This document shows positions 1-54,137 of a stretch of DNA of 54,137 nt, piece after piece (positions within the stretch are counted from its first letter, which is position 1; every line of letters begins with the position of its first letter). Both the position numbers and the translations under genes were made by a program. The DNA comes from a bacterium (GTDB taxonomy: Bacteria > Patescibacteriota > Doudnabacteria > UBA920 > VMFF01): NCBI GenBank assembly GCA_021811585.1, contig JAJZOG010000011.1, positions 1 to 54,137 on the forward strand, in the 5' to 3' direction. The notes beneath the pieces were generated by a model. It was given only the letters and a program-made list of their open reading frames with translations, had not been told where the DNA came from and made no database searches.

Positions 1-32
1 ATTCTAATAGGTTTATAAACTTTTACTGCCAT
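1..32 (-). CDS. rplB: 50S ribosomal protein L2, N-terminal fragment
   Basis: Only ten codons are inside the window; they read MAVKVYKPIR, matching the usual start of L2 (MAVKxYKPxxPGRR). L2 is the large-subunit protein near the peptidyl-transferase centre. The ATG is one base downstream of the rplW stop, and rplB follows rplW in bacterial S10 operons, so position and sequence agree. The gene continues beyond the left edge. Confidence 0.85.
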   Translation of the reverse strand, partial: MAVKVYKPIR

Positions 33-33
33 A

Positions 34-408
34 TTACCTTTCCAGTCCTTGTATTATTTCGCCTTTTCTCAGAGTGACGACCGCCTTTTTCCACGGAGAA
101 GTTCTACTGGTAATTCTCCCGAAATTCTTTGGCTTGCCTTTTACGGAAATCATATTAACCCTCGCGACTTTGACGCCGAAAACTTTTTCCACGGCATTGC
201 GCACTGAAATCTTATTTGCCTTCCGGCTCACTTTAAAAGCATACTTGCCGCTTTCGCCAAGTTTGTAGGATTTTTCCGTGACAAGCGGCTTAATCAAAAC
301 CTTGTAAGCGTCGCCGGTATTCTGCAACGGCTTTAATCCGCCGTTGCGCTCAATTGCCGCCGGCACCTGATCTTCTTCTTTATTCTTTTTTCTGGACAAT
401 AATGCCAT
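34..408 (-). CDS. rplW: 50S ribosomal protein L23
   Basis: Large-subunit protein at the tunnel exit, docking site for trigger factor and SRP. The 124-residue product has the L23 core from about residue 38 (IKPLVTEKSY), then KYAFKVSRKANKISVRNAVEKVF and the NMISVKGKPK/WKKAVVTL C-terminal strands. About 35 residues of charged, low-complexity N-terminus precede the core; ordinary L23 (about 95-100 residues) lacks this. The ATG at 408 lies three bases after the rplD stop, so the genes are co-transcribed. No alternative start removes the extension without cutting close to the core. Confidence 0.95.
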   Translation of the reverse strand: MALLSRKKNKEEDQVPAAIERNGGLKPLQNTGDAYKVLIKPLVTEKSYKLGESGKYAFKVSRKANKISVRNAVEKVFGVKVARVNMISVKGKPKNFGRITSRTSPWKKAVVTLRKGEIIQGLER

Positions 409-411
409 AAA

Positions 412-1053
412 CTATTTTAAATACGTCTTTTCAATAATTTCAATCGAGGTCTTCGGCAAGATGACGCTGTCGTAATTTATCAAATCAACGACATTCAAGC
501 TGTTTGCCTTAATAACCTTTGCATAGCGCAGATTCCTCGCGGATTTTTCTATGGTTTCGTCCTTTTTCGGGATGACAAAAAGAAATTTCTTGGAAGAGCC
601 CGCCAATTTCCCCTTTACGTTTTCCAAAAAAGCGGACATTTCCCTTGTCTTGGCTTTCGGCAATTCCAACTCGGAAAAAATCAAAAAATTATTCGAGGAT
701 GCCTTGTCGCTAAGCACCATGTAAAGGGCTTTGCGCCACTGCTTCTGATTCATTTTCAAGGAATAATTGCGATTGGAACGCGGCCCGAAAGTAATGCCGC
801 CGTGCCTCCAAATAGGAGACCGTATGGAGCCGGCGCGCGCATTGCCGGTACCTTTTTGTTTCCACGGCTTTTTTCCTCCGCCGCGCACTTCGCCGCGGGT
901 TTTTGTATGCGCGATCGCCTGCCTGGAATTCGCCATCTGCATCCTGACCGCCTGCTCTATCAAACCGGCATCCGGCACAATTTCAAAAATCTTCGGATTA
1001 AGATCCAGATCTCCCGCTGCCTGTAAATTTTTATCGTATACTTTCACTTTCAT
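412..1053 (-). CDS. rplD: 50S ribosomal protein L4
   Basis: L4 lines part of the nascent-peptide tunnel and, in some bacteria, autoregulates the S10 operon. The 213-residue product has the diagnostic central block (HTKTRGEVRGGGKKPWKQKGTGNARAGS in the family, seen at about residues 49-76) followed by SPIWRHGGITFGPR and the KMNQKQWRKAL helix. Length is normal. The start MKVKVYDKN at 1053 is nine bases after the rplC stop. Third gene of the rpsJ-rplC-rplD-rplW-rplB operon. Confidence 0.96.
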   Translation of the reverse strand: MKVKVYDKNLQAAGDLDLNPKIFEIVPDAGLIEQAVRMQMANSRQAIAHTKTRGEVRGGGKKPWKQKGTGNARAGSIRSPIWRHGGITFGPRSNRNYSLKMNQKQWRKALYMVLSDKASSNNFLIFSELELPKAKTREMSAFLENVKGKLAGSSKKFLFVIPKKDETIEKSARNLRYAKVIKANSLNVVDLINYDSVILPKTSIEIIEKTYLK

Positions 1054-1062
1054 GGCTGTTTA

Positions 1063-1719
1063 TTATTTCTTGCTTTTCTTTTCCACAACCTGTTTGGCTT
1101 CCAAATCCTTGATTTTCCCGGTGGAAATGATTTGAACCAGGCCTGACCTTGCACCCGGAATCGCGCCTTTTAAAGCAATGAGGTTTTTTTTGGGATCAAT
1201 ATCAATTACCTGCAAATTTTTTACAGTAACAGAAACGCCGCCCATTCTTCCTGCCATGCGCAATCCTTTTCTGGTATGCTGGGGAAATCTTTGGCCAATG
1301 GAGCCGACTGCGCGCGGCTTATCATGGCCGTGAGACGCAGGCATGCCGCTGAAGCCATGCCGCTTAACAGGCCCGGCATAGCCGCGGCCCTTCATCACGC
1401 CGACAACATTTACCATTTCTCCTATTTGAAAATCGGAAATATCTATTTTTTTGCCGACTTCGTATCCGGCAATATCATCCACGCGGAATTCCCTCAAAGC
1501 AGCAAATTTGCCGGCGCCTTTTAAATGTCCGGCAGACGGCTTATTAACGTTCTTTTTCTTTCCAAAACCCACTTGAACCGCCTGATATTTGTCTTTATCC
1601 GCTGTTTTAAGCTGCGTGATAACAACAGGGCCTGCCTGTAAAACAGTAACAGGAACTATTGTTCCTGATTGCAGGAAATGGGAGGTCATATTAAGTTTTC
1701 TTGCTAGGGTAAATTTCAT
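1063..1719 (-). CDS. rplC: 50S ribosomal protein L3
   Basis: Early-assembling large-subunit protein. I start it at the ATG at 1719 (MKFTLARKLNMTSHF), which aligns with the canonical L3 start MKxILGKKLGMTxxF. The open frame continues 12 codons upstream, but those codons lie in a hairpin and resemble no L3. The product is 218 residues and shows VTVLQAGPVVITQLK, the QVGFG motif, GMPASHGHDKPRAVGSIGQ and GRMGG. There is no Shine-Dalgarno; instead a three-tier hairpin ends four bases before the ATG, so initiation may be controlled by structure. Confidence 0.95.
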   Translation of the reverse strand: MKFTLARKLNMTSHFLQSGTIVPVTVLQAGPVVITQLKTADKDKYQAVQVGFGKKKNVNKPSAGHLKGAGKFAALREFRVDDIAGYEVGKKIDISDFQIGEMVNVVGVMKGRGYAGPVKRHGFSGMPASHGHDKPRAVGSIGQRFPQHTRKGLRMAGRMGGVSVTVKNLQVIDIDPKKNLIALKGAIPGARSGLVQIISTGKIKDLEAKQVVEKKSKK

Positions 1720-1723
1720 ACAA

Positions 1724-1784
1724 AACCGAGATGACCCATCAGGCGCATCCGCCATGGGCGGAGGCCTGGTAAACCATCTCGGTT
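1724..1784 (-). promoter_or_regulatory. Stem-loop abutting the rplC start codon
   Basis: Perfect 10-bp inverted repeat, AACCGAGATG at 1724-1733 against CATCTCGGTT at 1775-1784. Inside it are a CAGGC/GCCTG pair (1740-1744 with 1764-1768) and a CCGCC/GGCGG hairpin (1749-1753 with 1757-1761). In the rplC mRNA the helix ends four nucleotides before the ATG and covers the region where a ribosome-binding site would be. Structured leaders controlling ribosomal-protein operons are well known; assigning that role here is inference. Confidence 0.55.
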
Positions 1785-1872
1785 CAATAAGGGTTCGTAT
1801 TTTTTATCAGCTTTTCGGGCTGAAATTTGAAAATTATATGTACTTTGTCGGTTTGCTTCGTTCAGAGGTTAT

Positions 1873-1955
1873 CTTTTCCGCAAAAATATATTTCGAAAAT
1901 TAGAGGGCAGCCCGCCCGGAAGCAATAATTTTCCCAATATATTTTTACGGAAAAG
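1873..1955 (-). promoter_or_regulatory. Long hairpin in the rpsJ-rplC spacer
   Basis: Left arm CTTTTCCGCAAAAATATA (1873-1890) pairs with 1938-1955, 17 of 18 positions. Nested inside is an 8-bp stem, GAAAATTA (1895-1902) with TAATTTTC (1926-1933), around a GC-rich apex. The structure fills most of the 266-base spacer between rpsJ and rplC. It has no T-tract on the minus strand, so it does not look like an intrinsic terminator. An RNA-processing or attenuation element, or a small palindromic repeat, would fit. Confidence 0.5.
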
Positions 1956-1985
1956 AACCAATCTGTATGAAGGAAACCAACCCGA

Positions 1986-2306
1986 CTAACTCATTTTAAT
2001 TTCTACATCAACGCCGGCGGGAAGGTTCAGGTTTGTTAGGGCATCAATTGTTTTTGGGGTGGCGTTGTTGATATCGATTAAGCGCTTATGCACGCGCATT
2101 TCGAATTGTTCTCTGCTATCCTTGTGCACAAAAGTGGAACGAAGCACAGTGTACTTTGTCTTGTCTGTCGGCAAGGGTATTGGCCCTGTAATTTCCGCGC
2201 CATTTCTCTTTGCGGTATCAACAATCTGCTTCGCGGACTGGTCTATGAGCTTGTGATCGTACGCCTTTATCTTTATTCTGATCTTGCTTTTAACTGCCTG
2301 TTCCAT
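1986..2306 (-). CDS. rpsJ: 30S ribosomal protein S10
   Basis: Small-subunit protein, also called NusE for its role in antitermination with NusB. The 106-residue product shows [32 protein letters not shown], the [19 protein letters not shown] signature and the GVDVEIKMS end, all standard. First gene of the S10 operon. A consensus promoter is centred about 60 bases upstream of the ATG, and the tuf terminator separates it from tuf. Confidence 0.97.
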
Positions 2307-2352
2307 TGTGGGGACGCTTTTTTAAGTTGCGATTAATTGATAATGCTTGATA

Positions 2353-2381
2353 ATTTTAAATGATTTGCGCCGATTTGTCAA
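2353..2381 (-). promoter_or_regulatory. Sigma-70 type promoter of the S10 operon
   Basis: On the minus strand TTGACA (2376-2381) is followed after exactly 17 bases by TAAAAT (2353-2358). Initiation would fall near 2346, about 40 bases before the rpsJ ATG. It lies just downstream of the tuf terminator, as expected for independent transcription of rpsJ-rplC-rplD-rplW-rplB. Confidence 0.75.
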
Positions 2382-2403
2382 AACATTTCGTTGCTTTTAG
2401 CGC

Positions 2404-2441
2404 AATAAAGGTCTGGCTCATTTTAGAGCCAGACCTTTATT
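2404..2441 (-). terminator. Intrinsic terminator after tuf
   Basis: Perfect 16-bp inverted repeat, AATAAAGGTCTGGCTC (2404-2419) with 2426-2441, and a 6-base loop. It starts six bases after the tuf stop. The T-rich end (CTTTATT) is in the stem in both orientations, so it may act bidirectionally, but only tuf runs into it. Confidence 0.75.
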
Positions 2442-2446
2442 AAAAT

Positions 2447-3634
2447 TTATTTGAGGATCTTGGTAACAACACCCGCGCCCACGGTGTGGCCGCCTTCGCG
2501 AATAGCAAAGCGCAGCTTTTCTTCCATGGCAACGGCTGTAATAAGCTTAACCGTAATTTTTACGGTATCGCCCGGCATAACCATTTCTTGGCCTTCCGGC
2601 AAAATAACTTCTCCGGTAACATCAGTGGTCCTAATGTAGAACTGCGGTTTATATCCTTTAAAGAACGGGGTATGCCTGCCGCCTTCTTCTTTTGTTAAAA
2701 TATAAACTTCGCCTTCAAATTCAGAGTGAGGCGTAACTGTTCCTGTTTTCGCCAAAACCTGGCCGCGTTCGACTTCATCTTTTTTGGTGCCGCGAAGCAA
2801 AATGCCTGCGTTATCCCCTGCCTGGCCTTCATCCAATGATTTATTGAACATTTCAATGCCCGTTACAACTGTCTTTGTGGTTGGGCGCAAGCCGACAATT
2901 TCAACTTCATCATTTACTTTGATTATGCCTCTTTCAATTCTGCCGGTCACAACAGTGCCGCGGCCTTCAATTGAAAAGATATCTTCAATAGGCATTAAGA
3001 ACGGCTTATCGGTTTCGCGGACAGGATCAGGAATATAGGTATCCAATGCCTCAACCAGCTTTAGAATGGAAGGTTCGCCGATTTCGGATTGGTCGCCTTC
3101 CAAGGCCTTTAGCGCTGAACCGCGGATAATTGGAGTGTCTTTGCCCGGATATTCATATTTGGTCAGTAAATCGCGGATTTCTTCTTCAACAAGATCCAAA
3201 AGTTCCTTATCCTGAACCATATCAACTTTGTTCATGTATACGACAATGTAAGGAACGCCCACCTGACGTGCGAGCAAAATATGTTCGCGGGTTTGCGGCA
3301 TTGGGCCGTCGGTTGCCGAAACGACAAGAATCGCGCCGTCCATCTGAGCAGCGCCTGTGATCATGTTTTTAATATAATCGGCGTGTCCCGGGCAATCTAC
3401 GTGAGCATAGTGCCTCTTTTCCGATTCATATTCGGCGTGAGAGGTATTAATCGTAATGCCGCGTGCCTTTTCTTCCGGAGCATTATCAATGGTGTCGTAT
3501 GCGCGCGCTTTTGCAAGCCCTTTTTTCGCAAGGACAGTTGTAATCGCCGCGGTCAAGGTGGTTTTGCCGTGGTCAACGTGGCCCAATGTGCCAACGTTCA
3601 CGTGCACCTTTTTTCTTTCGAATTTCTCTGCCAT
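2447..3634 (-). CDS. tuf: Elongation factor Tu
   Basis: GTPase delivering aminoacyl-tRNA to the ribosome. 395 residues, the usual length. Visible motifs: P-loop GHVDHGKTT (about 18-26), switch I with [17 protein letters not shown], the guanine-specificity motif NKVD, and [10 protein letters not shown] for G5. Domains 2 and 3 are complete through GGRTVGAG-like [15 protein letters not shown]. Unlike EF-G in this window, its guanine-binding motifs are intact. It has its own strong promoter and terminator, so it is a single-gene transcript, separated from fusA by about 7.7 kb. Confidence 0.98.
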
Positions 3635-3813
3635 TTTGTGCTTTTCCCTTTAGGATTGCCGCATTCCGAGCCTGCCGCACAGGCGCGCTTGCCGAAAATG
3701 AGCAATTCCTTATGCCCGAGTATTACTCTTTTTTCCCATTCGGGAGCCAGGGCGAATTAATTAATAATTGTTTTAATTAAATAAACGTTTTTCGACGCTT
3801 ATAATGCCTGAAA

Positions 3814-3842
3814 ATATTAACAAAATTACCATGCGCTGTCAA
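3814..3842 (-). promoter_or_regulatory. Consensus promoter of tuf
   Basis: Minus strand TTGACA (3837-3842), 17-base spacer, TAATAT (3814-3819): one mismatch to the bacterial consensus. Initiation near 3807 would give a 5' leader of roughly 170 bases for tuf. The 358-base stretch 3635-3992 holds this leader and two divergent promoters; I see no gene in it. Confidence 0.8.
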
Positions 3843-3936
3843 ATTTTACAGAAAAAATTTATGAAGCCGCGATTTTGTAGGCGAATTCGTGAAAAATGTA
3901 AGATTTAGAGGGTTTTTAAGTGATTTGGAAAAATGG

Positions 3937-3964
3937 TTGACAAAATGCAACTTTATGATATATT
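3937..3964 (+). promoter_or_regulatory. Promoter of the small plus-strand gene at 3993
   Basis: TTGACA (3937-3942), 16-base spacer, TATATT (3959-3964). Initiation near 3971 leaves about 22 bases before the ATG at 3993, enough for the AGGAGG ribosome-binding site at 3983-3988. The site lies inside the upstream extension of the open frame, which argues against a start at 3933. Confidence 0.65.
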
Positions 3965-3992
3965 GAAGTTTGTCAAATTCCCAGGAGGAAAT

Positions 3993-4592
3993 ATGAGAAC
4001 CCTTTTATCTGTTGGTGTTTTGGTTGTCGTCGGAATTTTTGTGATTGGTTTAATCCTGGCGCTTGGGATTGGTTCATTACATTTAAGATATGGATTAAAC
4101 CAACAACATTCCAAAATTGGCGATATTTATGTGGTTACCCATACTGTCGCGGGATTTACGTGCACCAATTGCGACCCAAATAAAGTCGCGCGAGGCAAGG
4201 AGCCATTAATGGCGCCGACCACAAAGGTGCTGTTACCCGCAAACACTCACATAAGGGCGGCTCAAGCCCTAATGAATATAGATGGGACGACTTTCCTGCC
4301 CGCGTATGCGGCAGGACCGAATGGCATATACAACACAACCAAATTAATTTTGGTTCCAGTATCCGCCTTAGAACGAAACACGGAACCTTCACCAAGCGGA
4401 GCCGTGACTCTAGACCAAGTGCTTAAGCTTTCCCCAATACCTGCACATCCGCCGACCCATAAAATAAAAAAGCACCGCGCAGCGCCTACGGTACACCCTG
4501 TACCGTTTAATCAAGATTTGCCACAATTACAATATTGGTCCTGTATAAATTCAAACACCGTTCCTATTGAACATCATAGGAACGGTGTTTAA
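3993..4592 (+). CDS. Small membrane-anchored protein with FNQDL motif
   Basis: Unrecognised 199-residue protein. Start chosen at 3993 because AGGAGG sits five bases upstream (3983-3988) and a promoter overlaps the longer frame. Residues 5-30 form one hydrophobic segment, so it is a signal-anchor protein with its body probably outside. Residues 50-130 include a lone C-T-N-C pair; the C-terminal third is basic and proline-rich and contains PVPFNQDL. The same FNQDL motif ends the small protein at 10541. Here the frame runs about 23 codons past the motif, through the terminator hairpin, suggesting loss of an earlier stop. Function unknown; extracytoplasmic location is inferred. Confidence 0.65.
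   Translation: MRTLLSVGVLVVVGIFVIGLILALGIGSLHLRYGLNQQHSKIGDIYVVTHTVAGFTCTNCDPNKVARGKEPLMAPTTKVLLPANTHIRAAQALMNIDGTTFLPAYAAGPNGIYNTTKLILVPVSALERNTEPSPSGAVTLDQVLKLSPIPAHPPTHKIKKHRAAPTVHPVPFNQDLPQLQYWSCINSNTVPIEHHRNGV
4553..4590 (+). terminator. Terminator hairpin overlapping a CDS end
   Basis: 15-bp perfect stem (4553-4567 with 4576-4590), loop TGAACATC, followed on the plus strand by T-rich sequence. It serves the gene at 3993 and may stop minus-strand transcription from the 1807-residue gene ending at 4609. The plus-strand reading frame passes through the whole hairpin and stops at its foot. Confidence 0.7.
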
Positions 4593-4608
4593 CTTTTGCG
4601 TTTTAATT

Positions 4609-7600
4609 TTATTTCTTTTCTGCCCGAATTTTCTCAAGGATTTTTTGGAAGATGAGGAGCTTTATAACCTTAATCTCATCATACTTTTCTTTATTCGTTT
4701 TTGCGTCTTGCAGCAAAGATTCAATGCGTCTTTGCAATGATGCCGCGGTTTTATCAAAGTTTCTAAAGCTTGTCATCTTAAAAGGCAAAAATCCGTGGTT
4801 TTTCAGAGCCATACTGAAAATATTAATATCCTTTTCGGGGGTTCCGGTTAATTGAATGTCCATTCTCGCAATCTCTACGAACTTGTGGTAAGGAGCAAGC
4901 TCCCTTTCAGCATGCATTTTGCCTAGTTGCTTGCTGACACGGTCAAATTTTCCTAGCACTCTTTCGCTTGTAATCATTTCCGCCAAATCCTTTAAATTAT
5001 TATCAACCGCTTTTGCATCCTTTCTATCTTTTATCTCAGCATATGGCCAATAGTTCTTTAAAGCTTCAATATCACTCTCTAACTTTCCAATTTCCACATT
5101 TGACACTGATTTAATTTTGACGTCAACAGATTTCTTACTTTCAGATCCGGTTTTTAAAACGGAATCTATTTTCTTCTCTAATTGCTTTTTTACATCTTGT
5201 TCAAAAGCTTTAATTGCCGCTTCTTGTTTGCGCTTCCTTACATTTTCTTTTGTTTCGTTTATTTGCCTGCTAATTCTATCCAGTATTTGCGAATAAACAA
5301 AAATCTTAGCAACATCTGAGACCTTTGCCCCTATCGCATAAGCATGCTCTATCCAAGAATCTATATCAGATTTAAGCATACGTGCTGCAATGCCTGGGTT
5401 TTTACGAACATAGTTAGCAAAGGAGATGTAGTTCCTTACAAACCCTTTCTGTTTATTCAAAATTTTATCCAACTCCAACAAATCCTCAGAAATGTTTCCC
5501 CGGAATGGGAAATCCATATTTGCAACTGATTCCATATCCTTGCCTGTTAACTTCCAATCCTGTTCAGCGTACGTATGCAAAACTTGTTTAATCGCATCAT
5601 TCTTTTGTTCTTCGGGACTCCTGGCTTTCTTTGCGCTATTTACCATAAATTTCTCGGCAATTGCCAAATTCGCAACTTTCTTCGCAGCTGATTTCAAATA
5701 TTCAATCGATTTACGGCTCGTGGAATACCCCGCCTCAGTTAAATATTTGTATAAAGCCCTCGAAAGTGGATCAAGTCCCGCCATAACTTCTTGCGTCTTC
5801 TTTTTTACGCCTTCTTGGGCGGCTTGCAGCTTATCCGACGTTTGTTGGACGGCTTTTGATTTTGCTTCCCGCACCTGCTGAAGAATGCTTTCCTTTTTCG
5901 AAGATTTTTCAACAGGATGAACCTGGGATGCCTGCGGCTCTTGTAATTGCGCTGAAGTTTCCAAAATCTGCGCTTTTTTTCCGGTTCGCCGCTCAAAATC
6001 TTCTTTCCACTTCTGTTGATATTTTTTCAGCCATTTCGCAAATGCCTCCCGATTTGTAATCTTTACACCGTTCGGAGTCGGTTCAAACTCCACGCCCATG
6101 CTTTCCAAGGCCTGACGTTTTGCAGGAGTATCAACAGGGCTTTTAGAAATTGTTTCTTCAAGATGGTCAATAATTTTCCGTACTTCTTTTTCATCATCAA
6201 GATTCGGCAGCGGCGTTTTTGCAAATTCCTTTGTACGCAATTCGTCGAAAGCTCCCCACTCGATTTCGGGACTCCATTGATCGAGTACATTAATTCCCTT
6301 CTCTTTAGCAGCGTTCATTCTTCGCGTTGACGTATAAATTATGGATTCTGTTCCGGTGCCGCGGATTGGCTGTGAATGTTTTTTTGTTCCCGCCCTGGCC
6401 ACGACAATTCTAAGTCCTAAATTTACATCTTCACCTTTGCCTAAGCTCGGATCGAATCCGCCCACCGCAGAAAGGATACTTGCCCTTAAGGCAGTATTGG
6501 CCCCAGAGGTTGGGATTGGCTTTTTTGCTATGCGCTCATACACAAGCGAGTTCTGTTCAAAACGCTTGTCCAAAAAGGAAGCAGGGTCTCTGGCAAAAAA
6601 CTCCGGATCCCAATCAATATGCCCCACAAAACTGTCAGCTTCCGGGTTTTTATCAAATTTATCCAAAAAATTAGAAACATACCGTGGGGAAATTCCAAGC
6701 GTATCGGCATCATTGGTTACCACTATCAACTCCGGCGCTTTTCTACCTCTGGCCATTTGCCGCATCAAAACAGCATCAGCAAGTATTCGCCTGACCTTGC
6801 CTATTACATTTTTGCCATTTTCTATTTCATCGTTCGGCAACTTTCTATGAAATACCCTGATATTAAGTTTGGGGTTATCCTTCTTAAACCTTTGTATTTC
6901 TGCCAATGTTTCTTCCGAATCCAATAATGCTCCTGTTTTTGCATGGGTTTCCGGGTTATTCACAAATAAAACTATCTCAAACAGCGAAGGGTCCAATGGT
7001 TGGCCTTTCATATCTGTTTGTGAAGTATAAGTTTCCAGTGTCCTATAAATATTTTTACTTTCCTGATGGCCGGCAACAGGTATCATTATGGACATGCGGC
7101 AACCATATTTCATTGGCGGCAGTTCCGCGGAAATTTCGCGAATCATTTTTTTATGCTCAGGCGACAATCTGTCCAAATATTGCTTTATTTCAGAATATTG
7201 GTCCAAATCAGCGTCAGGATTTTCTCGCAAAGTCCTCGATAAAACTGCCCTGAATTTTTCAAAATTCTTTTCGGTAAAAAATTGCCCATATCCTTCATAA
7301 CCATAACCGCCATAACCGTATGCGTAGGGATTTATATATGGCTCCGGTTTCGACAGAACCGGTTCCGGCGGAGTTGGCGTTGGAGACGGTGTTATGTTGG
7401 GTGTGGAATCAGGAGTGTAAGTTGGTTCAAGCGGCGTTCGGCCCATAATTGGCAGCCAAAGCGGCGGATCAATACGATAATCCGCATTATGCCCAATAAT
7501 GGTTGTGGAAAACTGTTTAATAGCCAGGCCCGGATTTTTTATTGAATTGGCGCCAACGTCTGTGGCTAAGGTTCTTATATGCTCAACGCCAGCTTTATCA

Positions 7601-10032
7601 ACTCCGGTTGTTTGCACAACTTCCGCATAAGCGCCTTTAAAAACGCTATCATTAGCTTTGAAATGATAACCGTGGGTTATGTGTTCCAGATGCACGCGCG
7701 CATCAGGGCTCAAATTTTTAAATTTTCCAAATAACAGATGCGCCAGCGGGCTGTCGTGCTTAAAAACGATTTGCCCATCATGCTGAATAGGAATTTTAAA
7801 CACATAATTCTGGGAATTGCGCGAGACGGAAACAGCCAAAGAGAGCTTGCCTTGATGCATTAATTCCTGGGCGTCCACGCTTAGCCCTGCGTGGTACGAA
7901 CCATCCGGGGTCATATGGCTGATATCGTAAACATAATCGCCGTGCGCATTAACTGCAGGCCCGCCATGGCCAGTACCCCAGAGCCGCAATTCATTTTTAT
8001 CAAAAGCTTTAGTGTCATTATCAAACCACATATCGTGCTTGATATGTTCCATATGCTGGTATGGCGCGCCGCCATGTTCTGTGCCAGCCCCAACAAGAGA
8101 CGCGTGGGTGGTATTTGTTGCTGTCATGCCGTGTTCAGCTAAAAGTCGCCGCGCGTTTTCGGCTAAATCTCCGTGTGCGTTCGCTATATGCGCAGCGACA
8201 ATCTCATTTCCACGCATTAAATTAAAATAACTGGCATGATCTTTTGTAAGAGAATAGCCAAGGGGAATTTTAAAATCATGCCCAGCGAAATTAACCTCAT
8301 GCATGGCTGGGCTCACTTTTCCCGCTTCACCGTGCAGCCATCTTACAAAGCCCCCAAGAGGAGTGTAGTGCTGGCCCACCCTTTGCGGCTTGCCGCGAAT
8401 CCAATCCAAAGCGGCGCCAATGACGCCTTCCTGATGCCCGTGGCTCAATGGCACTGTTAATAATTCCTGCGCTGCAGCTCCAATGCCAAGGCCAATCCAA
8501 AACGCTCTCGCTGCGGCTTTGCCAACCTGCTTTTGCTTCATTTTTTTGAATTCCAGGTTTTTCTTTTCCAAACCCTCTTCGCCTTCTCGCCCGTTCACAA
8601 TTATATCCCGCATCAAGTCCGCCTGTTTTTGAATTTCAAAATCAATTGGCAAATTCGCGGCGCCCGGCATGTTCTGCACCAATTCGCGCAACCTCACTTT
8701 TGCCTGTTCAAGCGCAAGCGAAAGCCGCGTATTTTCCCGCTCGGTTTTTCGCGCATCGGAATAATGGATCAGATCAATGCCATGCTGATCGCCATAGCTT
8801 ACTCTTGCTTGCACTTCGCCGGCCTGAAGCAAGGCGGCTCTGAATTCTTCTTCGCTCAAATTTTTCTGCTCGGCTTTCTGGGAAATATCCTCAAGAGCCG
8901 AGGCAAGCTCGTTTGCGCCCTTTGTTTCCGCGCGATATTGTTCCATTTCCGCGCGCCGCGGCGATTTTGCGGCTTCAAATTTTTTGCCCTTGGCCATTTC
9001 CCTGCCGTGCAAGCGGCGCTCTTCTTCCAAACGCGCGCTTTCTTTTGCCGCGGCAACAGCCGAACCCACGCCCGCAGCCACGCCAAAAGTTGACCATCCA
9101 AAAGCGCGGCTAATGCCGCTTTGCGAACCGCGAACAGCAAGCGTATATGCGATGGCCACTCCGCCAGCCAAAGTGGTTTCATTTACCCAACATCCGGCCC
9201 AGCTGTTCTTTAATTTTTCAACTATCTTATCTACCTTGTTAAAATTCGCCTCAGTGCGCACCGCGGATTTTGCCCTGCCGATTATCAAATCAAAATCCAA
9301 ATCCAAAGCATCCAGTGCCCTGCCGTGGTCAACAGCGGCTTTTGCTTCCTTGGCCATTTCCAAAATATTTGAAGCGTAGAGTTCGCCGCGGCCGATTAAT
9401 TCCTTGTTCGCGCCTTTTATTCTGGAAAAAATTCTTACCTTTTCTTCTTCGAACGCGTCCTGGTTGTTAATTTTGCCTTCAGCATAATCGCATATCAAAG
9501 CGCGCAGTTCGGCTTTTATTACAGGGTCATTAAATTCTTCCTTTTGCTCCGATTTTTTTTCATTCCCGTTTTGGCGCAGGGCATTATCGTATTCCTGGGC
9601 AAACCTTTCTATTATCGCATTCATTTCCTGCTCATGCTCAGCGGCGGAATCTGCACCAGCTCCGCTGGCAATGTTTTCTTGGGCCGCGTTTTTGCCGGCA
9701 GCGTTTTTGCCGGCAGCATTTTTTCCTACAGCGAAAAGGTTTTGGCTTTCCTTCATTTTTTTGCGCGCAGAGGCAAGCTCTCTTTGGCGATAAAACTCTC
9801 GCCAAAGGTTGTATTTCCAAACGCGCTTCGGTAAATTTTTCCAACCCTTAATTTCCGCAACGTCCGCTGTTAACTTTGCTTCTGCCGCATCCCGCGCTTC
9901 CTGTTCCAAATGATGCGAAACATCAATAACATAAAGTTTGCGCTTGCTTTTGAAGCCAGCGCCTTTGTTTGCGTTTTCCTGTTGGGGATTTTGCCCTTCT
10001 GCCTCCGGATTGTATCCAAATCTTTCAGGCAT
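4609..10032 (-). CDS. Giant membrane-associated family 2 glycosyltransferase fusion
   Basis: 1807 residues. The only part I recognise is a GT-A/GT2 domain at about 975-1250: MSIMIPVAGHQES starts at 980, the DxD-type metal/nucleotide motif TNDADT is near 1108, and GANTALRASILSAVGGFDPSLGKGED (the GT2 acceptor motif with ED near 1200) follows. Before it are three hydrophobic segments (about 285-300, 312-330, 507-527), a glycine/alanine/charged helical N-terminus with three KNAAG repeats near 101-118, a beta-looking region (about 580-860) and a Pro/Thr linker ending in Tyr/Gly repeats (865-917). After it come about 550 residues of charged helix. The sugar donor and acceptor cannot be read; cell-surface glycan synthesis is likely. 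DUF5663-type gene 10 bases upstream, same operon. Confidence 0.8.
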   Translation of the reverse strand: MPERFGYNPEAEGQNPQQENANKGAGFKSKRKLYVIDVSHHLEQEARDAAEAKLTADVAEIKGWKNLPKRVWKYNLWREFYRQRELASARKKMKESQNLFAVGKNAAGKNAAGKNAAQENIASGAGADSAAEHEQEMNAIIERFAQEYDNALRQNGNEKKSEQKEEFNDPVIKAELRALICDYAEGKINNQDAFEEEKVRIFSRIKGANKELIGRGELYASNILEMAKEAKAAVDHGRALDALDLDFDLIIGRAKSAVRTEANFNKVDKIVEKLKNSWAGCWVNETTLAGGVAIAYTLAVRGSQSGISRAFGWSTFGVAAGVGSAVAAAKESARLEEERRLHGREMAKGKKFEAAKSPRRAEMEQYRAETKGANELASALEDISQKAEQKNLSEEEFRAALLQAGEVQARVSYGDQHGIDLIHYSDARKTERENTRLSLALEQAKVRLRELVQNMPGAANLPIDFEIQKQADLMRDIIVNGREGEEGLEKKNLEFKKMKQKQVGKAAARAFWIGLGIGAAAQELLTVPLSHGHQEGVIGAALDWIRGKPQRVGQHYTPLGGFVRWLHGEAGKVSPAMHEVNFAGHDFKIPLGYSLTKDHASYFNLMRGNEIVAAHIANAHGDLAENARRLLAEHGMTATNTTHASLVGAGTEHGGAPYQHMEHIKHDMWFDNDTKAFDKNELRLWGTGHGGPAVNAHGDYVYDISHMTPDGSYHAGLSVDAQELMHQGKLSLAVSVSRNSQNYVFKIPIQHDGQIVFKHDSPLAHLLFGKFKNLSPDARVHLEHITHGYHFKANDSVFKGAYAEVVQTTGVDKAGVEHIRTLATDVGANSIKNPGLAIKQFSTTIIGHNADYRIDPPLWLPIMGRTPLEPTYTPDSTPNITPSPTPTPPEPVLSKPEPYINPYAYGYGGYGYEGYGQFFTEKNFEKFRAVLSRTLRENPDADLDQYSEIKQYLDRLSPEHKKMIREISAELPPMKYGCRMSIMIPVAGHQESKNIYRTLETYTSQTDMKGQPLDPSLFEIVLFVNNPETHAKTGALLDSEETLAEIQRFKKDNPKLNIRVFHRKLPNDEIENGKNVIGKVRRILADAVLMRQMARGRKAPELIVVTNDADTLGISPRYVSNFLDKFDKNPEADSFVGHIDWDPEFFARDPASFLDKRFEQNSLVYERIAKKPIPTSGANTALRASILSAVGGFDPSLGKGEDVNLGLRIVVARAGTKKHSQPIRGTGTESIIYTSTRRMNAAKEKGINVLDQWSPEIEWGAFDELRTKEFAKTPLPNLDDEKEVRKIIDHLEETISKSPVDTPAKRQALESMGVEFEPTPNGVKITNREAFAKWLKKYQQKWKEDFERRTGKKAQILETSAQLQEPQASQVHPVEKSSKKESILQQVREAKSKAVQQTSDKLQAAQEGVKKKTQEVMAGLDPLSRALYKYLTEAGYSTSRKSIEYLKSAAKKVANLAIAEKFMVNSAKKARSPEEQKNDAIKQVLHTYAEQDWKLTGKDMESVANMDFPFRGNISEDLLELDKILNKQKGFVRNYISFANYVRKNPGIAARMLKSDIDSWIEHAYAIGAKVSDVAKIFVYSQILDRISRQINETKENVRKRKQEAAIKAFEQDVKKQLEKKIDSVLKTGSESKKSVDVKIKSVSNVEIGKLESDIEALKNYWPYAEIKDRKDAKAVDNNLKDLAEMITSERVLGKFDRVSKQLGKMHAERELAPYHKFVEIARMDIQLTGTPEKDINIFSMALKNHGFLPFKMTSFRNFDKTAASLQRRIESLLQDAKTNKEKYDEIKVIKLLIFQKILEKIRAEKK

Positions 10033-10042
10033 GATTTTTATT

Positions 10043-10357
10043 TTATGAAAATAAATAAATTTGCCGGAAATCCATCAAAGTGGCGCCGACAAGCGCATCC
10101 AAATCCGGGATATTTTTCGCGCAAAATTCCTGGATAGAATGCGAATCTTTCGTATCCAAAATGCCGTTAAATTCATCCAGCTTTTCTTCAGGCATCTTGG
10201 CAAGGATTGCCGCGTTAATGCGGTCCTCTATCCTATCTATAAGGTCTTTTTGGACCTGGTCCAAAATATCCTTATCCAAGGCATTTAAGCCCTTTTCTTC
10301 CGTTAAGCGCCTGGCGAAATCCTCTAAAGTGGCTATTTGTTGTGTTTTTTCGCTCAT
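10043..10357 (-). CDS. DUF5663-like small protein
   Basis: Product of 104 residues from the ATG at 10357 (a TTG three codons earlier is possible). It is a helical, acidic protein with LEDFARRLTEEKGL, ILAKMPEEKLDEFNGIL and IPDLDALVGATLMDF, a pattern I recognise as the DUF5663 family common in Patescibacteria; no function is known. It lies 10 bases upstream of the giant glycosyltransferase gene and is probably co-transcribed with it. A TATAAT at 10386-10391 (minus) with TTGAAC 19 bases further up could be its promoter; the TTGAAC belongs to the inverted repeat described next. Confidence 0.7.
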   Translation of the reverse strand: MSEKTQQIATLEDFARRLTEEKGLNALDKDILDQVQKDLIDRIEDRINAAILAKMPEEKLDEFNGILDTKDSHSIQEFCAKNIPDLDALVGATLMDFRQIYLFS

Positions 10358-10400
10358 TTGTTTCAAATTTAAAGAATGTACCTACATTATAACATGAATC

Positions 10401-10466
10401 TGGAATCTGGGTTCAACCCAACTCCCTAACCCAGATTCCAGGTTAGGGTATTGGGTTCAACCCAAC
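10401..10466. repeat. Degenerate copy of the GGGT(C/T)CAACCC element
   Basis: Contains GGGTTCAACCCAACTCCCTAA and, 40 bases on, GGGTTCAACCCAACTG, with GGTTAGGGTA between them. The first copy is part of a 13-bp perfect inverted repeat (10401-10413 with 10428-10440). It resembles the dispersed element found downstream of several genes at 39-54 kb but is diverged. It occupies the divergent spacer between the DUF5663-like gene and the small gene at 10541. Confidence 0.45.
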
Positions 10467-10540
10467 TGTAATTTTGGCTATTGGCAAATTGTGCCCTGGC
10501 AAGCAAAATAGCCACAAGAAGGCAAAGGAGGATTGCCGAG

Positions 10541-10849
10541 ATGACAGCCAAAAACATTTTTATTGGCGGCTTGGTTCTGATGCTTGTTGGCATGGGAATT
10601 TGGATTCACAGAATCCGCACAGAAAATAGCGCGCCCGCGCCTGGGCAACAAAAAACGCCGCAAACTCTCGAGATAAAGCCAACGCCATCAGCGCAAAACT
10701 TTACCATTCCTGCTGTGGGCGCGAAGGCAACTGGCCCAAAGCAATCTGTTCGAAAACCAAAATTAAAGAGGCGCGTTTATGGAAATGCAACGCGCTATCC
10801 CCAAAACAGCGCGCCGCCTCTGAACTTCAACCAGGATCTTCGGCGTTGA
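10541..10849 (+). CDS. Small membrane-anchored protein ending in FNQDL
   Basis: Unrecognised 102-residue protein. Start at 10541 (MTAKNIFIGG) because AAAGGAGGA lies at 10524-10532; the frame upstream to 10481 has no such signal. Residues 5-21 are hydrophobic, then comes a low-complexity Pro/Ala/Lys stretch, a basic segment (KPKLKRRVYGNATRY) and the C-terminus PPLNFNQDLRR. The FNQDL motif and the anchor/basic-linker layout are shared with the protein at 3993; the two genes flank the giant glycosyltransferase and DUF5663-like genes. The strong SD and dedicated terminator support a real gene. Role unknown. Confidence 0.65.
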   Translation: MTAKNIFIGGLVLMLVGMGIWIHRIRTENSAPAPGQQKTPQTLEIKPTPSAQNFTIPAVGAKATGPKQSVRKPKLKRRVYGNATRYPQNSAPPLNFNQDLRR

Positions 10850-10858
10850 AAGCAAATC

Positions 10859-10894
10859 AAAAGCGCGGAATTCCAATATCCCGCGCTTTTCCAT
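10859..10894. terminator. Bidirectional terminator
   Basis: AAAAGCGCGG (10859-10868) pairs perfectly with CCGCGCTTTT (10881-10890), 12-base loop. It has T-runs on both strands and sits between the convergent genes ending at 10849 (+) and 10908 (-), serving both. Confidence 0.75.
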
Positions 10895-10907
10895 TCACAT
10901 TGTAAAT

Positions 10908-11237
10908 TTAATCTTCGAAAGAAAAAGTCGAATCAATTATTTCGCTTTTCAGGTGATCCTGCTCCTGCCGGCGCAGTTCCCTTTCGCGCTCCTTCTCGCG
11001 TTCCCTTTCGCGTTCCCGCTCGCGTCCCAAATCCGCCTCTTCCTGCTTTTGCGCCTCAATTATTTTTTTATTGATTTCCTCAACGCTTGCCGTTTGCTTG
11101 TGCACCGCGCGCAAAAGCACTTCCTGATATTGCTCGGTTGTCATTATCACCAGAACCGGGTCGCCATTTTCATCAATAACAAAAAATTTTCCGCCGTCCG
11201 CCTTTGCAAGCTCGATTAATTTTTTTATGCCTTCCAT
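10908..11237 (-). CDS. Charged coiled-coil protein with Phd-like N-terminus
   Basis: 109 residues. The first half (IELAKADGGKFFVIDENGDPVLVIMTTEQYQEVLL) has the short strand-turn-strand plus 'xPVLVIM..EQY' look of the N-terminal part of Phd/YefM-type antitoxins. The second half is almost pure charged helix, with consecutive Arg-Glu repeats near residues 72-90, predicting a single long helix. No toxin gene is adjacent, so I do not call a toxin-antitoxin pair. Its neighbours are the divided fusA/tuf cluster and the FNQDL gene, whose terminator it shares. Confidence 0.55.
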   Translation of the reverse strand: MEGIKKLIELAKADGGKFFVIDENGDPVLVIMTTEQYQEVLLRAVHKQTASVEEINKKIIEAQKQEEADLGREREREREREKERERELRRQEQDHLKSEIIDSTFSFED

Positions 11238-11244
11238 AAAATTA

Positions 11245-11276
11245 GAAGTTAATAGTTGATAGTTGGTAGTTAGGCA
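11245..11276. repeat. AGTTGGTAGTT-type repeat, short copy
   Basis: Degenerate copies of AGTTRRTAGTT: AGTTAATAGTTGATAGTTGGTAGTTAG. The same motif forms a longer array at 21087-21200. An imperfect inverted partner (CTAACGACCAACTATTA) follows about 40 bases on, before fusA ends. It lies in the spacer between fusA and the coiled-coil gene. Confidence 0.5.
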
Positions 11277-11344
11277 AATGATGTGGGCGTTTCGATTCTT
11301 AACCGCTGCCTTCTAACGACCAACTATTACCTGCTGTCTATCGC

Positions 11345-13456
11345 TTACTGTCCTTTTCTGGCATTCACTGCGGCGCGGGATTCAATAATTCCAGCCGCAA
11401 TGTTGCGGGGCACCTCGTCATAATGGTCAAATTCCATGGCATAATTGCCCTGGCCCTGGGTCATGGAACGCAAAGCAGTGGCATAGCCGAACATTTCCGC
11501 AAGCGGAATGTAAGAATCAATAATTTTCAGGTTGCCGCGGTCATTCATTTCTTTAACCTGTCCGCGCTTGGAGTTTATATCGCCGATAACATCGCCCATG
11601 AATTGTTCCGGCACAGTCACTTCAACTTTCATTATCGGTTCAAGCAAAATAGGGTCTGCGCTGCGCACTCCGTCCTGGAACGCCTTTGAGGCCGCGATCT
11701 TGAACGCAAGCTCCGACGAATCCACTTCATGGAAACTGCCGTCGTAAACCGCGCAAAAGAAATCTATCACCGGATAGCCGGCAATAACGCCGTTTTCAGC
11801 GGCTTCTTTGACGCCTTTTTCAATAGGCGCAATGAATTCCCGCGGAATAACGCCGCCGACAATCTCGCTTTCAAACGTGAACCCGGCGCCGGGTTCGCGC
11901 GGTTCCAGGCGGATCCTGCAATGGCCGTATTGGCCTTTGCCGCCGGATTGCCTGATGTATTTGCCTTCGGATTCCACAATTTTTTTGAATTTCTCTTTGT
12001 AAGCAACCTGTGGCTTGCCGACATTCGCTTCCACTTTAAATTCCCGCTTCATGCGATCGACAATAATTTCCAAATGCAGCTCGCCCATTCCCGAAATAAT
12101 TGTCTGGCCTGTTTCCTCGTCGCCTTTGATATGGAAAGTCGGATCTTCTTCGGCAAGGCGCGAGAGGGCAATGCCCATTTTTTCCTGGTCTGCTTTTGTC
12201 TTCGGCTCAATGGCCATGGAAATAACCGGCTCGGCAAATTTAATTGATTCCAGGCGGATGGGATGGTCCAAATCGCAAAGCGTATCGCCTGTTACGGTCT
12301 CTTTCGGGCCCACCAAAGCGGCAATGTCTCCGGCATAAACTTCTTTAATATCCTGCCTGTCATTGGCTTTCATCAGCACAATTCTGCCGACGCGCTCTTT
12401 GTTCCCGGAACGCGTGTTCAGGATGTACGAGCCGGCTTGCAATGTTCCGGAGTAAACCCGAAAAAATGCCAGCTTGCCCACAAAGGGGTCGTTGGCAATC
12501 TTAAATGCCAGCGCAGTGAACGGCTCGGCATCATCGGGTTTGCGGATAATTTTTTCCGCGCCTTCAACTTCCGCTTCCTTAACTTTCGGATTCACGCCGA
12601 CAATATTCTGCTTATCAAGCGGCGAAGGCAAATACATGTTAATGGCATCCAGCAAAGTATGCACGATGACTCCGCGCCCGTCTCCGCCGAGAACCGGATA
12701 AAAATTTCCGCCAATGGTTGACTTGCGGATTGCTTCCAAAAGTTCCGCCTCGGTGAGTTCTGTCCCTGCCAAATATTTTTCCATTAAGGCATCGTCAATC
12801 TCCACGACTTTTTCAATTAACTTCTGCCTGTATTCCTTGGCTTTTTCCGCGAGGTCAGCTGGAATTTCTTCTTCGGTAAGCGCTTTGTCTTTGAATTCTT
12901 TATATGTATAGGCCTTCATCTTAACAAGATCAATAATGCCGCGGATGTCTTTTTCAAAACCGATCGGGATTTGAATGGGATATGCGTTCGGCGAAAGTCG
13001 CTTATGGATTGAATCCAGGGATTTATAAAAATCGCCGCCTGTCTGGTTTATTTTGTTGATAAAGCAGACGCGCGGAACGCCGTATTTATCGGCCTGGCGC
13101 CATACGGTTTCCGACTGCGGCTCAACGCCCATTTTGCCGTCAAAAACAACAACCGCTCCGTCGAGCACGCGCAAAGAACGTTCCACCTCAACCGTGAAAT
13201 CCACGTGCCCCGGCGTATCAATAATATTTATTTTATTGCCTTTCCAATAGCACGTAACAGCGGCCGCGGTAATGGTGATGCCGCGCTCGCGCTCCTGCTC
13301 CATCCAATCGGTTACGGTTTCCCCTTCATGGACCGCGCCTATATTGTGGGTAACTCCGGTTTCATAAAGAATACCTTCGGTAATAGTGGTTTTACCCGCG
13401 TCAATGTGGGCAATAATTCCGATATTTCTTGTTTTATCTATCGCGTATTCTCTCAT
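11345..13456 (-). CDS. fusA: Elongation factor G with atypical guanine motifs
   Basis: Ribosomal translocase, 703 residues, all five domains. P-loop AHIDAGKTT (16-24), RGITITAAA and DTPGHVD are normal. The G4 motif, normally NKxD, reads N134-K-I-N137, and where G5 normally reads CGSA(F/L)KNKGVQ the sequence has [18 protein letters not shown]. Both motifs contact the guanine base, and both are changed. The rest ([49 protein letters not shown]) is conserved, so it is a real EF-G in the rpsL-rpsG-fusA order. GGAG lies seven bases before the ATG. Confidence 0.96.
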
Positions 13457-13458
13457 TT

Positions 13459-13971
13459 TTATCTCCTGCTGAACCTTGCGAAATGCGCAAAGGCCTTATT
13501 GGCTTCTGCCATCCTGTGCGTATCTTCGCGCTTCTTAATGGCTGCGCCCATCTTATTGTAGGCATCGATAATTTCGGATGAAAGCTTCAGATGCATCGGT
13601 GCGCCTTTTCGCGCGCGCGCCGCGGCAATAAGCCATTTCATTCCCAAGGCGGTTTTGCGCGGCTCGACAACTTCCATGGGCACCTGATAGTTGGCGCCGC
13701 CGATTCTGCGGCTTTTAATTTCAACCATCGGGGAAACATTCTTCAGCGCCAAATCAAAAATCTGGACGCCTGTCATTTTCTGGCCCGAAGTGGAATTTTG
13801 GGATTCCATTTTCTTGCCGACCTCGTCAATGGCCATGTAAAAAATTTTCTGGGCAACGGATTTCTTGCCGCGCTCCATCAAATAATTAATAAATTTTCCA
13901 TATCTCGCATTGCCGAATTTCGGATCCGGCTTAATGGGAGTTTTTGTATATGATCGTGCTTTTCTTGGCAT
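13459..13971 (-). CDS. rpsG: 30S ribosomal protein S7
   Basis: Primary binder of the 3' domain of 16S rRNA. 170 residues, longer than the usual 156 mainly because of an insertion near residues 55-66 ([14 protein letters not shown]). Signatures: [38 protein letters not shown], the [27 protein letters not shown] block and the Arg-rich ending. The stop is two bases before fusA and the start 19 bases after rpsL, as in str operons. Confidence 0.96.
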
Positions 13972-13990
13972 AAAATTTCACCACTATGTC

Positions 13991-14398
13991 TTAACTCTTT
14001 TTCATTCCGTATTTGCTTCTGCCGCGCTTACGACCGTCAGCGCCAAGGGTATCCAATTTGCCGCGCACAATATGGTAGCGCACGCCGGGAAGGTCTTTTA
14101 CCCTGCCGCCGCGGATCATTACCACAGAGTGCTCCTGCAAATTATGTCCGATTCCCGGAATGTAAGCGATCACTTCCATGCCGTTGGTAAGGCGGACTTT
14201 CGCTACTTTTCGAAGGGCAGAGTTCGGCTTTTTGGGCGTGGTGGTGTAAACCTTCAGGCAAACTCCACGCATAAAAGGGCTCGGAGCCGCAATTGCCCTG
14301 CCTTTAATTAAATTGATGCGCCTTTGCAAAGCCGGGGTTTTGGATTTAACCCTGGCTGTTGTGCGCCCGCTGCGAACCAGCTGATTGATTGTGGGCAT
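13991..14398 (-). CDS. rpsL: 30S ribosomal protein S12
   Basis: Decoding-centre protein, site of streptomycin-resistance mutations. Start at 14398 ([12 protein letters not shown]), matching the canonical start; the frame extends 12 codons upstream without S12 similarity. The product is 135 residues. [16 protein letters not shown] and [35 protein letters not shown] are near-universal. Between KTPAL and RGVC it carries about 15 extra residues ([19 protein letters not shown]), an insertion I associate with Patescibacteria. First gene of the str operon. Confidence 0.96.
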
Positions 14399-14575
14399 TT
14401 CTGTTGAGGCCTGTTTTGAAACTTTGCAGGCCAATTCCTTAACTAAACCGGCCGCGCAAGCGCGCTTTCACCGCTTTTGAGAACAAAGCGATTACTCCGT
14501 TTAGCAAATTAATTTCAAATTAAAATTCCGCTTCTCTACGGAATGCATAACTCAAGTGTAAAGTTATTTGAATAT

Positions 14576-14604
14576 ATTATACGGGAGCCGGGAAAATCTG
14601 TAAA
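14576..14604 (-). promoter_or_regulatory. Promoter of the rpsL-rpsG-fusA operon
   Basis: Minus strand TTTACA (14599-14604), 17-base spacer, TATAAT (14576-14581). Initiation near 14569 gives a leader of about 170 bases before rpsL. The leader contains small inverted repeats, such as ATTCCG/CGGAAT and a GCGC-rich hairpin, that could be sites for ribosomal-protein feedback; that role is speculative. Confidence 0.75.
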
Positions 14605-14649
14605 GTCGAATTCCTTACTTTTGTTCCAAGTCAGTTAGGTTGAGCATTT

Positions 14650-15285
14650 TTACGCCGGAATCCCGAATAATCTGAAGAAAAAAGCGATCACCGGCATCAT
14701 AATGTTCTGAAATCCGGCGCTGGAGAACAAGATAAAGATCAAAACAATAAACGGCAATAAACCCCAAATGCCCCTGTACTCGAGCGCCGTGATTTTGTTT
14801 ATGGCTCTTTCGCCCAAAAGCGCGGCAATAACTTTCGAACCGTCTATCGGCGGAATGGGAATCATGTTAACCACAGCCAGAAAAACATTTATTTCCGCAA
14901 TGCCTATAAAAAGATTTTGCACGGGCTGGGAAACCTGCATGAATCGCATGGGCAAAGTAAAGACAAATGCCAAAAATAAATTAGTGAGTATTCCGGCAAT
15001 GGAAACCCAAAAAACTCCCCACCTGAAATTGCGCAAGCGATAATAATTTACAGGCACCGGCTTTGCGGCGCCGAAAATTACGGGAGAGCCGAATAGGAAT
15101 AATGACAACGGCAAAAGAATCGTCAGAAATGGATCAATGTGGCTTATGGGATTAAGCGTGATGCGCCCCATCATGCGGGCAGTATCGTCGCCAAAATATT
15201 CGGCCGCAACGCCGTGCGCGATTTCATGCAAAATCGCGGAGAAAAGCAAAATTATTAAAAATAAAATTACCGGTATTCCAAGCAT
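14650..15285 (-). CDS. M50 family site-2-type metalloprotease
   Basis: Intramembrane zinc protease of the S2P/SpoIVFB type, 211 residues, five or six hydrophobic segments. The catalytic HEIAH is at residues 20-24 inside the first membrane helix; the second metal ligand is in VNMIPIPPIDGSKV (Asp near 155), the NPxPPLDG-like motif of the family. No PDZ domain is present, so it is the minimal form; the substrate is unknown. AAAGGT lies two bases before the ATG. It is divergent from rpmB. Confidence 0.88.
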   Translation of the reverse strand: MLGIPVILFLIILLFSAILHEIAHGVAAEYFGDDTARMMGRITLNPISHIDPFLTILLPLSLFLFGSPVIFGAAKPVPVNYYRLRNFRWGVFWVSIAGILTNLFLAFVFTLPMRFMQVSQPVQNLFIGIAEINVFLAVVNMIPIPPIDGSKVIAALLGERAINKITALEYRGIWGLLPFIVLIFILFSSAGFQNIMMPVIAFFFRLFGIPA

Positions 15286-15311
15286 TACCTTTATCTTAAT
15301 TAATTTTGTCC

Positions 15312-15359
15312 TTGATAATTATAGCAATTATTGATAAAATAAGTAAGATTAAATATAAT
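15312..15359 (+). promoter_or_regulatory. Two overlapping promoters for rpmB
   Basis: TTGATA (15312-15317)-N17-TAAAAT (15335-15340) and TTGATA (15331-15336)-N17-TATAAT (15354-15359). The -10 of the first overlaps the -35 of the second, so occupancy would be mutually exclusive. Predicted starts at about 15347 and 15366 both precede the rpmB ATG at 15383. Confidence 0.65.
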
Positions 15360-15382
15360 TTTTAACTAATCTTACGAAATCT

Positions 15383-15568
15383 ATGCCAAGAATGTGTGCA
15401 ATTTGCGGAAAAGGATACTCAAAAACAATCAAGCGCAGCCATTCCATGCGCGCGAGCATCAGGCGCCTTTCGCCAAACCTGCAGTGGGTAAAATACCGGG
15501 GCAAAAGGATTAAGGCCTGCACCCGCTGCATAAAAACCCTGGGCAGGAAAGAAACGATTGCTGCCTAA
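15383..15568 (+). CDS. rpmB: 50S ribosomal protein L28
   Basis: 61-residue ribosomal protein with the L28 start MPRMCAICGKGY, HSMRASIRRLSPNLQWVKY and the C-terminal ACTRCIKTLGRK. The pairs C5-x2-C8 and C-x2-C near 46-49 can form a zinc site, as in the zinc-containing version of L28. It is one of the few plus-strand genes in the left half and has its own promoters and terminator, so it is monocistronic. Confidence 0.93.
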   Translation: MPRMCAICGKGYSKTIKRSHSMRASIRRLSPNLQWVKYRGKRIKACTRCIKTLGRKETIAA

Positions 15569-15627
15569 AAGCGCAGCTTAAAGCCCGCCAAATACTGCTC
15601 CAAACTAAAAACGCTGCTAAAAAATTT

Positions 15628-15650
15628 AAAACCGCGAAAGCGGTTTTTTA
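15628..15650 (+). terminator. Terminator of rpmB
   Basis: AAAACCGC (15628-15635), GAAA tetraloop, GCGGTTTT (15640-15647), then further Ts. A textbook intrinsic terminator on the plus strand; its last bases touch the stop codon of the convergent parB gene. Confidence 0.8.
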
Positions 15651-16622
15651 AACAGTGAACCCGCCCGGGAAATCATCGCCCGCATTACTGGCAGCGTTTG
15701 CGGTGCGGGCGCCTTCAATCTTACCTATCAATTCCTGAAGTTCTTCATCCGAAAAAAATTCGATCATGATTTTTCCGCCCCTGCCGCTCTTTTCGATTTT
15801 CACCCTTGTGCCGAGCTTTGAGCGCAGCTCGTTTTCCATTGCCATTGTCAGAGAATCCGGCCCCGCCGCTTCCAGCCGCGGCCTGGCAACAAGCTGGCGC
15901 ACCCTGGCTTCCACCTGGCGGACATTCAAGCTCTGATCCAAAATCATTTTAAACAAAGCCAGCTGGCGCTCCGGCCCGGGCAAGCCGAGAATGGCGCGCG
16001 CATGGCCTTCTGAAATTTTCTTTTCAACAATGCCGCGCTGAATATCCGCGGGCAGATTAAGCAAGCGTACTGTATTGGCAACCGCGGGCCTGCTTTTGCC
16101 GACTTTTTGCGCGACTTTTTCCTGGGTTAGGCCGAACATTTTCATAAGCTTGTCATAAGCCATGGCCTCTTCAATGGGATTAAGGTCCTGCCTTTGAATA
16201 TTCTCGATAAGCGCAACCTCAAGCTTGGTTTGGTCGCCCATTCCGGATTTCACGATGACCGGCACTTTTTCAAGCCCGGCAATTTGGCTGGCGCGGAACC
16301 TGCGCTCGCCGACCACAAGCTCATAACCGCGCTCAGTCCTGTTAACCACAAGCGGCTGGATTACGCCGTGCTCTCGGATAGAATCAGCGAGCTCCCGCAG
16401 CTGCTGCTCGTCAAAATTCCTGCGCGGCTGATAAGGGTTGGGAACTATTTCGGCAATCAGGACTTCCAAAATCTGGGCATCGTCATAGGAAATGCGGCTT
16501 TGCGCGGGTGGCGGCGCGGTTTCAGGAACCGCCAGCTCCGCCGCAAATATCCGCTCCGCGGGAATCTCCTGCTTCCCGCTTGCCGGCACTTCCGAAATTT
16601 TTATGGGCTGGTCGTCAAACAT
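15648..16622 (-). CDS. parB: ParB-family chromosome partitioning protein
   Basis: DNA-binding CTPase that loads at parS and organises the origin region. 324 residues: a non-conserved 45-residue N-terminus, then PNPYQPRRNFDEQQLRELADSI, the CTP/catalytic loop GERRFRAS (105-112), ALIENIQRQDLNPIEEA, a helix-turn-helix (LTQEKVAQKVGKSRPAVANTVRLL) and a C-terminal dimerisation region. No parA is adjacent and I saw no parS-like TGTTTCACGTGAAACA site. Its start overlaps the end of the upstream membrane-protein gene by 8 bases. Confidence 0.93.
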   Translation of the reverse strand: MFDDQPIKISEVPASGKQEIPAERIFAAELAVPETAPPPAQSRISYDDAQILEVLIAEIVPNPYQPRRNFDEQQLRELADSIREHGVIQPLVVNRTERGYELVVGERRFRASQIAGLEKVPVIVKSGMGDQTKLEVALIENIQRQDLNPIEEAMAYDKLMKMFGLTQEKVAQKVGKSRPAVANTVRLLNLPADIQRGIVEKKISEGHARAILGLPGPERQLALFKMILDQSLNVRQVEARVRQLVARPRLEAAGPDSLTMAMENELRSKLGTRVKIEKSGRGGKIMIEFFSDEELQELIGKIEGARTANAASNAGDDFPGGFTV

Positions 16623-17166
16623 TTTTTTTCTGTATGTTTAAATTTTCATTTTGCATTTCCGGCGTGAAAAAAATTTCCTTGGCCGCGATATTGCCGCTTC
16701 CTTTGGCGGCGAGTTTCTTTTTTTTGCCCCTCTGGTAAATAAAATACATCATCAATGCCGCAACCGCTATTACCGCAAGCGAATTGGCAGTGTTAAAAAC
16801 CCAAATGCTGTTTACCGAAAGGTATGTAATGGAACCGAGCCAAAGGATAAATTCATCCATCACAAAACCCAGGCCAATGCCGTATATCATGGCGGCAATG
16901 CCCGGGGCGATTTCCACGTTGAGAATAAAAGTAAGGAAGCCGAGAACTGTCAAAATAATATTGCCGTAAACAAAATGATGCAGGCGGTATCCGTGAATAT
17001 CCACAAAAACGCTCGCAGGCAAAACATGCCCGTCTATAACCAGAAAACCCACGAGCCGCGAAAGAAAAACGCTCACAAGAAAAGCCATCAAGCCAACCTT
17101 AAGCGGATCGGCGCCCCCGATCTCCTTAAAAATATTTTTTGATTTTTGATTTGCCTGGTCCGGCAA
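16615..17166 (-). CDS. Multi-pass membrane protein, TTG start
   Basis: 183 residues with about five hydrophobic segments (roughly 25-45, 60-80, 85-105, 110-125, 135-150). The open frame extends upstream into tRNA-Leu, so that start is wrong. GAGGAG lies eight bases before a TTG at 17166, which I take as the start (MPDQANQKSKN). Conserved-looking polar residues sit within membrane helices: HGYRLHHFVYG and GFVMDEFILW, reminiscent of a metal site, though I cannot name the family. It overlaps parB by 8 bases and is probably co-transcribed with it. Function unknown. Confidence 0.65.
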   Translation of the reverse strand: MPDQANQKSKNIFKEIGGADPLKVGLMAFLVSVFLSRLVGFLVIDGHVLPASVFVDIHGYRLHHFVYGNIILTVLGFLTFILNVEIAPGIAAMIYGIGLGFVMDEFILWLGSITYLSVNSIWVFNTANSLAVIAVAALMMYFIYQRGKKKKLAAKGSGNIAAKEIFFTPEMQNENLNIQKKNV

Positions 17167-17180
17167 TTGATTTTCTCCTC

Positions 17181-17267
17181 TGGTGCCGGTGGTGGGAGTT
17201 GAACCCACATGAGAGTAATCCCACACGATTTTGAGTCGTGCGCGTATGCCAATTCCGCCACACCGGC
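17181..17267 (-). tRNA. tRNA-Leu (anticodon CAA)
   Basis: 87 bases including an encoded CCA end. Acceptor GCCGGTG pairs with CACCGGC, discriminator A. The anticodon arm CACGA-CTCAAAA-TCGTG gives anticodon CAA, reading UUG. A long variable arm (GTGGGATTACTCTCAT) and the T arm GTGGGTTCAACTCCCAC complete a class II tRNA. It may be processed from the parB-operon transcript or made from the promoter at 17282-17311. Confidence 0.95.
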
Positions 17268-17281
17268 TTAAATACTAAAAT

Positions 17282-17311
17282 ATTTTACCAATTTTGATGG
17301 GTTTTGAGCAA
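17282..17311 (-). promoter_or_regulatory. Possible tRNA-Leu promoter
   Basis: Minus strand TTGCTC (17306-17311), 18-base spacer, TAAAAT (17282-17287), ending 14 bases before the tRNA 5' end. Match and position are reasonable but the spacer is one base longer than optimal. Confidence 0.45.
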
Positions 17312-17332
17312 ATGTATGATTTAAAAATAAAA

Positions 17333-18577
17333 TCAGGCCGGCACCGGAAAATCCACGCTGAACCGCTTCACCTTGCGCGCCAGATTCTCCAATTCCGCGG
17401 CATTATCTTTATTGGCCAGCGCCGCATCAATAAATTCCGCGACAGTATCCATATGCGCTTCTTTCATTCCGCGCGTGGTAAGCGCGGCCGTGCCCAAGCG
17501 GATGCCGGACGGATCGAGCGGCTTGCGCGTGTCGTACGGAATCATATTTTTATTTATGGAAATTCCGATTTCCTCCAAAACGTGTTCCGCTTCTTTTCCG
17601 GTAATATTTTTGCTGCCAAAAACATCCACAAGCATAAGGTGATTATCCGTGCCGCCCGAGATTATCCGAAAGCCGCGGTTCGCAAGCGCCTGCGCCAGGC
17701 GTTGCGCGTTTTTAATAATTTGCGCGCTGTAATCGCGGAATTCCGGCCTCAGCGCCTCGCCGAAAGCAACGGCTTTCGCGGCGTTGATGTGGTCGTGCGG
17801 GCCGCCCTGAATTCCAGGAAAAACCGCTTTGTTTATTGCAGGCGCAAATTGCTCCCTGCTCATTATTATGGCGCCGCGGGGGCCGCGGAGAGTTTTGTGG
17901 GTTGTGGTGCTGACAACGTCAAAATACGGCACAGGGCTTTCCAACTGCTTGCCGGCAATGAGCCCGGCGATATGCGCAATGTCCGCAAACGTATGGGCGC
18001 CGATTTTGTCGGCAATTTCTTTGAAACGCTTCCAATCCATATTCCGCGAATACGCGGAGAAACCCGCCAAAATCATTTTCGGCTTTTCGCGAAGCGCAAT
18101 CGCCTCTACTTCATCCATATCAATCAATTCATTTTCTTTTTTCAAAAAGTACGGGATGATCTGATAAAGTTTCCCCGAAAAATTCAGCGGATGCCCGTGC
18201 GAAAGATGTCCGCCCTGGTCCAAGGAAAGCCCAAGCACTTTATCGCCGGGATTAAGCAATGCCATATAGACAGCCATGTTCGCTGGGCTGCCCGAAAGCG
18301 GCTGGACATTTACCGCCTCGGCTCCGAAAAGCTCTTTGGCGCGTTCTATTGCCAAATTCTCCGCCTCATCTATAACCCGGTTACCTCCGTAATAGCGCTT
18401 GCCAGGGTAACCCTCTGAATATTTATTCGTCAAAACACTTCCCATGGCTTCCAAAACAGCCGGACTGACATAGTTTTCCGAAGCAATCAATTCCAAACCC
18501 TCTTTTTGGCGCGCTTCTTCCGCCTTAATTATTTCATAAAGCTTTGGGTCTTGAATTTTGAGATGGGGATATTCCAT
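17333..18577 (-). CDS. glyA: Serine hydroxymethyltransferase
   Basis: PLP enzyme interconverting serine and glycine with tetrahydrofolate, the main one-carbon source. 414 residues, normal length. Motifs: ASENYVSPAVLEAMGSVLTNKYSEGYPGKRYYGG, LDQGGHLSHGHPLNFSG, and the PLP-lysine motif VVSTTTHKTLRGPRG. It is downstream of leuS on the same strand. No SD precedes the ATG; a TATAAT lies six bases upstream, so the mRNA may be leaderless. Confidence 0.97.
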   Translation of the reverse strand: MEYPHLKIQDPKLYEIIKAEEARQKEGLELIASENYVSPAVLEAMGSVLTNKYSEGYPGKRYYGGNRVIDEAENLAIERAKELFGAEAVNVQPLSGSPANMAVYMALLNPGDKVLGLSLDQGGHLSHGHPLNFSGKLYQIIPYFLKKENELIDMDEVEAIALREKPKMILAGFSAYSRNMDWKRFKEIADKIGAHTFADIAHIAGLIAGKQLESPVPYFDVVSTTTHKTLRGPRGAIIMSREQFAPAINKAVFPGIQGGPHDHINAAKAVAFGEALRPEFRDYSAQIIKNAQRLAQALANRGFRIISGGTDNHLMLVDVFGSKNITGKEAEHVLEEIGISINKNMIPYDTRKPLDPSGIRLGTAALTTRGMKEAHMDTVAEFIDAALANKDNAAELENLARKVKRFSVDFPVPA

Positions 18578-18583
18578 GCGGGA

Positions 18584-18589
18584 ATTATA
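18584..18589 (-). promoter_or_regulatory. -10 box implying a leaderless glyA mRNA
   Basis: TATAAT on the minus strand ends six bases before the glyA ATG, so transcription would begin at or next to the A of the start codon. No convincing -35 is visible at the right distance (TTCCGC at 17 bases), and no Shine-Dalgarno is present. Confidence 0.35.
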
Positions 18590-18665
18590 TATGATCCGGC
18601 GGATTTGCGGAAATAATGAAAAGGCGGATTAACTTTCCAAAATTTTTTTCCTAATTTTAAAATTT

Positions 18666-21086
18666 TCACTGTTTGGCAACAAAATTAAGCAAGCGCCCGG
18701 GCACGAAAATTATGCGCATAATTTGCTTGCCTTCCAAATTGTTTGCGACCGCGCGGATTTTTTTGGCCTCCAGTGCGACTTGCTCTTGGCCCGCGTTTCT
18801 GGGCATCTCCAAATTCGCGCGGAATTTTCCATTTACCTGAATTACAAATTGCGCTGTCTGCATTTCAATTTTCCGCGGATCATATTGCGGCCATTTTTGT
18901 GAACTTACCAGGCCCTTGTTCCCGAGCATTTGCCACAATTCTTCGCAGATGTGCGGCGCAAACGGCGCGAGCACGATCAAAAATTTAGAAAATATTTCTT
19001 TGGAAACCTGCTTGCCTTCAATGCCGTTCAAAAATTCCATAAATGAAGACACCGCGGTATTGAATTTTCTCTCCTCTATGTTCTCCCCGATCTTTTTTAT
19101 GAGGCGACCGATGGCCGCGTCTGCCTGCATCTCCGCAGGCGCACCGGCTTTCGCGGCGGAAACCGCGGCGGCGAGCGACCAGACCCTTTCCAAAAACCTA
19201 CGAGCGCCGATAACGCCTTTGGCATTCCAGGAAACCACCTGCTCGTACGGCCCCAAAAACATTTCGTACATGCGCAGCGTATCCGCGCCATACTGCCTGA
19301 CAATATCATCGGGATTAATGACATTCCCGCGCGACTTGCTCATTTTTTCGCCGTCAGGGCCGAGAATAATCCCGTGCGGCTGGCGCTTTTTATACGGCTC
19401 TTTCACCGGGACAAGGCCGCGGTCATTCAAAAACAAATTCCAAAACCGCGAATACAGCAAATGCAAAGTGGTGTGCTCCATTCCGCCGAAATAAATGTCC
19501 ACCGGAAGCCAGTATTTCATTTTTTTCATGTCCGCGAATCTCGCTTTATCGCGCGGATCGGCATAACGCAAAAAATACCAGGAACTTCCGGCCCATTGCG
19601 GCATTGTATTGGTTTCCCTTTTTGCGCGCCCTTTGCATTTCGGGCATCTCACATTCACCCAGGAAGAAACCGCCGCAAGCGGCGATTCGCCTGTTCCGGT
19701 TGGCTGGTATTTTTTTACTTTCGGAAGGCGCACAGGCAAATCCTTTTCGGGGACAGCGACAACTCCGCACTTTTCGCAATGGATAAGCGGAATCGGCTCG
19801 CCCCAATACCGCTGGCGCGAAAAAACCCAATCACGCATTTTATATTGAATTTTTTTCCTGCCGAATTGTTCGGTGATCGCTTTGGCGCCTTGCTCGATGC
19901 TCAAGCCCGTAAAAATTCCCGAGCCCACAAGCTTGCCGTTTTCAATGGCAACGCGCGCCGGCAAATTATATTTTTTTGCAAACTGCGAATCGCGCTCATC
20001 ATGCGCGGGCACTGCCATAATCGCGCCCGTGCCGTATCCCGGCAAAACGTAATCAGCAATCCAAACCGGCAGCTTGCCCTTTGTCGCCGGATTAACCGCA
20101 AAAACGCCCTGCATCCTGACCCCGGTTTTTTCTTTTTCAATCCCGGACCTCTGCAAATCGGTTTTATTCTTTGCGGCAAAGACATAATTTTCAACTTCGC
20201 CCCAATTTCGCACGTGCGCTTTCAATTTTCCGACAAGCGCCGCCTCGGGCGCCAGAACCAGGTAAGTTGCGCCGTAAATGGTGTCCGGCCGGGTGGTAAA
20301 AACAGTTGCGGAAAGTTTTTTTGCCGATTGCGCGGCCGGCCCCTCTGAGGTTGCTCCGCGGCTCGCGCCGCCTCCTTCTATGCCGATTTCAAATTCTATT
20401 TCCGCGCCTTGGCTTCTGCCGATCCAATTCTCCTGCTGGATTTTTACCGCTTCCGGCCAATCCAAATCCTTGAGGCCGTCAAGCAATTTTTGCGCGTAAT
20501 CCGTAATCTTTAAAAACCATTGGCGCAAAAATTTCTTCTCCACAGGCGTGCCGCAGCGCTCACAGCATCCGTCAACCACTTCCTCGTTGGCAAGCCCTGT
20601 TTTATCTTTCGGGCACCAATTGATTGCGGCTTCGGCTTCATATGCCAGGCCGGCTTTGAAGAATTGCAAAAAAATCCATTGCGTCCATTTATAATAAGCA
20701 GGATCCGTGGTCTTAACTTCGCGGGACCAATCAAAACTCAGGCCCCAAGAATTAACCTGCTTTTTGGCGTTTTTGATGTTCCGCACAGTGGAGACCTGCG
20801 GCTGAATCCCCATTTTGATGGCATAATTTTCCGCGGGCAAGCCAAAAGCATCCCAGCCGAAGGGGTAAACAACTTCATTGCCGCGCGCGCGCAAATAGCG
20901 CGAAGTGATATCCCCTGCCACATACGAACGCACATGGCCCACATGCAGACCGGCGCCGGAAGGATAAGGAAATTCCACTAAAATGTATTTTTTCGCTTTT
21001 TTGGATCCGGTTTTTGCCTGAAATGTTTTTTTGGCAAGCCAGATTTTTTGCCATTTCTTTTCGATTTTTTGGGGATTGTATTTCAT
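18666..21086 (-). CDS. leuS: Leucyl-tRNA synthetase
   Basis: Class Ia synthetase, 806 residues. It has the HIGH motif as HVGH (FPYPSGAGLHVGHVRSYVAGD, about residues 35-57), the CP1 editing domain (TVFTTRPDTIYGATY; GTGAIMAVPAHDERD), RQRYWGEPIP, and KMSKSRGN. The editing domain begins with a Gly/Ala/Ser-rich insertion (GGGASRGATSEGPAAQSAKK, about 235-255), probably a loop. A tRNA-Leu gene is 1.4 kb downstream on the same strand. The start codon is preceded directly by the AGTTGGTAGTT repeat array rather than an SD. Confidence 0.97.
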   Translation of the reverse strand: MKYNPQKIEKKWQKIWLAKKTFQAKTGSKKAKKYILVEFPYPSGAGLHVGHVRSYVAGDITSRYLRARGNEVVYPFGWDAFGLPAENYAIKMGIQPQVSTVRNIKNAKKQVNSWGLSFDWSREVKTTDPAYYKWTQWIFLQFFKAGLAYEAEAAINWCPKDKTGLANEEVVDGCCERCGTPVEKKFLRQWFLKITDYAQKLLDGLKDLDWPEAVKIQQENWIGRSQGAEIEFEIGIEGGGASRGATSEGPAAQSAKKLSATVFTTRPDTIYGATYLVLAPEAALVGKLKAHVRNWGEVENYVFAAKNKTDLQRSGIEKEKTGVRMQGVFAVNPATKGKLPVWIADYVLPGYGTGAIMAVPAHDERDSQFAKKYNLPARVAIENGKLVGSGIFTGLSIEQGAKAITEQFGRKKIQYKMRDWVFSRQRYWGEPIPLIHCEKCGVVAVPEKDLPVRLPKVKKYQPTGTGESPLAAVSSWVNVRCPKCKGRAKRETNTMPQWAGSSWYFLRYADPRDKARFADMKKMKYWLPVDIYFGGMEHTTLHLLYSRFWNLFLNDRGLVPVKEPYKKRQPHGIILGPDGEKMSKSRGNVINPDDIVRQYGADTLRMYEMFLGPYEQVVSWNAKGVIGARRFLERVWSLAAAVSAAKAGAPAEMQADAAIGRLIKKIGENIEERKFNTAVSSFMEFLNGIEGKQVSKEIFSKFLIVLAPFAPHICEELWQMLGNKGLVSSQKWPQYDPRKIEMQTAQFVIQVNGKFRANLEMPRNAGQEQVALEAKKIRAVANNLEGKQIMRIIFVPGRLLNFVAKQ

Positions 21087-21200
21087 GGAGGTTGGTAGGT
21101 AGTAGTTGGTAGTTAGTAGTTGGTAGTTAATAGGTGGTAGTTAGTAGTTAGTAGGTGTAGATGGTAGTTAGTAGTTGGTAGTTGACAATGGAGGTGGCGT
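21087..21200. repeat. Degenerate AGTTGGTAGTT tandem repeat
   Basis: Roughly 100 bases of imperfect 7-14-base units built from TAGTTGGTAGTTAG, with variants TAGTAGTTGG, TTAATAGGTGG and TTAGTAGGTG. It fills the spacer between tatD and leuS and touches the leuS start codon. A short copy of the same motif is at 11245-11276. On the opposite strand it reads CTAACTACCAACTA. No coding sense in any frame. Confidence 0.7.
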
Positions 21201-21230
21201 TGGCGAGGTGGTTGGTAGCGCGGCCTGGCC

Positions 21231-22052
21231 TTAGCTGTTTGCTAAAAATAATTTTTTTGCATTCTCAAATGTTTGGTCCGCAATCTCTGCGAGCGTTGCG
21301 CCGCGAATTTCCGCAATTTTCTCGGCAACGTGCTTTACGAAAACCGGCTCGTTGCGCTTGCCGCGGTGCGGAACAGGCGCAAGATACGGCGCGTCCGTCT
21401 CCAATACAAATTTATCTTCCGGGCAAAGCGCAACCGCTTTCGCCGAATTTCCGGTCTTATCGAAAGTAATTATACCATTGAAGGCAATATGCGCGCCAAG
21501 CGCCAAAAACTCCTCGCAGACGCACGGGCTGGCGGTAAAACTGTGGACCAAAATTTTTTTTGCAGCGCCATTTTTTAAAATTTTTAACGCCTCCGTATAA
21601 GCATCTTCGGTGTCCTTGCTCGCGCGGCAATGCACAATCAACACCTTGCCCGAAGCGTTCGCAAGTTCAATGTGCTTTTTGAAAACCTCTACCTGTTTCT
21701 GCCGCACATCTTCCAAATTCATACCGGCTGGAATCCGATAATAATCCAAGCCGCATTCGCCGATGCCGACAACTTTTTCTTCGCGCGCCAAGCCGGCGAA
21801 GAAATCGTAATCAAATTCTTCCCTGCGCCCGTCCGCATCACTGCCGGAAACAAATCCCGGATGCAACCCCACTGTGGCATAAACCCCTTCGCCGTGTTCG
21901 CGCGCAATGAGGACATTCTCGCTGCTGTCTGCTTTGTTCGTGCCGATATTATTAAACCAAACGCCCTCGCTTTCGGCGCGGGCAATTACTTTTTCGTATT
22001 CGTCGCCGTATTCCGGCGAATTCACATGCGCGTGGGTGTCGTAAAATTTCAT
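21231..22052 (-). CDS. tatD: TatD family metal-dependent hydrolase
   Basis: Amidohydrolase-fold nuclease, 273 residues. Metal ligands: THAHVNS (5-12 region), GECGLDYY, the HCR(A) histidine in VLIVHCRA, HSF, and ETDAPYLAPVPHRGKRNEP. Family members act as 3'-5' exonucleases or in D-aminoacyl-tRNA/DNA quality control; the exact role is not visible. It overlaps the metG stop by four bases (ATGA), so the two are translationally coupled, a common metG-tatD arrangement in bacteria. Confidence 0.92.
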   Translation of the reverse strand: MKFYDTHAHVNSPEYGDEYEKVIARAESEGVWFNNIGTNKADSSENVLIAREHGEGVYATVGLHPGFVSGSDADGRREEFDYDFFAGLAREEKVVGIGECGLDYYRIPAGMNLEDVRQKQVEVFKKHIELANASGKVLIVHCRASKDTEDAYTEALKILKNGAAKKILVHSFTASPCVCEEFLALGAHIAFNGIITFDKTGNSAKAVALCPEDKFVLETDAPYLAPVPHRGKRNEPVFVKHVAEKIAEIRGATLAEIADQTFENAKKLFLANS

Positions 22053-23536
22053 TCAATCCTCGGAAATAAATCGTTTATTTTCCCTATTTTCCCGCTTTCA
22101 AAGGTTTTGCGCATGCGCTCGGCCGTGTGCGGCAAAAACGGAGCAAGCTTATGGGCAACAGCCAGGATGTGCGCCGACAAAAGCGATAAAATCTCCCGCG
22201 TTTTTTTTAAATCGGTTTTCGCCAGAACCCACGGTTTGGCGCCGTCTATGTATTGATTCGCCCAAGCAATGCTTTCCCAAATTTTTGCAAGCGCCTCGTG
22301 AAAACGCAATTCTTCTATAAGTGCGCCAACCTCTTGCAGCGGCGACAAAGCGCTTTCCGGCAGATCCGATTCGCGCAAAATTTCAGGCACCTGCCCGTCG
22401 CAATATTTTTCAATCATGTTTGTTGTCCGCGAAACCAAATTGCCAAGCCCGTTTGCCAGATCGCCTTCATAACGCGCGAGCAATTTCTCCTCCGAGACGT
22501 CGCCGTCCTGCCCCCACGGCACTTCGCGCATCAAAAGATAACGCACCGCATCCGCGCCGTATTTTAAAACCCAGCCGTTCGGGTCAATGACATTTCCCAA
22601 ACTCTTGCTCATTTTTTCTCCGTTGACGGTAAACATGCCGTGCACGACAACCTCTTTCGGAAGTTCCATGCCGGCTGCAAGCAGCATTGCCGGCCAGATT
22701 ATGCAATGGAATTTTACAATGTCCGCGCCGATTACGTGCACATCCGCAGGCCAATATCTCTCAAATTCGCCGCGGTCCAAAACAAATCCCGCGCCGCTGA
22801 GATAATTTATCAAGGCGTCAATCCAAACATAAACCGTCTGCTCCGGATCCCACGGCGCCGGTATTGCCCACTTGACGTTCGGGCGCGTTACGGAAACATC
22901 GGTAAAGCCCTGCTCAAGCCAGCTTAAAATTTCATTGCGCTTCTGCTCCGGCCAAATCTTAAGCCCGCCGCTTACGGCGCCTTCACCGTTTTCATCACCC
23001 TCGCTTCGTTCAATGCGCTTTTTTATATCGCCCGTAAAAGCCGAAACCTCAAAAAACCAGTTTTTTTCTTTGACAACTTCCGGCTTGGTTTTGTGGTCCG
23101 GACACACGCCGTTCACCAATTCTTTTTCGGTTATAAACGCCTCGTGTCCCACGCAATACAATCCCGTATATTCGCCTTCGTATAAATAGCCGTTATCTTT
23201 TATTTTTTGCAAAATTTCTCCCACGGTTTTTACGTGGTCTTCATCGGTCGTGCGGATAAACCTGCTTGGCGAAATTTCCAAATTCTGCCATGTTTTTTGG
23301 AATTTCGCCGCAATTTCATCAGTGAATTCCTGCGGCGCCTTACCGGCTTTTTCCGCGGCAGCCGCGATTTTTGCGCCGTGCTCGTCCGTGCCTGTGAGAA
23401 AAAAAACGTCCTCGCCGCGAAGCTTGTGCCAGCGCGCCAAAACATCGGCCGCGACTTTCTCGTAAGCGTGCCCGATATGCGGATTGCCGTTGGTATAATC
23501 AATGGCAGTGGTGATGTAAAATTTTTTCGTTTCCAT
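22049..23536 (-). CDS. metG: Methionyl-tRNA synthetase
   Basis: Class Ia synthetase, 495 residues, short form without the C-terminal tRNA-binding domain. HIGH (residues 20-23, NPHIGHAYE), FLTGTDEHGAKI, YCVGHEAFIT with a reduced zinc knuckle, WFFEVSAF, DALINYLSG, and KMSKSLGN. The stop overlaps the tatD start. No SD is visible upstream. Confidence 0.97.
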   Translation of the reverse strand: METKKFYITTAIDYTNGNPHIGHAYEKVAADVLARWHKLRGEDVFFLTGTDEHGAKIAAAAEKAGKAPQEFTDEIAAKFQKTWQNLEISPSRFIRTTDEDHVKTVGEILQKIKDNGYLYEGEYTGLYCVGHEAFITEKELVNGVCPDHKTKPEVVKEKNWFFEVSAFTGDIKKRIERSEGDENGEGAVSGGLKIWPEQKRNEILSWLEQGFTDVSVTRPNVKWAIPAPWDPEQTVYVWIDALINYLSGAGFVLDRGEFERYWPADVHVIGADIVKFHCIIWPAMLLAAGMELPKEVVVHGMFTVNGEKMSKSLGNVIDPNGWVLKYGADAVRYLLMREVPWGQDGDVSEEKLLARYEGDLANGLGNLVSRTTNMIEKYCDGQVPEILRESDLPESALSPLQEVGALIEELRFHEALAKIWESIAWANQYIDGAKPWVLAKTDLKKTREILSLLSAHILAVAHKLAPFLPHTAERMRKTFESGKIGKINDLFPRIE

Positions 23537-23545
23537 AAATTTTCG

Positions 23546-24583
23546 CTAAGCGCCGAGTTCTTTCTCCGAGCCCAAAACCTTATATTCCTTCAATATCACG
23601 GTTGCCGCGGCGGCAATAGGCACTGCCAAAAAGACCCCGAAAATTCCGGCAACCTTAAGGCCGATTAAAACCGCAACCAAAATTATAAGCGGAGAAACGC
23701 CGACTGTCCGATGCATAATTTTGGGAACCAAAACATATCCTTCTGTCTTTTGGATGGCAACATATAAAATAAGCACCGCGATTGCCAAAGGAGGATTTTG
23801 CGCATAAGCCATTATTAACGCGGGTATTGCCGAAATAATCGGGCCTATAAAAGGCACGAGCTCCAAAAATCCGGCTATAATTGCCAAAACCAGCGCGTAT
23901 TTTACGCCGAGCAGAAAAAGCCCGAGCCAAACCAAGCCAAAAACAACAGCCGAAAGGATCAGCTGGCCTATCATCCAGTACCCTATTTTGCGCTGAATTT
24001 TTATAGTCAAATTTAAAGCAAGCTCCTGGCGCTTTGCAGGCACAAACGAGAGAATAAAATTTTTCATGCCGTTGCGTTCGGCGACCAAATAAAAAGAAAC
24101 TACAAGTATGGTGATTATTTCAATCACCCCGTTAAAAACGCCTATGGTTTTTTGCAAAAAACTCCCAGACGCGCTGGTTACCTGATGCAAAAAAGATTGA
24201 AAGCTATACGCAACCAAAGAAAGGAAATTAACTCCTAAAAATGTGCCTTTCTGGAAGGCCTGCGAATTTTGCCGGCTTAGGGCGCCGGCATAATGCGAAT
24301 TAATTTGCTTAAATTCTCTGAGCAGCGGCGGGAAAATCAGATAGCCCATTAAAACCGCGATACCGATGGCAAGAATGTAAACGGAAAGCACGCTCACCGC
24401 GCGCGGCACTTTTCTCTTATCCAAAAAATCCACGAACGGTTCCAAGCCAGAAGCAATAATTACGGAAATTAAAAGGAGCAAAACAATATCGCGGATAACC
24501 CACAGCAAAAAGAGCACCAATGCGGTGCCGGCAATTTTTAAAATGGAAGCGCTTGAAATATTGTGTTCGATTTTTTCGGGCAT
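23546..24583 (-). CDS. AI-2E/PerM family membrane permease
   Basis: 345 residues with about eight hydrophobic segments and the family signature GFLELVPFIGPIISAIPALIMAY in the second half, followed by PKIMHRTVGVSPLIILVAVLIGLKVAGIFGVFLAVPIAA. Members (YdiK, PerM, TqsA) export AI-2 or act as Na+/H+ antiporters; the substrate cannot be inferred. It lies between nfo and metG with short spacers, on the same strand. Confidence 0.88.
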   Translation of the reverse strand: MPEKIEHNISSASILKIAGTALVLFLLWVIRDIVLLLLISVIIASGLEPFVDFLDKRKVPRAVSVLSVYILAIGIAVLMGYLIFPPLLREFKQINSHYAGALSRQNSQAFQKGTFLGVNFLSLVAYSFQSFLHQVTSASGSFLQKTIGVFNGVIEIITILVVSFYLVAERNGMKNFILSFVPAKRQELALNLTIKIQRKIGYWMIGQLILSAVVFGLVWLGLFLLGVKYALVLAIIAGFLELVPFIGPIISAIPALIMAYAQNPPLAIAVLILYVAIQKTEGYVLVPKIMHRTVGVSPLIILVAVLIGLKVAGIFGVFLAVPIAAAATVILKEYKVLGSEKELGA

Positions 24584-24596
24584 GGATTTTTCGGAA

Positions 24597-25457
24597 TCAA
24601 GAAGCTGCCTCCCGGATCCCTTTTAATTTCGCTATGTCTGCCATAACTTTATCATGTTCGGTCTCCAAAATCAAAGGCATTTCCGCGCCGTTTGCACTCT
24701 CCAAGCGCGCCATGAATTTTAAAAATTCCAGAAACCCGCCCTCGCCGATGAGGCCCTCGCCAATGTGGCTGTGCCTGTCTTTTTTGCCGCCAAGCTCTAT
24801 TTTGGAATCGTTGACATGCGACATGCGCAAATATTTCAAGCCGATCTCGCCATCAAATTCGGCAAAAGTTTTATGCGCGCCTTCAGTTGTATTTATGGCA
24901 TAGCCGGAAGCGAAGGCGTGCTGGGTATCAAAACAAATTCCGCCGAATCCTTTGCATTTAATTAAATGTTTTGAAATCGCACCGAGATTTTTAAAATTGG
25001 AACCGATTACCGCCCCCGCGCCGGCTGCGATTTCCAAAAGAAATTCCGTTTTGCCGCTGTAGCCATCCAATGCTTTTTGCAGGCCTTCGACAACCTGCCC
25101 AAACCCTTTTTCTTCGCCGATTTCCCTGTATGTGCCCAAGTGCGTCATCATAAAGCGCGCGCCGAGAAGATTGGCGCGTTCCAGCTCTTCTTTAATTATT
25201 GAAATTGAGCCGTGATATGTGCGGGGATTTGCGCTGCCAAAATTTATAAAATAAGGGGCGTGCACGACGAATTGCGAAAAACCGCAGCGCTGCATTTCGG
25301 CGTTGAAATCCGCGATCTGCTGCTGCGAAATTTTAGGCGCAGGCCCGCCCTGCGGCGAACGCGTAAAAATTTGGAATGTCTCGCAGCCCAGTTCCAAGGC
25401 GCGCGCAGGGGCGTTTTCCGCTCCTCCGGCAATGGAAACGTGGCAGCCAATCTTCAT
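24597..25457 (-). CDS. nfo: Endonuclease IV (AP endonuclease)
   Basis: Zinc-dependent base-excision-repair enzyme cleaving at abasic sites. 286 residues, normal. Starts MKIGCHVSIAGG; later HAPYFINFGS, MMTHLGTY, LLEIAAGAGAVIGSNF, GICFDTQHAFASGY, HVNDSKIELGGKKDRHSHIGEGLIG and LILETEH supply the His/Asp/Glu ligands of the tri-zinc centre. It overlaps the M16 peptidase gene by four bases. Confidence 0.96.
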   Translation of the reverse strand: MKIGCHVSIAGGAENAPARALELGCETFQIFTRSPQGGPAPKISQQQIADFNAEMQRCGFSQFVVHAPYFINFGSANPRTYHGSISIIKEELERANLLGARFMMTHLGTYREIGEEKGFGQVVEGLQKALDGYSGKTEFLLEIAAGAGAVIGSNFKNLGAISKHLIKCKGFGGICFDTQHAFASGYAINTTEGAHKTFAEFDGEIGLKYLRMSHVNDSKIELGGKKDRHSHIGEGLIGEGGFLEFLKFMARLESANGAEMPLILETEHDKVMADIAKLKGIREAAS

Positions 25458-26722
25458 ATGACCAAAGTTCGCTTAAATGCCGCTTTGTCTTTGAACGGCC
25501 CTATGGCCGCCAAATTCAGCCGATCGTTTTTGAAAAGCCGGTTGCTGACGCGCAAAATATCCTCGGCCGTAATCGTATCGTAGCGGGCGTAAACTTCTTT
25601 CGGCAGTGCCGTCTCGCCGTAAAAGGCGAAACGTTCCATCAGCCATTCCAATTTATCGTGGCTGTCTTCCAGAAAAAGCGCGGTGCGGCCCTTAATGAAT
25701 TCTTTGGCGCGCGAAAGCTCTTCCTGTGGAATTTTTTCACTCTTCAGCCGCCGGATTTCATCCATTATGGCGCCCAGCGCCTGCAAAGAATTTTCGATCT
25801 TAAGGCCCGCGTGGATTGTAAAGTTGCCGGCATCCATATAACGATTATTGTAGGCGCTCACGAAATACGCCAAGCCGCGCTTTTCGCGGATTTCCACAAA
25901 GAGGCGCGAGCTCGATCCGCCTCCCAGGATGCTGCCTATCAAACTTGCCGCCTGGCTGTCCGGATCAGTATAATCAAAACCCTTGAAGCCGATGGCAAAA
26001 TGCGCCTGCCTGGTGTCCTTAAAAGTAATCTCAAGTTCCGGCGCTTTCTGGACCTCCAAATTTTTTTCCGAAAGCGGCGCGCGCGCGGACGGCAGCCGCC
26101 CCCAGGAATCCGCGATCTTCCGCATTAATTTTTTTTCGTCAAACACGCCCGAGAAGCCGAGAATTATGTTCGCGGGAACGTAATGCCTTTTTTTAAAATC
26201 CAAAATTCGCGCGCGCGTAAAACCGCGCACAGTTTCTTTCGTGCCCAGGACAGACCTGCCCAAAACCCCCTGAGGCCACATGATTTTTTCCAAATCATCT
26301 TCCACCTGCGCGCCGGGATTATCCTGGTACATGTTTATTTCCTCAATGACCACGCCTTTTTCCTTTTCAATTTCTTCCTTTGCCAGCAAAGGATTTAAAA
26401 GCATGTCGGTTGTAATTTCGAAAATAAAATCAGCGTGTTTTTTTGCGGCGCGAATGTAAAATTCCGTGCTCTCTTTGGAAGTGAGCGCGTTAAAATCCCC
26501 GCCGATTGCGTCGATGGCGGTGAAAATATCGGTTGGGCGCGGGTATTTTTTGCTGCCTTTGTAAAAAAGATGTTCCAGGAAATGCGCAATGCCCATGGAT
26601 TTTTGATTCTCATTCCTGGTGCCTGCTTTCACAAAGACGTTAAAAACAACCGATTCCGAATCAGGTATCGGCAAAGAGAAAACATTCAAGCCGTTTTTTA
26701 GAGTGCGGTGAGAAAACTGCAT
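25454..26722 (-). CDS. M16 family zinc peptidase
   Basis: Processing-peptidase-like (pitrilysin/MPP beta) enzyme, 422 residues, single-chain form. Inverted zinc motif HFLEH at 47-51 (GIAHFLEHLFYKGS) with the distal Glu in the KEKGVVIEEINMYQDNP helix (about residue 125). The second half has GSILGGGSSSRLFVEIREKRGLAYFVSAY, the Arg/Tyr substrate region. No signal peptide, so cytoplasmic. It lies between glyS and nfo, overlapping nfo by four bases; the substrate is unknown. Confidence 0.92.
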   Translation of the reverse strand: MQFSHRTLKNGLNVFSLPIPDSESVVFNVFVKAGTRNENQKSMGIAHFLEHLFYKGSKKYPRPTDIFTAIDAIGGDFNALTSKESTEFYIRAAKKHADFIFEITTDMLLNPLLAKEEIEKEKGVVIEEINMYQDNPGAQVEDDLEKIMWPQGVLGRSVLGTKETVRGFTRARILDFKKRHYVPANIILGFSGVFDEKKLMRKIADSWGRLPSARAPLSEKNLEVQKAPELEITFKDTRQAHFAIGFKGFDYTDPDSQAASLIGSILGGGSSSRLFVEIREKRGLAYFVSAYNNRYMDAGNFTIHAGLKIENSLQALGAIMDEIRRLKSEKIPQEELSRAKEFIKGRTALFLEDSHDKLEWLMERFAFYGETALPKEVYARYDTITAEDILRVSNRLFKNDRLNLAAIGPFKDKAAFKRTLVI

Positions 26723-26780
26723 GCTTTTAATTTATTAACCTCCATTTAATATCTCGAAACCGGCGCACAGCGGTTTTTGT

Positions 26781-28178
26781 TTAACTGCCCAATTTCCCCT
26801 CAAAATATTTTACCAACCCCGTTATATTAACCCTTTCCTGCTGCATGGTGTCGCGGTCGCGCACAGTGACATCGCCTTTTTCCAGGCCTTCAAAATCCAC
26901 AGTCACGCAATAGGGAGTGCCTATTTCGTCCTGCGCATAATAGCGTTTCCCTATGTTGCCGCGGTCATCCCAGGCAACCATAAAATTCTTGCTCAAAAGC
27001 CCGTAAATTTCCTTGGCTTTTTCAACCAAAGCCGGCTTGTTTGCCAAGAGCGGAAACACCGCCGCTTTATACGGCGCGAGAGCGGGCTTAAGCTTAAGCA
27101 CGATGCGGCCATTTTCTTCGGCATAAGCATCAAGCATAACCATTGCCATCAGGCGGTTGATGCCGACCGCCGGCTCAATGACATGGGGCACGAATTTGCG
27201 GCCCGAGAGAGGATCTGTGTAGGAAAGGTCGACTCCGGAAAATTTCATGTGCTGGGTCAAATCATAATCCGTCCTGTACGCCAAACCCCAAAGCTCTTTG
27301 AAGCCGAACGGGAATTTATATTCCAAATCCTCGGTACGCTTGCTGTAAAAGCTGCGCTCTTCATCGCCGTGCTCGCGCCAGCGGAGATTTTCCGCGCGCA
27401 CGCCCAGCCGGCCCGTAACAAATTTCCAAAGCTCGCCTTTCCATTCTTCAAATAACTTTTGCCAATCGCTTGCCTCCGGATCAAAAAAATATTCTATTTC
27501 GCCCTGCTCGAATTCCAGGGTGCGGTAAATAAAATTGCCTTTTGTGATTTCATTGCGAAAGCTCTTGCCTATCTGGCCGACGCCAAACGGCAGGCGCAGG
27601 CGCGTGGAATCCAAAATATTTTTAAAAGCCACGAAAATGCCTTGCGCGGTTTCTCCGCGAAGGTATGCTTTTGACTGGTTCTCCGGCACAATGCCTATAT
27701 TGGTTTCGAAAAGCAGGTTGAATTTGCGCACAGGAGTCCATTCGCGCTTGCCGCAAACAGGGCATGGAATTTTATTTTCACGGATAATTTTATCCAATTC
27801 CTCAACCGACTTTCCTTCAACGCTTGCCTTCTCCCCTTTTGCCTCGAAAAAATTTTCAATAAGATGGTCGGCGCGGGTGCGATTTTTGCAGTGCCTGCAA
27901 TCAATCATGGCATCGGCGAGATTGGCCGTGTGCCCGGATGCTTCCCAAACCTTGGGATGCAGAATTATGGAAGAATCCAAGCCAACCATATCCTGGCGCG
28001 CGCGCACAAAAGTATTCCACCAGGCGTTTTGGATATTGCGCTTAAGCTCCACGCCCGCCGGGCCGTACTCGTAAGAATTCGCCAGGCCGCCGTAAATTTC
28101 ACTTCCGAGGAAAACAAAGCCGCGCCTTTTCGCCAGCGAAGTGATTTTTTCCATGAGGTTGTTTTCTTTTTCCGCCAT
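26781..28178 (-). CDS. glyS: Glycyl-tRNA synthetase, dimeric class II type
   Basis: 465 residues, related to the single-chain alpha2 enzyme (also called GlyQS). Start region LAKRRGFVFLGSEIYGGLANSYEYGPAG, GETAQGIFVAFKNILDSTRLRLPFGVGQIGKSFRNEITKGNFIYRTLEFEQGEIEYF (motif 2), and GINRLMAMVML for motif 3, then the anticodon-binding domain. Two CxxC-type pairs (CRHC near 93-96 and CPVCG near 140) suggest a zinc-binding insertion. It lies between tgt and the M16 gene. Confidence 0.95.
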   Translation of the reverse strand: MAEKENNLMEKITSLAKRRGFVFLGSEIYGGLANSYEYGPAGVELKRNIQNAWWNTFVRARQDMVGLDSSIILHPKVWEASGHTANLADAMIDCRHCKNRTRADHLIENFFEAKGEKASVEGKSVEELDKIIRENKIPCPVCGKREWTPVRKFNLLFETNIGIVPENQSKAYLRGETAQGIFVAFKNILDSTRLRLPFGVGQIGKSFRNEITKGNFIYRTLEFEQGEIEYFFDPEASDWQKLFEEWKGELWKFVTGRLGVRAENLRWREHGDEERSFYSKRTEDLEYKFPFGFKELWGLAYRTDYDLTQHMKFSGVDLSYTDPLSGRKFVPHVIEPAVGINRLMAMVMLDAYAEENGRIVLKLKPALAPYKAAVFPLLANKPALVEKAKEIYGLLSKNFMVAWDDRGNIGKRYYAQDEIGTPYCVTVDFEGLEKGDVTVRDRDTMQQERVNITGLVKYFEGKLGS

Positions 28179-28241
28179 ACTTTAAAAATTATACTTTATC
28201 CCCGGCGCTCGCGCAATTTGCGGCGGGCAGCCGGATGGGTT

Positions 28242-29390
28242 TCATATGTTTTTGAAATTCTCGCAAAGCTCTTCAAAATAGTCGTATTCGATTGCGGTGC
28301 GGATCTTTTTCATTAAATTCAAATAAAATTTGAGATTGTGCATGGTCGCCAGGCGGATTGCCAGCGGCTCTTCCGCGGAAAAAAGATGGCGCAGGTATGC
28401 GCGCGTATGGTTCAGGCACCCGTAGCAATCACAGGTGGAATCAACGGGCGCAAAATCCTCGGCAAATTCCTGCTTGCGGATATCCATGGTCGAGTAGGCG
28501 TCTTTTCCGTTTTCTGTTTTTGATGAAATATAGAGCCGCCCGTGCCTTGCCTCGCGCGTCGGAATCACGCAATCAAAAGTGTCGCAGCCGCGCGCGGCTG
28601 CCCGGACAATATCATACGGCGTGCCCACGCCCAGCAAATGCTTTGGCTTCTCTTCTTCCAGGTGCGGCACGGCATATTCAACCGCTTTGAGCATTTCTTC
28701 CGCCGGCTCCCCGACCGCAACCCCGCCAATGGCGTATCCGGGAAAATCCAATGCGCGCATTTGCTCCGCGCTTTTTTTGCGCAAATCCGCAAAACTCGCG
28801 CCCTGCACAATTCCCCAAAGTTTTTGCCCTGGGTTCAAAGGATCGCCGCTTTTCATTATCCGCGAATTTTCCGCAAGCGCGCGCTCCGCCCACGCGCGCG
28901 TGCGCTCGATTGCTTCCAATGTCCTTTGCCGCTCAAACGGATACCCCGGAAAATCATCCAAAATTAAAGCGACATCGCTTCCCAAGTTCGCCTGTATATC
29001 AACGGAAATTTCCGGCGAGAGCATGCTTTGCCTGCCGTCCAAATCAAACTGGAATAAAACCCCGGCATCGGTTGTCTTGCGCATTTTCGCAAGCGAAAAA
29101 ACCTGGTATCCGCCGCTGTCGGTGAAAATGGCGTTCTTCCAGTTCATAAACCTGTGCAATCCGCCGGCTTTATAGATGAGGCCGTCGCCGGGCCTTTGCC
29201 AAAGGTGGTAAGTGTTTGCCAAAATCATGTCAGCGCCCCAGAATTTTAGCTCCTCGGAAGTGACGCTTTTGACAGTTCCTTTTGTGCCGATGGGCAAAAA
29301 CGCCGGCGTCTGCACATCGCCGTGCGCAGTATGCAAAACCCCGCGCCGCGCGCGGGATTTGCTGTTGGTTTTTAAAATTTCAAAATACAT
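28242..29390 (-). CDS. tgt: tRNA-guanine transglycosylase
   Basis: Exchanges G34 for preQ1 or queuine in tRNAs with GUN anticodons. 382 residues. Nucleophile region LDDFPGYP and DSGGYQVFSLAKMRK, GGVAVGEPAEEM, MGVGTP-like LGVGTPYDIV, DCVIPTREARHG, and the zinc site CDCYGCLNHTRAYLRH plus a distal His. No queuosine biosynthesis gene (queC/D/E/F) is in the window, so precursor salvage is possible. Same strand as glyS and the pnp operon. Confidence 0.96.
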   Translation of the reverse strand: MYFEILKTNSKSRARRGVLHTAHGDVQTPAFLPIGTKGTVKSVTSEELKFWGADMILANTYHLWQRPGDGLIYKAGGLHRFMNWKNAIFTDSGGYQVFSLAKMRKTTDAGVLFQFDLDGRQSMLSPEISVDIQANLGSDVALILDDFPGYPFERQRTLEAIERTRAWAERALAENSRIMKSGDPLNPGQKLWGIVQGASFADLRKKSAEQMRALDFPGYAIGGVAVGEPAEEMLKAVEYAVPHLEEEKPKHLLGVGTPYDIVRAAARGCDTFDCVIPTREARHGRLYISSKTENGKDAYSTMDIRKQEFAEDFAPVDSTCDCYGCLNHTRAYLRHLFSAEEPLAIRLATMHNLKFYLNLMKKIRTAIEYDYFEELCENFKNI

Positions 29391-29398
29391 GAATTAAG

Positions 29399-29935
29399 TT
29401 AAAGGCGCGCCTCGCGAGTGTCGCGTTCGGCGTCTCGCTGTTTGCCCCTTTGCGTTTGCCAATACCTTTCTTCGCGCAAATTTGGCTTGTAAGCTTCGCT
29501 TTTTGCCCGCTCAATCTTATCCGTATTCGGCCGGTCTAAAAGTTCCTCGCGCATGTCCTCTTGTTCTTGCTCTGTGGTATGCTCCTGGCCAACCGCCATA
29601 TTAAACGCTTCAAGTTCGCCCGCAAATTGCCGCGGATCAATTTCTGAAACCGGCTTTGCCTCGGCCTCAAAAAGCTTATCCATCATTTCTTTGGCTTTAT
29701 GACTCCTGAATTGCGCGCTTATTAACTTACGGGCAACTTCCATTACCGCGCTCGGATTTTTTAAAGCATCCCGCAAAGTCCTTATCTTATAAAGCAGTTC
29801 CATCCTGTCTTCCTGCGGCAGTTCCGCGAATTGGTTAGCTGCTTCCCTGAATTTCGGGCCAAGCTTCTTTGATTCGCTGTCGCTTAACTGCCCCGTGGGA
29901 TTAAAGGGCGCTTCCCTTCGAAAGAAATTTCTCAT
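29399..29935 (-). CDS. Hypothetical helical cytoplasmic protein
   Basis: 178 residues, not recognised. Soluble, highly charged and mostly helical: FREAANQFAELPQEDRMELLYKIRTLRDALKNPSAVMEVARKLI reads as two amphipathic helices, and the C-terminal 60 residues are Arg/Glu/Gln-rich and likely disordered. No signal peptide or membrane segment. It sits 33 bases after the pnp stop and 8 bases before the tgt start, so it is part of the rpsO-pnp-tgt transcription unit. Confidence 0.6.
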   Translation of the reverse strand: MRNFFRREAPFNPTGQLSDSESKKLGPKFREAANQFAELPQEDRMELLYKIRTLRDALKNPSAVMEVARKLISAQFRSHKAKEMMDKLFEAEAKPVSEIDPRQFAGELEAFNMAVGQEHTTEQEQEDMREELLDRPNTDKIERAKSEAYKPNLREERYWQTQRGKQRDAERDTREARL

Positions 29936-29968
29936 GCATTTTTATTTAATGGTTATCTCAATTTAATT

Positions 29969-32272
29969 TTACTCTTTTCGCCTGAAAAAGCCACTGCGCC
30001 GCCCGTTCTGCCGGTCTTGCTGGCGGTCTCTGGGGTCCCTATCATAACGCCTGCCATTGCCATTGCCGCCGGCATCATTCCCGCCGCGGCCATTCCCGTT
30101 TCCCGCATCTTTTGCAAAAGGCCTGTGCGTAAGGTTAATCCTGCCTTGCGAATCAATTTCTTTTACCAGGACTTTTATGATATCTCCGACATGCACAACA
30201 TCATGAACATTCTCTACCCTGCTGTTCGCAAGCTCGGAGACATGCACCAGGCCTTCCTGCCCGGGCACAAGCTCCACAAACGCGCCAAAATTCATAATGC
30301 GCGTAACTTTTCCGTCGAAAACCTCGCCCGGCGCTATTTCCCGCACAATATTCTTAATCCATGCGACCGCTTTTTCGGATGCTTCGGGATTTGTGGAAGT
30401 CACCATCACCAAGCCGCTGTCTTCAATATCAATTTTAACTCCTGTCTCCGCGATAATGCCGTTGATTGTCTTTCCGCCCGAGCCGATAACCTCGCGGATT
30501 TTTTCCGGATTAATGGTAAAGGAAACAATTCTCGGCGCATAAGGGGAAAGGTCTGGCCGCGGCGCGCTTATTGCTTCTTTCATCTTGGAAAGAATATGCA
30601 TGCGCCCGGGCTTTGCCTGCCTTATAGCATCGCTTAAAATTTCGAAAGGCAAACCTTTTACTTTCATATCCAATTGCAAAGCAGTAATCCCGTTTTCGCT
30701 TCCCGCAACTTTAAAATCCATATGCCCGTTGAAATCTTCAATGCCGGCAATATCCGTGAGCACTTTATACTTGCCTGTTTCCTCGTCATAAACCAAGCCC
30801 ATGGCAACGCCGCCAATCATTTCGCGAATTTTTACGCCAGCGTCCATGAGGGCAAGCGTTGAACCGCATGTTGAAGCCATGGAAGTTGAGCCGTTCGAAG
30901 AGATTGCCTCGGAAACCAGGCGCATGGTGTAAGGAAATTCCTCTTGAGGGGGAATCACAGGCAAAAGTCCGCGCTCGGCAAGGGCGCCGTGCCCGATTTC
31001 CCTGCGGCCCGGGCCGCGGATAGGAACAACTTCGCCCGTGGAATATCCGGGCATATTATAATGGTGGATGTAACGTTTGGGCGTTCCGGCTTCCGGATCT
31101 TCCATGCCGTCCAAGAGCTGTTCATCGCCCTTGGATCCGAGCGTCACGGTTGTGAGCACCTGGGTTTCGCCTCTTGTGAAAAGCGCGGAACCGTGCGTGC
31201 GCGGCAGAACGCCGACTTCGCAAGCCACTTTTCTGGTTTCATCCAATTTGCGGCCGTCCACGCGGCGCTCATGTTCCAAAATATTTTTTTGGAGCACTTT
31301 TTTCATGAGCTTATCCAGTGATTCGGCAACTTCTTTTTTCAGTTCTTTTTCTTCCAAAAGTTCGGAGGCATCAATCGCCGAAGGGGCTTTTGTGCCGTCG
31401 TTTGCGCCTTTCAGGAATTCGCTTTTAAGCGCCTCGTAAATTTCATCTTCAAATTTCTTGGTGTTCTGCTCGCGCTGGTCCTTATCGGCAACATACAAAA
31501 CCGCCTCAATTTTTTCGCGGCCTGCCAGGGCCGAGACCTTTTCAAAAATAACCTTATTAATTTCCACGCGTACAATTTCAGATTTCGGCTTGCCCGCCTC
31601 TTTGGCAAAATCATTTTGCAGTTTGCAAAGCTCGCCAAGATATTTGCGGGCAAAATCAAGGCCGCCAATCATATCCTCTTCGGGAATGATATTTGCCCCG
31701 GCTTCAACCATGACTATCCGTTCTCCGGTTCCGGAGACAATTAAATCCAAAGCAGAGGTCTCCAATTGCGCGCGGCTCGGGTTCAAAATATATTCTCCGC
31801 CAATCTTCCCGACGCGCACCGCGGCAATAGGGCCGCCAAACGGGATGTCGGAAATTGCCAGCGCGGCGGAAGCGGCATTCACCGCCAAAATATCGGCCTC
31901 GTTTTCTCCGTCAATGGAAAGAATCGTGGCAACAACCTGCACGTCATTGCGCATGCCTTCGGGAAACATGGGGCGAATGCTTCGGTCAATGACGCGGCCC
32001 GAGAGAATCGCCTCTTCGCTGGCCCTGCCCTCGCGCTTAACCCACCTGCTTCCTTTTATTTTTCCCGCGGCATAAAGGCGCTCTTCGTAATCAACCAAAA
32101 GCGGGAAAAAATCCATGCCGTCGCGCGGATTTGGCGACATTACCGCTGTCGCCAAAACAACCGTATCTCCGGTGCGCGCAAGAACAGAGGCATTGGCCTG
32201 CTTGGCCATGCGCCCTGTTTCAAACTGCACTTCCTTATCTCCGATTTTCGAAGATATTTTTTTGACGTCCAT
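29969..32272 (-). CDS. pnp: Polynucleotide phosphorylase
   Basis: 3'-5' phosphorolytic exoribonuclease of the degradosome. Start chosen at 32272 (MDVKKISSKIGDKEVQFETGRMAKQANASVLARTGDT): AAAGGAA lies upstream and this matches PNPase starts; the frame extends 32 more codons without similarity. 767 residues with two RNase PH domains (PNPRDGMDFFPLLVDYEERLYAAGKIKGS; FTRGETQVLTTVTLGS), the KH domain (IREVIGSGGKTINGI) and an S1 domain (GEVFDGKVTRIMNFGAFVEL), then a Gly/Asn/Arg-rich RNA-binding-like tail. It follows rpsO, the standard order. Confidence 0.96.
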   Translation of the reverse strand: MDVKKISSKIGDKEVQFETGRMAKQANASVLARTGDTVVLATAVMSPNPRDGMDFFPLLVDYEERLYAAGKIKGSRWVKREGRASEEAILSGRVIDRSIRPMFPEGMRNDVQVVATILSIDGENEADILAVNAASAALAISDIPFGGPIAAVRVGKIGGEYILNPSRAQLETSALDLIVSGTGERIVMVEAGANIIPEEDMIGGLDFARKYLGELCKLQNDFAKEAGKPKSEIVRVEINKVIFEKVSALAGREKIEAVLYVADKDQREQNTKKFEDEIYEALKSEFLKGANDGTKAPSAIDASELLEEKELKKEVAESLDKLMKKVLQKNILEHERRVDGRKLDETRKVACEVGVLPRTHGSALFTRGETQVLTTVTLGSKGDEQLLDGMEDPEAGTPKRYIHHYNMPGYSTGEVVPIRGPGRREIGHGALAERGLLPVIPPQEEFPYTMRLVSEAISSNGSTSMASTCGSTLALMDAGVKIREMIGGVAMGLVYDEETGKYKVLTDIAGIEDFNGHMDFKVAGSENGITALQLDMKVKGLPFEILSDAIRQAKPGRMHILSKMKEAISAPRPDLSPYAPRIVSFTINPEKIREVIGSGGKTINGIIAETGVKIDIEDSGLVMVTSTNPEASEKAVAWIKNIVREIAPGEVFDGKVTRIMNFGAFVELVPGQEGLVHVSELANSRVENVHDVVHVGDIIKVLVKEIDSQGRINLTHRPFAKDAGNGNGRGGNDAGGNGNGRRYDRDPRDRQQDRQNGRRSGFFRRKE

Positions 32273-32341
32273 CAAATTCCTTTCAATTTTCCTTGTCCTC
32301 CGCAATTCTCTTCGAAAACGGAGCCGGACGTCATTTGCAAT

Positions 32342-32373
32342 CATGTTTGGCTTTAGGGCAAAAGCCAAACATG
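32342..32373 (-). promoter_or_regulatory. Hairpin in the pnp leader
   Basis: Perfect 13-bp stem, CATGTTTGGCTTT (32342-32354) with 32361-32373, 6-base loop, between rpsO and pnp. It has no T-tract, so termination is unlikely. In E. coli a hairpin at this very place is cleaved by RNase III and is the target of PNPase autoregulation; an equivalent role here is inference. A weaker CTCCG/CGGAG stem (32298-32323) lies between it and the pnp start. Confidence 0.5.
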
Positions 32374-32404
32374 GCTGCCAACAACGCCCGTTTTAGAAAA
32401 TTCA

Positions 32405-32427
32405 AGCCGCGGCAAATTGCAGCGGCT
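32405..32427 (-). terminator. Weak stem-loop after rpsO
   Basis: AGCCGC (32405-32410) pairs with GCGGCT (32422-32427), seven bases after the rpsO stop; TTGAATTTTC follows on the minus strand. The short stem and broken T-run suggest partial termination or 3'-end protection rather than a full stop before pnp. Confidence 0.35.
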
Positions 32428-32433
32428 CCTTAA

Positions 32434-32700
32434 TTACTTTTTAAGCTTCAATTTTTCAGCCAATTTTTCGTACCTTTTCTCGTCTTCGGATTTAAGGTAG
32501 CGAAGCAAGCGCCTGCGGTTGCCGACCATCTGCAAAAGCCCTCTGCGGCTGTGGTTGTCCTTGCGGTGGACTTTCAAGTGCTCGGAAACCTGGTCAATCT
32601 CTTTTGTTAAGATTGCGATTTGCACTTCAGGAGATCCGGTGTCATCTTTGTGAACCTGAAATTTCCTGATAAGCGCGTCTTTTTCTTTTTTCGAAAGCAT
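32434..32700 (-). CDS. rpsO: 30S ribosomal protein S15
   Basis: 88 residues, normal size. [57 protein letters not shown] is the universally conserved core contacting helices 20-22 of 16S rRNA. S15 often represses its own mRNA through a structured leader; here the leader is about 160 bases and contains two clear hairpins. Followed by pnp. Confidence 0.97.
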
Positions 32701-32746
32701 GTCGCTCCAATATGCGGGAATCGCCTGCGCCTTGTGCTAAAGCGCT

Positions 32747-32816
32747 GCGGACATTCCGCGCCTGTCTGCACGATTAATCGCGTAAGCTGCCGGCCAGATT
32801 GCCCGTAAGCCGCAGC
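32747..32816 (-). promoter_or_regulatory. Structured rpsO leader
   Basis: Two stems in the leader between promoter and rpsO: GCGGA/TCCGC (32747-32751 with 32755-32759, 3-base loop) and GCTGC-c-GGC with GCC-GCAGC (32786-32794 with 32809-32816). Structured rpsO leaders that bind S15 have evolved repeatedly in bacteria; this is a candidate by position only. Confidence 0.4.
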
Positions 32817-32870
32817 AACGAAATTAACGTGGAATTAAATAATTGTTAAAAGCATTTCAATGCCGTCTAT

Positions 32871-32900
32871 ATTTTAACACGAATGCCGCCCGGGTTGCAA
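32871..32900 (-). promoter_or_regulatory. Promoter of rpsO-pnp
   Basis: Minus strand TTGCAA (32895-32900), 18-base spacer, TAAAAT (32871-32876). Initiation near 32864 gives a leader of about 160 bases for rpsO. Back-to-back with the plus-strand promoter for the Xer gene, the -35 boxes 10 bases apart. Confidence 0.6.
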
Positions 32901-32910
32901 ATCACGGCTT

Positions 32911-32939
32911 TAGACAAATCTTTTTTTAATTCCTATACT
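32911..32939 (+). promoter_or_regulatory. Promoter of the Xer recombinase gene
   Basis: TAGACA (32911-32916), 17-base spacer, TATACT (32934-32939), one mismatch in each hexamer. Initiation near 32946, about 36 bases before the ATG at 32982. Confidence 0.65.
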
Positions 32940-32981
32940 ACCCATGTCGCATAATATTTTCGAACCTAAGCCGAAACCTGC

Positions 32982-33986
32982 ATGCCTAAAACCAAGACAA
33001 TATCCCAACTCCTGACGGATTTTCTCGAATACGCGGAAATTGAAAAAAACCGCAGCGCACTGACCTTGCGCAATTATCATCATTACCTGAAAAGGTTTGT
33101 GGAATTTGCGGACAAAAACAAAGTCGCCGATGCCGCGGATATTTCTCTTGAACTCGTGCGCAAGTATCGCCTATACGTAAATCGCCTTCCGGATCCGCGC
33201 ACAGGCAGGCAGCTTAAGCAGGTTACGCAAAATTACCACATTATTGCTTTGCGCGCGTTCTTAAAATATTTAGCGCGGCATGACGTGCAAACTCTGGCAG
33301 CGGAAAAATTAGAGCTTGGAAAAACTCCGAGCCGAAGCGTGGAATTTTTGGAAAAGGATGAGGTCGAACGATTAATCGGCGCGACTTCATCCGAAAAAGA
33401 CGAAATTTTAATGCTGCGCGACCGCGCTATTTTGGAAACGCTTTTTTCCACGGGCCTGCGCGTTTCCGAGCTTTGCTCCCTGAAGCGCGACCAAATTAAT
33501 TTTAAGCGCGGCGAATTTACGGTGCGCGGCAAAGGGGACAAATTGCGGCTGGTATTCTTATCGGCGGAGGCATGTGCGGCGGTTCAGGAGTACCTAAAAA
33601 AACGCCGGGACAATTCCAAATTTCTCTTCATCAGCCATTCGGGAATCGGCCAAAAAGGGAATAAAATAGAAAAAGAGATGCGGAGTTTCGGGAGGGACTC
33701 CGGCAATTCCGGAGCAGGTGCGGCGGGCGGCCTAACCCCCAGATCTGTGCAGAGAATCGTAAAAAAATATGCCTTGCTTGCGGGAATTGTAAAAAGCGTG
33801 CACACGCATTCATTGCGGCATACTTTTGCAACCGATCTGCTCCGCAACGGCGCGGATATCCGAAGCGTGCAAAGCATGCTCGGGCATTCTTCCATTACAA
33901 CCACGCAAATCTACACGCACATAACCAACCAGCAGCTGCGCGAGGTGCACCAAAAATTTCACAACAGAAAAAATAAAAATTCCTAA
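32982..33986 (+). CDS. XerC/D-type tyrosine recombinase
   Basis: Site-specific recombinase that resolves chromosome dimers. 334 residues with an N-terminal SAM-like core-binding domain (LTDFLEYAEIEKNRSALTLRNY) and a catalytic domain. Catalytic residues: R160 (STGLRVSELC), K184 or K187 in the beta-hairpin, H276 and R279 (HTHSLRH), H302 (MLGHSS) and the nucleophile Y311 (TTTQIYTH). It is longer than the usual 300 residues because of a Gly/Lys-rich insertion at about 222-252. As the only Xer in view it could serve dif resolution; I could not identify a dif site. The last codons overlap the convergent pseudouridine synthase by four bases. Confidence 0.92.
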   Translation: MPKTKTISQLLTDFLEYAEIEKNRSALTLRNYHHYLKRFVEFADKNKVADAADISLELVRKYRLYVNRLPDPRTGRQLKQVTQNYHIIALRAFLKYLARHDVQTLAAEKLELGKTPSRSVEFLEKDEVERLIGATSSEKDEILMLRDRAILETLFSTGLRVSELCSLKRDQINFKRGEFTVRGKGDKLRLVFLSAEACAAVQEYLKKRRDNSKFLFISHSGIGQKGNKIEKEMRSFGRDSGNSGAGAAGGLTPRSVQRIVKKYALLAGIVKSVHTHSLRHTFATDLLRNGADIRSVQSMLGHSSITTTQIYTHITNQQLREVHQKFHNRKNKNS

Positions 33987-34699
33987 ATAATATCTTCTTT
34001 GCGCACAAACTTGTGTTTTCCGGGCGGCAAATCGCCAAGCGCAAGCTTATTCATGCGGATGCGCTTCAAATTCTTAACCTTAAAGCCGATTGCCTCAAAC
34101 ATGCGCCGAATCTGGCGTTTTTTTCCTTCATGGATGGTCATTAAAATATACTGGCCCGATTGTCCTTCCGCGCCCCGCCCGGTGCGCACCTTTAATTTTG
34201 CAGGGCTGGTTAAAACGCTTTCGCCAATCTCCACGCCGCGGCGCAAGCGGTTGAGCTCCGCGTCGCCAATCGGCTTGCTCAAGACAACCTCATATTCTTT
34301 GTCGTGCTCAAATTTCGGATGCGCGACCTTCTGCGTCAAATCCCCGTCATTCGTGAAAACAATAAGTCCCTCGGTGTTAAAATCCAACCGTCCGATGCTC
34401 CAAACCTTGTCGCGCAAATTTTGCGGAAGCAAATCGTAAACGCTGCGCCGCTTTTGCGGGTCGCGACGGGAAGAAATATATCCGCGCGGCTTGTTCAGGG
34501 CAATATAAAAAAGCTCGCACACAGGCGCAACCCTTTTGCCATTATATAAAACCACGTCCTTTTCGGCGTTAACCTTATCGCCAATCGCGGCGATTCGCCC
34601 GTTAATTTTAACAAAGCCTTTTTTTATAAGCGCTTCCGCGCGGCGGCGCGAAGCCACTCCGGCGTTGGATAAGAATTTTTGCAGCCGATCTTCTGGCAT
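33983..34699 (-). CDS. RsuA/RluB-family pseudouridine synthase
   Basis: 238 residues. N-terminal S4 domain (RLQKFLSNAGVASRRRAEALIKKGFVKINGR) followed by the catalytic domain; the catalytic Asp is in WSIGRLDFNTEGLIVFTNDGDL. It has LNKPRGYISS and GKKRQIRRMFEAIGFKVKNLKRIRM, typical of RluB/RsuA. Which rRNA uridine it modifies cannot be told from sequence alone; RluB (23S) is the commoner type. It is convergent with the Xer gene. Confidence 0.92.
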   Translation of the reverse strand: MPEDRLQKFLSNAGVASRRRAEALIKKGFVKINGRIAAIGDKVNAEKDVVLYNGKRVAPVCELFYIALNKPRGYISSRRDPQKRRSVYDLLPQNLRDKVWSIGRLDFNTEGLIVFTNDGDLTQKVAHPKFEHDKEYEVVLSKPIGDAELNRLRRGVEIGESVLTSPAKLKVRTGRGAEGQSGQYILMTIHEGKKRQIRRMFEAIGFKVKNLKRIRMNKLALGDLPPGKHKFVRKEDII

Positions 34700-34751
34700 A
34701 AGCCAATTATACAGCTTACCGCGCCGGAAATAAAACGCCGCTCAGCAAACT

Positions 34752-35213
34752 TTACTGCGCCCCGGGGGCCGAGGGACGAATATCAACCGCATCGGCGCTA
34801 ATGCTGCCGTCCTGGTTTGCAGTGCCGCTGATAACCACGCTTTCACCCTGGCTTAAATCGCTTGCCGAACCCGCAACGGATTTGTTTATTTTGGTGGCGC
34901 TTGAAAGCAAAATTATTTTCGTGCTTCCATTAGGCATTTTTATGACAATATTATTTGCGCTGGCGCTTAAAATTTGTCCGGCAGCAAAGCTTCCGGAAGA
35001 GCCCAAATGCATTGCCCCGCCTTTTAAGAAATACCTGCCTCCAGCGCCTGCGCCGCCGGTGCGTGCGAAGTTGCCGCCAAAAGAACCGGCGCCTAAACCG
35101 CCATTTGCCGTTTTCAAGGCATTGGCTTTGCCCGCAGCCATACCAGAAAAGAAACCCGCGCCCCCGGCAACCAAGGCAATAACTATTGCCCAAATTACAA
35201 ATTTTTTTCCCAT
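34752..35213 (-). CDS. Membrane-anchored DUF5666-like protein
   Basis: 153 residues. Residues 4-28 form a signal anchor, then a Gly/Ala-rich linker (35-75), then a compact beta domain (AAGQILSASANNIVIKMPNGSTKIILLSSATKINKSVAGSASDLSQGESVVISGTANQDGSISADAVDI), which has the alternating-strand look of DUF5666. It is the last gene of the efflux module, 45 bases after the permease stop, so probably an extracytoplasmic accessory of the transporter or the cell surface. Function unknown. Confidence 0.7.
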   Translation of the reverse strand: MGKKFVIWAIVIALVAGGAGFFSGMAAGKANALKTANGGLGAGSFGGNFARTGGAGAGGRYFLKGGAMHLGSSGSFAAGQILSASANNIVIKMPNGSTKIILLSSATKINKSVAGSASDLSQGESVVISGTANQDGSISADAVDIRPSAPGAQ

Positions 35214-35258
35214 ATTATCCTTTCTTATTCTTATTTTTTTATTTGATTTGATGCCAAA

Positions 35259-36497
35259 TTATTCAAACCTCAGCGCCACAATCGGATCCAGCTTTGATGC
35301 CCTTAGGGCAGGGTAATATCCGAAAGCAATGCCGATGAAAGCGGAAACGCCGAACGCCAAAATTATTGAAGACGTATTCACCTGCGCCGGAAAAGATAAG
35401 AAATGCGCGGCAGCCAAGGCAATAAGCCAGCCCAAAACAATGCCTATAAAGCCGCCGAAAAAAGTTAGAATTACGGATTCAGCCAAGAACTGCAAGTTAA
35501 TATCGCGGCGCGTGGCGCCGATGGCTTTGCGCAGGCCGATTTCACGCGTGCGCTCGGTAACTGTTGTGAGCATCATATTCATAATCCCTATTCCGCCCAC
35601 GACCAGCGAAATTCCGGCAATGGACGCAAGCAAAATAGTAAATGTTCCTGTAACGCTGGATGCTGCCGAAACAATGCTTGCCTGGTTCTGAACAGTAAAA
35701 TCGGCTTGCGAAGGATCTGTAATCTTATGCCTTTGCAAAAGCAAATTAGTAACTTCCTGCTGTACGGCTGACATGCTGTTTTGGTCCACAGCCGAAATGC
35801 TAATATCGCTCACATACGGCTGGCCATTGCTGTTTGGGCCTGCCAAATAATGCTGGGCAGTGGAGATCGGAATTATAACCATGTCATCCTGGTTAAAAAA
35901 TCCGCTGCCGCCTTTGGATTGCATCACTCCTATGATTTTAAAATCAATGGAATTAATTTTTATTGTCTGCTCAATGGGATCTGCAATATTCGGGAAAAGG
36001 TCGCTTGCGGTTGTCGGGCCAAGCACCGCGACTTTTGCGTTCGAAGAGACCTCTTGCGCGGTGACAAATGAACCGTCCTGCATATTTACATTGCGCACAA
36101 TCGGATAATTCTGGTTTGTGCCAATTACCTGAGTATGCGTATTTGTACCTTTGGCAGTAATTTGATACGGCTTGGAGAGCTCCGGCGCGACTGCCTGTAT
36201 GGAAGGCACCTGGCTTGCAATTGCCTGATAATCCGCCATGGTTAAATTTTCCGCGCTGCCGCGTCCCAAGCTTATAAATGCGCCCGGGCCTTTTTGAACG
36301 CCAGGAGTGACTACAATAAGATTGGACCCGATTGATTGTATATTTGCCTGCACCATTGCCTGCGCGCCCTGGCCGATTGCTATCATGGCAATGACAGAAG
36401 CAATGCCTATAATTATCCCGAGCATTGTCAAAGTGGAACGCACTTTGTTTACCGCGAGCGCACTGTAACTTTCGCGCATTAAATCATTGGTTTTCAT
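35259..36497 (-). CDS. MacB/FtsX-type ABC transporter permease
   Basis: 412 residues with the MacB/LolC architecture: N-terminal helix (LTMLGIIIGIASVIAMIAIGQGA), a large extracytoplasmic MacB-PCD domain (about 45-280), then three helices including GIGIMNMMLTTVTERTREIGLRKAIGATRRDI, the FtsX-like coupling loop. Forms a mechanotransmission exporter with the ATPase gene nine bases upstream. In diderms MacAB exports peptides and toxins; in monoderm-like cells these modules act on envelope peptides. The substrate is not readable. Confidence 0.93.
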   Translation of the reverse strand: MKTNDLMRESYSALAVNKVRSTLTMLGIIIGIASVIAMIAIGQGAQAMVQANIQSIGSNLIVVTPGVQKGPGAFISLGRGSAENLTMADYQAIASQVPSIQAVAPELSKPYQITAKGTNTHTQVIGTNQNYPIVRNVNMQDGSFVTAQEVSSNAKVAVLGPTTASDLFPNIADPIEQTIKINSIDFKIIGVMQSKGGSGFFNQDDMVIIPISTAQHYLAGPNSNGQPYVSDISISAVDQNSMSAVQQEVTNLLLQRHKITDPSQADFTVQNQASIVSAASSVTGTFTILLASIAGISLVVGGIGIMNMMLTTVTERTREIGLRKAIGATRRDINLQFLAESVILTFFGGFIGIVLGWLIALAAAHFLSFPAQVNTSSIILAFGVSAFIGIAFGYYPALRASKLDPIVALRFE

Positions 36498-36506
36498 GTT
36501 TGGCTT

Positions 36507-37301
36507 TTAATGCTCAATGGTATTTTTACTCTCAATGGCATCCTGATTTTCAACGGCACCATGATTCTCAACAACATCCCGATTTTCAACAACACCACGA
36601 TGCTCAATGACAGCCCGCCTGTGCGTATTTTTTTCGTCGCTCAAAACTTCTCCGTCTTTAATATGAATAATGCGGTTGGCGTGCTCGGCAACATACGGCT
36701 CGTGCGTTATTAAAACAATGGTTCTGCCTTGCTCGTTTAAATCCTGAAAAGTGCCTAAAACAATATCGCCTGTTTTTGTATCCAAATTTCCCGTGGGCTC
36801 GTCCGCGAGCACAAGAGCGGGATTGTTTACCAGCGCCCGTGCAATTGCCACGCGCTGCTGCTGGCCTCCTGAGAGTTGGTTGGAAAGATGATAAAACCTG
36901 GATTCATCCAAGCCGGATTGCAAAAGCGCGCTTTTTGCCATTTCTTCGCGCTTACTCCTTTCAATCTCGGCGTAAACCAAAGGCAAGGCAACATTGCGCA
37001 CGACAGTGGCGCGCGGAAGCAAATTAAAAGATTGGAAAACGAAACCGATTTTTTTCCTGCGGATTTCGGCAAGGTTATCATCCGAAAGCGTGGAAACATC
37101 GTGCCCGTCTAAAATATATTTGCCGGATGTCGGGCTGTCCAAAGCGCCGAGGATGTGCATAAGGGTGGATTTCCCGGAGCCCGAAGGTCCCATGATGGCG
37201 ACAAACTCCCCTTCCTCAATGCTGAAATTTATATTTTTCAAAACCCGGGTTTCAATGCCTTCATTAAAATACGATTTGAAAATATTTTGAAGTTGAATCA
37301 T
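36507..37301 (-). CDS. MacB/LolD-type ABC ATPase with C-terminal repeat tail
   Basis: 264 residues. Walker [10 protein letters not shown] (38-46), Q-loop, signature [15 protein letters not shown] (about 144-158), Walker [14 protein letters not shown]-loop ITHE. The ATPase domain ends near residue 225, as is normal for LolD-type proteins. The last 36 residues are a unique tail from six 18-nt repeats, reading as variations on VVENRD. The stop codon follows the repeat array directly. Partner of the permease 9 bases downstream and the adaptor upstream. Confidence 0.93.
36510..36617. repeat. Six 18-nt tandem units inside the ABC ATPase gene
   Basis: Contiguous 18-base units starting at 36510, 36528, 36546, 36564, 36582 and 36600, for example ATTCTCAACAACATCCCG and ATTTTCAACAACACCACG on the plus strand. 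Adjacent units differ at two to six positions. The length is a multiple of three, so the ATPase frame is kept. The array ends exactly at the stop codon. Confidence 0.85.
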
Positions 37302-37315
37302 AAATTAATGCGCAA

Positions 37316-38974
37316 TTACCCTCCGAAAAAAAATCTTCCCCCGCCGGCCTTTGGGCTGGCGTTGCCGCGGACCGCGCCGGTAGGCGCCGAAACCGCCGCT
37401 GCCTGGGATCCAGAAATTGTCTGGACCACAACTTGCGCGCCTTCGGAAAGGCCGCCTGTAATTTCCGTATCAGTATCGTTGGACGCGCCGACCTGAACCG
37501 GCTCTTGCTGCGGTTTTCCATTTACAAGCACTTGCACATAATTTGCCCCGGACGAATCGGATTTTATTGCGGAGTTTGGAACAGTTAAAACATTGTTATC
37601 AACTTGCGTGATAATGCTAGCATTGGTGCTCATGCCCGGCTTTACCTGGCTGTTCTGCGCATCCAGCGCAATTTCAACATTATACGTAACAACTCCCTGG
37701 CTCACTGTGCCGACAGTATCAATTTGCGCCACTTTTCCCGTTAAAGTCAGGCCGTCTATGGCATCGAAGGTTAATGTCGCCTGGTCGCCGAGCTTAATTT
37801 TGGGAACATCCACTTCATTTAAAGAAATATCTGCAACCTGGTTGTTGGCAATTTCAGTTGCAATTGCCGTGCCGGTGCTGGCCTGGTCCCCGGGGTTTAC
37901 GCTTAAGGTTGCGATCGTGCCGTCAAACGGAGCTTTTATAATATTATTCTCATATGCCAAATCAGCGTTGGCAAGGGATTCTTTTGCGGAATCAAGCTGC
38001 GCCTGGGCCGCTTCAATCTCCGCTTGGGTTGGCGGTGAAACGGTTTGATCCAATTGCACTTGCGCCTGCGACAAGGCGTTTTGGGCGGAATCAATTTGCT
38101 GTTGCGCTGTCTGCAAATCCTGTGCCTGGGTTTGCAGCGCAGAATTATATGCATTCAAATTTGTAAAATAACTGCTTCCCGAAGTGTTGGGCACCTGAAT
38201 TGTCCAAACCGTTGTTGGAGATATGGTGCCGCTTGTACCGAAAGTTATGTATAATCCATCCCCTAGCGGCAATTCCACGCCGCGCGTTATCACTCCGTTT
38301 TCATTGCCAAGGCCGGAAACAGTGTATGCCGATCCGCCTTCGGAATTATACGTGCTAATCGTATAAGTGCCTTCGGAACTCCCGGTATAATTGCCGCTTA
38401 ACGTTACTGTTGCGCTTGTCTGTGCATCGCTGGCGGAAAGCGCCAGATCCGAATTAAGCAAAGTCGTGTAATCATTGCTGACATCCTGCTCCTGCGTTTT
38501 TTGCACGTTAGTATAGTTCTGCTTGGCATTATCAAGCGATTGCTGTGCCGAATCCACCGCAAGCTGTCCAAGTTTTACCTGGTCGCTCGTGGAACCGGCA
38601 ATAACATTATCGTAATTCGCCTGTTGCTGTTCAACTTGCGCCTTTGCGGTGTTGATGGAATTGATCGCCGATGTCTCGTCCAACATCGCAATCACATCTC
38701 CGGCGTTTACTTGCTGGCCCTGCTGCACTTTAACCTGGGTTACAGAACCGCTGGCCTGCGGTTTTATATCCACCTGGTCTGAGGAAGAAATCTGTCCGCT
38801 TCCGGTTACTGTCACGGTCAAATCTTGTTTTTTTGCCGCCTGTGTTATATATCTTACAGCAGCCGAGGCATTATGCGTTTTTTTATACCAAAAATATCCG
38901 ATGGCAATAATAATTATGACAATGATTATTGAGGCGGCTCTGTGTTTTTTACAGTAATCAAAAAATTTTTTCAT
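37316..38974 (-). CDS. HlyD/MacA-type membrane fusion (adaptor) protein
   Basis: 552 residues. N-terminal anchor (about 14-31), biotinyl-lipoyl-like domain (ITGSGQISSSDQVDIKPQASGSVTQVKVQQGQQVNAGDVIAMLD in family terms), an alpha-helical hairpin of Gln/Ala-rich coiled coil (TAKAQVEQQQANYDNV, AQNALSQAQVQLDQ), then beta-barrel segments (NIIKAPFDGTIATLSVNPGDQAS) and a MacA-like C-terminal domain. The hairpin is interrupted by about 90 residues of Gly/Ser/Thr-rich beta sequence (about 165-265). First gene of the transporter module, 14 bases before the ATPase. Confidence 0.92.
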   Translation of the reverse strand: MKKFFDYCKKHRAASIIIVIIIIAIGYFWYKKTHNASAAVRYITQAAKKQDLTVTVTGSGQISSSDQVDIKPQASGSVTQVKVQQGQQVNAGDVIAMLDETSAINSINTAKAQVEQQQANYDNVIAGSTSDQVKLGQLAVDSAQQSLDNAKQNYTNVQKTQEQDVSNDYTTLLNSDLALSASDAQTSATVTLSGNYTGSSEGTYTISTYNSEGGSAYTVSGLGNENGVITRGVELPLGDGLYITFGTSGTISPTTVWTIQVPNTSGSSYFTNLNAYNSALQTQAQDLQTAQQQIDSAQNALSQAQVQLDQTVSPPTQAEIEAAQAQLDSAKESLANADLAYENNIIKAPFDGTIATLSVNPGDQASTGTAIATEIANNQVADISLNEVDVPKIKLGDQATLTFDAIDGLTLTGKVAQIDTVGTVSQGVVTYNVEIALDAQNSQVKPGMSTNASIITQVDNNVLTVPNSAIKSDSSGANYVQVLVNGKPQQEPVQVGASNDTDTEITGGLSEGAQVVVQTISGSQAAAVSAPTGAVRGNASPKAGGGRFFFGG

Positions 38975-39123
38975 CGTATTTTATATACCTTTTATACCCT
39001 GCCCTGATTAAAATTTTATTAAATGCGCGGCCTCCACCTGTTCACGCTATATTTCACATTATATTACAACCTTATCGCCAAATTTATTTCAAATGCCCCC
39101 AAAAACAGCTTAGCAGACGGGAT

Positions 39124-39170
39124 TTTAGGTTTTAGGTTGGGGGTTTGGGTTGGGGGTTTGGGTTGGACCC
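39124..39170. repeat. GGGTCCAACCC element at a stop codon
   Basis: Read on the minus strand it begins GGGTCCAACCCAAACCCCC, then AACCCAAACCCCCAACCT and AAAACCT. The first G of the element is also the G of the TAG stop of the membrane-protein gene ending at 39170. It lies in the spacer before the adaptor gene. Same family as copies at 46438, 47261, 50887 and 54011. Confidence 0.85.
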
Positions 39171-39958
39171 TAATGAAACCAATGCAAGAGGGTTTGCCAG
39201 AAACCTTCCCAAAAACCTCGCCGGTGCGCGCCGGTATTTCGAATAATTTTTATCATGCGCTCCTGGATCGCATTACCTTGCTTGGGTCCAAAAATTATTG
39301 CCATGCGGCTGTCTTTAAGCCCGCCGGGAACAGGCATGGATGCCAATGGCTCCGGAAAATTCTCCTGCATTCCGCTCGAGGATGCCGAGGAATAAACATA
39401 TACCTTTGTGCCGTTATCGGTGATTGCCTGCCATCTGCCGCTGCCGTCAGGGACAATGTCCCGGACCACGGCAATATTGCTGCTGTCAAAATCTTTTCCC
39501 CGATAGGCGCGATAAAATTGTCCGAAAACCGGCACATCATTTTTTCTCGCAAATCTGGAAAATCTTTCGTGGAAAGAAATTATATGCAAGGCAATGCTCG
39601 CAAGTGTTATAAGCGCGATGATAATCACCGGCAAATATAACAGCGGCTTCCTGTATGCAAACGAGTAGCGCCGCAGAAGCCATCCTATTATAAATGTGAA
39701 AACCAGGGCGACAAGCACGTGAGTCCACGGGAAGAGCAGGAAAAATATCAGCAAGCCCGGCCTGCCGAACATGGGCAAAAACCTGATGTTGCTCTCCCGA
39801 AGAATATAAAAAATAAAGCTCACGGAAAAGATGGAAATTACAAAAAGCAAAATCGTCGCCAAAATTACGAATGCAGTCCGCAAAGCAAAATAAATTTTCG
39901 GGCGCTTTTTCAATTCGCCTTTTTTTATTTTATCGATTATGTCTTTTTTAATATCCAT
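39170..39958 (-). CDS. Membrane protein downstream of the ECF sigma gene
   Basis: 262 residues, not assigned to a family. It has a basic cytoplasmic N-terminus, three or four hydrophobic segments (about 25-52, 65-90, 105-130), then an extracytoplasmic domain of about 130 residues (RFARKNDVPVFGQFYRAYRG, AVVRDIVPDGSGRWQAITDNGTKVYVY). It follows the sigma factor by 63 bases on the same strand, the usual place for an anti-sigma factor, but I see no zinc-binding anti-sigma motif, so the regulatory role is only suggested. Its TAG stop is fused to the dispersed repeat element. Confidence 0.6.
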   Translation of the reverse strand: MDIKKDIIDKIKKGELKKRPKIYFALRTAFVILATILLFVISIFSVSFIFYILRESNIRFLPMFGRPGLLIFFLLFPWTHVLVALVFTFIIGWLLRRYSFAYRKPLLYLPVIIIALITLASIALHIISFHERFSRFARKNDVPVFGQFYRAYRGKDFDSSNIAVVRDIVPDGSGRWQAITDNGTKVYVYSSASSSGMQENFPEPLASMPVPGGLKDSRMAIIFGPKQGNAIQERMIKIIRNTGAHRRGFWEGFWQTLLHWFH

Positions 39959-40021
39959 GTTGTTTTAAATAATCTGCCGCTTGATGCTTAATATCCATTT
40001 CATTTCACTAATGCTGCCGCT

Positions 40022-40573
40022 TTATGCCAATTTATCATATTCTTTTTTTAAATACTGCCTGCCGCGAGCCAGGCGCACGCCCACCGTGGCAACCGGTATT
40101 CTTAAAATATCGGCTATCTCTTTGTAATCAAAACCCTCGATGTAATAAAGCACCAGCGGCTCGCGGTATTTTATATCCAATTTTCGCAGCGAGGAATCCA
40201 AAATTTCCTTTGACTGGCGCAGGTTGATCTCGTCTTCGTGCTTTTCTTTCGGAATCTGCGGGAACAAAACATCAAGGTCGAAAAACGGAATTTTCTCGAG
40301 CTTGTTCCTCTTCAGGAAATTCACGCATTCATTATGCGCTATCCTGTATATCCAGGAAGAAAATTTTCTGCCCGTGTCAAAACTTTCTATGTTCCTGTAG
40401 GCCTTGATGAACGTTTCCTGGACAACATCTTCGGCGTCCCGGGCATCAAATAAAAATTTTGCCGCATAGCGCTGGAGCTTGCCTTCATACCTTTGCATCA
40501 GGACTGAAAATTTTTCATCCCTTCCGCGCTGAACGTCTGCGGCCGCGGATTCGTCGCTTTGCTCAATTATCAT
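40022..40573 (-). CDS. ECF-type RNA polymerase sigma factor
   Basis: 183 residues. Sigma region 2 is clear (DARDAEDVVQETFIKAYRNIESFDTGRKFSSWIYRIAHNECVNFLKR), as is region 4 with its helix-turn-helix (KYREPLVLYYIEGFDYKEIADILRIPVATVGVRLARGRQYLKK); regions 1 and 3 are missing, as in group IV sigma factors. An inverted repeat CCGCTT/AAGCGG (40608-40624) lies about 40 bases upstream and could be a regulatory site. Its partner membrane protein and a MacAB-like transporter follow on the same strand and are plausible targets. Confidence 0.93.
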   Translation of the reverse strand: MIIEQSDESAAADVQRGRDEKFSVLMQRYEGKLQRYAAKFLFDARDAEDVVQETFIKAYRNIESFDTGRKFSSWIYRIAHNECVNFLKRNKLEKIPFFDLDVLFPQIPKEKHEDEINLRQSKEILDSSLRKLDIKYREPLVLYYIEGFDYKEIADILRIPVATVGVRLARGRQYLKKEYDKLA

Positions 40574-40642
40574 TATGTCTTACGAACTATATTACAAAAT
40601 TATGCAGCCGCTTATTTCAAGCGGTAATTGGAAGTATATAAA

Positions 40643-40673
40643 AAACACCCGCGTTTGGAAAGCGCGGGTGTTT
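40643..40673 (-). terminator. Terminator after the exported-protein genes
   Basis: AAACACCCGCG (40643-40653) pairs with CGCGGGTGTTT (40663-40673), 9-base loop; on the minus strand it is followed by TTTTTATATA. It ends the transcript of the genes at 41672-42007 and 40848-41675 and separates them from the sigma factor. Confidence 0.8.
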
Positions 40674-40697
40674 GAAAACTTTGTTTTTCACTTATAA

Positions 40698-40789
40698 CCG
40701 GATTACTCCATGGCATCTATCCGATCTACTCCATGGCATGTGTCCGGCCTATTCCATGGCATCTATCCGACTCATTTCATGGCATGGCC
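40698..40789. repeat. Four 23-nt tandem units with a CCATGG core
   Basis: Units at 40698-40720, 40721-40743, 40744-40766 and 40767-40789, all exactly 23 bases. Three contain TCCATGGCAT and the fourth TTCATGGCAT. They lie in the 3' spacer between the exported-protein gene and its terminator, so they are transcribed but not coding. There are no spacers between units. Confidence 0.85.
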
Positions 40790-40847
40790 AAAGGACCCTA
40801 AAATTTTCTTTCATTTGCCGTTTATTTTTTTCACGGCTCCGGATTGC

Positions 40848-41675
40848 CTACTGGCCTTGGCTTTGGGCTCCGGATTGGCTTGAAGAATTTTTATCGCCTG
40901 ATCCTGCCGGGAAAGCCGCCCTCAAAGCCGCAACAGCTGTTTTCAAAGCATTTTCATAAGTTTGCACTGCCTGCGCCAGCGCTTCGTTGCGCGTATGCAC
41001 AAGCGCTGAAACCTGTGGGCCAACTTTATCCACGCTACGCATGGCCTGCTGCCTTGCTTGCCTTGCGGAAGCAAGTGCCGCAAAAAATGTCTGCCTTACT
41101 TGGGAAGGCGCGGTGCCTGCCGCGCAGCTGCTTTGTGCCTGCGTTATTGCTGCTTGCACTGCTGTCAAATAATTTTCAAACGCCTGGTCAATTGCAGTCC
41201 TGTGCCCGATAATAATCTGCTCCAGCCCCTGCCAAAACGCAGTGCGTGCCGCATCCACAGCGGATTCCCGCGCACTTGCAGCGCTCTCTATTGCCTGCTG
41301 AAACGCCGCGACCGCTTGTTTTTGCTCTGTTGTTGCCGCGCGAGCGCTCAAATGGGCATAAATTTTTTGCCTGTTCTGCTCCCAGTTCGCGCGCTGCTGA
41401 TCCAAAGTTTGCGTCTCTTGCGTTTGATGCTCCTGCGCCTGCGAATCCTCGCGGCTTATTCTGTCTTTTAAATTGGAAATTTGCCGGCTGATTGCCGCGG
41501 CATAGGTTTGCCCCCTCGCGGACAATGCCGTACAAAAAGCCGAACCCGCGGTTCGCGCAGATGTATTGGCTTCTGCCGATGCCGTGGCAACCTGATGCCT
41601 TGAGGCCGCAAGCGCCGGAGCTGCAACCAACGCCAAAGACAACGCGATTGATGAAATTAATTTTATCTTTTTCAT
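40848..41675 (-). CDS. Exported helical protein
   Basis: 275 residues. Signal peptide MKKIKLISSIALSLALVAAPALA with likely cleavage after ALA at residue 23. The mature part is almost entirely helical and rich in Ala, Gln and Arg, with heptad-like segments (RQISNLKDRISREDSQAQEHQ; TAFWQGLEQIIIGHRTAIDQAFENYLTAVQAAI), and two cysteines (FCTAL and SSCAAG) that could form a disulphide. The tail is Ser/Gln/Gly-rich. I recognise this type only as a Patescibacteria secreted coiled-coil protein; function unknown. It overlaps the upstream gene by four bases. Confidence 0.7.
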   Translation of the reverse strand: MKKIKLISSIALSLALVAAPALAASRHQVATASAEANTSARTAGSAFCTALSARGQTYAAAISRQISNLKDRISREDSQAQEHQTQETQTLDQQRANWEQNRQKIYAHLSARAATTEQKQAVAAFQQAIESAASARESAVDAARTAFWQGLEQIIIGHRTAIDQAFENYLTAVQAAITQAQSSCAAGTAPSQVRQTFFAALASARQARQQAMRSVDKVGPQVSALVHTRNEALAQAVQTYENALKTAVAALRAAFPAGSGDKNSSSQSGAQSQGQ

Positions 41676-42007
41676 TGTATTGGATTATTTACTGAATCAA
41701 GCGAAGAATTGGAGCTCGAACCGTCGGTCGAAACGCTCTGCGCATCCGATGCGCCATCCTGCGAAACCGTTGCATATGAATTTGTGCCTTCAGTTCCCAA
41801 GGAATTCAAATCAACTCCTGAGACAGAACCCACATTCGCCGCCTGCGGCGCAGGAACCTGCGACTGCCCGGCTTGCGAACTTTCAACCGAATTCGAATTA
41901 CTGCCGGTTTGGGCATATTGCCCGCCGTTGCTGCTCCTAATAAGAACCGAGGCGACAACCGCCAAGGCAATTATTACAACTGCCCAAATTATGTATTTTG
42001 TTTTCAT
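41672..42007 (-). CDS. Signal-anchored Ser/Gln-rich surface protein
   Basis: 111 residues. Residues 5-23 are hydrophobic (IIWAVVIIALAVVASVLI); the rest is low-complexity Ser, Asn, Gln and Gly, so probably a disordered extracytoplasmic stalk. No cysteine or catalytic motif. It is the first gene of the two-gene unit with the exported helical protein, with a clear promoter and an 11-bp leader hairpin. Role unknown. Confidence 0.65.
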   Translation of the reverse strand: MKTKYIIWAVVIIALAVVASVLIRSSNGGQYAQTGSNSNSVESSQAGQSQVPAPQAANVGSVSGVDLNSLGTEGTNSYATVSQDGASDAQSVSTDGSSSNSSLDSVNNPIQ

Positions 42008-42053
42008 GTTTAATTATTATATTTAATAATGCTTTGCCTCCCGAATCGTGCAA

Positions 42054-42084
42054 GCATTAAAAGGCACGACCTCCCTTTTAATGC
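42054..42084 (-). promoter_or_regulatory. Leader stem-loop
   Basis: Perfect 11-bp stem, GCATTAAAAGG (42054-42064) with CCTTTTAATGC (42074-42084), 9-base loop, between the promoter at 42098 and the start at 42007. On the RNA the loop reads GAGGTCGTG and so exposes a GAGG. No T-tract follows. A control element for the exported-protein operon is possible. Confidence 0.5.
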
Positions 42085-42097
42085 CAAACTTAAACGC

Positions 42098-42126
42098 ATT
42101 ATAGGGCCTTTGCAAATCGTGCGCAA
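42098..42126 (-). promoter_or_regulatory. Promoter of the exported-protein operon
   Basis: Minus strand TTGCGC (42121-42126), 17-base spacer, perfect TATAAT (42098-42103). The leader to the ATG at 42007 is about 85 bases and includes the stem-loop at 42054-42084. Confidence 0.65.
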
Positions 42127-42248
42127 CAAAAGAATCCACAGGCATTCGCAAAAAATTTCTTTTTTCATGCAAATGCTCTAAACTACATATAAACATATAT
42201 TATATGAATGATGCTCTATAAATGACGGCGAATGACACCGACATATAA

Positions 42249-43864
42249 ATGATAGTGCAAAGATACAAAAAATTGCTTTTTATATGCCTGGCGGTTTTGC
42301 TGGCAACCCTTGATGCGGCAAGCGCATTTGCTGCCGCCAAAATTGCTTCTGCCAAAAATTTTAATCTTCGGGTTTCTGTAAACGGACAATTATTTTCAAT
42401 AGATTCCGATAATGCTGGCGCGCCGCGAAATGCCGCGCAAATCCTCAAAAGCATCTGGACAGGCGCGCCCTTATATTCCGCCAAAGCGCTAAAGCAAACC
42501 ATTGCCAGCATAGCGACAAAAACAGACGTGCCTCCCAAAAATTATTCCATTTCTGCTGCAAACGGCAACGTTTATGTGGACACGGCAACTGCTCCTGGAA
42601 AAATTCTTAACCAGCAAACGGCTTTCCTGAAAATAACCGCGGCCATTGAAAACCATGAAAAAAAAATGGCCTTGGACTCAACTGTCCTGGAGCCGCAGGT
42701 GAGCATAACGAATGCGCAAAAGGCCGCGGCACAGGCAAACCTGCTCCTTGAAAAAGATTTATGGATTTCTTATAACGGGCATGTTATGCAAGTGCCGCGG
42801 CAAACAATCGCCGGATGGATTGGTTCTGTCCCCAGCGGCGCTGATGACCTGGAAATTTATCTCGACAAAAACAAGGTCGCCCAAACCCTGCGTTCGCTAA
42901 CGGAACAATATGATTCCGCTCCAAAAGAAATGGTTTTGGATCTGAACAGCCAAAATAAAAATTCGAATTTCATACCGCCTGTCACCGGAACGCAGGCAAA
43001 CACAAGCTTGGGGTCTGATCAAATTATAAATCTCTATTCGGAAGCGCTCGCGAGGAAAACTTCGGATTCGGGAAACAAAAATTCTCCGTTGAACATTGAG
43101 CTGATTACAATCCAGCCGCCTGTTCCTGATTCAGCCGCAAAATTAGGGATTGTCTCTGAAATCGGCACAGGCGCAACCACTTTTTACGACAGCTCAAATG
43201 CAAGAATACACAACATTAAAATCGGCGCAAATGCGCTTAATAATATTTTAATCGGCCCGGACAAGAATTTTCAACTCTAAATGCCCTTGGCGCAATAAAT
43301 GCGGCGCAGGGTTATGTGCCGGAACTTTCCATAATCGGAAACCAAACAATTCCCGAATACGGCGGCGGCTTATGCCAAATTGCGACAACGCTGTTTAGGG
43401 CAGTGTTAAACACTGGCCTGCCCGTAACTGATCGACAAAATCATTCTTACCGCGTTTCTTATTACGAACGCGACGGCAATGGCAAGTACATTGGCCCGGG
43501 GCTTGATGCCACAATCTATTCGCCTGCACCGGATTTCAAATTTGTGAATGATACAGGACACTGGATTCTTCTCACAAGCAAAGTGCAAGGCCTTCAACTT
43601 TCATTCACAATGTATGGAACTCCGGATGGCAGAAAAGTGCAAATTGACGGCCCAAAAATTCTTTCATCCTTGCCCGCGCCGGCGCCGGTTTACGAATACA
43701 CTTCAAAACTCCAGCCAGGCCAAACAATACAAACCGATATAGCACATCCCGGAGGCAGAACGACTGTTACCTATACTGTCACACATGCTGACGGCACCGT
43801 AAAAAAACAAATTTTCAACAGTTATTACGAGCCCTGGCCCGCAAGATATTTGGTTGGAAAATAA
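42249..43864 (+). pseudogene. VanW-family protein, frameshifted
   Basis: VanW (YoaR-like) envelope protein split into two frames. The first (42249-43280) has a signal peptide (about 1-27), a peptidoglycan-binding-4-like region and the start of VanW (GTGATTFYDSSNARIHNIKIGANALNNILIGPDKNF). It then stops prematurely. The VanW domain resumes in the -1 frame as STLNALGAINAAQGYVPEL, then GGGLCQIATTLFRAVLNTGLPVTDR and RVSYYERDGNGKYIGPGLDATIY, to 43864. The join is at the TTTT run 43268-43271; one extra T restores the complete domain. A real one-base deletion, a homopolymer assembly error or ribosomal slippage on T-TTT-C are all possible. Confidence 0.85.
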
Positions 43865-43867
43865 AAA

Positions 43868-43894
43868 CCCGTTCCACAAACAGCGTGGAACGGG
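43868..43894 (-). terminator. Terminator for the minus-strand gene at 43937
   Basis: CCCGTTCCAC (43868-43877) pairs with GTGGAACGGG (43885-43894), 7-base loop. On the minus strand TTTTTATTTT follows, so it terminates the gene ending at 43937. On the plus strand GGAAATT follows, so it does not look active for VanW. Confidence 0.75.
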
Positions 43895-43936
43895 GAAATT
43901 CAGAAGGTGTGGCAGGGCTTACATCACGTTACCTCA

Positions 43937-44413
43937 CTAGTTAGCCACTAGTAAGATAGGTATGCAAGCAAACGCAAAGCCGGACACTTTTGTAAGCAGG
44001 GCGCGATCCCTGCGCCCCACCGACATTACTGCCGGCATGACCACTTCTCCGTATTGGTCTTCTGCCAGCGTTCCCGGCGCAGCGCACCAGGTTTCAAGGC
44101 CAAATAAAGAATAGGCCTTTTTAATTTGTAACAGATGCCAATAATGCCCATAAGACAGGTTCTTGGGTAGCATGGCCGCTGTATTTACCCAATCAAAGCT
44201 GGGTTCGGTTTTCATTATAATGCACTTAAACGGGCTGAGCCGCGAGCCGGACGGCAGCGAAATTTGTTTTTTGTTTATTTCAGGCACTTTAAAAAATGGT
44301 CTGAATAAACTTTCGCTATGATCTTCGACTTCGTCAAAGGCCATAATCATTTCCCGTTCATCGCTCAGAACGGGTTGGACGATAAATTCGTCCAAAATAG
44401 TCATTACCGACAT
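43937..44413 (-). CDS. Hypothetical protein with strong expression signals
   Basis: 158 residues from the ATG at 44413, chosen because AAGGAGGG lies three bases upstream; the longer frame would swallow the SD. No family recognised. Mixed alpha/beta composition: MTILDEFIVQPVLSDEREMIMAFDEVEDHSESLF, SRLSPFKCIIMKTEPSFDWVNTA, LSYGHYWHLLQIKKAYSLFGLETW, and a hydrophobic C-terminus (GFAFACIPILLV) that could be a short tail. Bounded by a promoter (44458-44486) and its own terminator, so monocistronic. The strong SD is unlike most genes here and resembles the genes at 3993, 10541 and 53630. Confidence 0.6.
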   Translation of the reverse strand: MSVMTILDEFIVQPVLSDEREMIMAFDEVEDHSESLFRPFFKVPEINKKQISLPSGSRLSPFKCIIMKTEPSFDWVNTAAMLPKNLSYGHYWHLLQIKKAYSLFGLETWCAAPGTLAEDQYGEVVMPAVMSVGRRDRALLTKVSGFAFACIPILLVAN

Positions 44414-44457
44414 ATTCCCTCCTTGTCTTTTCATTCACTGAAAACTTGCCAAAACCA

Positions 44458-44486
44458 ATTATACCTTAACTACTTCAATTTGTCCA
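44458..44486 (-). promoter_or_regulatory. Promoter of the gene at 43937-44413
   Basis: Minus strand TGGACA (44481-44486), 17-base spacer, TATAAT (44458-44463). Initiation near 44451, about 38 bases before the ATG. Confidence 0.7.
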
Positions 44487-44508
44487 CAAAGAAGCACCGT
44501 GGTAAACT
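44480..44508 (+). promoter_or_regulatory. Candidate promoter of the pseudopilin cluster
   Basis: Plus strand TTGTCC (44480-44485), 17-base spacer, TAAACT (44503-44508), about 36 bases before the pilin ATG at 44544. Its -35 overlaps the -35 of the divergent minus-strand promoter, so the two would compete for polymerase. Confidence 0.5.
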
Positions 44509-44543
44509 ATTAAAAATGCCGAACGTACTTTAGCGCAAACGAA

Positions 44544-46436
44544 ATGAAAACAAAAAACAAACAAACCGGCTTCACTCCAATTCAACAAAGCTTCATTCCG
44601 ACGGAACAAAGCTTCAATCCAGTCCAACAAAACAGCTTCACACTAACGGAACAAAGTTCCACTCCAATTCAACAAAACGGTTTCACTCTAATTGAAATTG
44701 TGGTAAGCATAGGAATTTTCGCCATACTTCTTGTTGGCATAATCAGCGCCTACAATTTGATGGCGCGCGGGGTTCGCGCTTTTCGGGAGCAGGCAACAAT
44801 TGCCGCGCTCGCGGACCAATACCTGGAAACCGCGCGCAATCTTCCCTATTCGCAAATAGGGACAACAAGCGGCAACCCGCACGGCAACCTTCCGGACCAA
44901 ACAGACCCGGCAACAAACAGCATCAATGGCGTGAATTATCAAATTTACTATGACATTGCCTACATTGACGATCCGGCTGATGACGCCACAGATACCTATC
45001 CCAACGATTACAAACAAGTGAAAGTTTATGTAAAAAATGAAAACACAGATGCGCTTGAAAGTTTTATTACCACAATCGCGCCGCAAGGCGAAGAAAGTTT
45101 GGCTTCAGGCGGCGAATTGCAGATTTCGGTTATTAACGCGGTGGGCCAGCCTGTTGCCGGCGCTTCGGTCCAAATTACAAATACTTCCATTTCTCCAAGC
45201 ATTAATGTTACACGGACAACGGACGCAAACGGCAATTGGGATGAAGCCGGCCTGCCTGACAGCGTCAACGGCTATCATATTGTTGTCACAAAATCAGGAT
45301 ATTCCATTGACCAAACCTACCCCATAACGCCGCAAAATCCAAACCCAGTTAAACCGGATGCCACAATTTCAAACGGCCAAATTACACAGGTAAGCTTTGC
45401 CATTGATTTGCTCAGCAATCTTACGATTGAAACTTTAAACCAGAAATGTTCGGCGATTTCCGGAGTCGGCACAAATGTACAAGGCGCAAAACTGATTGGC
45501 ACAAACCCCAATATTCCGAAATTCGATAATACTTTCACTTCCGATTCCAGCGGCAGCATAAATATGAATGGGATTGAATGGGATACTTACACTCCCACGC
45601 TCACTGATCCCGCGTATATGATTTACGGCTCATCGCCAATCCAGCAAATAAGCTTACTGCCAAACACCAGCGCGCTTTTCACTCTTATATTAGGACCCGC
45701 GACCGCCAACAGTTTGCTTGTAATAGTAAAAGACGCCGGCGGCAATCCCGTGGAAGGCGCCAATGTTGATTTGCAAACCATAACTCCGGCCAGCGACACC
45801 AACCAAACAACAGGCGGAAGCGTTTGGCTGCAAAACGATTGGTCCGGCGGATTCGGACAAGCGGATTGGTCAAGCCCTTCCATGTACTACCAAGACAGCG
45901 GCACAGTAAACACCGCAACAGCCGGACAAGTGGCGCTTTCACAGGCAAGCGGCGGAGGCGGAGGCACATATTCAAGTTCCGGGTGGCTGGAGTCCTCGTC
46001 TTTTGATACCGGATCAAGCCGCACATCTTATACTACTTTGGATTGGCAGCCGACTTCCCAAAATCCTTCCACCAGCATCTCTTTCCAAATAGCGACAAAT
46101 AATGACGATAAAACCTGGAATTTTTTGGGACCAAACGGGACTACCGGCAGTTTTTACACTGTGCCCGGCACAACCATAAGTTCAGCGAACAACGGAAACC
46201 GGTATGTGCGCTACAAAGTTTATTTTTCGACAAACGACACCTCCAAAACGCCCGTACTCACGAGCGTGGGCATAAATTATGTTTCCGGATGTTTCACTCC
46301 AGGGCAAACCATTTTCCCGGGCCTCACAGCAGGGTCCAATTACAATGTTATTGTGAGCGCGACCGGATATACCACGCAAACCTTCAATAACGTGGATATT
46401 AACGGATACAATGTTTTGGATGTGACACTGCAGTAA
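44544..46436 (+). CDS. Large type IV pilin-like protein with nested surface domains
   Basis: 630 residues. Prepilin motif G46-FTLIE (F47, E51) followed by the hydrophobic helix IVVSIGIFAILLVGIISAYNLM. The leader is unusually long (46 residues) because it contains five degenerate copies of the motif. The ectodomain has a carboxypeptidase-regulatory-like beta sandwich (ISVINAVGQPVAGASVQI; GYHIVVTKSGY, about 190-265) and a second such domain (NSLLVIVKDAGGNPVEGANVDL) that resumes only at GSNYNVIVSATGYTTQTFNNV. Between them a discoidin-like sandwich of about 160 residues is inserted. Probably a surface-exposed minor pilin or adhesin at a pilus tip. The TAA stop is followed by one base and then the dispersed element. 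Confidence 0.85.
   Translation: MKTKNKQTGFTPIQQSFIPTEQSFNPVQQNSFTLTEQSSTPIQQNGFTLIEIVVSIGIFAILLVGIISAYNLMARGVRAFREQATIAALADQYLETARNLPYSQIGTTSGNPHGNLPDQTDPATNSINGVNYQIYYDIAYIDDPADDATDTYPNDYKQVKVYVKNENTDALESFITTIAPQGEESLASGGELQISVINAVGQPVAGASVQITNTSISPSINVTRTTDANGNWDEAGLPDSVNGYHIVVTKSGYSIDQTYPITPQNPNPVKPDATISNGQITQVSFAIDLLSNLTIETLNQKCSAISGVGTNVQGAKLIGTNPNIPKFDNTFTSDSSGSINMNGIEWDTYTPTLTDPAYMIYGSSPIQQISLLPNTSALFTLILGPATANSLLVIVKDAGGNPVEGANVDLQTITPASDTNQTTGGSVWLQNDWSGGFGQADWSSPSMYYQDSGTVNTATAGQVALSQASGGGGGTYSSSGWLESSSFDTGSSRTSYTTLDWQPTSQNPSTSISFQIATNNDDKTWNFLGPNGTTGSFYTVPGTTISSANNGNRYVRYKVYFSTNDTSKTPVLTSVGINYVSGCFTPGQTIFPGLTAGSNYNVIVSATGYTTQTFNNVDINGYNVLDVTLQ
44568..44696. repeat. Degenerate repeats echoing the prepilin motif
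   Basis: Five imperfect units of 21-24 bases built on GCTTCAnTCCAATTCAACAAA precede the genuine GGTTTCACTCTAATTGAA. They translate as GFTPIQQ, SFIPTEQ, SFNPVQQN, SFTLTEQ and STPIQQN, then GFTLIE. Only the first copy has Gly at -1, and it has Gln where the essential Glu at +5 should be, so only the last unit is a good prepilin-peptidase site. Confidence 0.75.
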
Positions 46437-46437
46437 C

Positions 46438-46489
46438 GGGTCCAACCCAAACCCCCAACCTAATACCCCAACCTAATACCCCAACCTAA
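46438..46489. repeat. GGGTCCAACCC element after the large pilin gene
   Basis: Plus-strand copy: GGGTCCAACCCAAACCCCC, then AACCTAATACCCC twice and AACCTAAAA. It starts two bases after the TAA of the pilin gene. The preceding CTGCAGTA is the same as at the DedA gene end (CTGCAGTAGGGTCC). Same orientation relative to the upstream gene as at 39170 and 51030. Confidence 0.85.
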
Positions 46490-46570
46490 AATTTTCAGCG
46501 CCCATATTTCTCGCTTATCCAAGCCGAAAATTATCCATATTAATCAAATCATCACAAAAATTTAATAAAA

Positions 46571-47182
46571 ATGAAAGAAAAAGGATTTACATTAATAGAG
46601 GTGATTGTTTCTATAGCAATTTTTGCGCTGTTATTTACCGGGGTTGTAGAATTAGTGGGGAAAATTTTTACCCAGGCTGGCGGACAATCGCTACTTCTAA
46701 GCAACGCGGATCAGGCGCGTAAAATAGTTTTCGCCTTTGCGGATGAAATTCGGAACGCCACATACGGGAATGACGGTTCATATCCCGTCGCCGAAGCGAA
46801 CGATCAAGAAATAATTTTTTTTAGCAGTGAGCCGCAGAACCCGCAAATAGCTGATAAAATCCGTTATTACATTTCCGGAAACGCCCTGTATCGCGGAATT
46901 ACAGTACCGAGTGGGAGTCCACTTTCCTACAATGGCGCAAACGAACAAAGCACCAAAATTGAGGATACCGTCGCAAACGGGACGACGCCACTGTTTTATT
47001 ATTATGACGGAAATTATGATGGTACAACTTCGCCGCTCACGCAACCTGTAAATTTGACCCAAATTAGATTTATCAAAATAAATATGGTAATTCCCAATCC
47101 TGCCGGCACGCAAACAAACAATACTTTCCCGATAACAGGAGGGGCAACTCTCAGAAATTTAAAGACAAATTTAGGCGATTAA
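46571..47182 (+). CDS. Type IV pilin-like protein (PulJ/PilW type)
   Basis: 203 residues. Short leader MKEKG and prepilin motif GFTLIEVIVSIAIFALLFTGVVELV with E at +5; the ectodomain starts QAGGQSLLLSNADQARKIVFAFADEIRNATYG, the usual DExRNA-type layout of PulJ/PilW minor pseudopilins. It probably joins the large pilin and the PilX-like protein in one tip complex. No SD is visible; the gene follows the large pilin after 134 bases that include the dispersed element. It is spaced four bases from the next gene. Confidence 0.88.
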   Translation: MKEKGFTLIEVIVSIAIFALLFTGVVELVGKIFTQAGGQSLLLSNADQARKIVFAFADEIRNATYGNDGSYPVAEANDQEIIFFSSEPQNPQIADKIRYYISGNALYRGITVPSGSPLSYNGANEQSTKIEDTVANGTTPLFYYYDGNYDGTTSPLTQPVNLTQIRFIKINMVIPNPAGTQTNNTFPITGGATLRNLKTNLGD

Positions 47183-47186
47183 TTAA

Positions 47187-48668
47187 ATGAAAATTAAATT
47201 TAACAAAAATAAAATAAAAACTAAAGCCAAAGCTGCCAAAAACTGCCAAACCAATATTCAGGTTAGGGGTTCAGGTCGGGGGTTCAGGTCGGGGGTTTGG
47301 GTTGGACCCCAATGCGGAAGCATGCTCATCTATCTGGTCGTCATTATTTTTATTTTTTCCTTGGTGATGCTCCCCATTTTGAGCAACATCGTCAAAGAAA
47401 TGCAGGTTCTGCGATCTTCAACTTACCGCGAAGAAGCGCTGCAAATCGCCGACGCCGGCGTAAATTATTACCAATGGCACCTCGCGCATTTTCCCACGGA
47501 TTATCAAGACGGCACGAACGCGCCGGGCCCATACGTGCACAATTATGTAGACACATCAACCCAGCAAACCATCGGCGAATTCAGTTTAAGCATCACCCCG
47601 CCTCTCGCTGGCTCCACAATCGTCACAATCATATCCACGGGCTGGACAAACAGCGATCCAAATATTAAAAGAACAGTAACCGCGCGCTACGGAATTCCCT
47701 CTCTGGCGCGCTACGCATTCCTCAGCAACGATGTTGTCTGGATAGGCAGCCAGGAAAATGTCTCGGGCACGCTCATGTCCAACAACGGCGTTCGCTTTGA
47801 CGGCACTACAAACGCGCCGGTTGAATCGGCAAAATCAACCTACACGTGCCCTGCTTCCCAGGGAACTCCATGCCCGGCAACTGAAAACGGCGTTTGGGGC
47901 GCAGGCAATTCAAATTTCTGGCAATATCCCGTTCCTGCCGTTGATTTCTCCAGCTTAACCGCAACAATGGCAAACCTGCAAAACCTGGCGCAAAGCGGCG
48001 GAATATTTTTGCCGCCTTCAAACGCACAGGGCTATTCCCTGGTTTTCAACAGCGACGGCACTGTGAGCGTCTACAAAGTTACCAGCTTGCAAGGCAATCC
48101 CCAAGGATGGGATGTCTACGGCAGGCCTCAACACCAGAACACAGATTACAACAACAGGACGCTTCTTTTTACAGACCCAATCCCATCCAACGGAATAATT
48201 TATGTCGAAGATACAACTTGGGTTGAAGGCACGGTAAACGGCCGCGCAACGGTTGCCGCGGGGATGCTGCCGTACAATCCGAATTCATCTCCTTCAATTT
48301 ATATTCCCAACAGCATAACCTATGCGGCAAAAGACGGCTCAGATGTCCTTGGGTTGATCGCCCAAAACAATCTTGCGCTCACATACCACGCCCCGGCGAG
48401 CATGGAAGTTGATGCTGTCCTTGTTGCTGAAAATGGGAGCGTACAATTCTTTTATTACCCCGACAATGTTAAAAATACGCTCACGGTTTTCGGTTCCATA
48501 ATCACTTACGGGCAATGGACGTGGACCTGGCTAAATGGCCAAGGCCAGCCGCAAGCAGGATATGAAACCACTTATGATACTTATGATGCAAATTTGCTAT
48601 ACAGTCCTCCGCCAAGCTTTCCGCTTTCAAATTCAGGGTATCAACTCTTAAGCTGGTCAAGCAATTAA
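47187..48668 (+). CDS. PilX-like pseudopilin-cluster protein carrying an in-frame repeat element
   Basis: 493 residues. After a basic N-terminus comes the hydrophobic helix SMLIYLVVIIFIFSLVMLPIL and EEALQIADAGVNYYQWHLAHF, typical of PilX/pilus-assembly proteins lacking the Glu5 of canonical pilins. The ectodomain is beta-rich and large (about 420 residues) with VEGTVNGRATVAAG- and DVLGLIAQNNLALTYHAPASMEVDAVLVAENGSVQ, a beta-helix-like region also seen in DUF4900-type proteins. Residues 25-43 are encoded by an inverted copy of the dispersed element, inserted without breaking the frame just before the G44-S45 junction. Confidence 0.8.
   Translation: MKIKFNKNKIKTKAKAAKNCQTNIQVRGSGRGFRSGVWVGPQCGSMLIYLVVIIFIFSLVMLPILSNIVKEMQVLRSSTYREEALQIADAGVNYYQWHLAHFPTDYQDGTNAPGPYVHNYVDTSTQQTIGEFSLSITPPLAGSTIVTIISTGWTNSDPNIKRTVTARYGIPSLARYAFLSNDVVWIGSQENVSGTLMSNNGVRFDGTTNAPVESAKSTYTCPASQGTPCPATENGVWGAGNSNFWQYPVPAVDFSSLTATMANLQNLAQSGGIFLPPSNAQGYSLVFNSDGTVSVYKVTSLQGNPQGWDVYGRPQHQNTDYNNRTLLFTDPIPSNGIIYVEDTTWVEGTVNGRATVAAGMLPYNPNSSPSIYIPNSITYAAKDGSDVLGLIAQNNLALTYHAPASMEVDAVLVAENGSVQFFYYPDNVKNTLTVFGSIITYGQWTWTWLNGQGQPQAGYETTYDTYDANLLYSPPPSFPLSNSGYQLLSWSSN
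47261..47310. repeat. Inverted copy of the dispersed element inside a CDS
   Basis: GGTTAGGGGTTCAGGTCGGG continues through GGGTTTGGGTTGGACCCC on the plus strand; the reverse complement begins GGGTCCAACCCAAACCCCC, as in the other copies. Here it lies in the opposite orientation to its gene and is translated as a Gly/Arg/Val-rich stretch. Confidence 0.8.
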
Positions 48669-48704
48669 ACGAAAATAATTCAAGAAATTAATTAGATACG
48701 CTCC

Positions 48705-49103
48705 ATGAAAACTCTCCAACCAATCCAGTCGACAAATTTTAATAATTCCGCGCTCCAGCCGCTTCCTTTTAATATCGTTCCAAATATTTCGGGAAATATA
48801 AACTACACGGCGCCAGGCAGTTCAAACCAAAGTGCAGGCGCTACCGGATCGGGCACTTCCGGCTCGGGCTCGGGCGCAACAACCGGCTCAAGCGCAACCG
48901 GCGCAGGAAACGGGATTTCGGGCGCTCAAATGCAAAATGAAAATTCCGGGAATGCACAGCAAACGGCAAATTCCGCTGCCGCGGAAATTAAAAATCTAAG
49001 CAGTGCGATAAAAAAACCCGCCAACTATCCTTGGATCATAATAGGGCTTATGGCAGCTCTTTTGATTCTCGCCTATATTTTGAAGAAAATCGAAAAAAAA
49101 TAG
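48705..49103 (+). CDS. C-tail-anchored low-complexity protein of the pilin cluster
   Basis: 132 residues, no recognised family. The N-terminal half is Asn/Gln/Pro-rich, followed by a Gly/Ser/Thr/Ala low-complexity linker (about 45-75), a short amphipathic stretch (AAAEIKNLSSAIKKP) and one C-terminal membrane helix (YPWIIIGLMAALLILAYIL) with a basic end. No signal peptide, so tail-anchored or positioned through the C-terminal helix. It follows the PilX-like gene by 36 bases, so probably an accessory of the same pilus. Confidence 0.65.
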   Translation: MKTLQPIQSTNFNNSALQPLPFNIVPNISGNINYTAPGSSNQSAGATGSGTSGSGSGATTGSSATGAGNGISGAQMQNENSGNAQQTANSAAAEIKNLSSAIKKPANYPWIIIGLMAALLILAYILKKIEKK

Positions 49104-49110
49104 TTCACGC

Positions 49111-49692
49111 TTACTCCAATTTTCTAAACACATAACCTTGCCGGGCAAGCTCCGGCAGGCAAATTCTCAGCGCTTCGGCAGTGCGGCCGCGTTTTGCATG
49201 AACAAGTGTTTTTTCGCCGTCATGTAAAAGGATAATTGCCCCCGGGCCGGCGCGTTTAACAATCCTCCGCGCCATCCATTGCGCGCTTGGCTGCCACCAA
49301 TCATAAGCATGCAAATCCCAGGAAAAAAATTTATAACCGGCGCGCTCCAGTTTCCGGCGCGCTGATTTAGGAATTTTTCCCCACGGTGCGCGCAGCAAAC
49401 GCGGCGCAAACCCGATGATTTGGCGCAAGGCCTCTCCTGTTTTTAAAAATTCCCGCGCAAGCGCGCGTCCGAAAAAAATATTGCGCCAGGCATGCGCATA
49501 AGAATGGTTGCCCAAAGCATGCCCCTGTGCGGCAATCCGCCTCACAAGCTCGGGGTTTCTCAACGCATTTTTTCCGCAGACAAAAAAAGTCGCCTCAGCT
49601 CCGTTTTGCGCCAAAATTTCCAAAATCTCCTCTGTGCATGGCGGGTTTGGCCCGTCATCAAAAGTGAAATATAAAATTTTCCGCCCGTTCAT
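49111..49692 (-). CDS. Polysaccharide deacetylase (NodB domain)
   Basis: 193 residues, carbohydrate esterase family 4. Catalytic base and metal ligands: TFDDGPNPP (motif 1, residues 9-17), HSYAH (motif 2), RAPWGK (motif 3), and ILLHDG near the C-terminus. No signal peptide, so it acts in the cytoplasm or is exported another way. Likely removes N- or O-acetyl groups from peptidoglycan or a surface glycan. Its start lies inside the end of the GT2 gene (35-base overlap), in a region of repeated start-like units. Confidence 0.92.
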   Translation of the reverse strand: MNGRKILYFTFDDGPNPPCTEEILEILAQNGAEATFFVCGKNALRNPELVRRIAAQGHALGNHSYAHAWRNIFFGRALAREFLKTGEALRQIIGFAPRLLRAPWGKIPKSARRKLERAGYKFFSWDLHAYDWWQPSAQWMARRIVKRAGPGAIILLHDGEKTLVHAKRGRTAEALRICLPELARQGYVFRKLE

Positions 49693-50779
49693 TTTGCCCT
49701 TTCATTTCCGCTCGTTCATTTTTGCCTGCCATTTTGCCCTGCCATTTTGCTCGTTCATTTTTTGGCCTGCCATTATTCAAATTGCCAAGCCGCCTCAACC
49801 GCTGCTTAATGGCAGGATGAAAATTCCAACGCAAATCTTTTACTCCGCGATCAACCCTCAAATCCACGTTTCGCGCGCCGGCATCCAAAAAGGCGTCGGC
49901 GCCGGCGCCGGCTTTTTGAGCGCCGAGATAAATCCTTTCCGCCCCGCTGCCGCCGAATTTCGCCGCGCGCGCAAAAATTGCGCCGTGCGTAAATACCGTG
50001 GCAGCCGCCAAAACCACTGCCAAAGGCCACGCATAAGCAATCGGCGAAATTGATTCATGCCTGATTGGCGGCAATTCATTTTTATAATTCTTACCAAAAA
50101 AATCGCGCGAGACAACGTTGGGAACATATCCGTAGGCAGCGGCCCAAAACCCTTTTCTATACCTGCGGCCAGAGGTCGCCACAATCAGCTTCTTATCCAG
50201 GACAACCTTGCCATAGCGTGAAAGTTTTTTTGAAAGCTCGCCGTCTTCGCCCATTTTCAAATTAGTATTAAAACCGCCGGATTTTAGAAAAACATTTTTT
50301 AGTACAGCCATATTTGCGCCCGGGAGAATCCAGCAGCCGGTCCATCTTTTTTCCAATTTCCAGGCATAGTATGCTCCGCGCGGAAATAACATTCGGGTCA
50401 AAAGCGGTCCAGAGACGAGCTTGTAGAGGCCGCCATAAGCGACGACATTCCTTTTTGCGGAAAATTTTGCCGCGATTTTGGAAAGCCAGTTCTCGGGCAA
50501 AATTGTATCCGCGTCGGTGGTTGCGATGATTTCGCCGCGCGCGCATTCAAAACCTTTTTGGCGCGCATAAGCCACGCCGGCCCTGGTTTCAAAAACAACT
50601 TTTGCCCCGCCGCGCAAAGCAATGTGCGCGGTTTTGTCCGTGGAATTATTATCAACAACAATAACCTCGAAATTCTTATAATCCTGCCTGGCAACACTTG
50701 CCAAGGTCCTGGCCAGGAAATGCTCTTCGTTAAATGCGGGGATCACTATTGAAATTAAAGGATTTCTCCGGTTTTTCAT
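49658..50779 (-). CDS. GT2 family glycosyltransferase
   Basis: 373 residues from ATG 50779. GT-A domain: ISIVIPAFNEEHFLARTLASVARQDYKNFEVIVVDNNSTD, DxD-type TTDADT, LPGANMAVLKNVFLKSGGFNTNLKMGEDGELSKKL. One hydrophobic segment follows (PIAYAWPLAVVLAAATVF), then a basic C-terminus ending in repeat-derived sequence. It transfers a sugar from a nucleotide donor, probably to a surface glycan; the deacetylase downstream may modify the same polymer. A GTG six codons upstream is an alternative start: an 18-base segment containing the start codon (TTTAGTTRTGAAAAAC) is tandemly duplicated there. Confidence 0.9.
   Translation of the reverse strand: MKNRRNPLISIVIPAFNEEHFLARTLASVARQDYKNFEVIVVDNNSTDKTAHIALRGGAKVVFETRAGVAYARQKGFECARGEIIATTDADTILPENWLSKIAAKFSAKRNVVAYGGLYKLVSGPLLTRMLFPRGAYYAWKLEKRWTGCWILPGANMAVLKNVFLKSGGFNTNLKMGEDGELSKKLSRYGKVVLDKKLIVATSGRRYRKGFWAAAYGYVPNVVSRDFFGKNYKNELPPIRHESISPIAYAWPLAVVLAAATVFTHGAIFARAAKFGGSGAERIYLGAQKAGAGADAFLDAGARNVDLRVDRGVKDLRWNFHPAIKQRLRRLGNLNNGRPKNERAKWQGKMAGKNERAEMKGQNERAENFIFHF
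49690..49775. repeat. Repeated start-codon-like units at the GT2/deacetylase junction
   Basis: On the minus strand ATGAACGAGC occurs twice and ATGAACGGGC once (the last is the true deacetylase start), separated by AAAATGGCAGGGC and AAAATGGCAGGC copies. The units encode the last 30 or so residues of the GT2 protein (KNERAKWQGKMAGKNERA). It looks as if the deacetylase start region had been copied upstream into the neighbouring gene. Confidence 0.7.
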
Positions 50780-50886
50780 AACTAAACTGTTTTTCACAAC
50801 TAAACTTAATTTTAGGGTTTAAAAATTATGGTTTTAGGCTTTTAATATTGAGGATTTAGGTTGAATTTAAGTAAAATTTGCATTTT

Positions 50887-51037
50887 GGGTTGGGGGTTTG
50901 GGTTGGGGGTTTGGGTTGGGGGTTTAGGTTGGGGGTTTGGGTTGGACCCTACTGCATGGGGGTTTGGGTTGGACCCTACTGCATGGGGGTTTGGGTTGGA
51001 CCCTACTGCATGGGGGTTTGGGTTGGACCCTACTGCA
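50887..51037. repeat. Largest dispersed-element array: 13-nt and 27-nt tandem units
   Basis: Plus strand: four 13-base units of GGGTTGGGGGTTT (50887-50938, one with A at position 1), then 27-base units from GGACCCTACTGCATGGGGG at 50944, 50971 and 50998 and a partial fourth at 51025. On the minus strand each 27-base unit contains TGCAGTAGGGTCCAACCC, so the last codon and TAG stop of the DedA gene are copied in every unit. All six frames stay open over long stretches, but only because of the repeats. Confidence 0.9.
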
Positions 51038-51620
51038 GGATTCGCTGGGCCAGACCTGTCCTCACGAAAATAAGATACAAAATTATAACCATAATGACAA
51101 CCCCAAACGTTATTATGCCCAAATAAAAATTCAAATGCGCGTAGGCCTTGCCAAAATAATATCCTGCAACAATTAATACTGCACTTTTAATTGCCGTTGA
51201 AATGGAATTCGCGGCCGCGACTTTTTTGTAGCCCACATTGGCAATGCCAGCGGCCGCCAAAGTCACAGCACCAAACCCGTGCAAAAATTTAGCTACAAAC
51301 AACGTTTTAAAAGAATGCTTTTTAAAATGACTTTCCAATTTCGCAACCCTGTCCATTGTTACCCCGATGTAATGGCCTTTTGTCCTGATAAACTTTTCCC
51401 TGCCAAACCTGCCCATGGAATAATAAAGCAAATCGCCTATAAAATCCCCGAGCGCGACCGTAATATAGGCGAGAAAAATATTCATTAAGCCGATGGACGC
51501 CAAAAATCCCGAGAAAAAAGTAATAACCGGCCCTTCAACAACGGCAATGGAAAAAATAATCAAATATTTAAATTTTAAAAACCAGGAAATATGCGATAAA
51601 TGCCCGACATCAATAAGCAT
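51030..51620 (-). CDS. DedA/VTT-domain membrane protein
   Basis: 196 residues, SNARE-associated/DedA type. Membrane segments at about 18-45, 50-72, 130-150 and 165-190; core motif VVEGPVITFFSGFLASIG, DFIGDLLYYSMGRFGREKFI and HSFKTLFVAKFLHGFGAVTLAAAG. DedA-family proteins are lipid (undecaprenyl or phospholipid) transporters or scramblases, or act in envelope homeostasis. The start lies one base after the MFS stop. The final codons CTG-CAG-TAG pass straight into the dispersed repeat array. Confidence 0.88.
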   Translation of the reverse strand: MLIDVGHLSHISWFLKFKYLIIFSIAVVEGPVITFFSGFLASIGLMNIFLAYITVALGDFIGDLLYYSMGRFGREKFIRTKGHYIGVTMDRVAKLESHFKKHSFKTLFVAKFLHGFGAVTLAAAGIANVGYKKVAAANSISTAIKSAVLIVAGYYFGKAYAHLNFYLGIITFGVVIMVIILYLIFVRTGLAQRILQ

Positions 51621-51621
51621 A

Positions 51622-52851
51622 TTATTTCTCCTCGAGCCCGGACGGCTCCGGAACCAACATCAAAAATTCATCTTTTTGCCTTGAAACAGACCAAGCGAAC
51701 ACAAACAAAACAAACATGCCGATTATCACCGCGCCAAAGCTTGCGGCAAAAATATCGGCTGAAAACATCAGCGCCAAATACAAGAGCGCGCGCAAACCCA
51801 TGCGCGTGAGATTGCGGTATGTCACGGCGTTTAAAATTCCCCTCTGGGTTCCGCGCTCAAATGTCGCCACATCCAAAGGAATGTCTATGAAGATCGCCAT
51901 AATGGCAATTAGAAAAACGCTTGCATACGAAACCACCGGGTTATTTATAAACGAAACGCGTAAAATCCAAACCGCAAAAACCGCGAGCGCTCCAAAAGCT
52001 ATCATTCTATAAATGTTCCGCCGCACGCTGAATTTGCCACTTATGTATGTAAAAATGAGGCCGGCAAGGGAAATAATTACCGGGATGTATGCCGCGGCGC
52101 GAATGCTCACAAACAGAAAAAAAATAAAAAACGGCCAGATTGTATCTTCCACTTCCGCCTGCAAAGCCGCAAAAGCTCCCATAAGATAATTGATCTTTTC
52201 CAATGGCCTGGAAAAAAATTCTTTTGCGCGCGAAGGCGCAACATCCGGCTTGAATTCGGCGTGCTTCATCATGGAAAGCGGAATAAGCGAACCCAGCATC
52301 AGGAAAGTTGTTGCGAAAATCAAAGTTTTTTGCCCCGCGGCAATGAGCAATAAGGCGCCAATGGCCGGCGCAAGCAAGCCGCCGATTGTGCGGACAATGT
52401 TCAGAGCCGAAACGTCCCCGCGCATTTTCTCGGTTTTGTGCGCTGCCTGCGCAAAAATATAGAGGTGTGAAACCCAATAAAAAGAATCAAAAATCGCCAT
52501 GAAAAAAGCCATGGCAGCAAGCCAGGCAAAGCTGTGCGAAAGGTTGAAAAAAATAATCAGAAAAATCAGTTCGGCAATAATGGAAAAAATCAGCGCGGTT
52601 TTCGCGCCCATTCGCACAATCACCTTGCGGGCCGCCAAATTAAAAGGGACATCAATGGCATTAAATAAAAAATAAAAAGCCATTATTTGGAAAATGGGAA
52701 ACCCGATCATCCACAAAATTATGGGGACAAAAACCGAAATCAGCGATTGCGCAAATGCCTGTATCCAAACGCTAAGCTCGAAGAGGTGCATATCAGTGCC
52801 AAACAATTCTCTCAGATGTTCGTTGTAGGAGTAAAAGTAACGAAGATTCAT
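51622..52851 (-). CDS. Major facilitator superfamily transporter
   Basis: 409 residues with 12 likely membrane helices. A basic loop (RKVIVRMGAKTA) after helix 2 and YFLFNAIDVPFNLAARK fit MFS; helix 4-5 SFYWVSHLYIFAQAAHKTEKMRGDVSALNIVRTIGGLLAPAIGALLL resembles the motif around the A-like loop. No substrate-specific signature. It is the first gene of the MFS-DedA-GT2-deacetylase minus-strand series, which may build or export a surface glycan; that link is inference. Confidence 0.85.
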   Translation of the reverse strand: MNLRYFYSYNEHLRELFGTDMHLFELSVWIQAFAQSLISVFVPIILWMIGFPIFQIMAFYFLFNAIDVPFNLAARKVIVRMGAKTALIFSIIAELIFLIIFFNLSHSFAWLAAMAFFMAIFDSFYWVSHLYIFAQAAHKTEKMRGDVSALNIVRTIGGLLAPAIGALLLIAAGQKTLIFATTFLMLGSLIPLSMMKHAEFKPDVAPSRAKEFFSRPLEKINYLMGAFAALQAEVEDTIWPFFIFFLFVSIRAAAYIPVIISLAGLIFTYISGKFSVRRNIYRMIAFGALAVFAVWILRVSFINNPVVSYASVFLIAIMAIFIDIPLDVATFERGTQRGILNAVTYRNLTRMGLRALLYLALMFSADIFAASFGAVIIGMFVLFVFAWSVSRQKDEFLMLVPEPSGLEEK

Positions 52852-52879
52852 ATGGAAATCCTAAAACTTTTAAGCGTTA

Positions 52880-53160
52880 ATATCATTTAATATTATGGAA
52901 TGCTATTTGGCGTTCGAAAACTTGCCCGATTAATTTGCATATTATGCGTCTTATGCGTCGCCAATACGCATCGCCAAACTTGCATATTATGCGGAATTAA
53001 TGATTATACGGAGTTAATAACATTTTAACATAAATAAAATATTATTGGCATTTGTCTATTATATTAAAGCATTTATATTAAAGCATATTAAAACATTTAT
53101 ATTAAAGCATTCTGCAACTATTAAGATATGAAAGCTATTTATTAAAGCTATTAAAGATAT
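52880..53160. repeat. AT-rich spacer of short degenerate repeats
   Basis: Spacer 52852-53285 (434 bases) without a gene. TTGCATATTATGCG occurs at 52935-52948 and 52980-52993; between them ATGCGTCGCCAA and ACGCATCGCCAA form another pair. From 53060 ATTAAAGCATTTAT-like units recur about five times, then AAAGCTATTTATTAAAGCTATTAAAG. On the minus strand CATAAT boxes recur upstream of the MFS gene and may be duplicated promoter pieces. Confidence 0.6.
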
Positions 53161-53207
53161 TCCTGGAATTTAGCGCTCCACCGCATTTCTGCAGGATGGT
53201 TTGTGAT

Positions 53208-53236
53208 TTGCACAAATTTGCGGGTTTTGGCATAAT
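53208..53236 (+). promoter_or_regulatory. Promoter of the small-gene pair
   Basis: TTGCAC (53208-53213), 17-base spacer, CATAAT (53231-53236). Initiation near 53243, about 43 bases before the ATG at 53286. Confidence 0.55.
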
Positions 53237-53285
53237 TGGTGCAAGTTTGCAGTTTCAAACTCAAGTTCAAGGGGGAACATAATAC

Positions 53286-53615
53286 ATGATGGTTCAAGCG
53301 GCGACAGCGGTACGGATGGCACGCGTCATACAAAACCCGTCCGGCCTGCCGGACAGTTTTATATGGAATGGACGCAGAGGCCTTGTTATGTATTCGCCAG
53401 AATTTTCTCGAGCATTTGCGAGGATCACTGACGAATCACAACAAGCGAGTGCAGAATTTCGGGCCAAACTCGGGCAATTGTGCCTGGTTGGACCAAACGC
53501 ATTTTGCACGCGTAAAAACATAACGCGCGTGCATAAGCGGTTTTCTGTTGAGTGGAAGCATCAAGGAGGAATCTTAATGATGCTTTCAATTATTTCGGGT
53601 GTTCATCAATCTTAA
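53286..53615 (+). CDS. Hypothetical 109-residue protein
   Basis: Unrecognised. The ATG at 53286 is preceded by AAGGGGGAA at a suitable distance and by a promoter. Composition is ordinary (PEFSRAFARITDESQQASAEFRAKLGQL), without membrane segment or signal peptide. Within its 3' end there is a second strong SD (AAGGAGG at 53562-53568) before an in-frame ATG at 53577, which would give only a 12-residue peptide (MMLSIISGVHQS), so either product is possible. The next gene starts 14 bases after the stop. Confidence 0.5.
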   Translation: MMVQAATAVRMARVIQNPSGLPDSFIWNGRRGLVMYSPEFSRAFARITDESQQASAEFRAKLGQLCLVGPNAFCTRKNITRVHKRFSVEWKHQGGILMMLSIISGVHQS

Positions 53616-53629
53616 AAGGAGGATTGTGC

Positions 53630-53989
53630 ATGTACTTGGCGTGGGCAGCGACGTTGGGAATTGGTGTGGGATGGCTCACAAGTATTTATTCTCGATTGAG
53701 CGGCCATCCATTTGTTGTGACCTTTTTGCTAACTATGGTATGGGCCACGTTAGTTTTCCGGCTCGCCATAGTAGCAAAAAACAAATTTCAACTAGTTACG
53801 GGCGGAATCGGGGGATTCTTAATCCTCGGATTCCTACTCCGAAATGTCCCCATATCTCCGTGGGGCCTCGTGACCCTGACCGGCCTTTATGGCGGCTTTG
53901 TTGTCGCCGTATGGGTCCACAACATTGATACAAATTTTTCTACCAGAGAGAAGCAGGCCGCCGGCTCCTCAACTCATCCTTCGGGATGA
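53630..53989 (+). CDS. Small four-helix membrane protein
   Basis: 119 residues. AAAAGGAGGA lies six bases before the ATG. Hydrophobic segments at about 4-20, 28-46, 55-72 and 80-97; the C-terminal 20 residues are polar (NFSTREKQAAGSS). No family recognised; the size and layout fit small holin- or phage-shock-like membrane proteins, but there is no specific motif. The stop codon TGA lies inside the terminator hairpin. Co-transcribed with the gene at 53286. Confidence 0.65.
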   Translation: MYLAWAATLGIGVGWLTSIYSRLSGHPFVVTFLLTMVWATLVFRLAIVAKNKFQLVTGGIGGFLILGFLLRNVPISPWGLVTLTGLYGGFVVAVWVHNIDTNFSTREKQAAGSSTHPSG

Positions 53990-53998
53990 GTTTTTTTT
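53971..53998 (+). terminator. Terminator with a UUCG tetraloop, overlapping a stop codon
   Basis: AACTCATCC (53971-53979), loop TTCG, GGATGAGTT (53984-53992), then Ts to 53998. The TGA stop (53987-53989) of the upstream gene is in the 3' arm. The C(UUCG)G tetraloop is exceptionally stable. Confidence 0.85.
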
Positions 53999-54010
53999 GA
54001 TCAGGGCCCA

Positions 54011-54076
54011 GGGTCCAACCCAAACCCCCAACCTAAACCCCTGATCCAAACCCCCAATCTAAAACCCTAACCTAAA
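54011..54076. repeat. GGGTCCAACCC element at the right edge
   Basis: Plus-strand copy after the terminator at 53971-53998: GGGTCCAACCCAAACCCCC, then AACCTAAACCCCTGATCC, AAACCCCCAATCTAAAACCC and TAACCTAA. It is less regular than the copies at 39 and 51 kb but has the same head. The remaining 61 bases to the window end are AT-rich and show no feature. Confidence 0.8.
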
Positions 54077-54137
54077 AAATAATGCACTTTTAAAGGACTT
54101 TTTATTAACTTCTTCTTAAATACTTAACAAAAAACCC

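Follow-up and report, generated by a model that had tools for sequence, protein, structure and literature searches.

A gene-boundary repeat of a small patescibacterial genome as the very probable terminus of a RAYT-linked mobile element family

Background

Classical REPs are marked by a GTAG tag. The genes of REP-associated tyrosine transposases (RAYT) are flanked by inverted REPs (Nunvar 2010, PMC2817692), the REPINs have been described by Bertels and Rainey (2011, PMC3116915), and TIRtrons, with the transposases denoted TIRYT, are described by Di Nocera et al. (2013, PMC3733652). According to the same article, REP termini often supply a TAG stop to the flanking ORFs, and in Escherichia coli, REPs located within 15 nt of stop codons are reported to cause ribosome stalling (cited in PMC12306157). 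A search of the openly licensed literature for Patescibacteria or Parcubacteria combined with REP terms retrieved nothing.

The repeat analyzed here, a 19-base sequence (GGGTCCAACCCAAACCCCC, hereafter the head), is dispersed in a 54,137-nt stretch of patescibacterial DNA (the window, i.e., the whole stretch that was analyzed). The original prediction described it as a telomere-like element fused to stop codons and belonging to no named family. The latter statement does not hold: with a probability of roughly 90%, the head is the terminus of a REP/TIR-type mobile family (REPtron/TIRtron, REPIN-like) that is driven by one RAYT-class Y1 HUH transposase. The family is real, well supported and of a known kind; the precision with which it meets start codons is the part worth following.

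The head repeat in the window

The window contains 8 exact copies of the head compared to 0.01 expected by chance, and all five sites that had been listed for the telomere-like sequence match, namely 39152-39170 (-), 46438-46456 (+), 47291-47309 (-), 50931-51030 (-) and 54011-54029 (+), the fourth of which consists of four exact heads in tandem with a 27-bp unit. Four of these sites are solo ends, whereas the fifth is a pair that the end of the contig interrupts. The solo end at 39120..39170 (-), the head followed by about two 13-bp C-rich repeats, completes the TAG of ORF 39170-39958(-), and the one at 50883..51030 (-), with four heads and then 13-bp repeats, completes the TAG of ORF 51030-51620(-), a DedA-type gene in which VTT_dom was found; the claim that the first G of the head completes the stop codon is exact in both cases. 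The 27-bp tandem unit combines 20 bases of the head region with TGCAGTA from the gene end. The solo end at 46438..46490 (+), also carrying 13-bp repeats, adjoins the pilin ORF 44544-46436(+); here the head indeed follows a TAA, as had been stated, and the gap is one base, not two. The last solo end, 47260..47309 (-), is located within the N-terminal part of ORF 47187-48668, a pilin-cluster gene with which it is in frame, and its head is the single exception to the correctly noted tendency of the head, at four of the five sites, to lead away from the 3' end of a gene. Within 47187-47330, the in-frame element adds about twenty residues ahead of a hydrophobic segment of this ORF, for which an alternative start directly after the element is possible. 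At 54011..54137 (+), the contig end truncates a 178-bp MITE/REPIN-like pair, of which the right end and a portion of the core are left; these 127 bp are the same, except for a few bases, as the intact copy G000:C6:9847-10024.

A degenerate relative had also been proposed at 10401-10466. This region turned out to be a separate stem-loop with GGGTTCAACCC and without the C-rich array; its kinship with the head element is unproven, and the two are not clearly related. The strong stem-loop spans 10396-10470, with a stem of at least 14 bp and a second GGGTTCAACCC palindrome (z -4.9), and only one other GGGTTCAACCC is present in the genome, at C7:140020. Another repeat of the window, a tandem array of the 14-bp unit GTTGGTAGTTAGTA at 21091-21183, lies just upstream of the start of ORF 18666-21086(-).

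A genome-wide family of inverted pairs and single ends

The genome-wide head search that had been named beforehand as a check identifies 33 copies (≤3 mismatches) in the 0.75-Mb genome, more than the few seen in the window, compared to 0 for the reversed control; the 11-base core GGGTCCAACCC does not occur anywhere in the genome outside the element family. Many heads form inverted pairs, i.e., units of 178, 181 or 194 bp in which two ends in inverted orientation surround a short AT-rich core. The head itself contains an imperfect palindrome (GGGT-CCA-ACCC), 13-bp C-rich subterminal repeats come after it, and the element termini conform to GGGTCCAACCCAA[AT][AC]CCCC. Folded as DNA, one paired unit forms a single hairpin (z = -9.9), in the manner of MITEs and REPINs. 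Within each of the two main pair types, the copies differ at 1-6 of about 180 positions, and this near-identity points to recent spread. Four contig ends, including the one at the window copy at 54011, fall about 119-127 bp inside paired units, which suggests that the assembly broke there. For the eight solo copies, no partner ends were detected above background; their heads are intact, which counts against a mobile element given that REP singlets normally decay.

Among the 54 regions that G4Hunter scores as positive on nine contigs (threshold 1.5, counted from the listing), 30 are within the elements, as are 4 of the 8 strict quadruplex motifs. The quadruplex potential ascribed to the G-rich strand is thus present in sequence terms, and formation of a quadruplex by this strand is possible.

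The transposase-bearing copy and its relatives

The longest unit (805 bp, G000:C2:29278-30082, outside the window) encodes a 194-aa Y1 (HUH) transposase, the only one in the genome. Over about their first 50 bases, the left and right ends of this copy are almost the same as the corresponding ends of the 178-bp unit. The neighboring genes are convergent, and the element fills the space between them to the last base. The core of the paired element shows no visible derivation from the transposase gene, which counts against the mobile-family reading. The protein matches the Pfam profile Y1_Tnp (PF01797) at 8.5e-13, and its only family match, NCBIfam REP_Tyr_transpos (NF047646), scores 48.9 bits, below its cut-off of 80, which counts against the assignment. 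All 21 aligned transposases match NF047646 and only one of them matches the IS200 model; a profile of 21 relatives matches TnpArep (PDB 4er8) at 6e-5, and the HUH motif and the catalytic tyrosine (H60, H62, Y120) are invariant in these 21 relatives. Judging by these sequence comparisons, the 194-aa protein probably belongs with the RAYT.

An exact head was found in none of 59 other genomes, the species-genome set and viral contigs; the only match there is a single coding one with 2 mismatches, in genome G045. As no other genome searched has the head, empty sites were not available for comparison; this counts against the mobile reading, and the mobility of the element is presumed. A protein scan of genome contigs yielded no relatives either. 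Homologous transposases are nevertheless present in 16 of 49 genomes of the order and, at a stricter limit, in 26 of 333 genomes of the phylum (own genome included in both counts), all the phylum genomes being uniformly small, at 0.5-1.5 Mb, a range suggestive of Patescibacteria/CPR. Flanking inverted repeats were identified at 31 of 45 homologous loci, with many palindromes of the form RGG-N5-CCY, and in 11 of the 31 repeat-flanked loci, own locus included, an edge is within 3 nt of a codon boundary. Genome G037 contains 12 matches of its own palindrome, several of them away from the transposase and some arranged as REPIN-like inverted doublets (e.g., L119 and L121, where AGTGTCAAAGGTGCTCTTTGCC is followed by its inverse, the RAYT of G037 having the same palindrome). 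The same-family genome G002 has a head-like repeat of its own, AGGTTCAACCT, which is confined to the transposase. The search of related genomes that had been suggested thus gave a divided answer, with the exact head confined to its own genome and homologous RAYT loci in the relatives behaving alike.

Contact with gene boundaries

Distances to gene boundaries, another check named beforehand, were tabulated on nine contigs (474 kb) with 436 genes from a home-made caller. In 15 of 30 cases, the outer edge of an element is no more than 2 nt away from a called start or stop, compared to 1.3% of random intergenic positions (binomial p ~7e-21; such p-values are only indicative because the gene calls are home-made, short original spacers can let both edges of one unit touch boundaries together, and the sites themselves served to train the motif). 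Placement is therefore non-random with respect to gene ends, with about half of the junctions located away from any gene boundary. Left ends account for most of the contacts (10 of 12 touch a boundary), followed by solo ends (3 of 8) and right ends (2 of 10). The eight stop contacts have offsets of -1, -1, -1, -1, 0, 1, 1 and 2, and four complete a TAG. Of the seven start contacts, six are at exactly 2 nt from the natural ATG; five of the seven genes carry Pfam domains of pepF, pilC, typA, smpB and a tRNA-binding protein; of the remaining two, the first matches phosphoglucose isomerase and the second encodes a short protein without a match. Fusion to stop codons is accordingly half of the picture, and the function or targeted insertion proposed at gene ends captures a placement far beyond chance while missing that starts are contacted nearly as often.

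In most cases, the left end at a start codon reads TTGGACCC-RT-ATG, so that GGA begins at -8; the weak GGA signal of the genome peaks at -9 and -8. The exact 2-nt spacing to natural starts together with GGA at -8 leads to the hypothesis that the element end stands in for a ribosome-binding site, the GGA of the head perhaps replacing the displaced one. Preference for a target sequence was considered as the entire cause of the contacts and is insufficient: weighting positions by the flank motif predicts contact of left ends in only 10% (starts) and 1% (stops) of cases. Boundary contact is thus not fully explained, a point against the mobile-family reading.

As a separate observation on gene starts, TATAAT-like boxes peak at -12 before the start codons in 18 of 159 genes with long upstream gaps (G000 contigs C7, C6, C10, C9, C2, C13, C1 and C17, and the window), which suggests that a fraction of the genes is leaderless.

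Mechanism and alternative explanations

CATAY is found before half of the left ends (6 of 12) and before none of the 10 right and 8 solo ends, and no target-site duplication was detected at the element edges. A one-sided target without duplication fits single-strand insertion as in IS200/IS605 and, by analogy, in RAYT elements. The transposase would act in trans on the family, presumably recognizing the palindromic end structure on single-stranded DNA and cutting after the short left-flank target CATAY, after which the unit would be pasted elsewhere; single ends would be remnants or one-ended products. Such RAYT-driven single-strand transposition with a one-sided target would then be followed by selection against gene damage, and insertions would persist where the stop codon survives or where the ribosome-binding site is replaced. 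At stops, the first G of the head can complete the TAG, and erosion of spacer DNA may add to these contacts.

Just outside left ends, there are tandem duplications of the flank plus a head prefix with units of 12, 12, 17 and 27 bp (window 50931-51030; L009, L025 and L027 around 1480-1500). Three perfect 12-mers were found in 30 edges compared to 0.3% of random positions, and these duplications might, tentatively, result from replication stalling at the head.

Several explanations of the placement have to be weighed against transposition followed by selection. Loose intergenic insertion with subsequent loss of non-coding DNA up to the codon boundary would explain the placement and is compatible with the mobile-element identity; the pile-up of stop offsets at the tolerable limit and the 805-bp element wedged between its convergent neighbors speak for such erosion, but random erosion would not leave six of seven starts at exactly 2 nt with the same letters (GT or AT before ATG), so that we regard it as possible, if on the improbable side. 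The suggestion that the host retains the repeat as a transcript-end or translation-control device, with ribosome stalling near stops and a ribosome-binding sequence at starts, draws on the edges at codon boundaries (15 of 30), on the reported stalling cited in PMC12306157, on the coincidence of GGA at -8 with the GGA peak of the genome, and on the intact heads of solo copies. Such a device nonetheless appears unlikely: paired copies of nearly the same sequence and a transposase within the family are the anatomy of mobile DNA, and about half of the junctions are off any boundary. A role at transcript ends only, as originally considered, is at odds with the same inverted-pair, transposase-bearing anatomy. 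Equally unlikely is the stronger proposal that transposition, or strong selection acting on it, places the elements with nucleotide precision, the end being a portable boundary part that completes a stop codon for the gene on one side and provides a ribosome-binding sequence to a start codon on the other; if this is true, it would allow mobile DNA to persist in a genome that has hardly any DNA to spare.

A DNA-uptake or recombination signal, also raised originally, is hardly credible. The head is short, repeated and asymmetric, and type IV pilin-like genes are nearby in the window, but an arrangement in long inverted pairs, with a transposase inside one pair, does not fit such a signal, the head is absent from the relatives searched, and there are only about 33 copies in 0.75 Mb, whereas known uptake signals are far more numerous. 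The inverted-pair, transposase-bearing anatomy also rules out a telomere. The identification of a mobile family thus corrects a tempting telomere or uptake-signal reading of the sequence, and RAYT-linked REP/REPIN-like elements that spread recently in very small, gene-dense genomes make it possible to test how mobile DNA could occupy gene boundaries harmlessly.

Comparison with known systems

The transposase gene lies between two inverted REPs that are also dispersed as inverted doublets, as in REPtrons and REPINs. As in REPIN-RAYT systems, a single transposase is flanked by inverted REPs, hairpin-folding inverted doublets and singlets are dispersed, and termini supply TAG stops, the last habit being described in PMC3733652. 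Unlike in these systems, the palindrome is very short, the units are longer (178-194 bp), the copies number only in the tens, start codons are contacted in many cases, and a GTAG (or CGTC) tag next to the palindrome is absent: the head begins with GGGTCC, and GTAG is seen only at places where GTA comes from the flanking gene. The element also resembles the TIRtrons and TIRYT of the same article, with a Y1 gene between long terminal inverted repeats that lack GTAG, form a family and also occur singly and as dimers. It differs in that GGGGWSAS, a motif of some but not all TIRtrons, is absent from these termini, and in its 13-bp C/G-rich arrays and host group, which the portion consulted of the TIRtron description does not include. 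With IS200/IS605, the element shares a Y1 HUH transposase, an apparent one-sided flank target and the lack of target duplication; in contrast to IS200/IS605, its termini are inverted repeats, and the transposase is nearer to the RAYT model than to the IS200 model. Thus, fusion to stop codons is an already reported habit of REPs (PMC3733652) and the kind of element, REPtron/TIRtron, is known; the new features are the 13-bp arrays rich in C/G, the contacts with start codons, for which the head possibly supplies a ribosome-binding site, and the host group.

Follow-up and report, generated by a model that had tools for sequence, protein, structure and literature searches.

Probable growth of a prepilin leader by in-frame tandem duplication at the cleavage motif in Doudnabacteria, with palindromic insertions at the same place in relatives

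Results

The prepilin gene and its lengthened leader

In the draft genome of an uncultured Doudnabacteria lineage (0.75 Mb in 19 contigs), we analyzed a contig of 54,137 nucleotides, referred to below as the window, and identified a prepilin-like gene with an unusually built leader. This leader probably owes its length to repeated tandem duplication, in frame, at the junction with the cleavage motif, and in relatives the same place is lengthened by palindromic elements. The gene, the parts of its leader, and the two following genes of the cluster are as follows:

44544..46436, + strand: prepilin-like protein, 630 aa, with N_methyl, CarboxypepD_reg and a Big_1-like stretch; kept in the class at 49-61% identity
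44544..44567, + strand: putative original short leader MKTKNKQT, ending CAAACC (from the sequence and the similar length of orthologue leaders)
44568..44588, + strand: unit 1, GFTPIQQ, Gly(-1) kept; agrees with the predicted product of duplication at 18/21 positions
44589..44609, + strand: unit 2, SFIPTEQ
44610..44633, + strand: unit 3, SFNPVQQN
44634..44654, + strand: unit 4, SFTLTEQ
44655..44678, + strand: unit 5, SSTPIQQN
44679..44696, + strand: genuine GFTLIE, the type III (prepilin) cleavage motif; a hydrophobic helix comes after it, at residues about 46-66 (Pfam, hydropathy)
46571..47182, + strand: next prepilin of the cluster, with the ordinary short leader MKEKG/FTLIE
47187..48668, + strand: third pilin-like gene; a 13-nt repeat (47257-47297) extends its N-terminus as well

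The assignment to type IV prepilins follows from the N_methyl profile PF07963, which matches residues 44-66 with 26.1 bits against a curated cut-off of 21.2 in the Pfam search, and from TIGR02532 (22.6 bits, cut-off 16.3). The scores for the GspI and ComGE pseudopilin equivalogs are below their cut-offs (25.6 vs 44.35 and 24.7 vs 49 bits, respectively). Pfam also places a CarboxypepD_reg domain in the protein, while the Big_1 stretch is sub-threshold. By hydropathy, the only strongly hydrophobic stretch of the N-terminus covers residues about 46-66, and 19-residue windows starting from residues 46 and 51 reach about 2.5, so that the helix lies directly after the motif. Profile searches showed that the genome encodes one prepilin peptidase (PF01478), and from the sequence it is predicted to cleave after Gly46. 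The third pilin-like gene has no Pfam or NCBIfam match.

The leader array lies directly 5' of GFTLIE at 44568-44678 and is composed of units of 21, 21, 24, 21 and 24 nt. Tandem Repeats Finder (TRF) reports it with a period of 21 (score 84) and also as a 45-nt dimer (score 119). Identities of units 1-5 to the 18-nt motif are 15, 11, 11, 13 and 14, and their sum of 64 is well outside the codon-shuffle control (mean 38.4, maximum 51 in 20,000 shuffles). The sequence, TRF and the shuffles thus bear out the first-pass annotation, which had described five degenerate units of this size ahead of the genuine motif and a leader extended to 46 residues, with Gly(-1) as residue 46. It had also stated that the combination of Gly(-1) and Glu(+5) is missing from every unit, and this is the case; unit 1 alone retains Gly(-1), and units 2-5 have Ser in its place. 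Since the units alternate as a dimer, the Gly-to-Ser change common to units 2-5 may represent one event followed by amplification rather than four losses. When the five units are compared codon by codon, nonsynonymous differences (33) prevail over synonymous ones (8; the pairs are not independent), and hence there is no sign of amino-acid conservation in the array. A whole-genome search revealed no further copy of the array.

Fit to a tandem duplication model

We propose that 24 nt located where leader and cleavage motif meet (GGTTTCACTCTAATTGAA plus CAAACC) were duplicated in tandem, in frame and repeatedly, by replication slippage or unequal exchange. The duplicated segment would consist of the cleavage-motif DNA and the six bases that ended the old leader. 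In every round, the prepilin-peptidase site would remain confined to the copy adjoining the membrane helix, and the upstream copies would be left in the part that is removed and lost, where they could drift as long as the frame was kept. The product predicted by this model is matched by the five units at 83 of 111 positions, compared with a shuffle maximum of 56 in 20,000; for units 1-5 the match is 86, 67, 67, 76 and 79%, respectively. We infer the order of the duplications, since we found no sister species in which the copy number is intermediate and the array is known from one genome.

TRF also detected short tandem arrays elsewhere in the window that lie at the ends of proteins. The 13-nt repeat of the third pilin-like gene has the unit TTCAGGTCGGGGG, and related 13-nt arrays are located at 39131-39166, 46442-46491, 50884-50945 and 54015-54076. 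The C-terminal tail of an ABC ATPase (36507-37301) is formed by an 18-nt in-frame tandem repeat (36532-36607), and that of a glycosyltransferase ORF (49658-50797) by a 13/27/40-nt repeat (49678-49774).

Leaders of orthologues and other prepilins

Within the class, orthologues of the 630-aa protein are about 49-61% identical, and their leaders are mostly 8-26 residues long; the nearest one, from the same family, has MLRNQKQKG. These leader lengths indicate that the expansion is lineage-specific. A search of 49 genomes of the order gave 204 prepilins. Counted from the nearest start, their leaders have a median of 11 residues, and nine have at least 40; this set is not random, as it combines the best-scoring N_methyl matches among those listed with five echo cases found via the GFTPLE pattern. 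In a less biased subset of about 160 prepilins, excluding that of the window, three have an upstream GFT echo of the motif. GFTPLE was rejected as a phylum-wide marker and its counts were not used, because most matches outside prepilins look like acetate kinase (judged from sequence) or short spurious frames. A conserved unrelated domain in the leader, which the first-pass annotation had named as a possible refutation, was also ruled out: residues 1-43 match no profile or family, and the leader is not conserved among the orthologues.

Insertions at the cleavage motif in relatives

Fourteen prepilins of the class, including the one in the window, share an architecture in which the true motif is preceded by an insert and, before this, by a motif echo or a DNA end equivalent to one. 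They come from L005 (the window), L021 (two), L023 (two), L039, L040, L041, L045, L048, L104, L165, L199 and L215. Inverted repeats that end at the motif, or no more than a few bases from it, bound the insert in both prepilins of L021 and L023 and in those of L039-L041, L045, L048 and L215. The insert of L104 contains an internal hairpin, and in L165 and L199 no inverted repeats were found at the insert ends. Three palindrome end sequences can be distinguished, namely CCCCGTTAGAAAT (type A), CCAGCACCACTTTT (type B) and CCCCGCCTCAGTTTT (type C). In the L021 pair the left end is read in a different frame, which implies that the echo is a property of the DNA and not of the protein. In 13 of the 14 cases, TTYAC has the same wobble base on the left and on the right (read by eye; Fisher p = 0.005). 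Within genus g19, the insert is present in L023 and missing from the orthologues in L015, L016, L022 and L024. In the relatives, the TTYA of Phe-Thr codons serves as the target of small palindromic elements with CCCC...GGGG ends, whose insertion duplicates TTYA and rebuilds Gly(-1)-Phe-Thr.

A search for the junction pattern in 380 genomes of the phylum identified similar leaders in several other families of Patescibacteria (L352, L362, L367, L368, L372, L379 and L380). The prepilin leader of L379, which belongs to another class than the window, has two serial imperfect palindromes and two upstream motif echoes. The multiplied motif, of which the first-pass annotation knew no described case, is therefore not unique to this pilin: in the class, 13 further prepilins combine an echo with an insert, as do several from other parts of the phylum, and palindromic elements account for most of these cases. 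In the open-access literature searched, we found no reports of palindromic elements or multiplied cleavage motifs in prepilin leaders.

The shared architecture raises the alternative that the array itself is a decayed palindromic mobile element, inserted at the TTCA of the motif and later reshuffled by slippage. The window has the same succession of short leader, GFTP echo, insert and GFTLIE, with TTCA at both ends, and the 13 other prepilins have insertions at the same place. Against this, no inverted-repeat arms bound the insert (the best arm has 9 nt and lies away from the insert ends), the genome has no type A match, and tandem duplication explains three quarters of all positions. We consider such a history unlikely, and a MITE- or RPE-like origin of the array was rejected for want of terminal inverted repeats at the insert bounds. 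The genome of the window probably reached the echo-plus-insert architecture by tandem duplication, without a palindrome.

The type A element

The main palindromic element in the class is type A, with ends CCCCGTTAGAAAT...ATTTCTAACGGGG. Searching the 49 genomes with the pattern ACCCCGTTAGARAT and one mismatch allowed, we obtained 446 half-site matches vs 24 for a control pattern; the window's own genome gave none. The target duplication is a 4-bp TNNA. Among 65 distinct copies, the 4-mers at both ends are identical in 41 and the inner bases of TNNA in 45 (shuffled mean 11.2, maximum 24). With inverted-repeat ends, dispersed copies and a target-site duplication, type A qualifies as MITE-like. 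Across L255-L294 its palindromes are dispersed and mostly intergenic, some lying in frame in other genes; one such gene, in L272 and L284, encodes an RluA-like pseudouridine synthase (identity read from sequence) with an in-frame palindrome.

The prepilin motif GGN TTY ACN contains TTYA, and the GGGG end of the element supplies the GGG codon of Gly(-1) before TTY; an insertion of the right length therefore restores Gly-Phe-Thr. Five of about 200 type A copies are located at prepilins, an enrichment that looks large and that fits both a target preference and a survival bias. We are evenly divided on the broader proposal that a family of palindromic mobile elements in Patescibacteria lands preferentially in the DNA encoding the prepilin cleavage motif, where their GGGG ends make the insertion 'self-healing' by rebuilding Gly(-1)-Phe-Thr and where they stay hidden in a discarded peptide, the tandem duplication in the window being a second route to the same outcome.

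Does the array act in processing?

The leader of a type IV pilin sits in the cytosol and is removed by prepilin peptidase (PMC7248040). In the window the hydrophobic helix adjoins the last motif only, with none after units 1-5, which together with the cytosolic location suggests that the upstream copies are inert and tolerated. In relatives, upstream GFTPLE or GFTPFE retains both Gly and Glu, so that loss of these residues is not needed to silence an echo. We infer that the array is neutral and that cleavage takes place at the last motif only; the likeliest explanation is neutral slippage within a leader that the cell discards.

The first-pass annotation had regarded the expansion as possibly neutral, which fits best, or as a source of alternative processing or secretion-delay signals, which found no support. 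Decoy or alternative prepilin-peptidase sites, or a slowed membrane insertion, could in principle tune pilin processing: the frame is open and stop-free across 111 nt, which could reflect some selection on the array, and unit 1 retains Gly(-1) and Phe-Thr. Yet the units lack a following helix, the array is not present in orthologues, the differences between units are mostly nonsynonymous, and relatives have unrelated inserts at the same place. A functional array is accordingly quite improbable in our judgement. Still less credible is an untranslated leader, with a start at a non-standard codon nearer Gly46 and the array as effectively 5' untranslated DNA: the ATG at 44544 has no clear Shine-Dalgarno sequence ahead of it, and in other bacteria palindromic repeats assigned to protein N-termini may be extragenic for the same reason (PMC3733652), but this ATG is the sole in-frame start ahead of the cleavage site, as a check for a downstream start found no in-frame ATG, GTG or TTG between 44547 and the motif, and the units, at 21 or 24 nt, preserve an open reading frame through the array.

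Discussion

The window's prepilin resembles others with the type III signal (PF07963, TIGR02532) in its GFTLIE motif, single hydrophobic helix and a peptidase encoded in the genome, and differs from them by a 46-residue leader with five degenerate motif copies, as compared with the class median of 11. In-frame palindromes in protein genes are known from Rickettsia (PMC10969869, PMC3733652). The elements of the relatives are similar to these Rickettsia palindromic elements (RPEs) in being small, dispersed and in frame in protein genes, but they belong to another phylum, differ in sequence, duplicate a TNNA target and repeatedly use the cleavage motif of prepilins; the array in the window is itself unlike RPEs, not being palindromic. 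It is closer to in-frame minisatellites at protein termini, with which it shares unit lengths divisible by three, a degenerate tandem arrangement and lineage specificity, although here the unit is the cleavage motif and each copy echoes a processing site. The earlier interpretation is thus upheld for a neutral leader built of copies of cleavage-motif DNA, and not for a processing or delay signal.

The odd leader can be accounted for without a new processing signal. The prepilin leaders of Patescibacteria tolerate insertions and receive them repeatedly, and the elements of the relatives carry protein-coding palindromes, known from Rickettsia, into another phylum. The proposed mechanism, a TTYA target plus a GGGG end, would predict the sites where insertions survive. 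For genome annotation there is a warning as well: a long N-terminus in a Patescibacteria pilin may represent an insertion.
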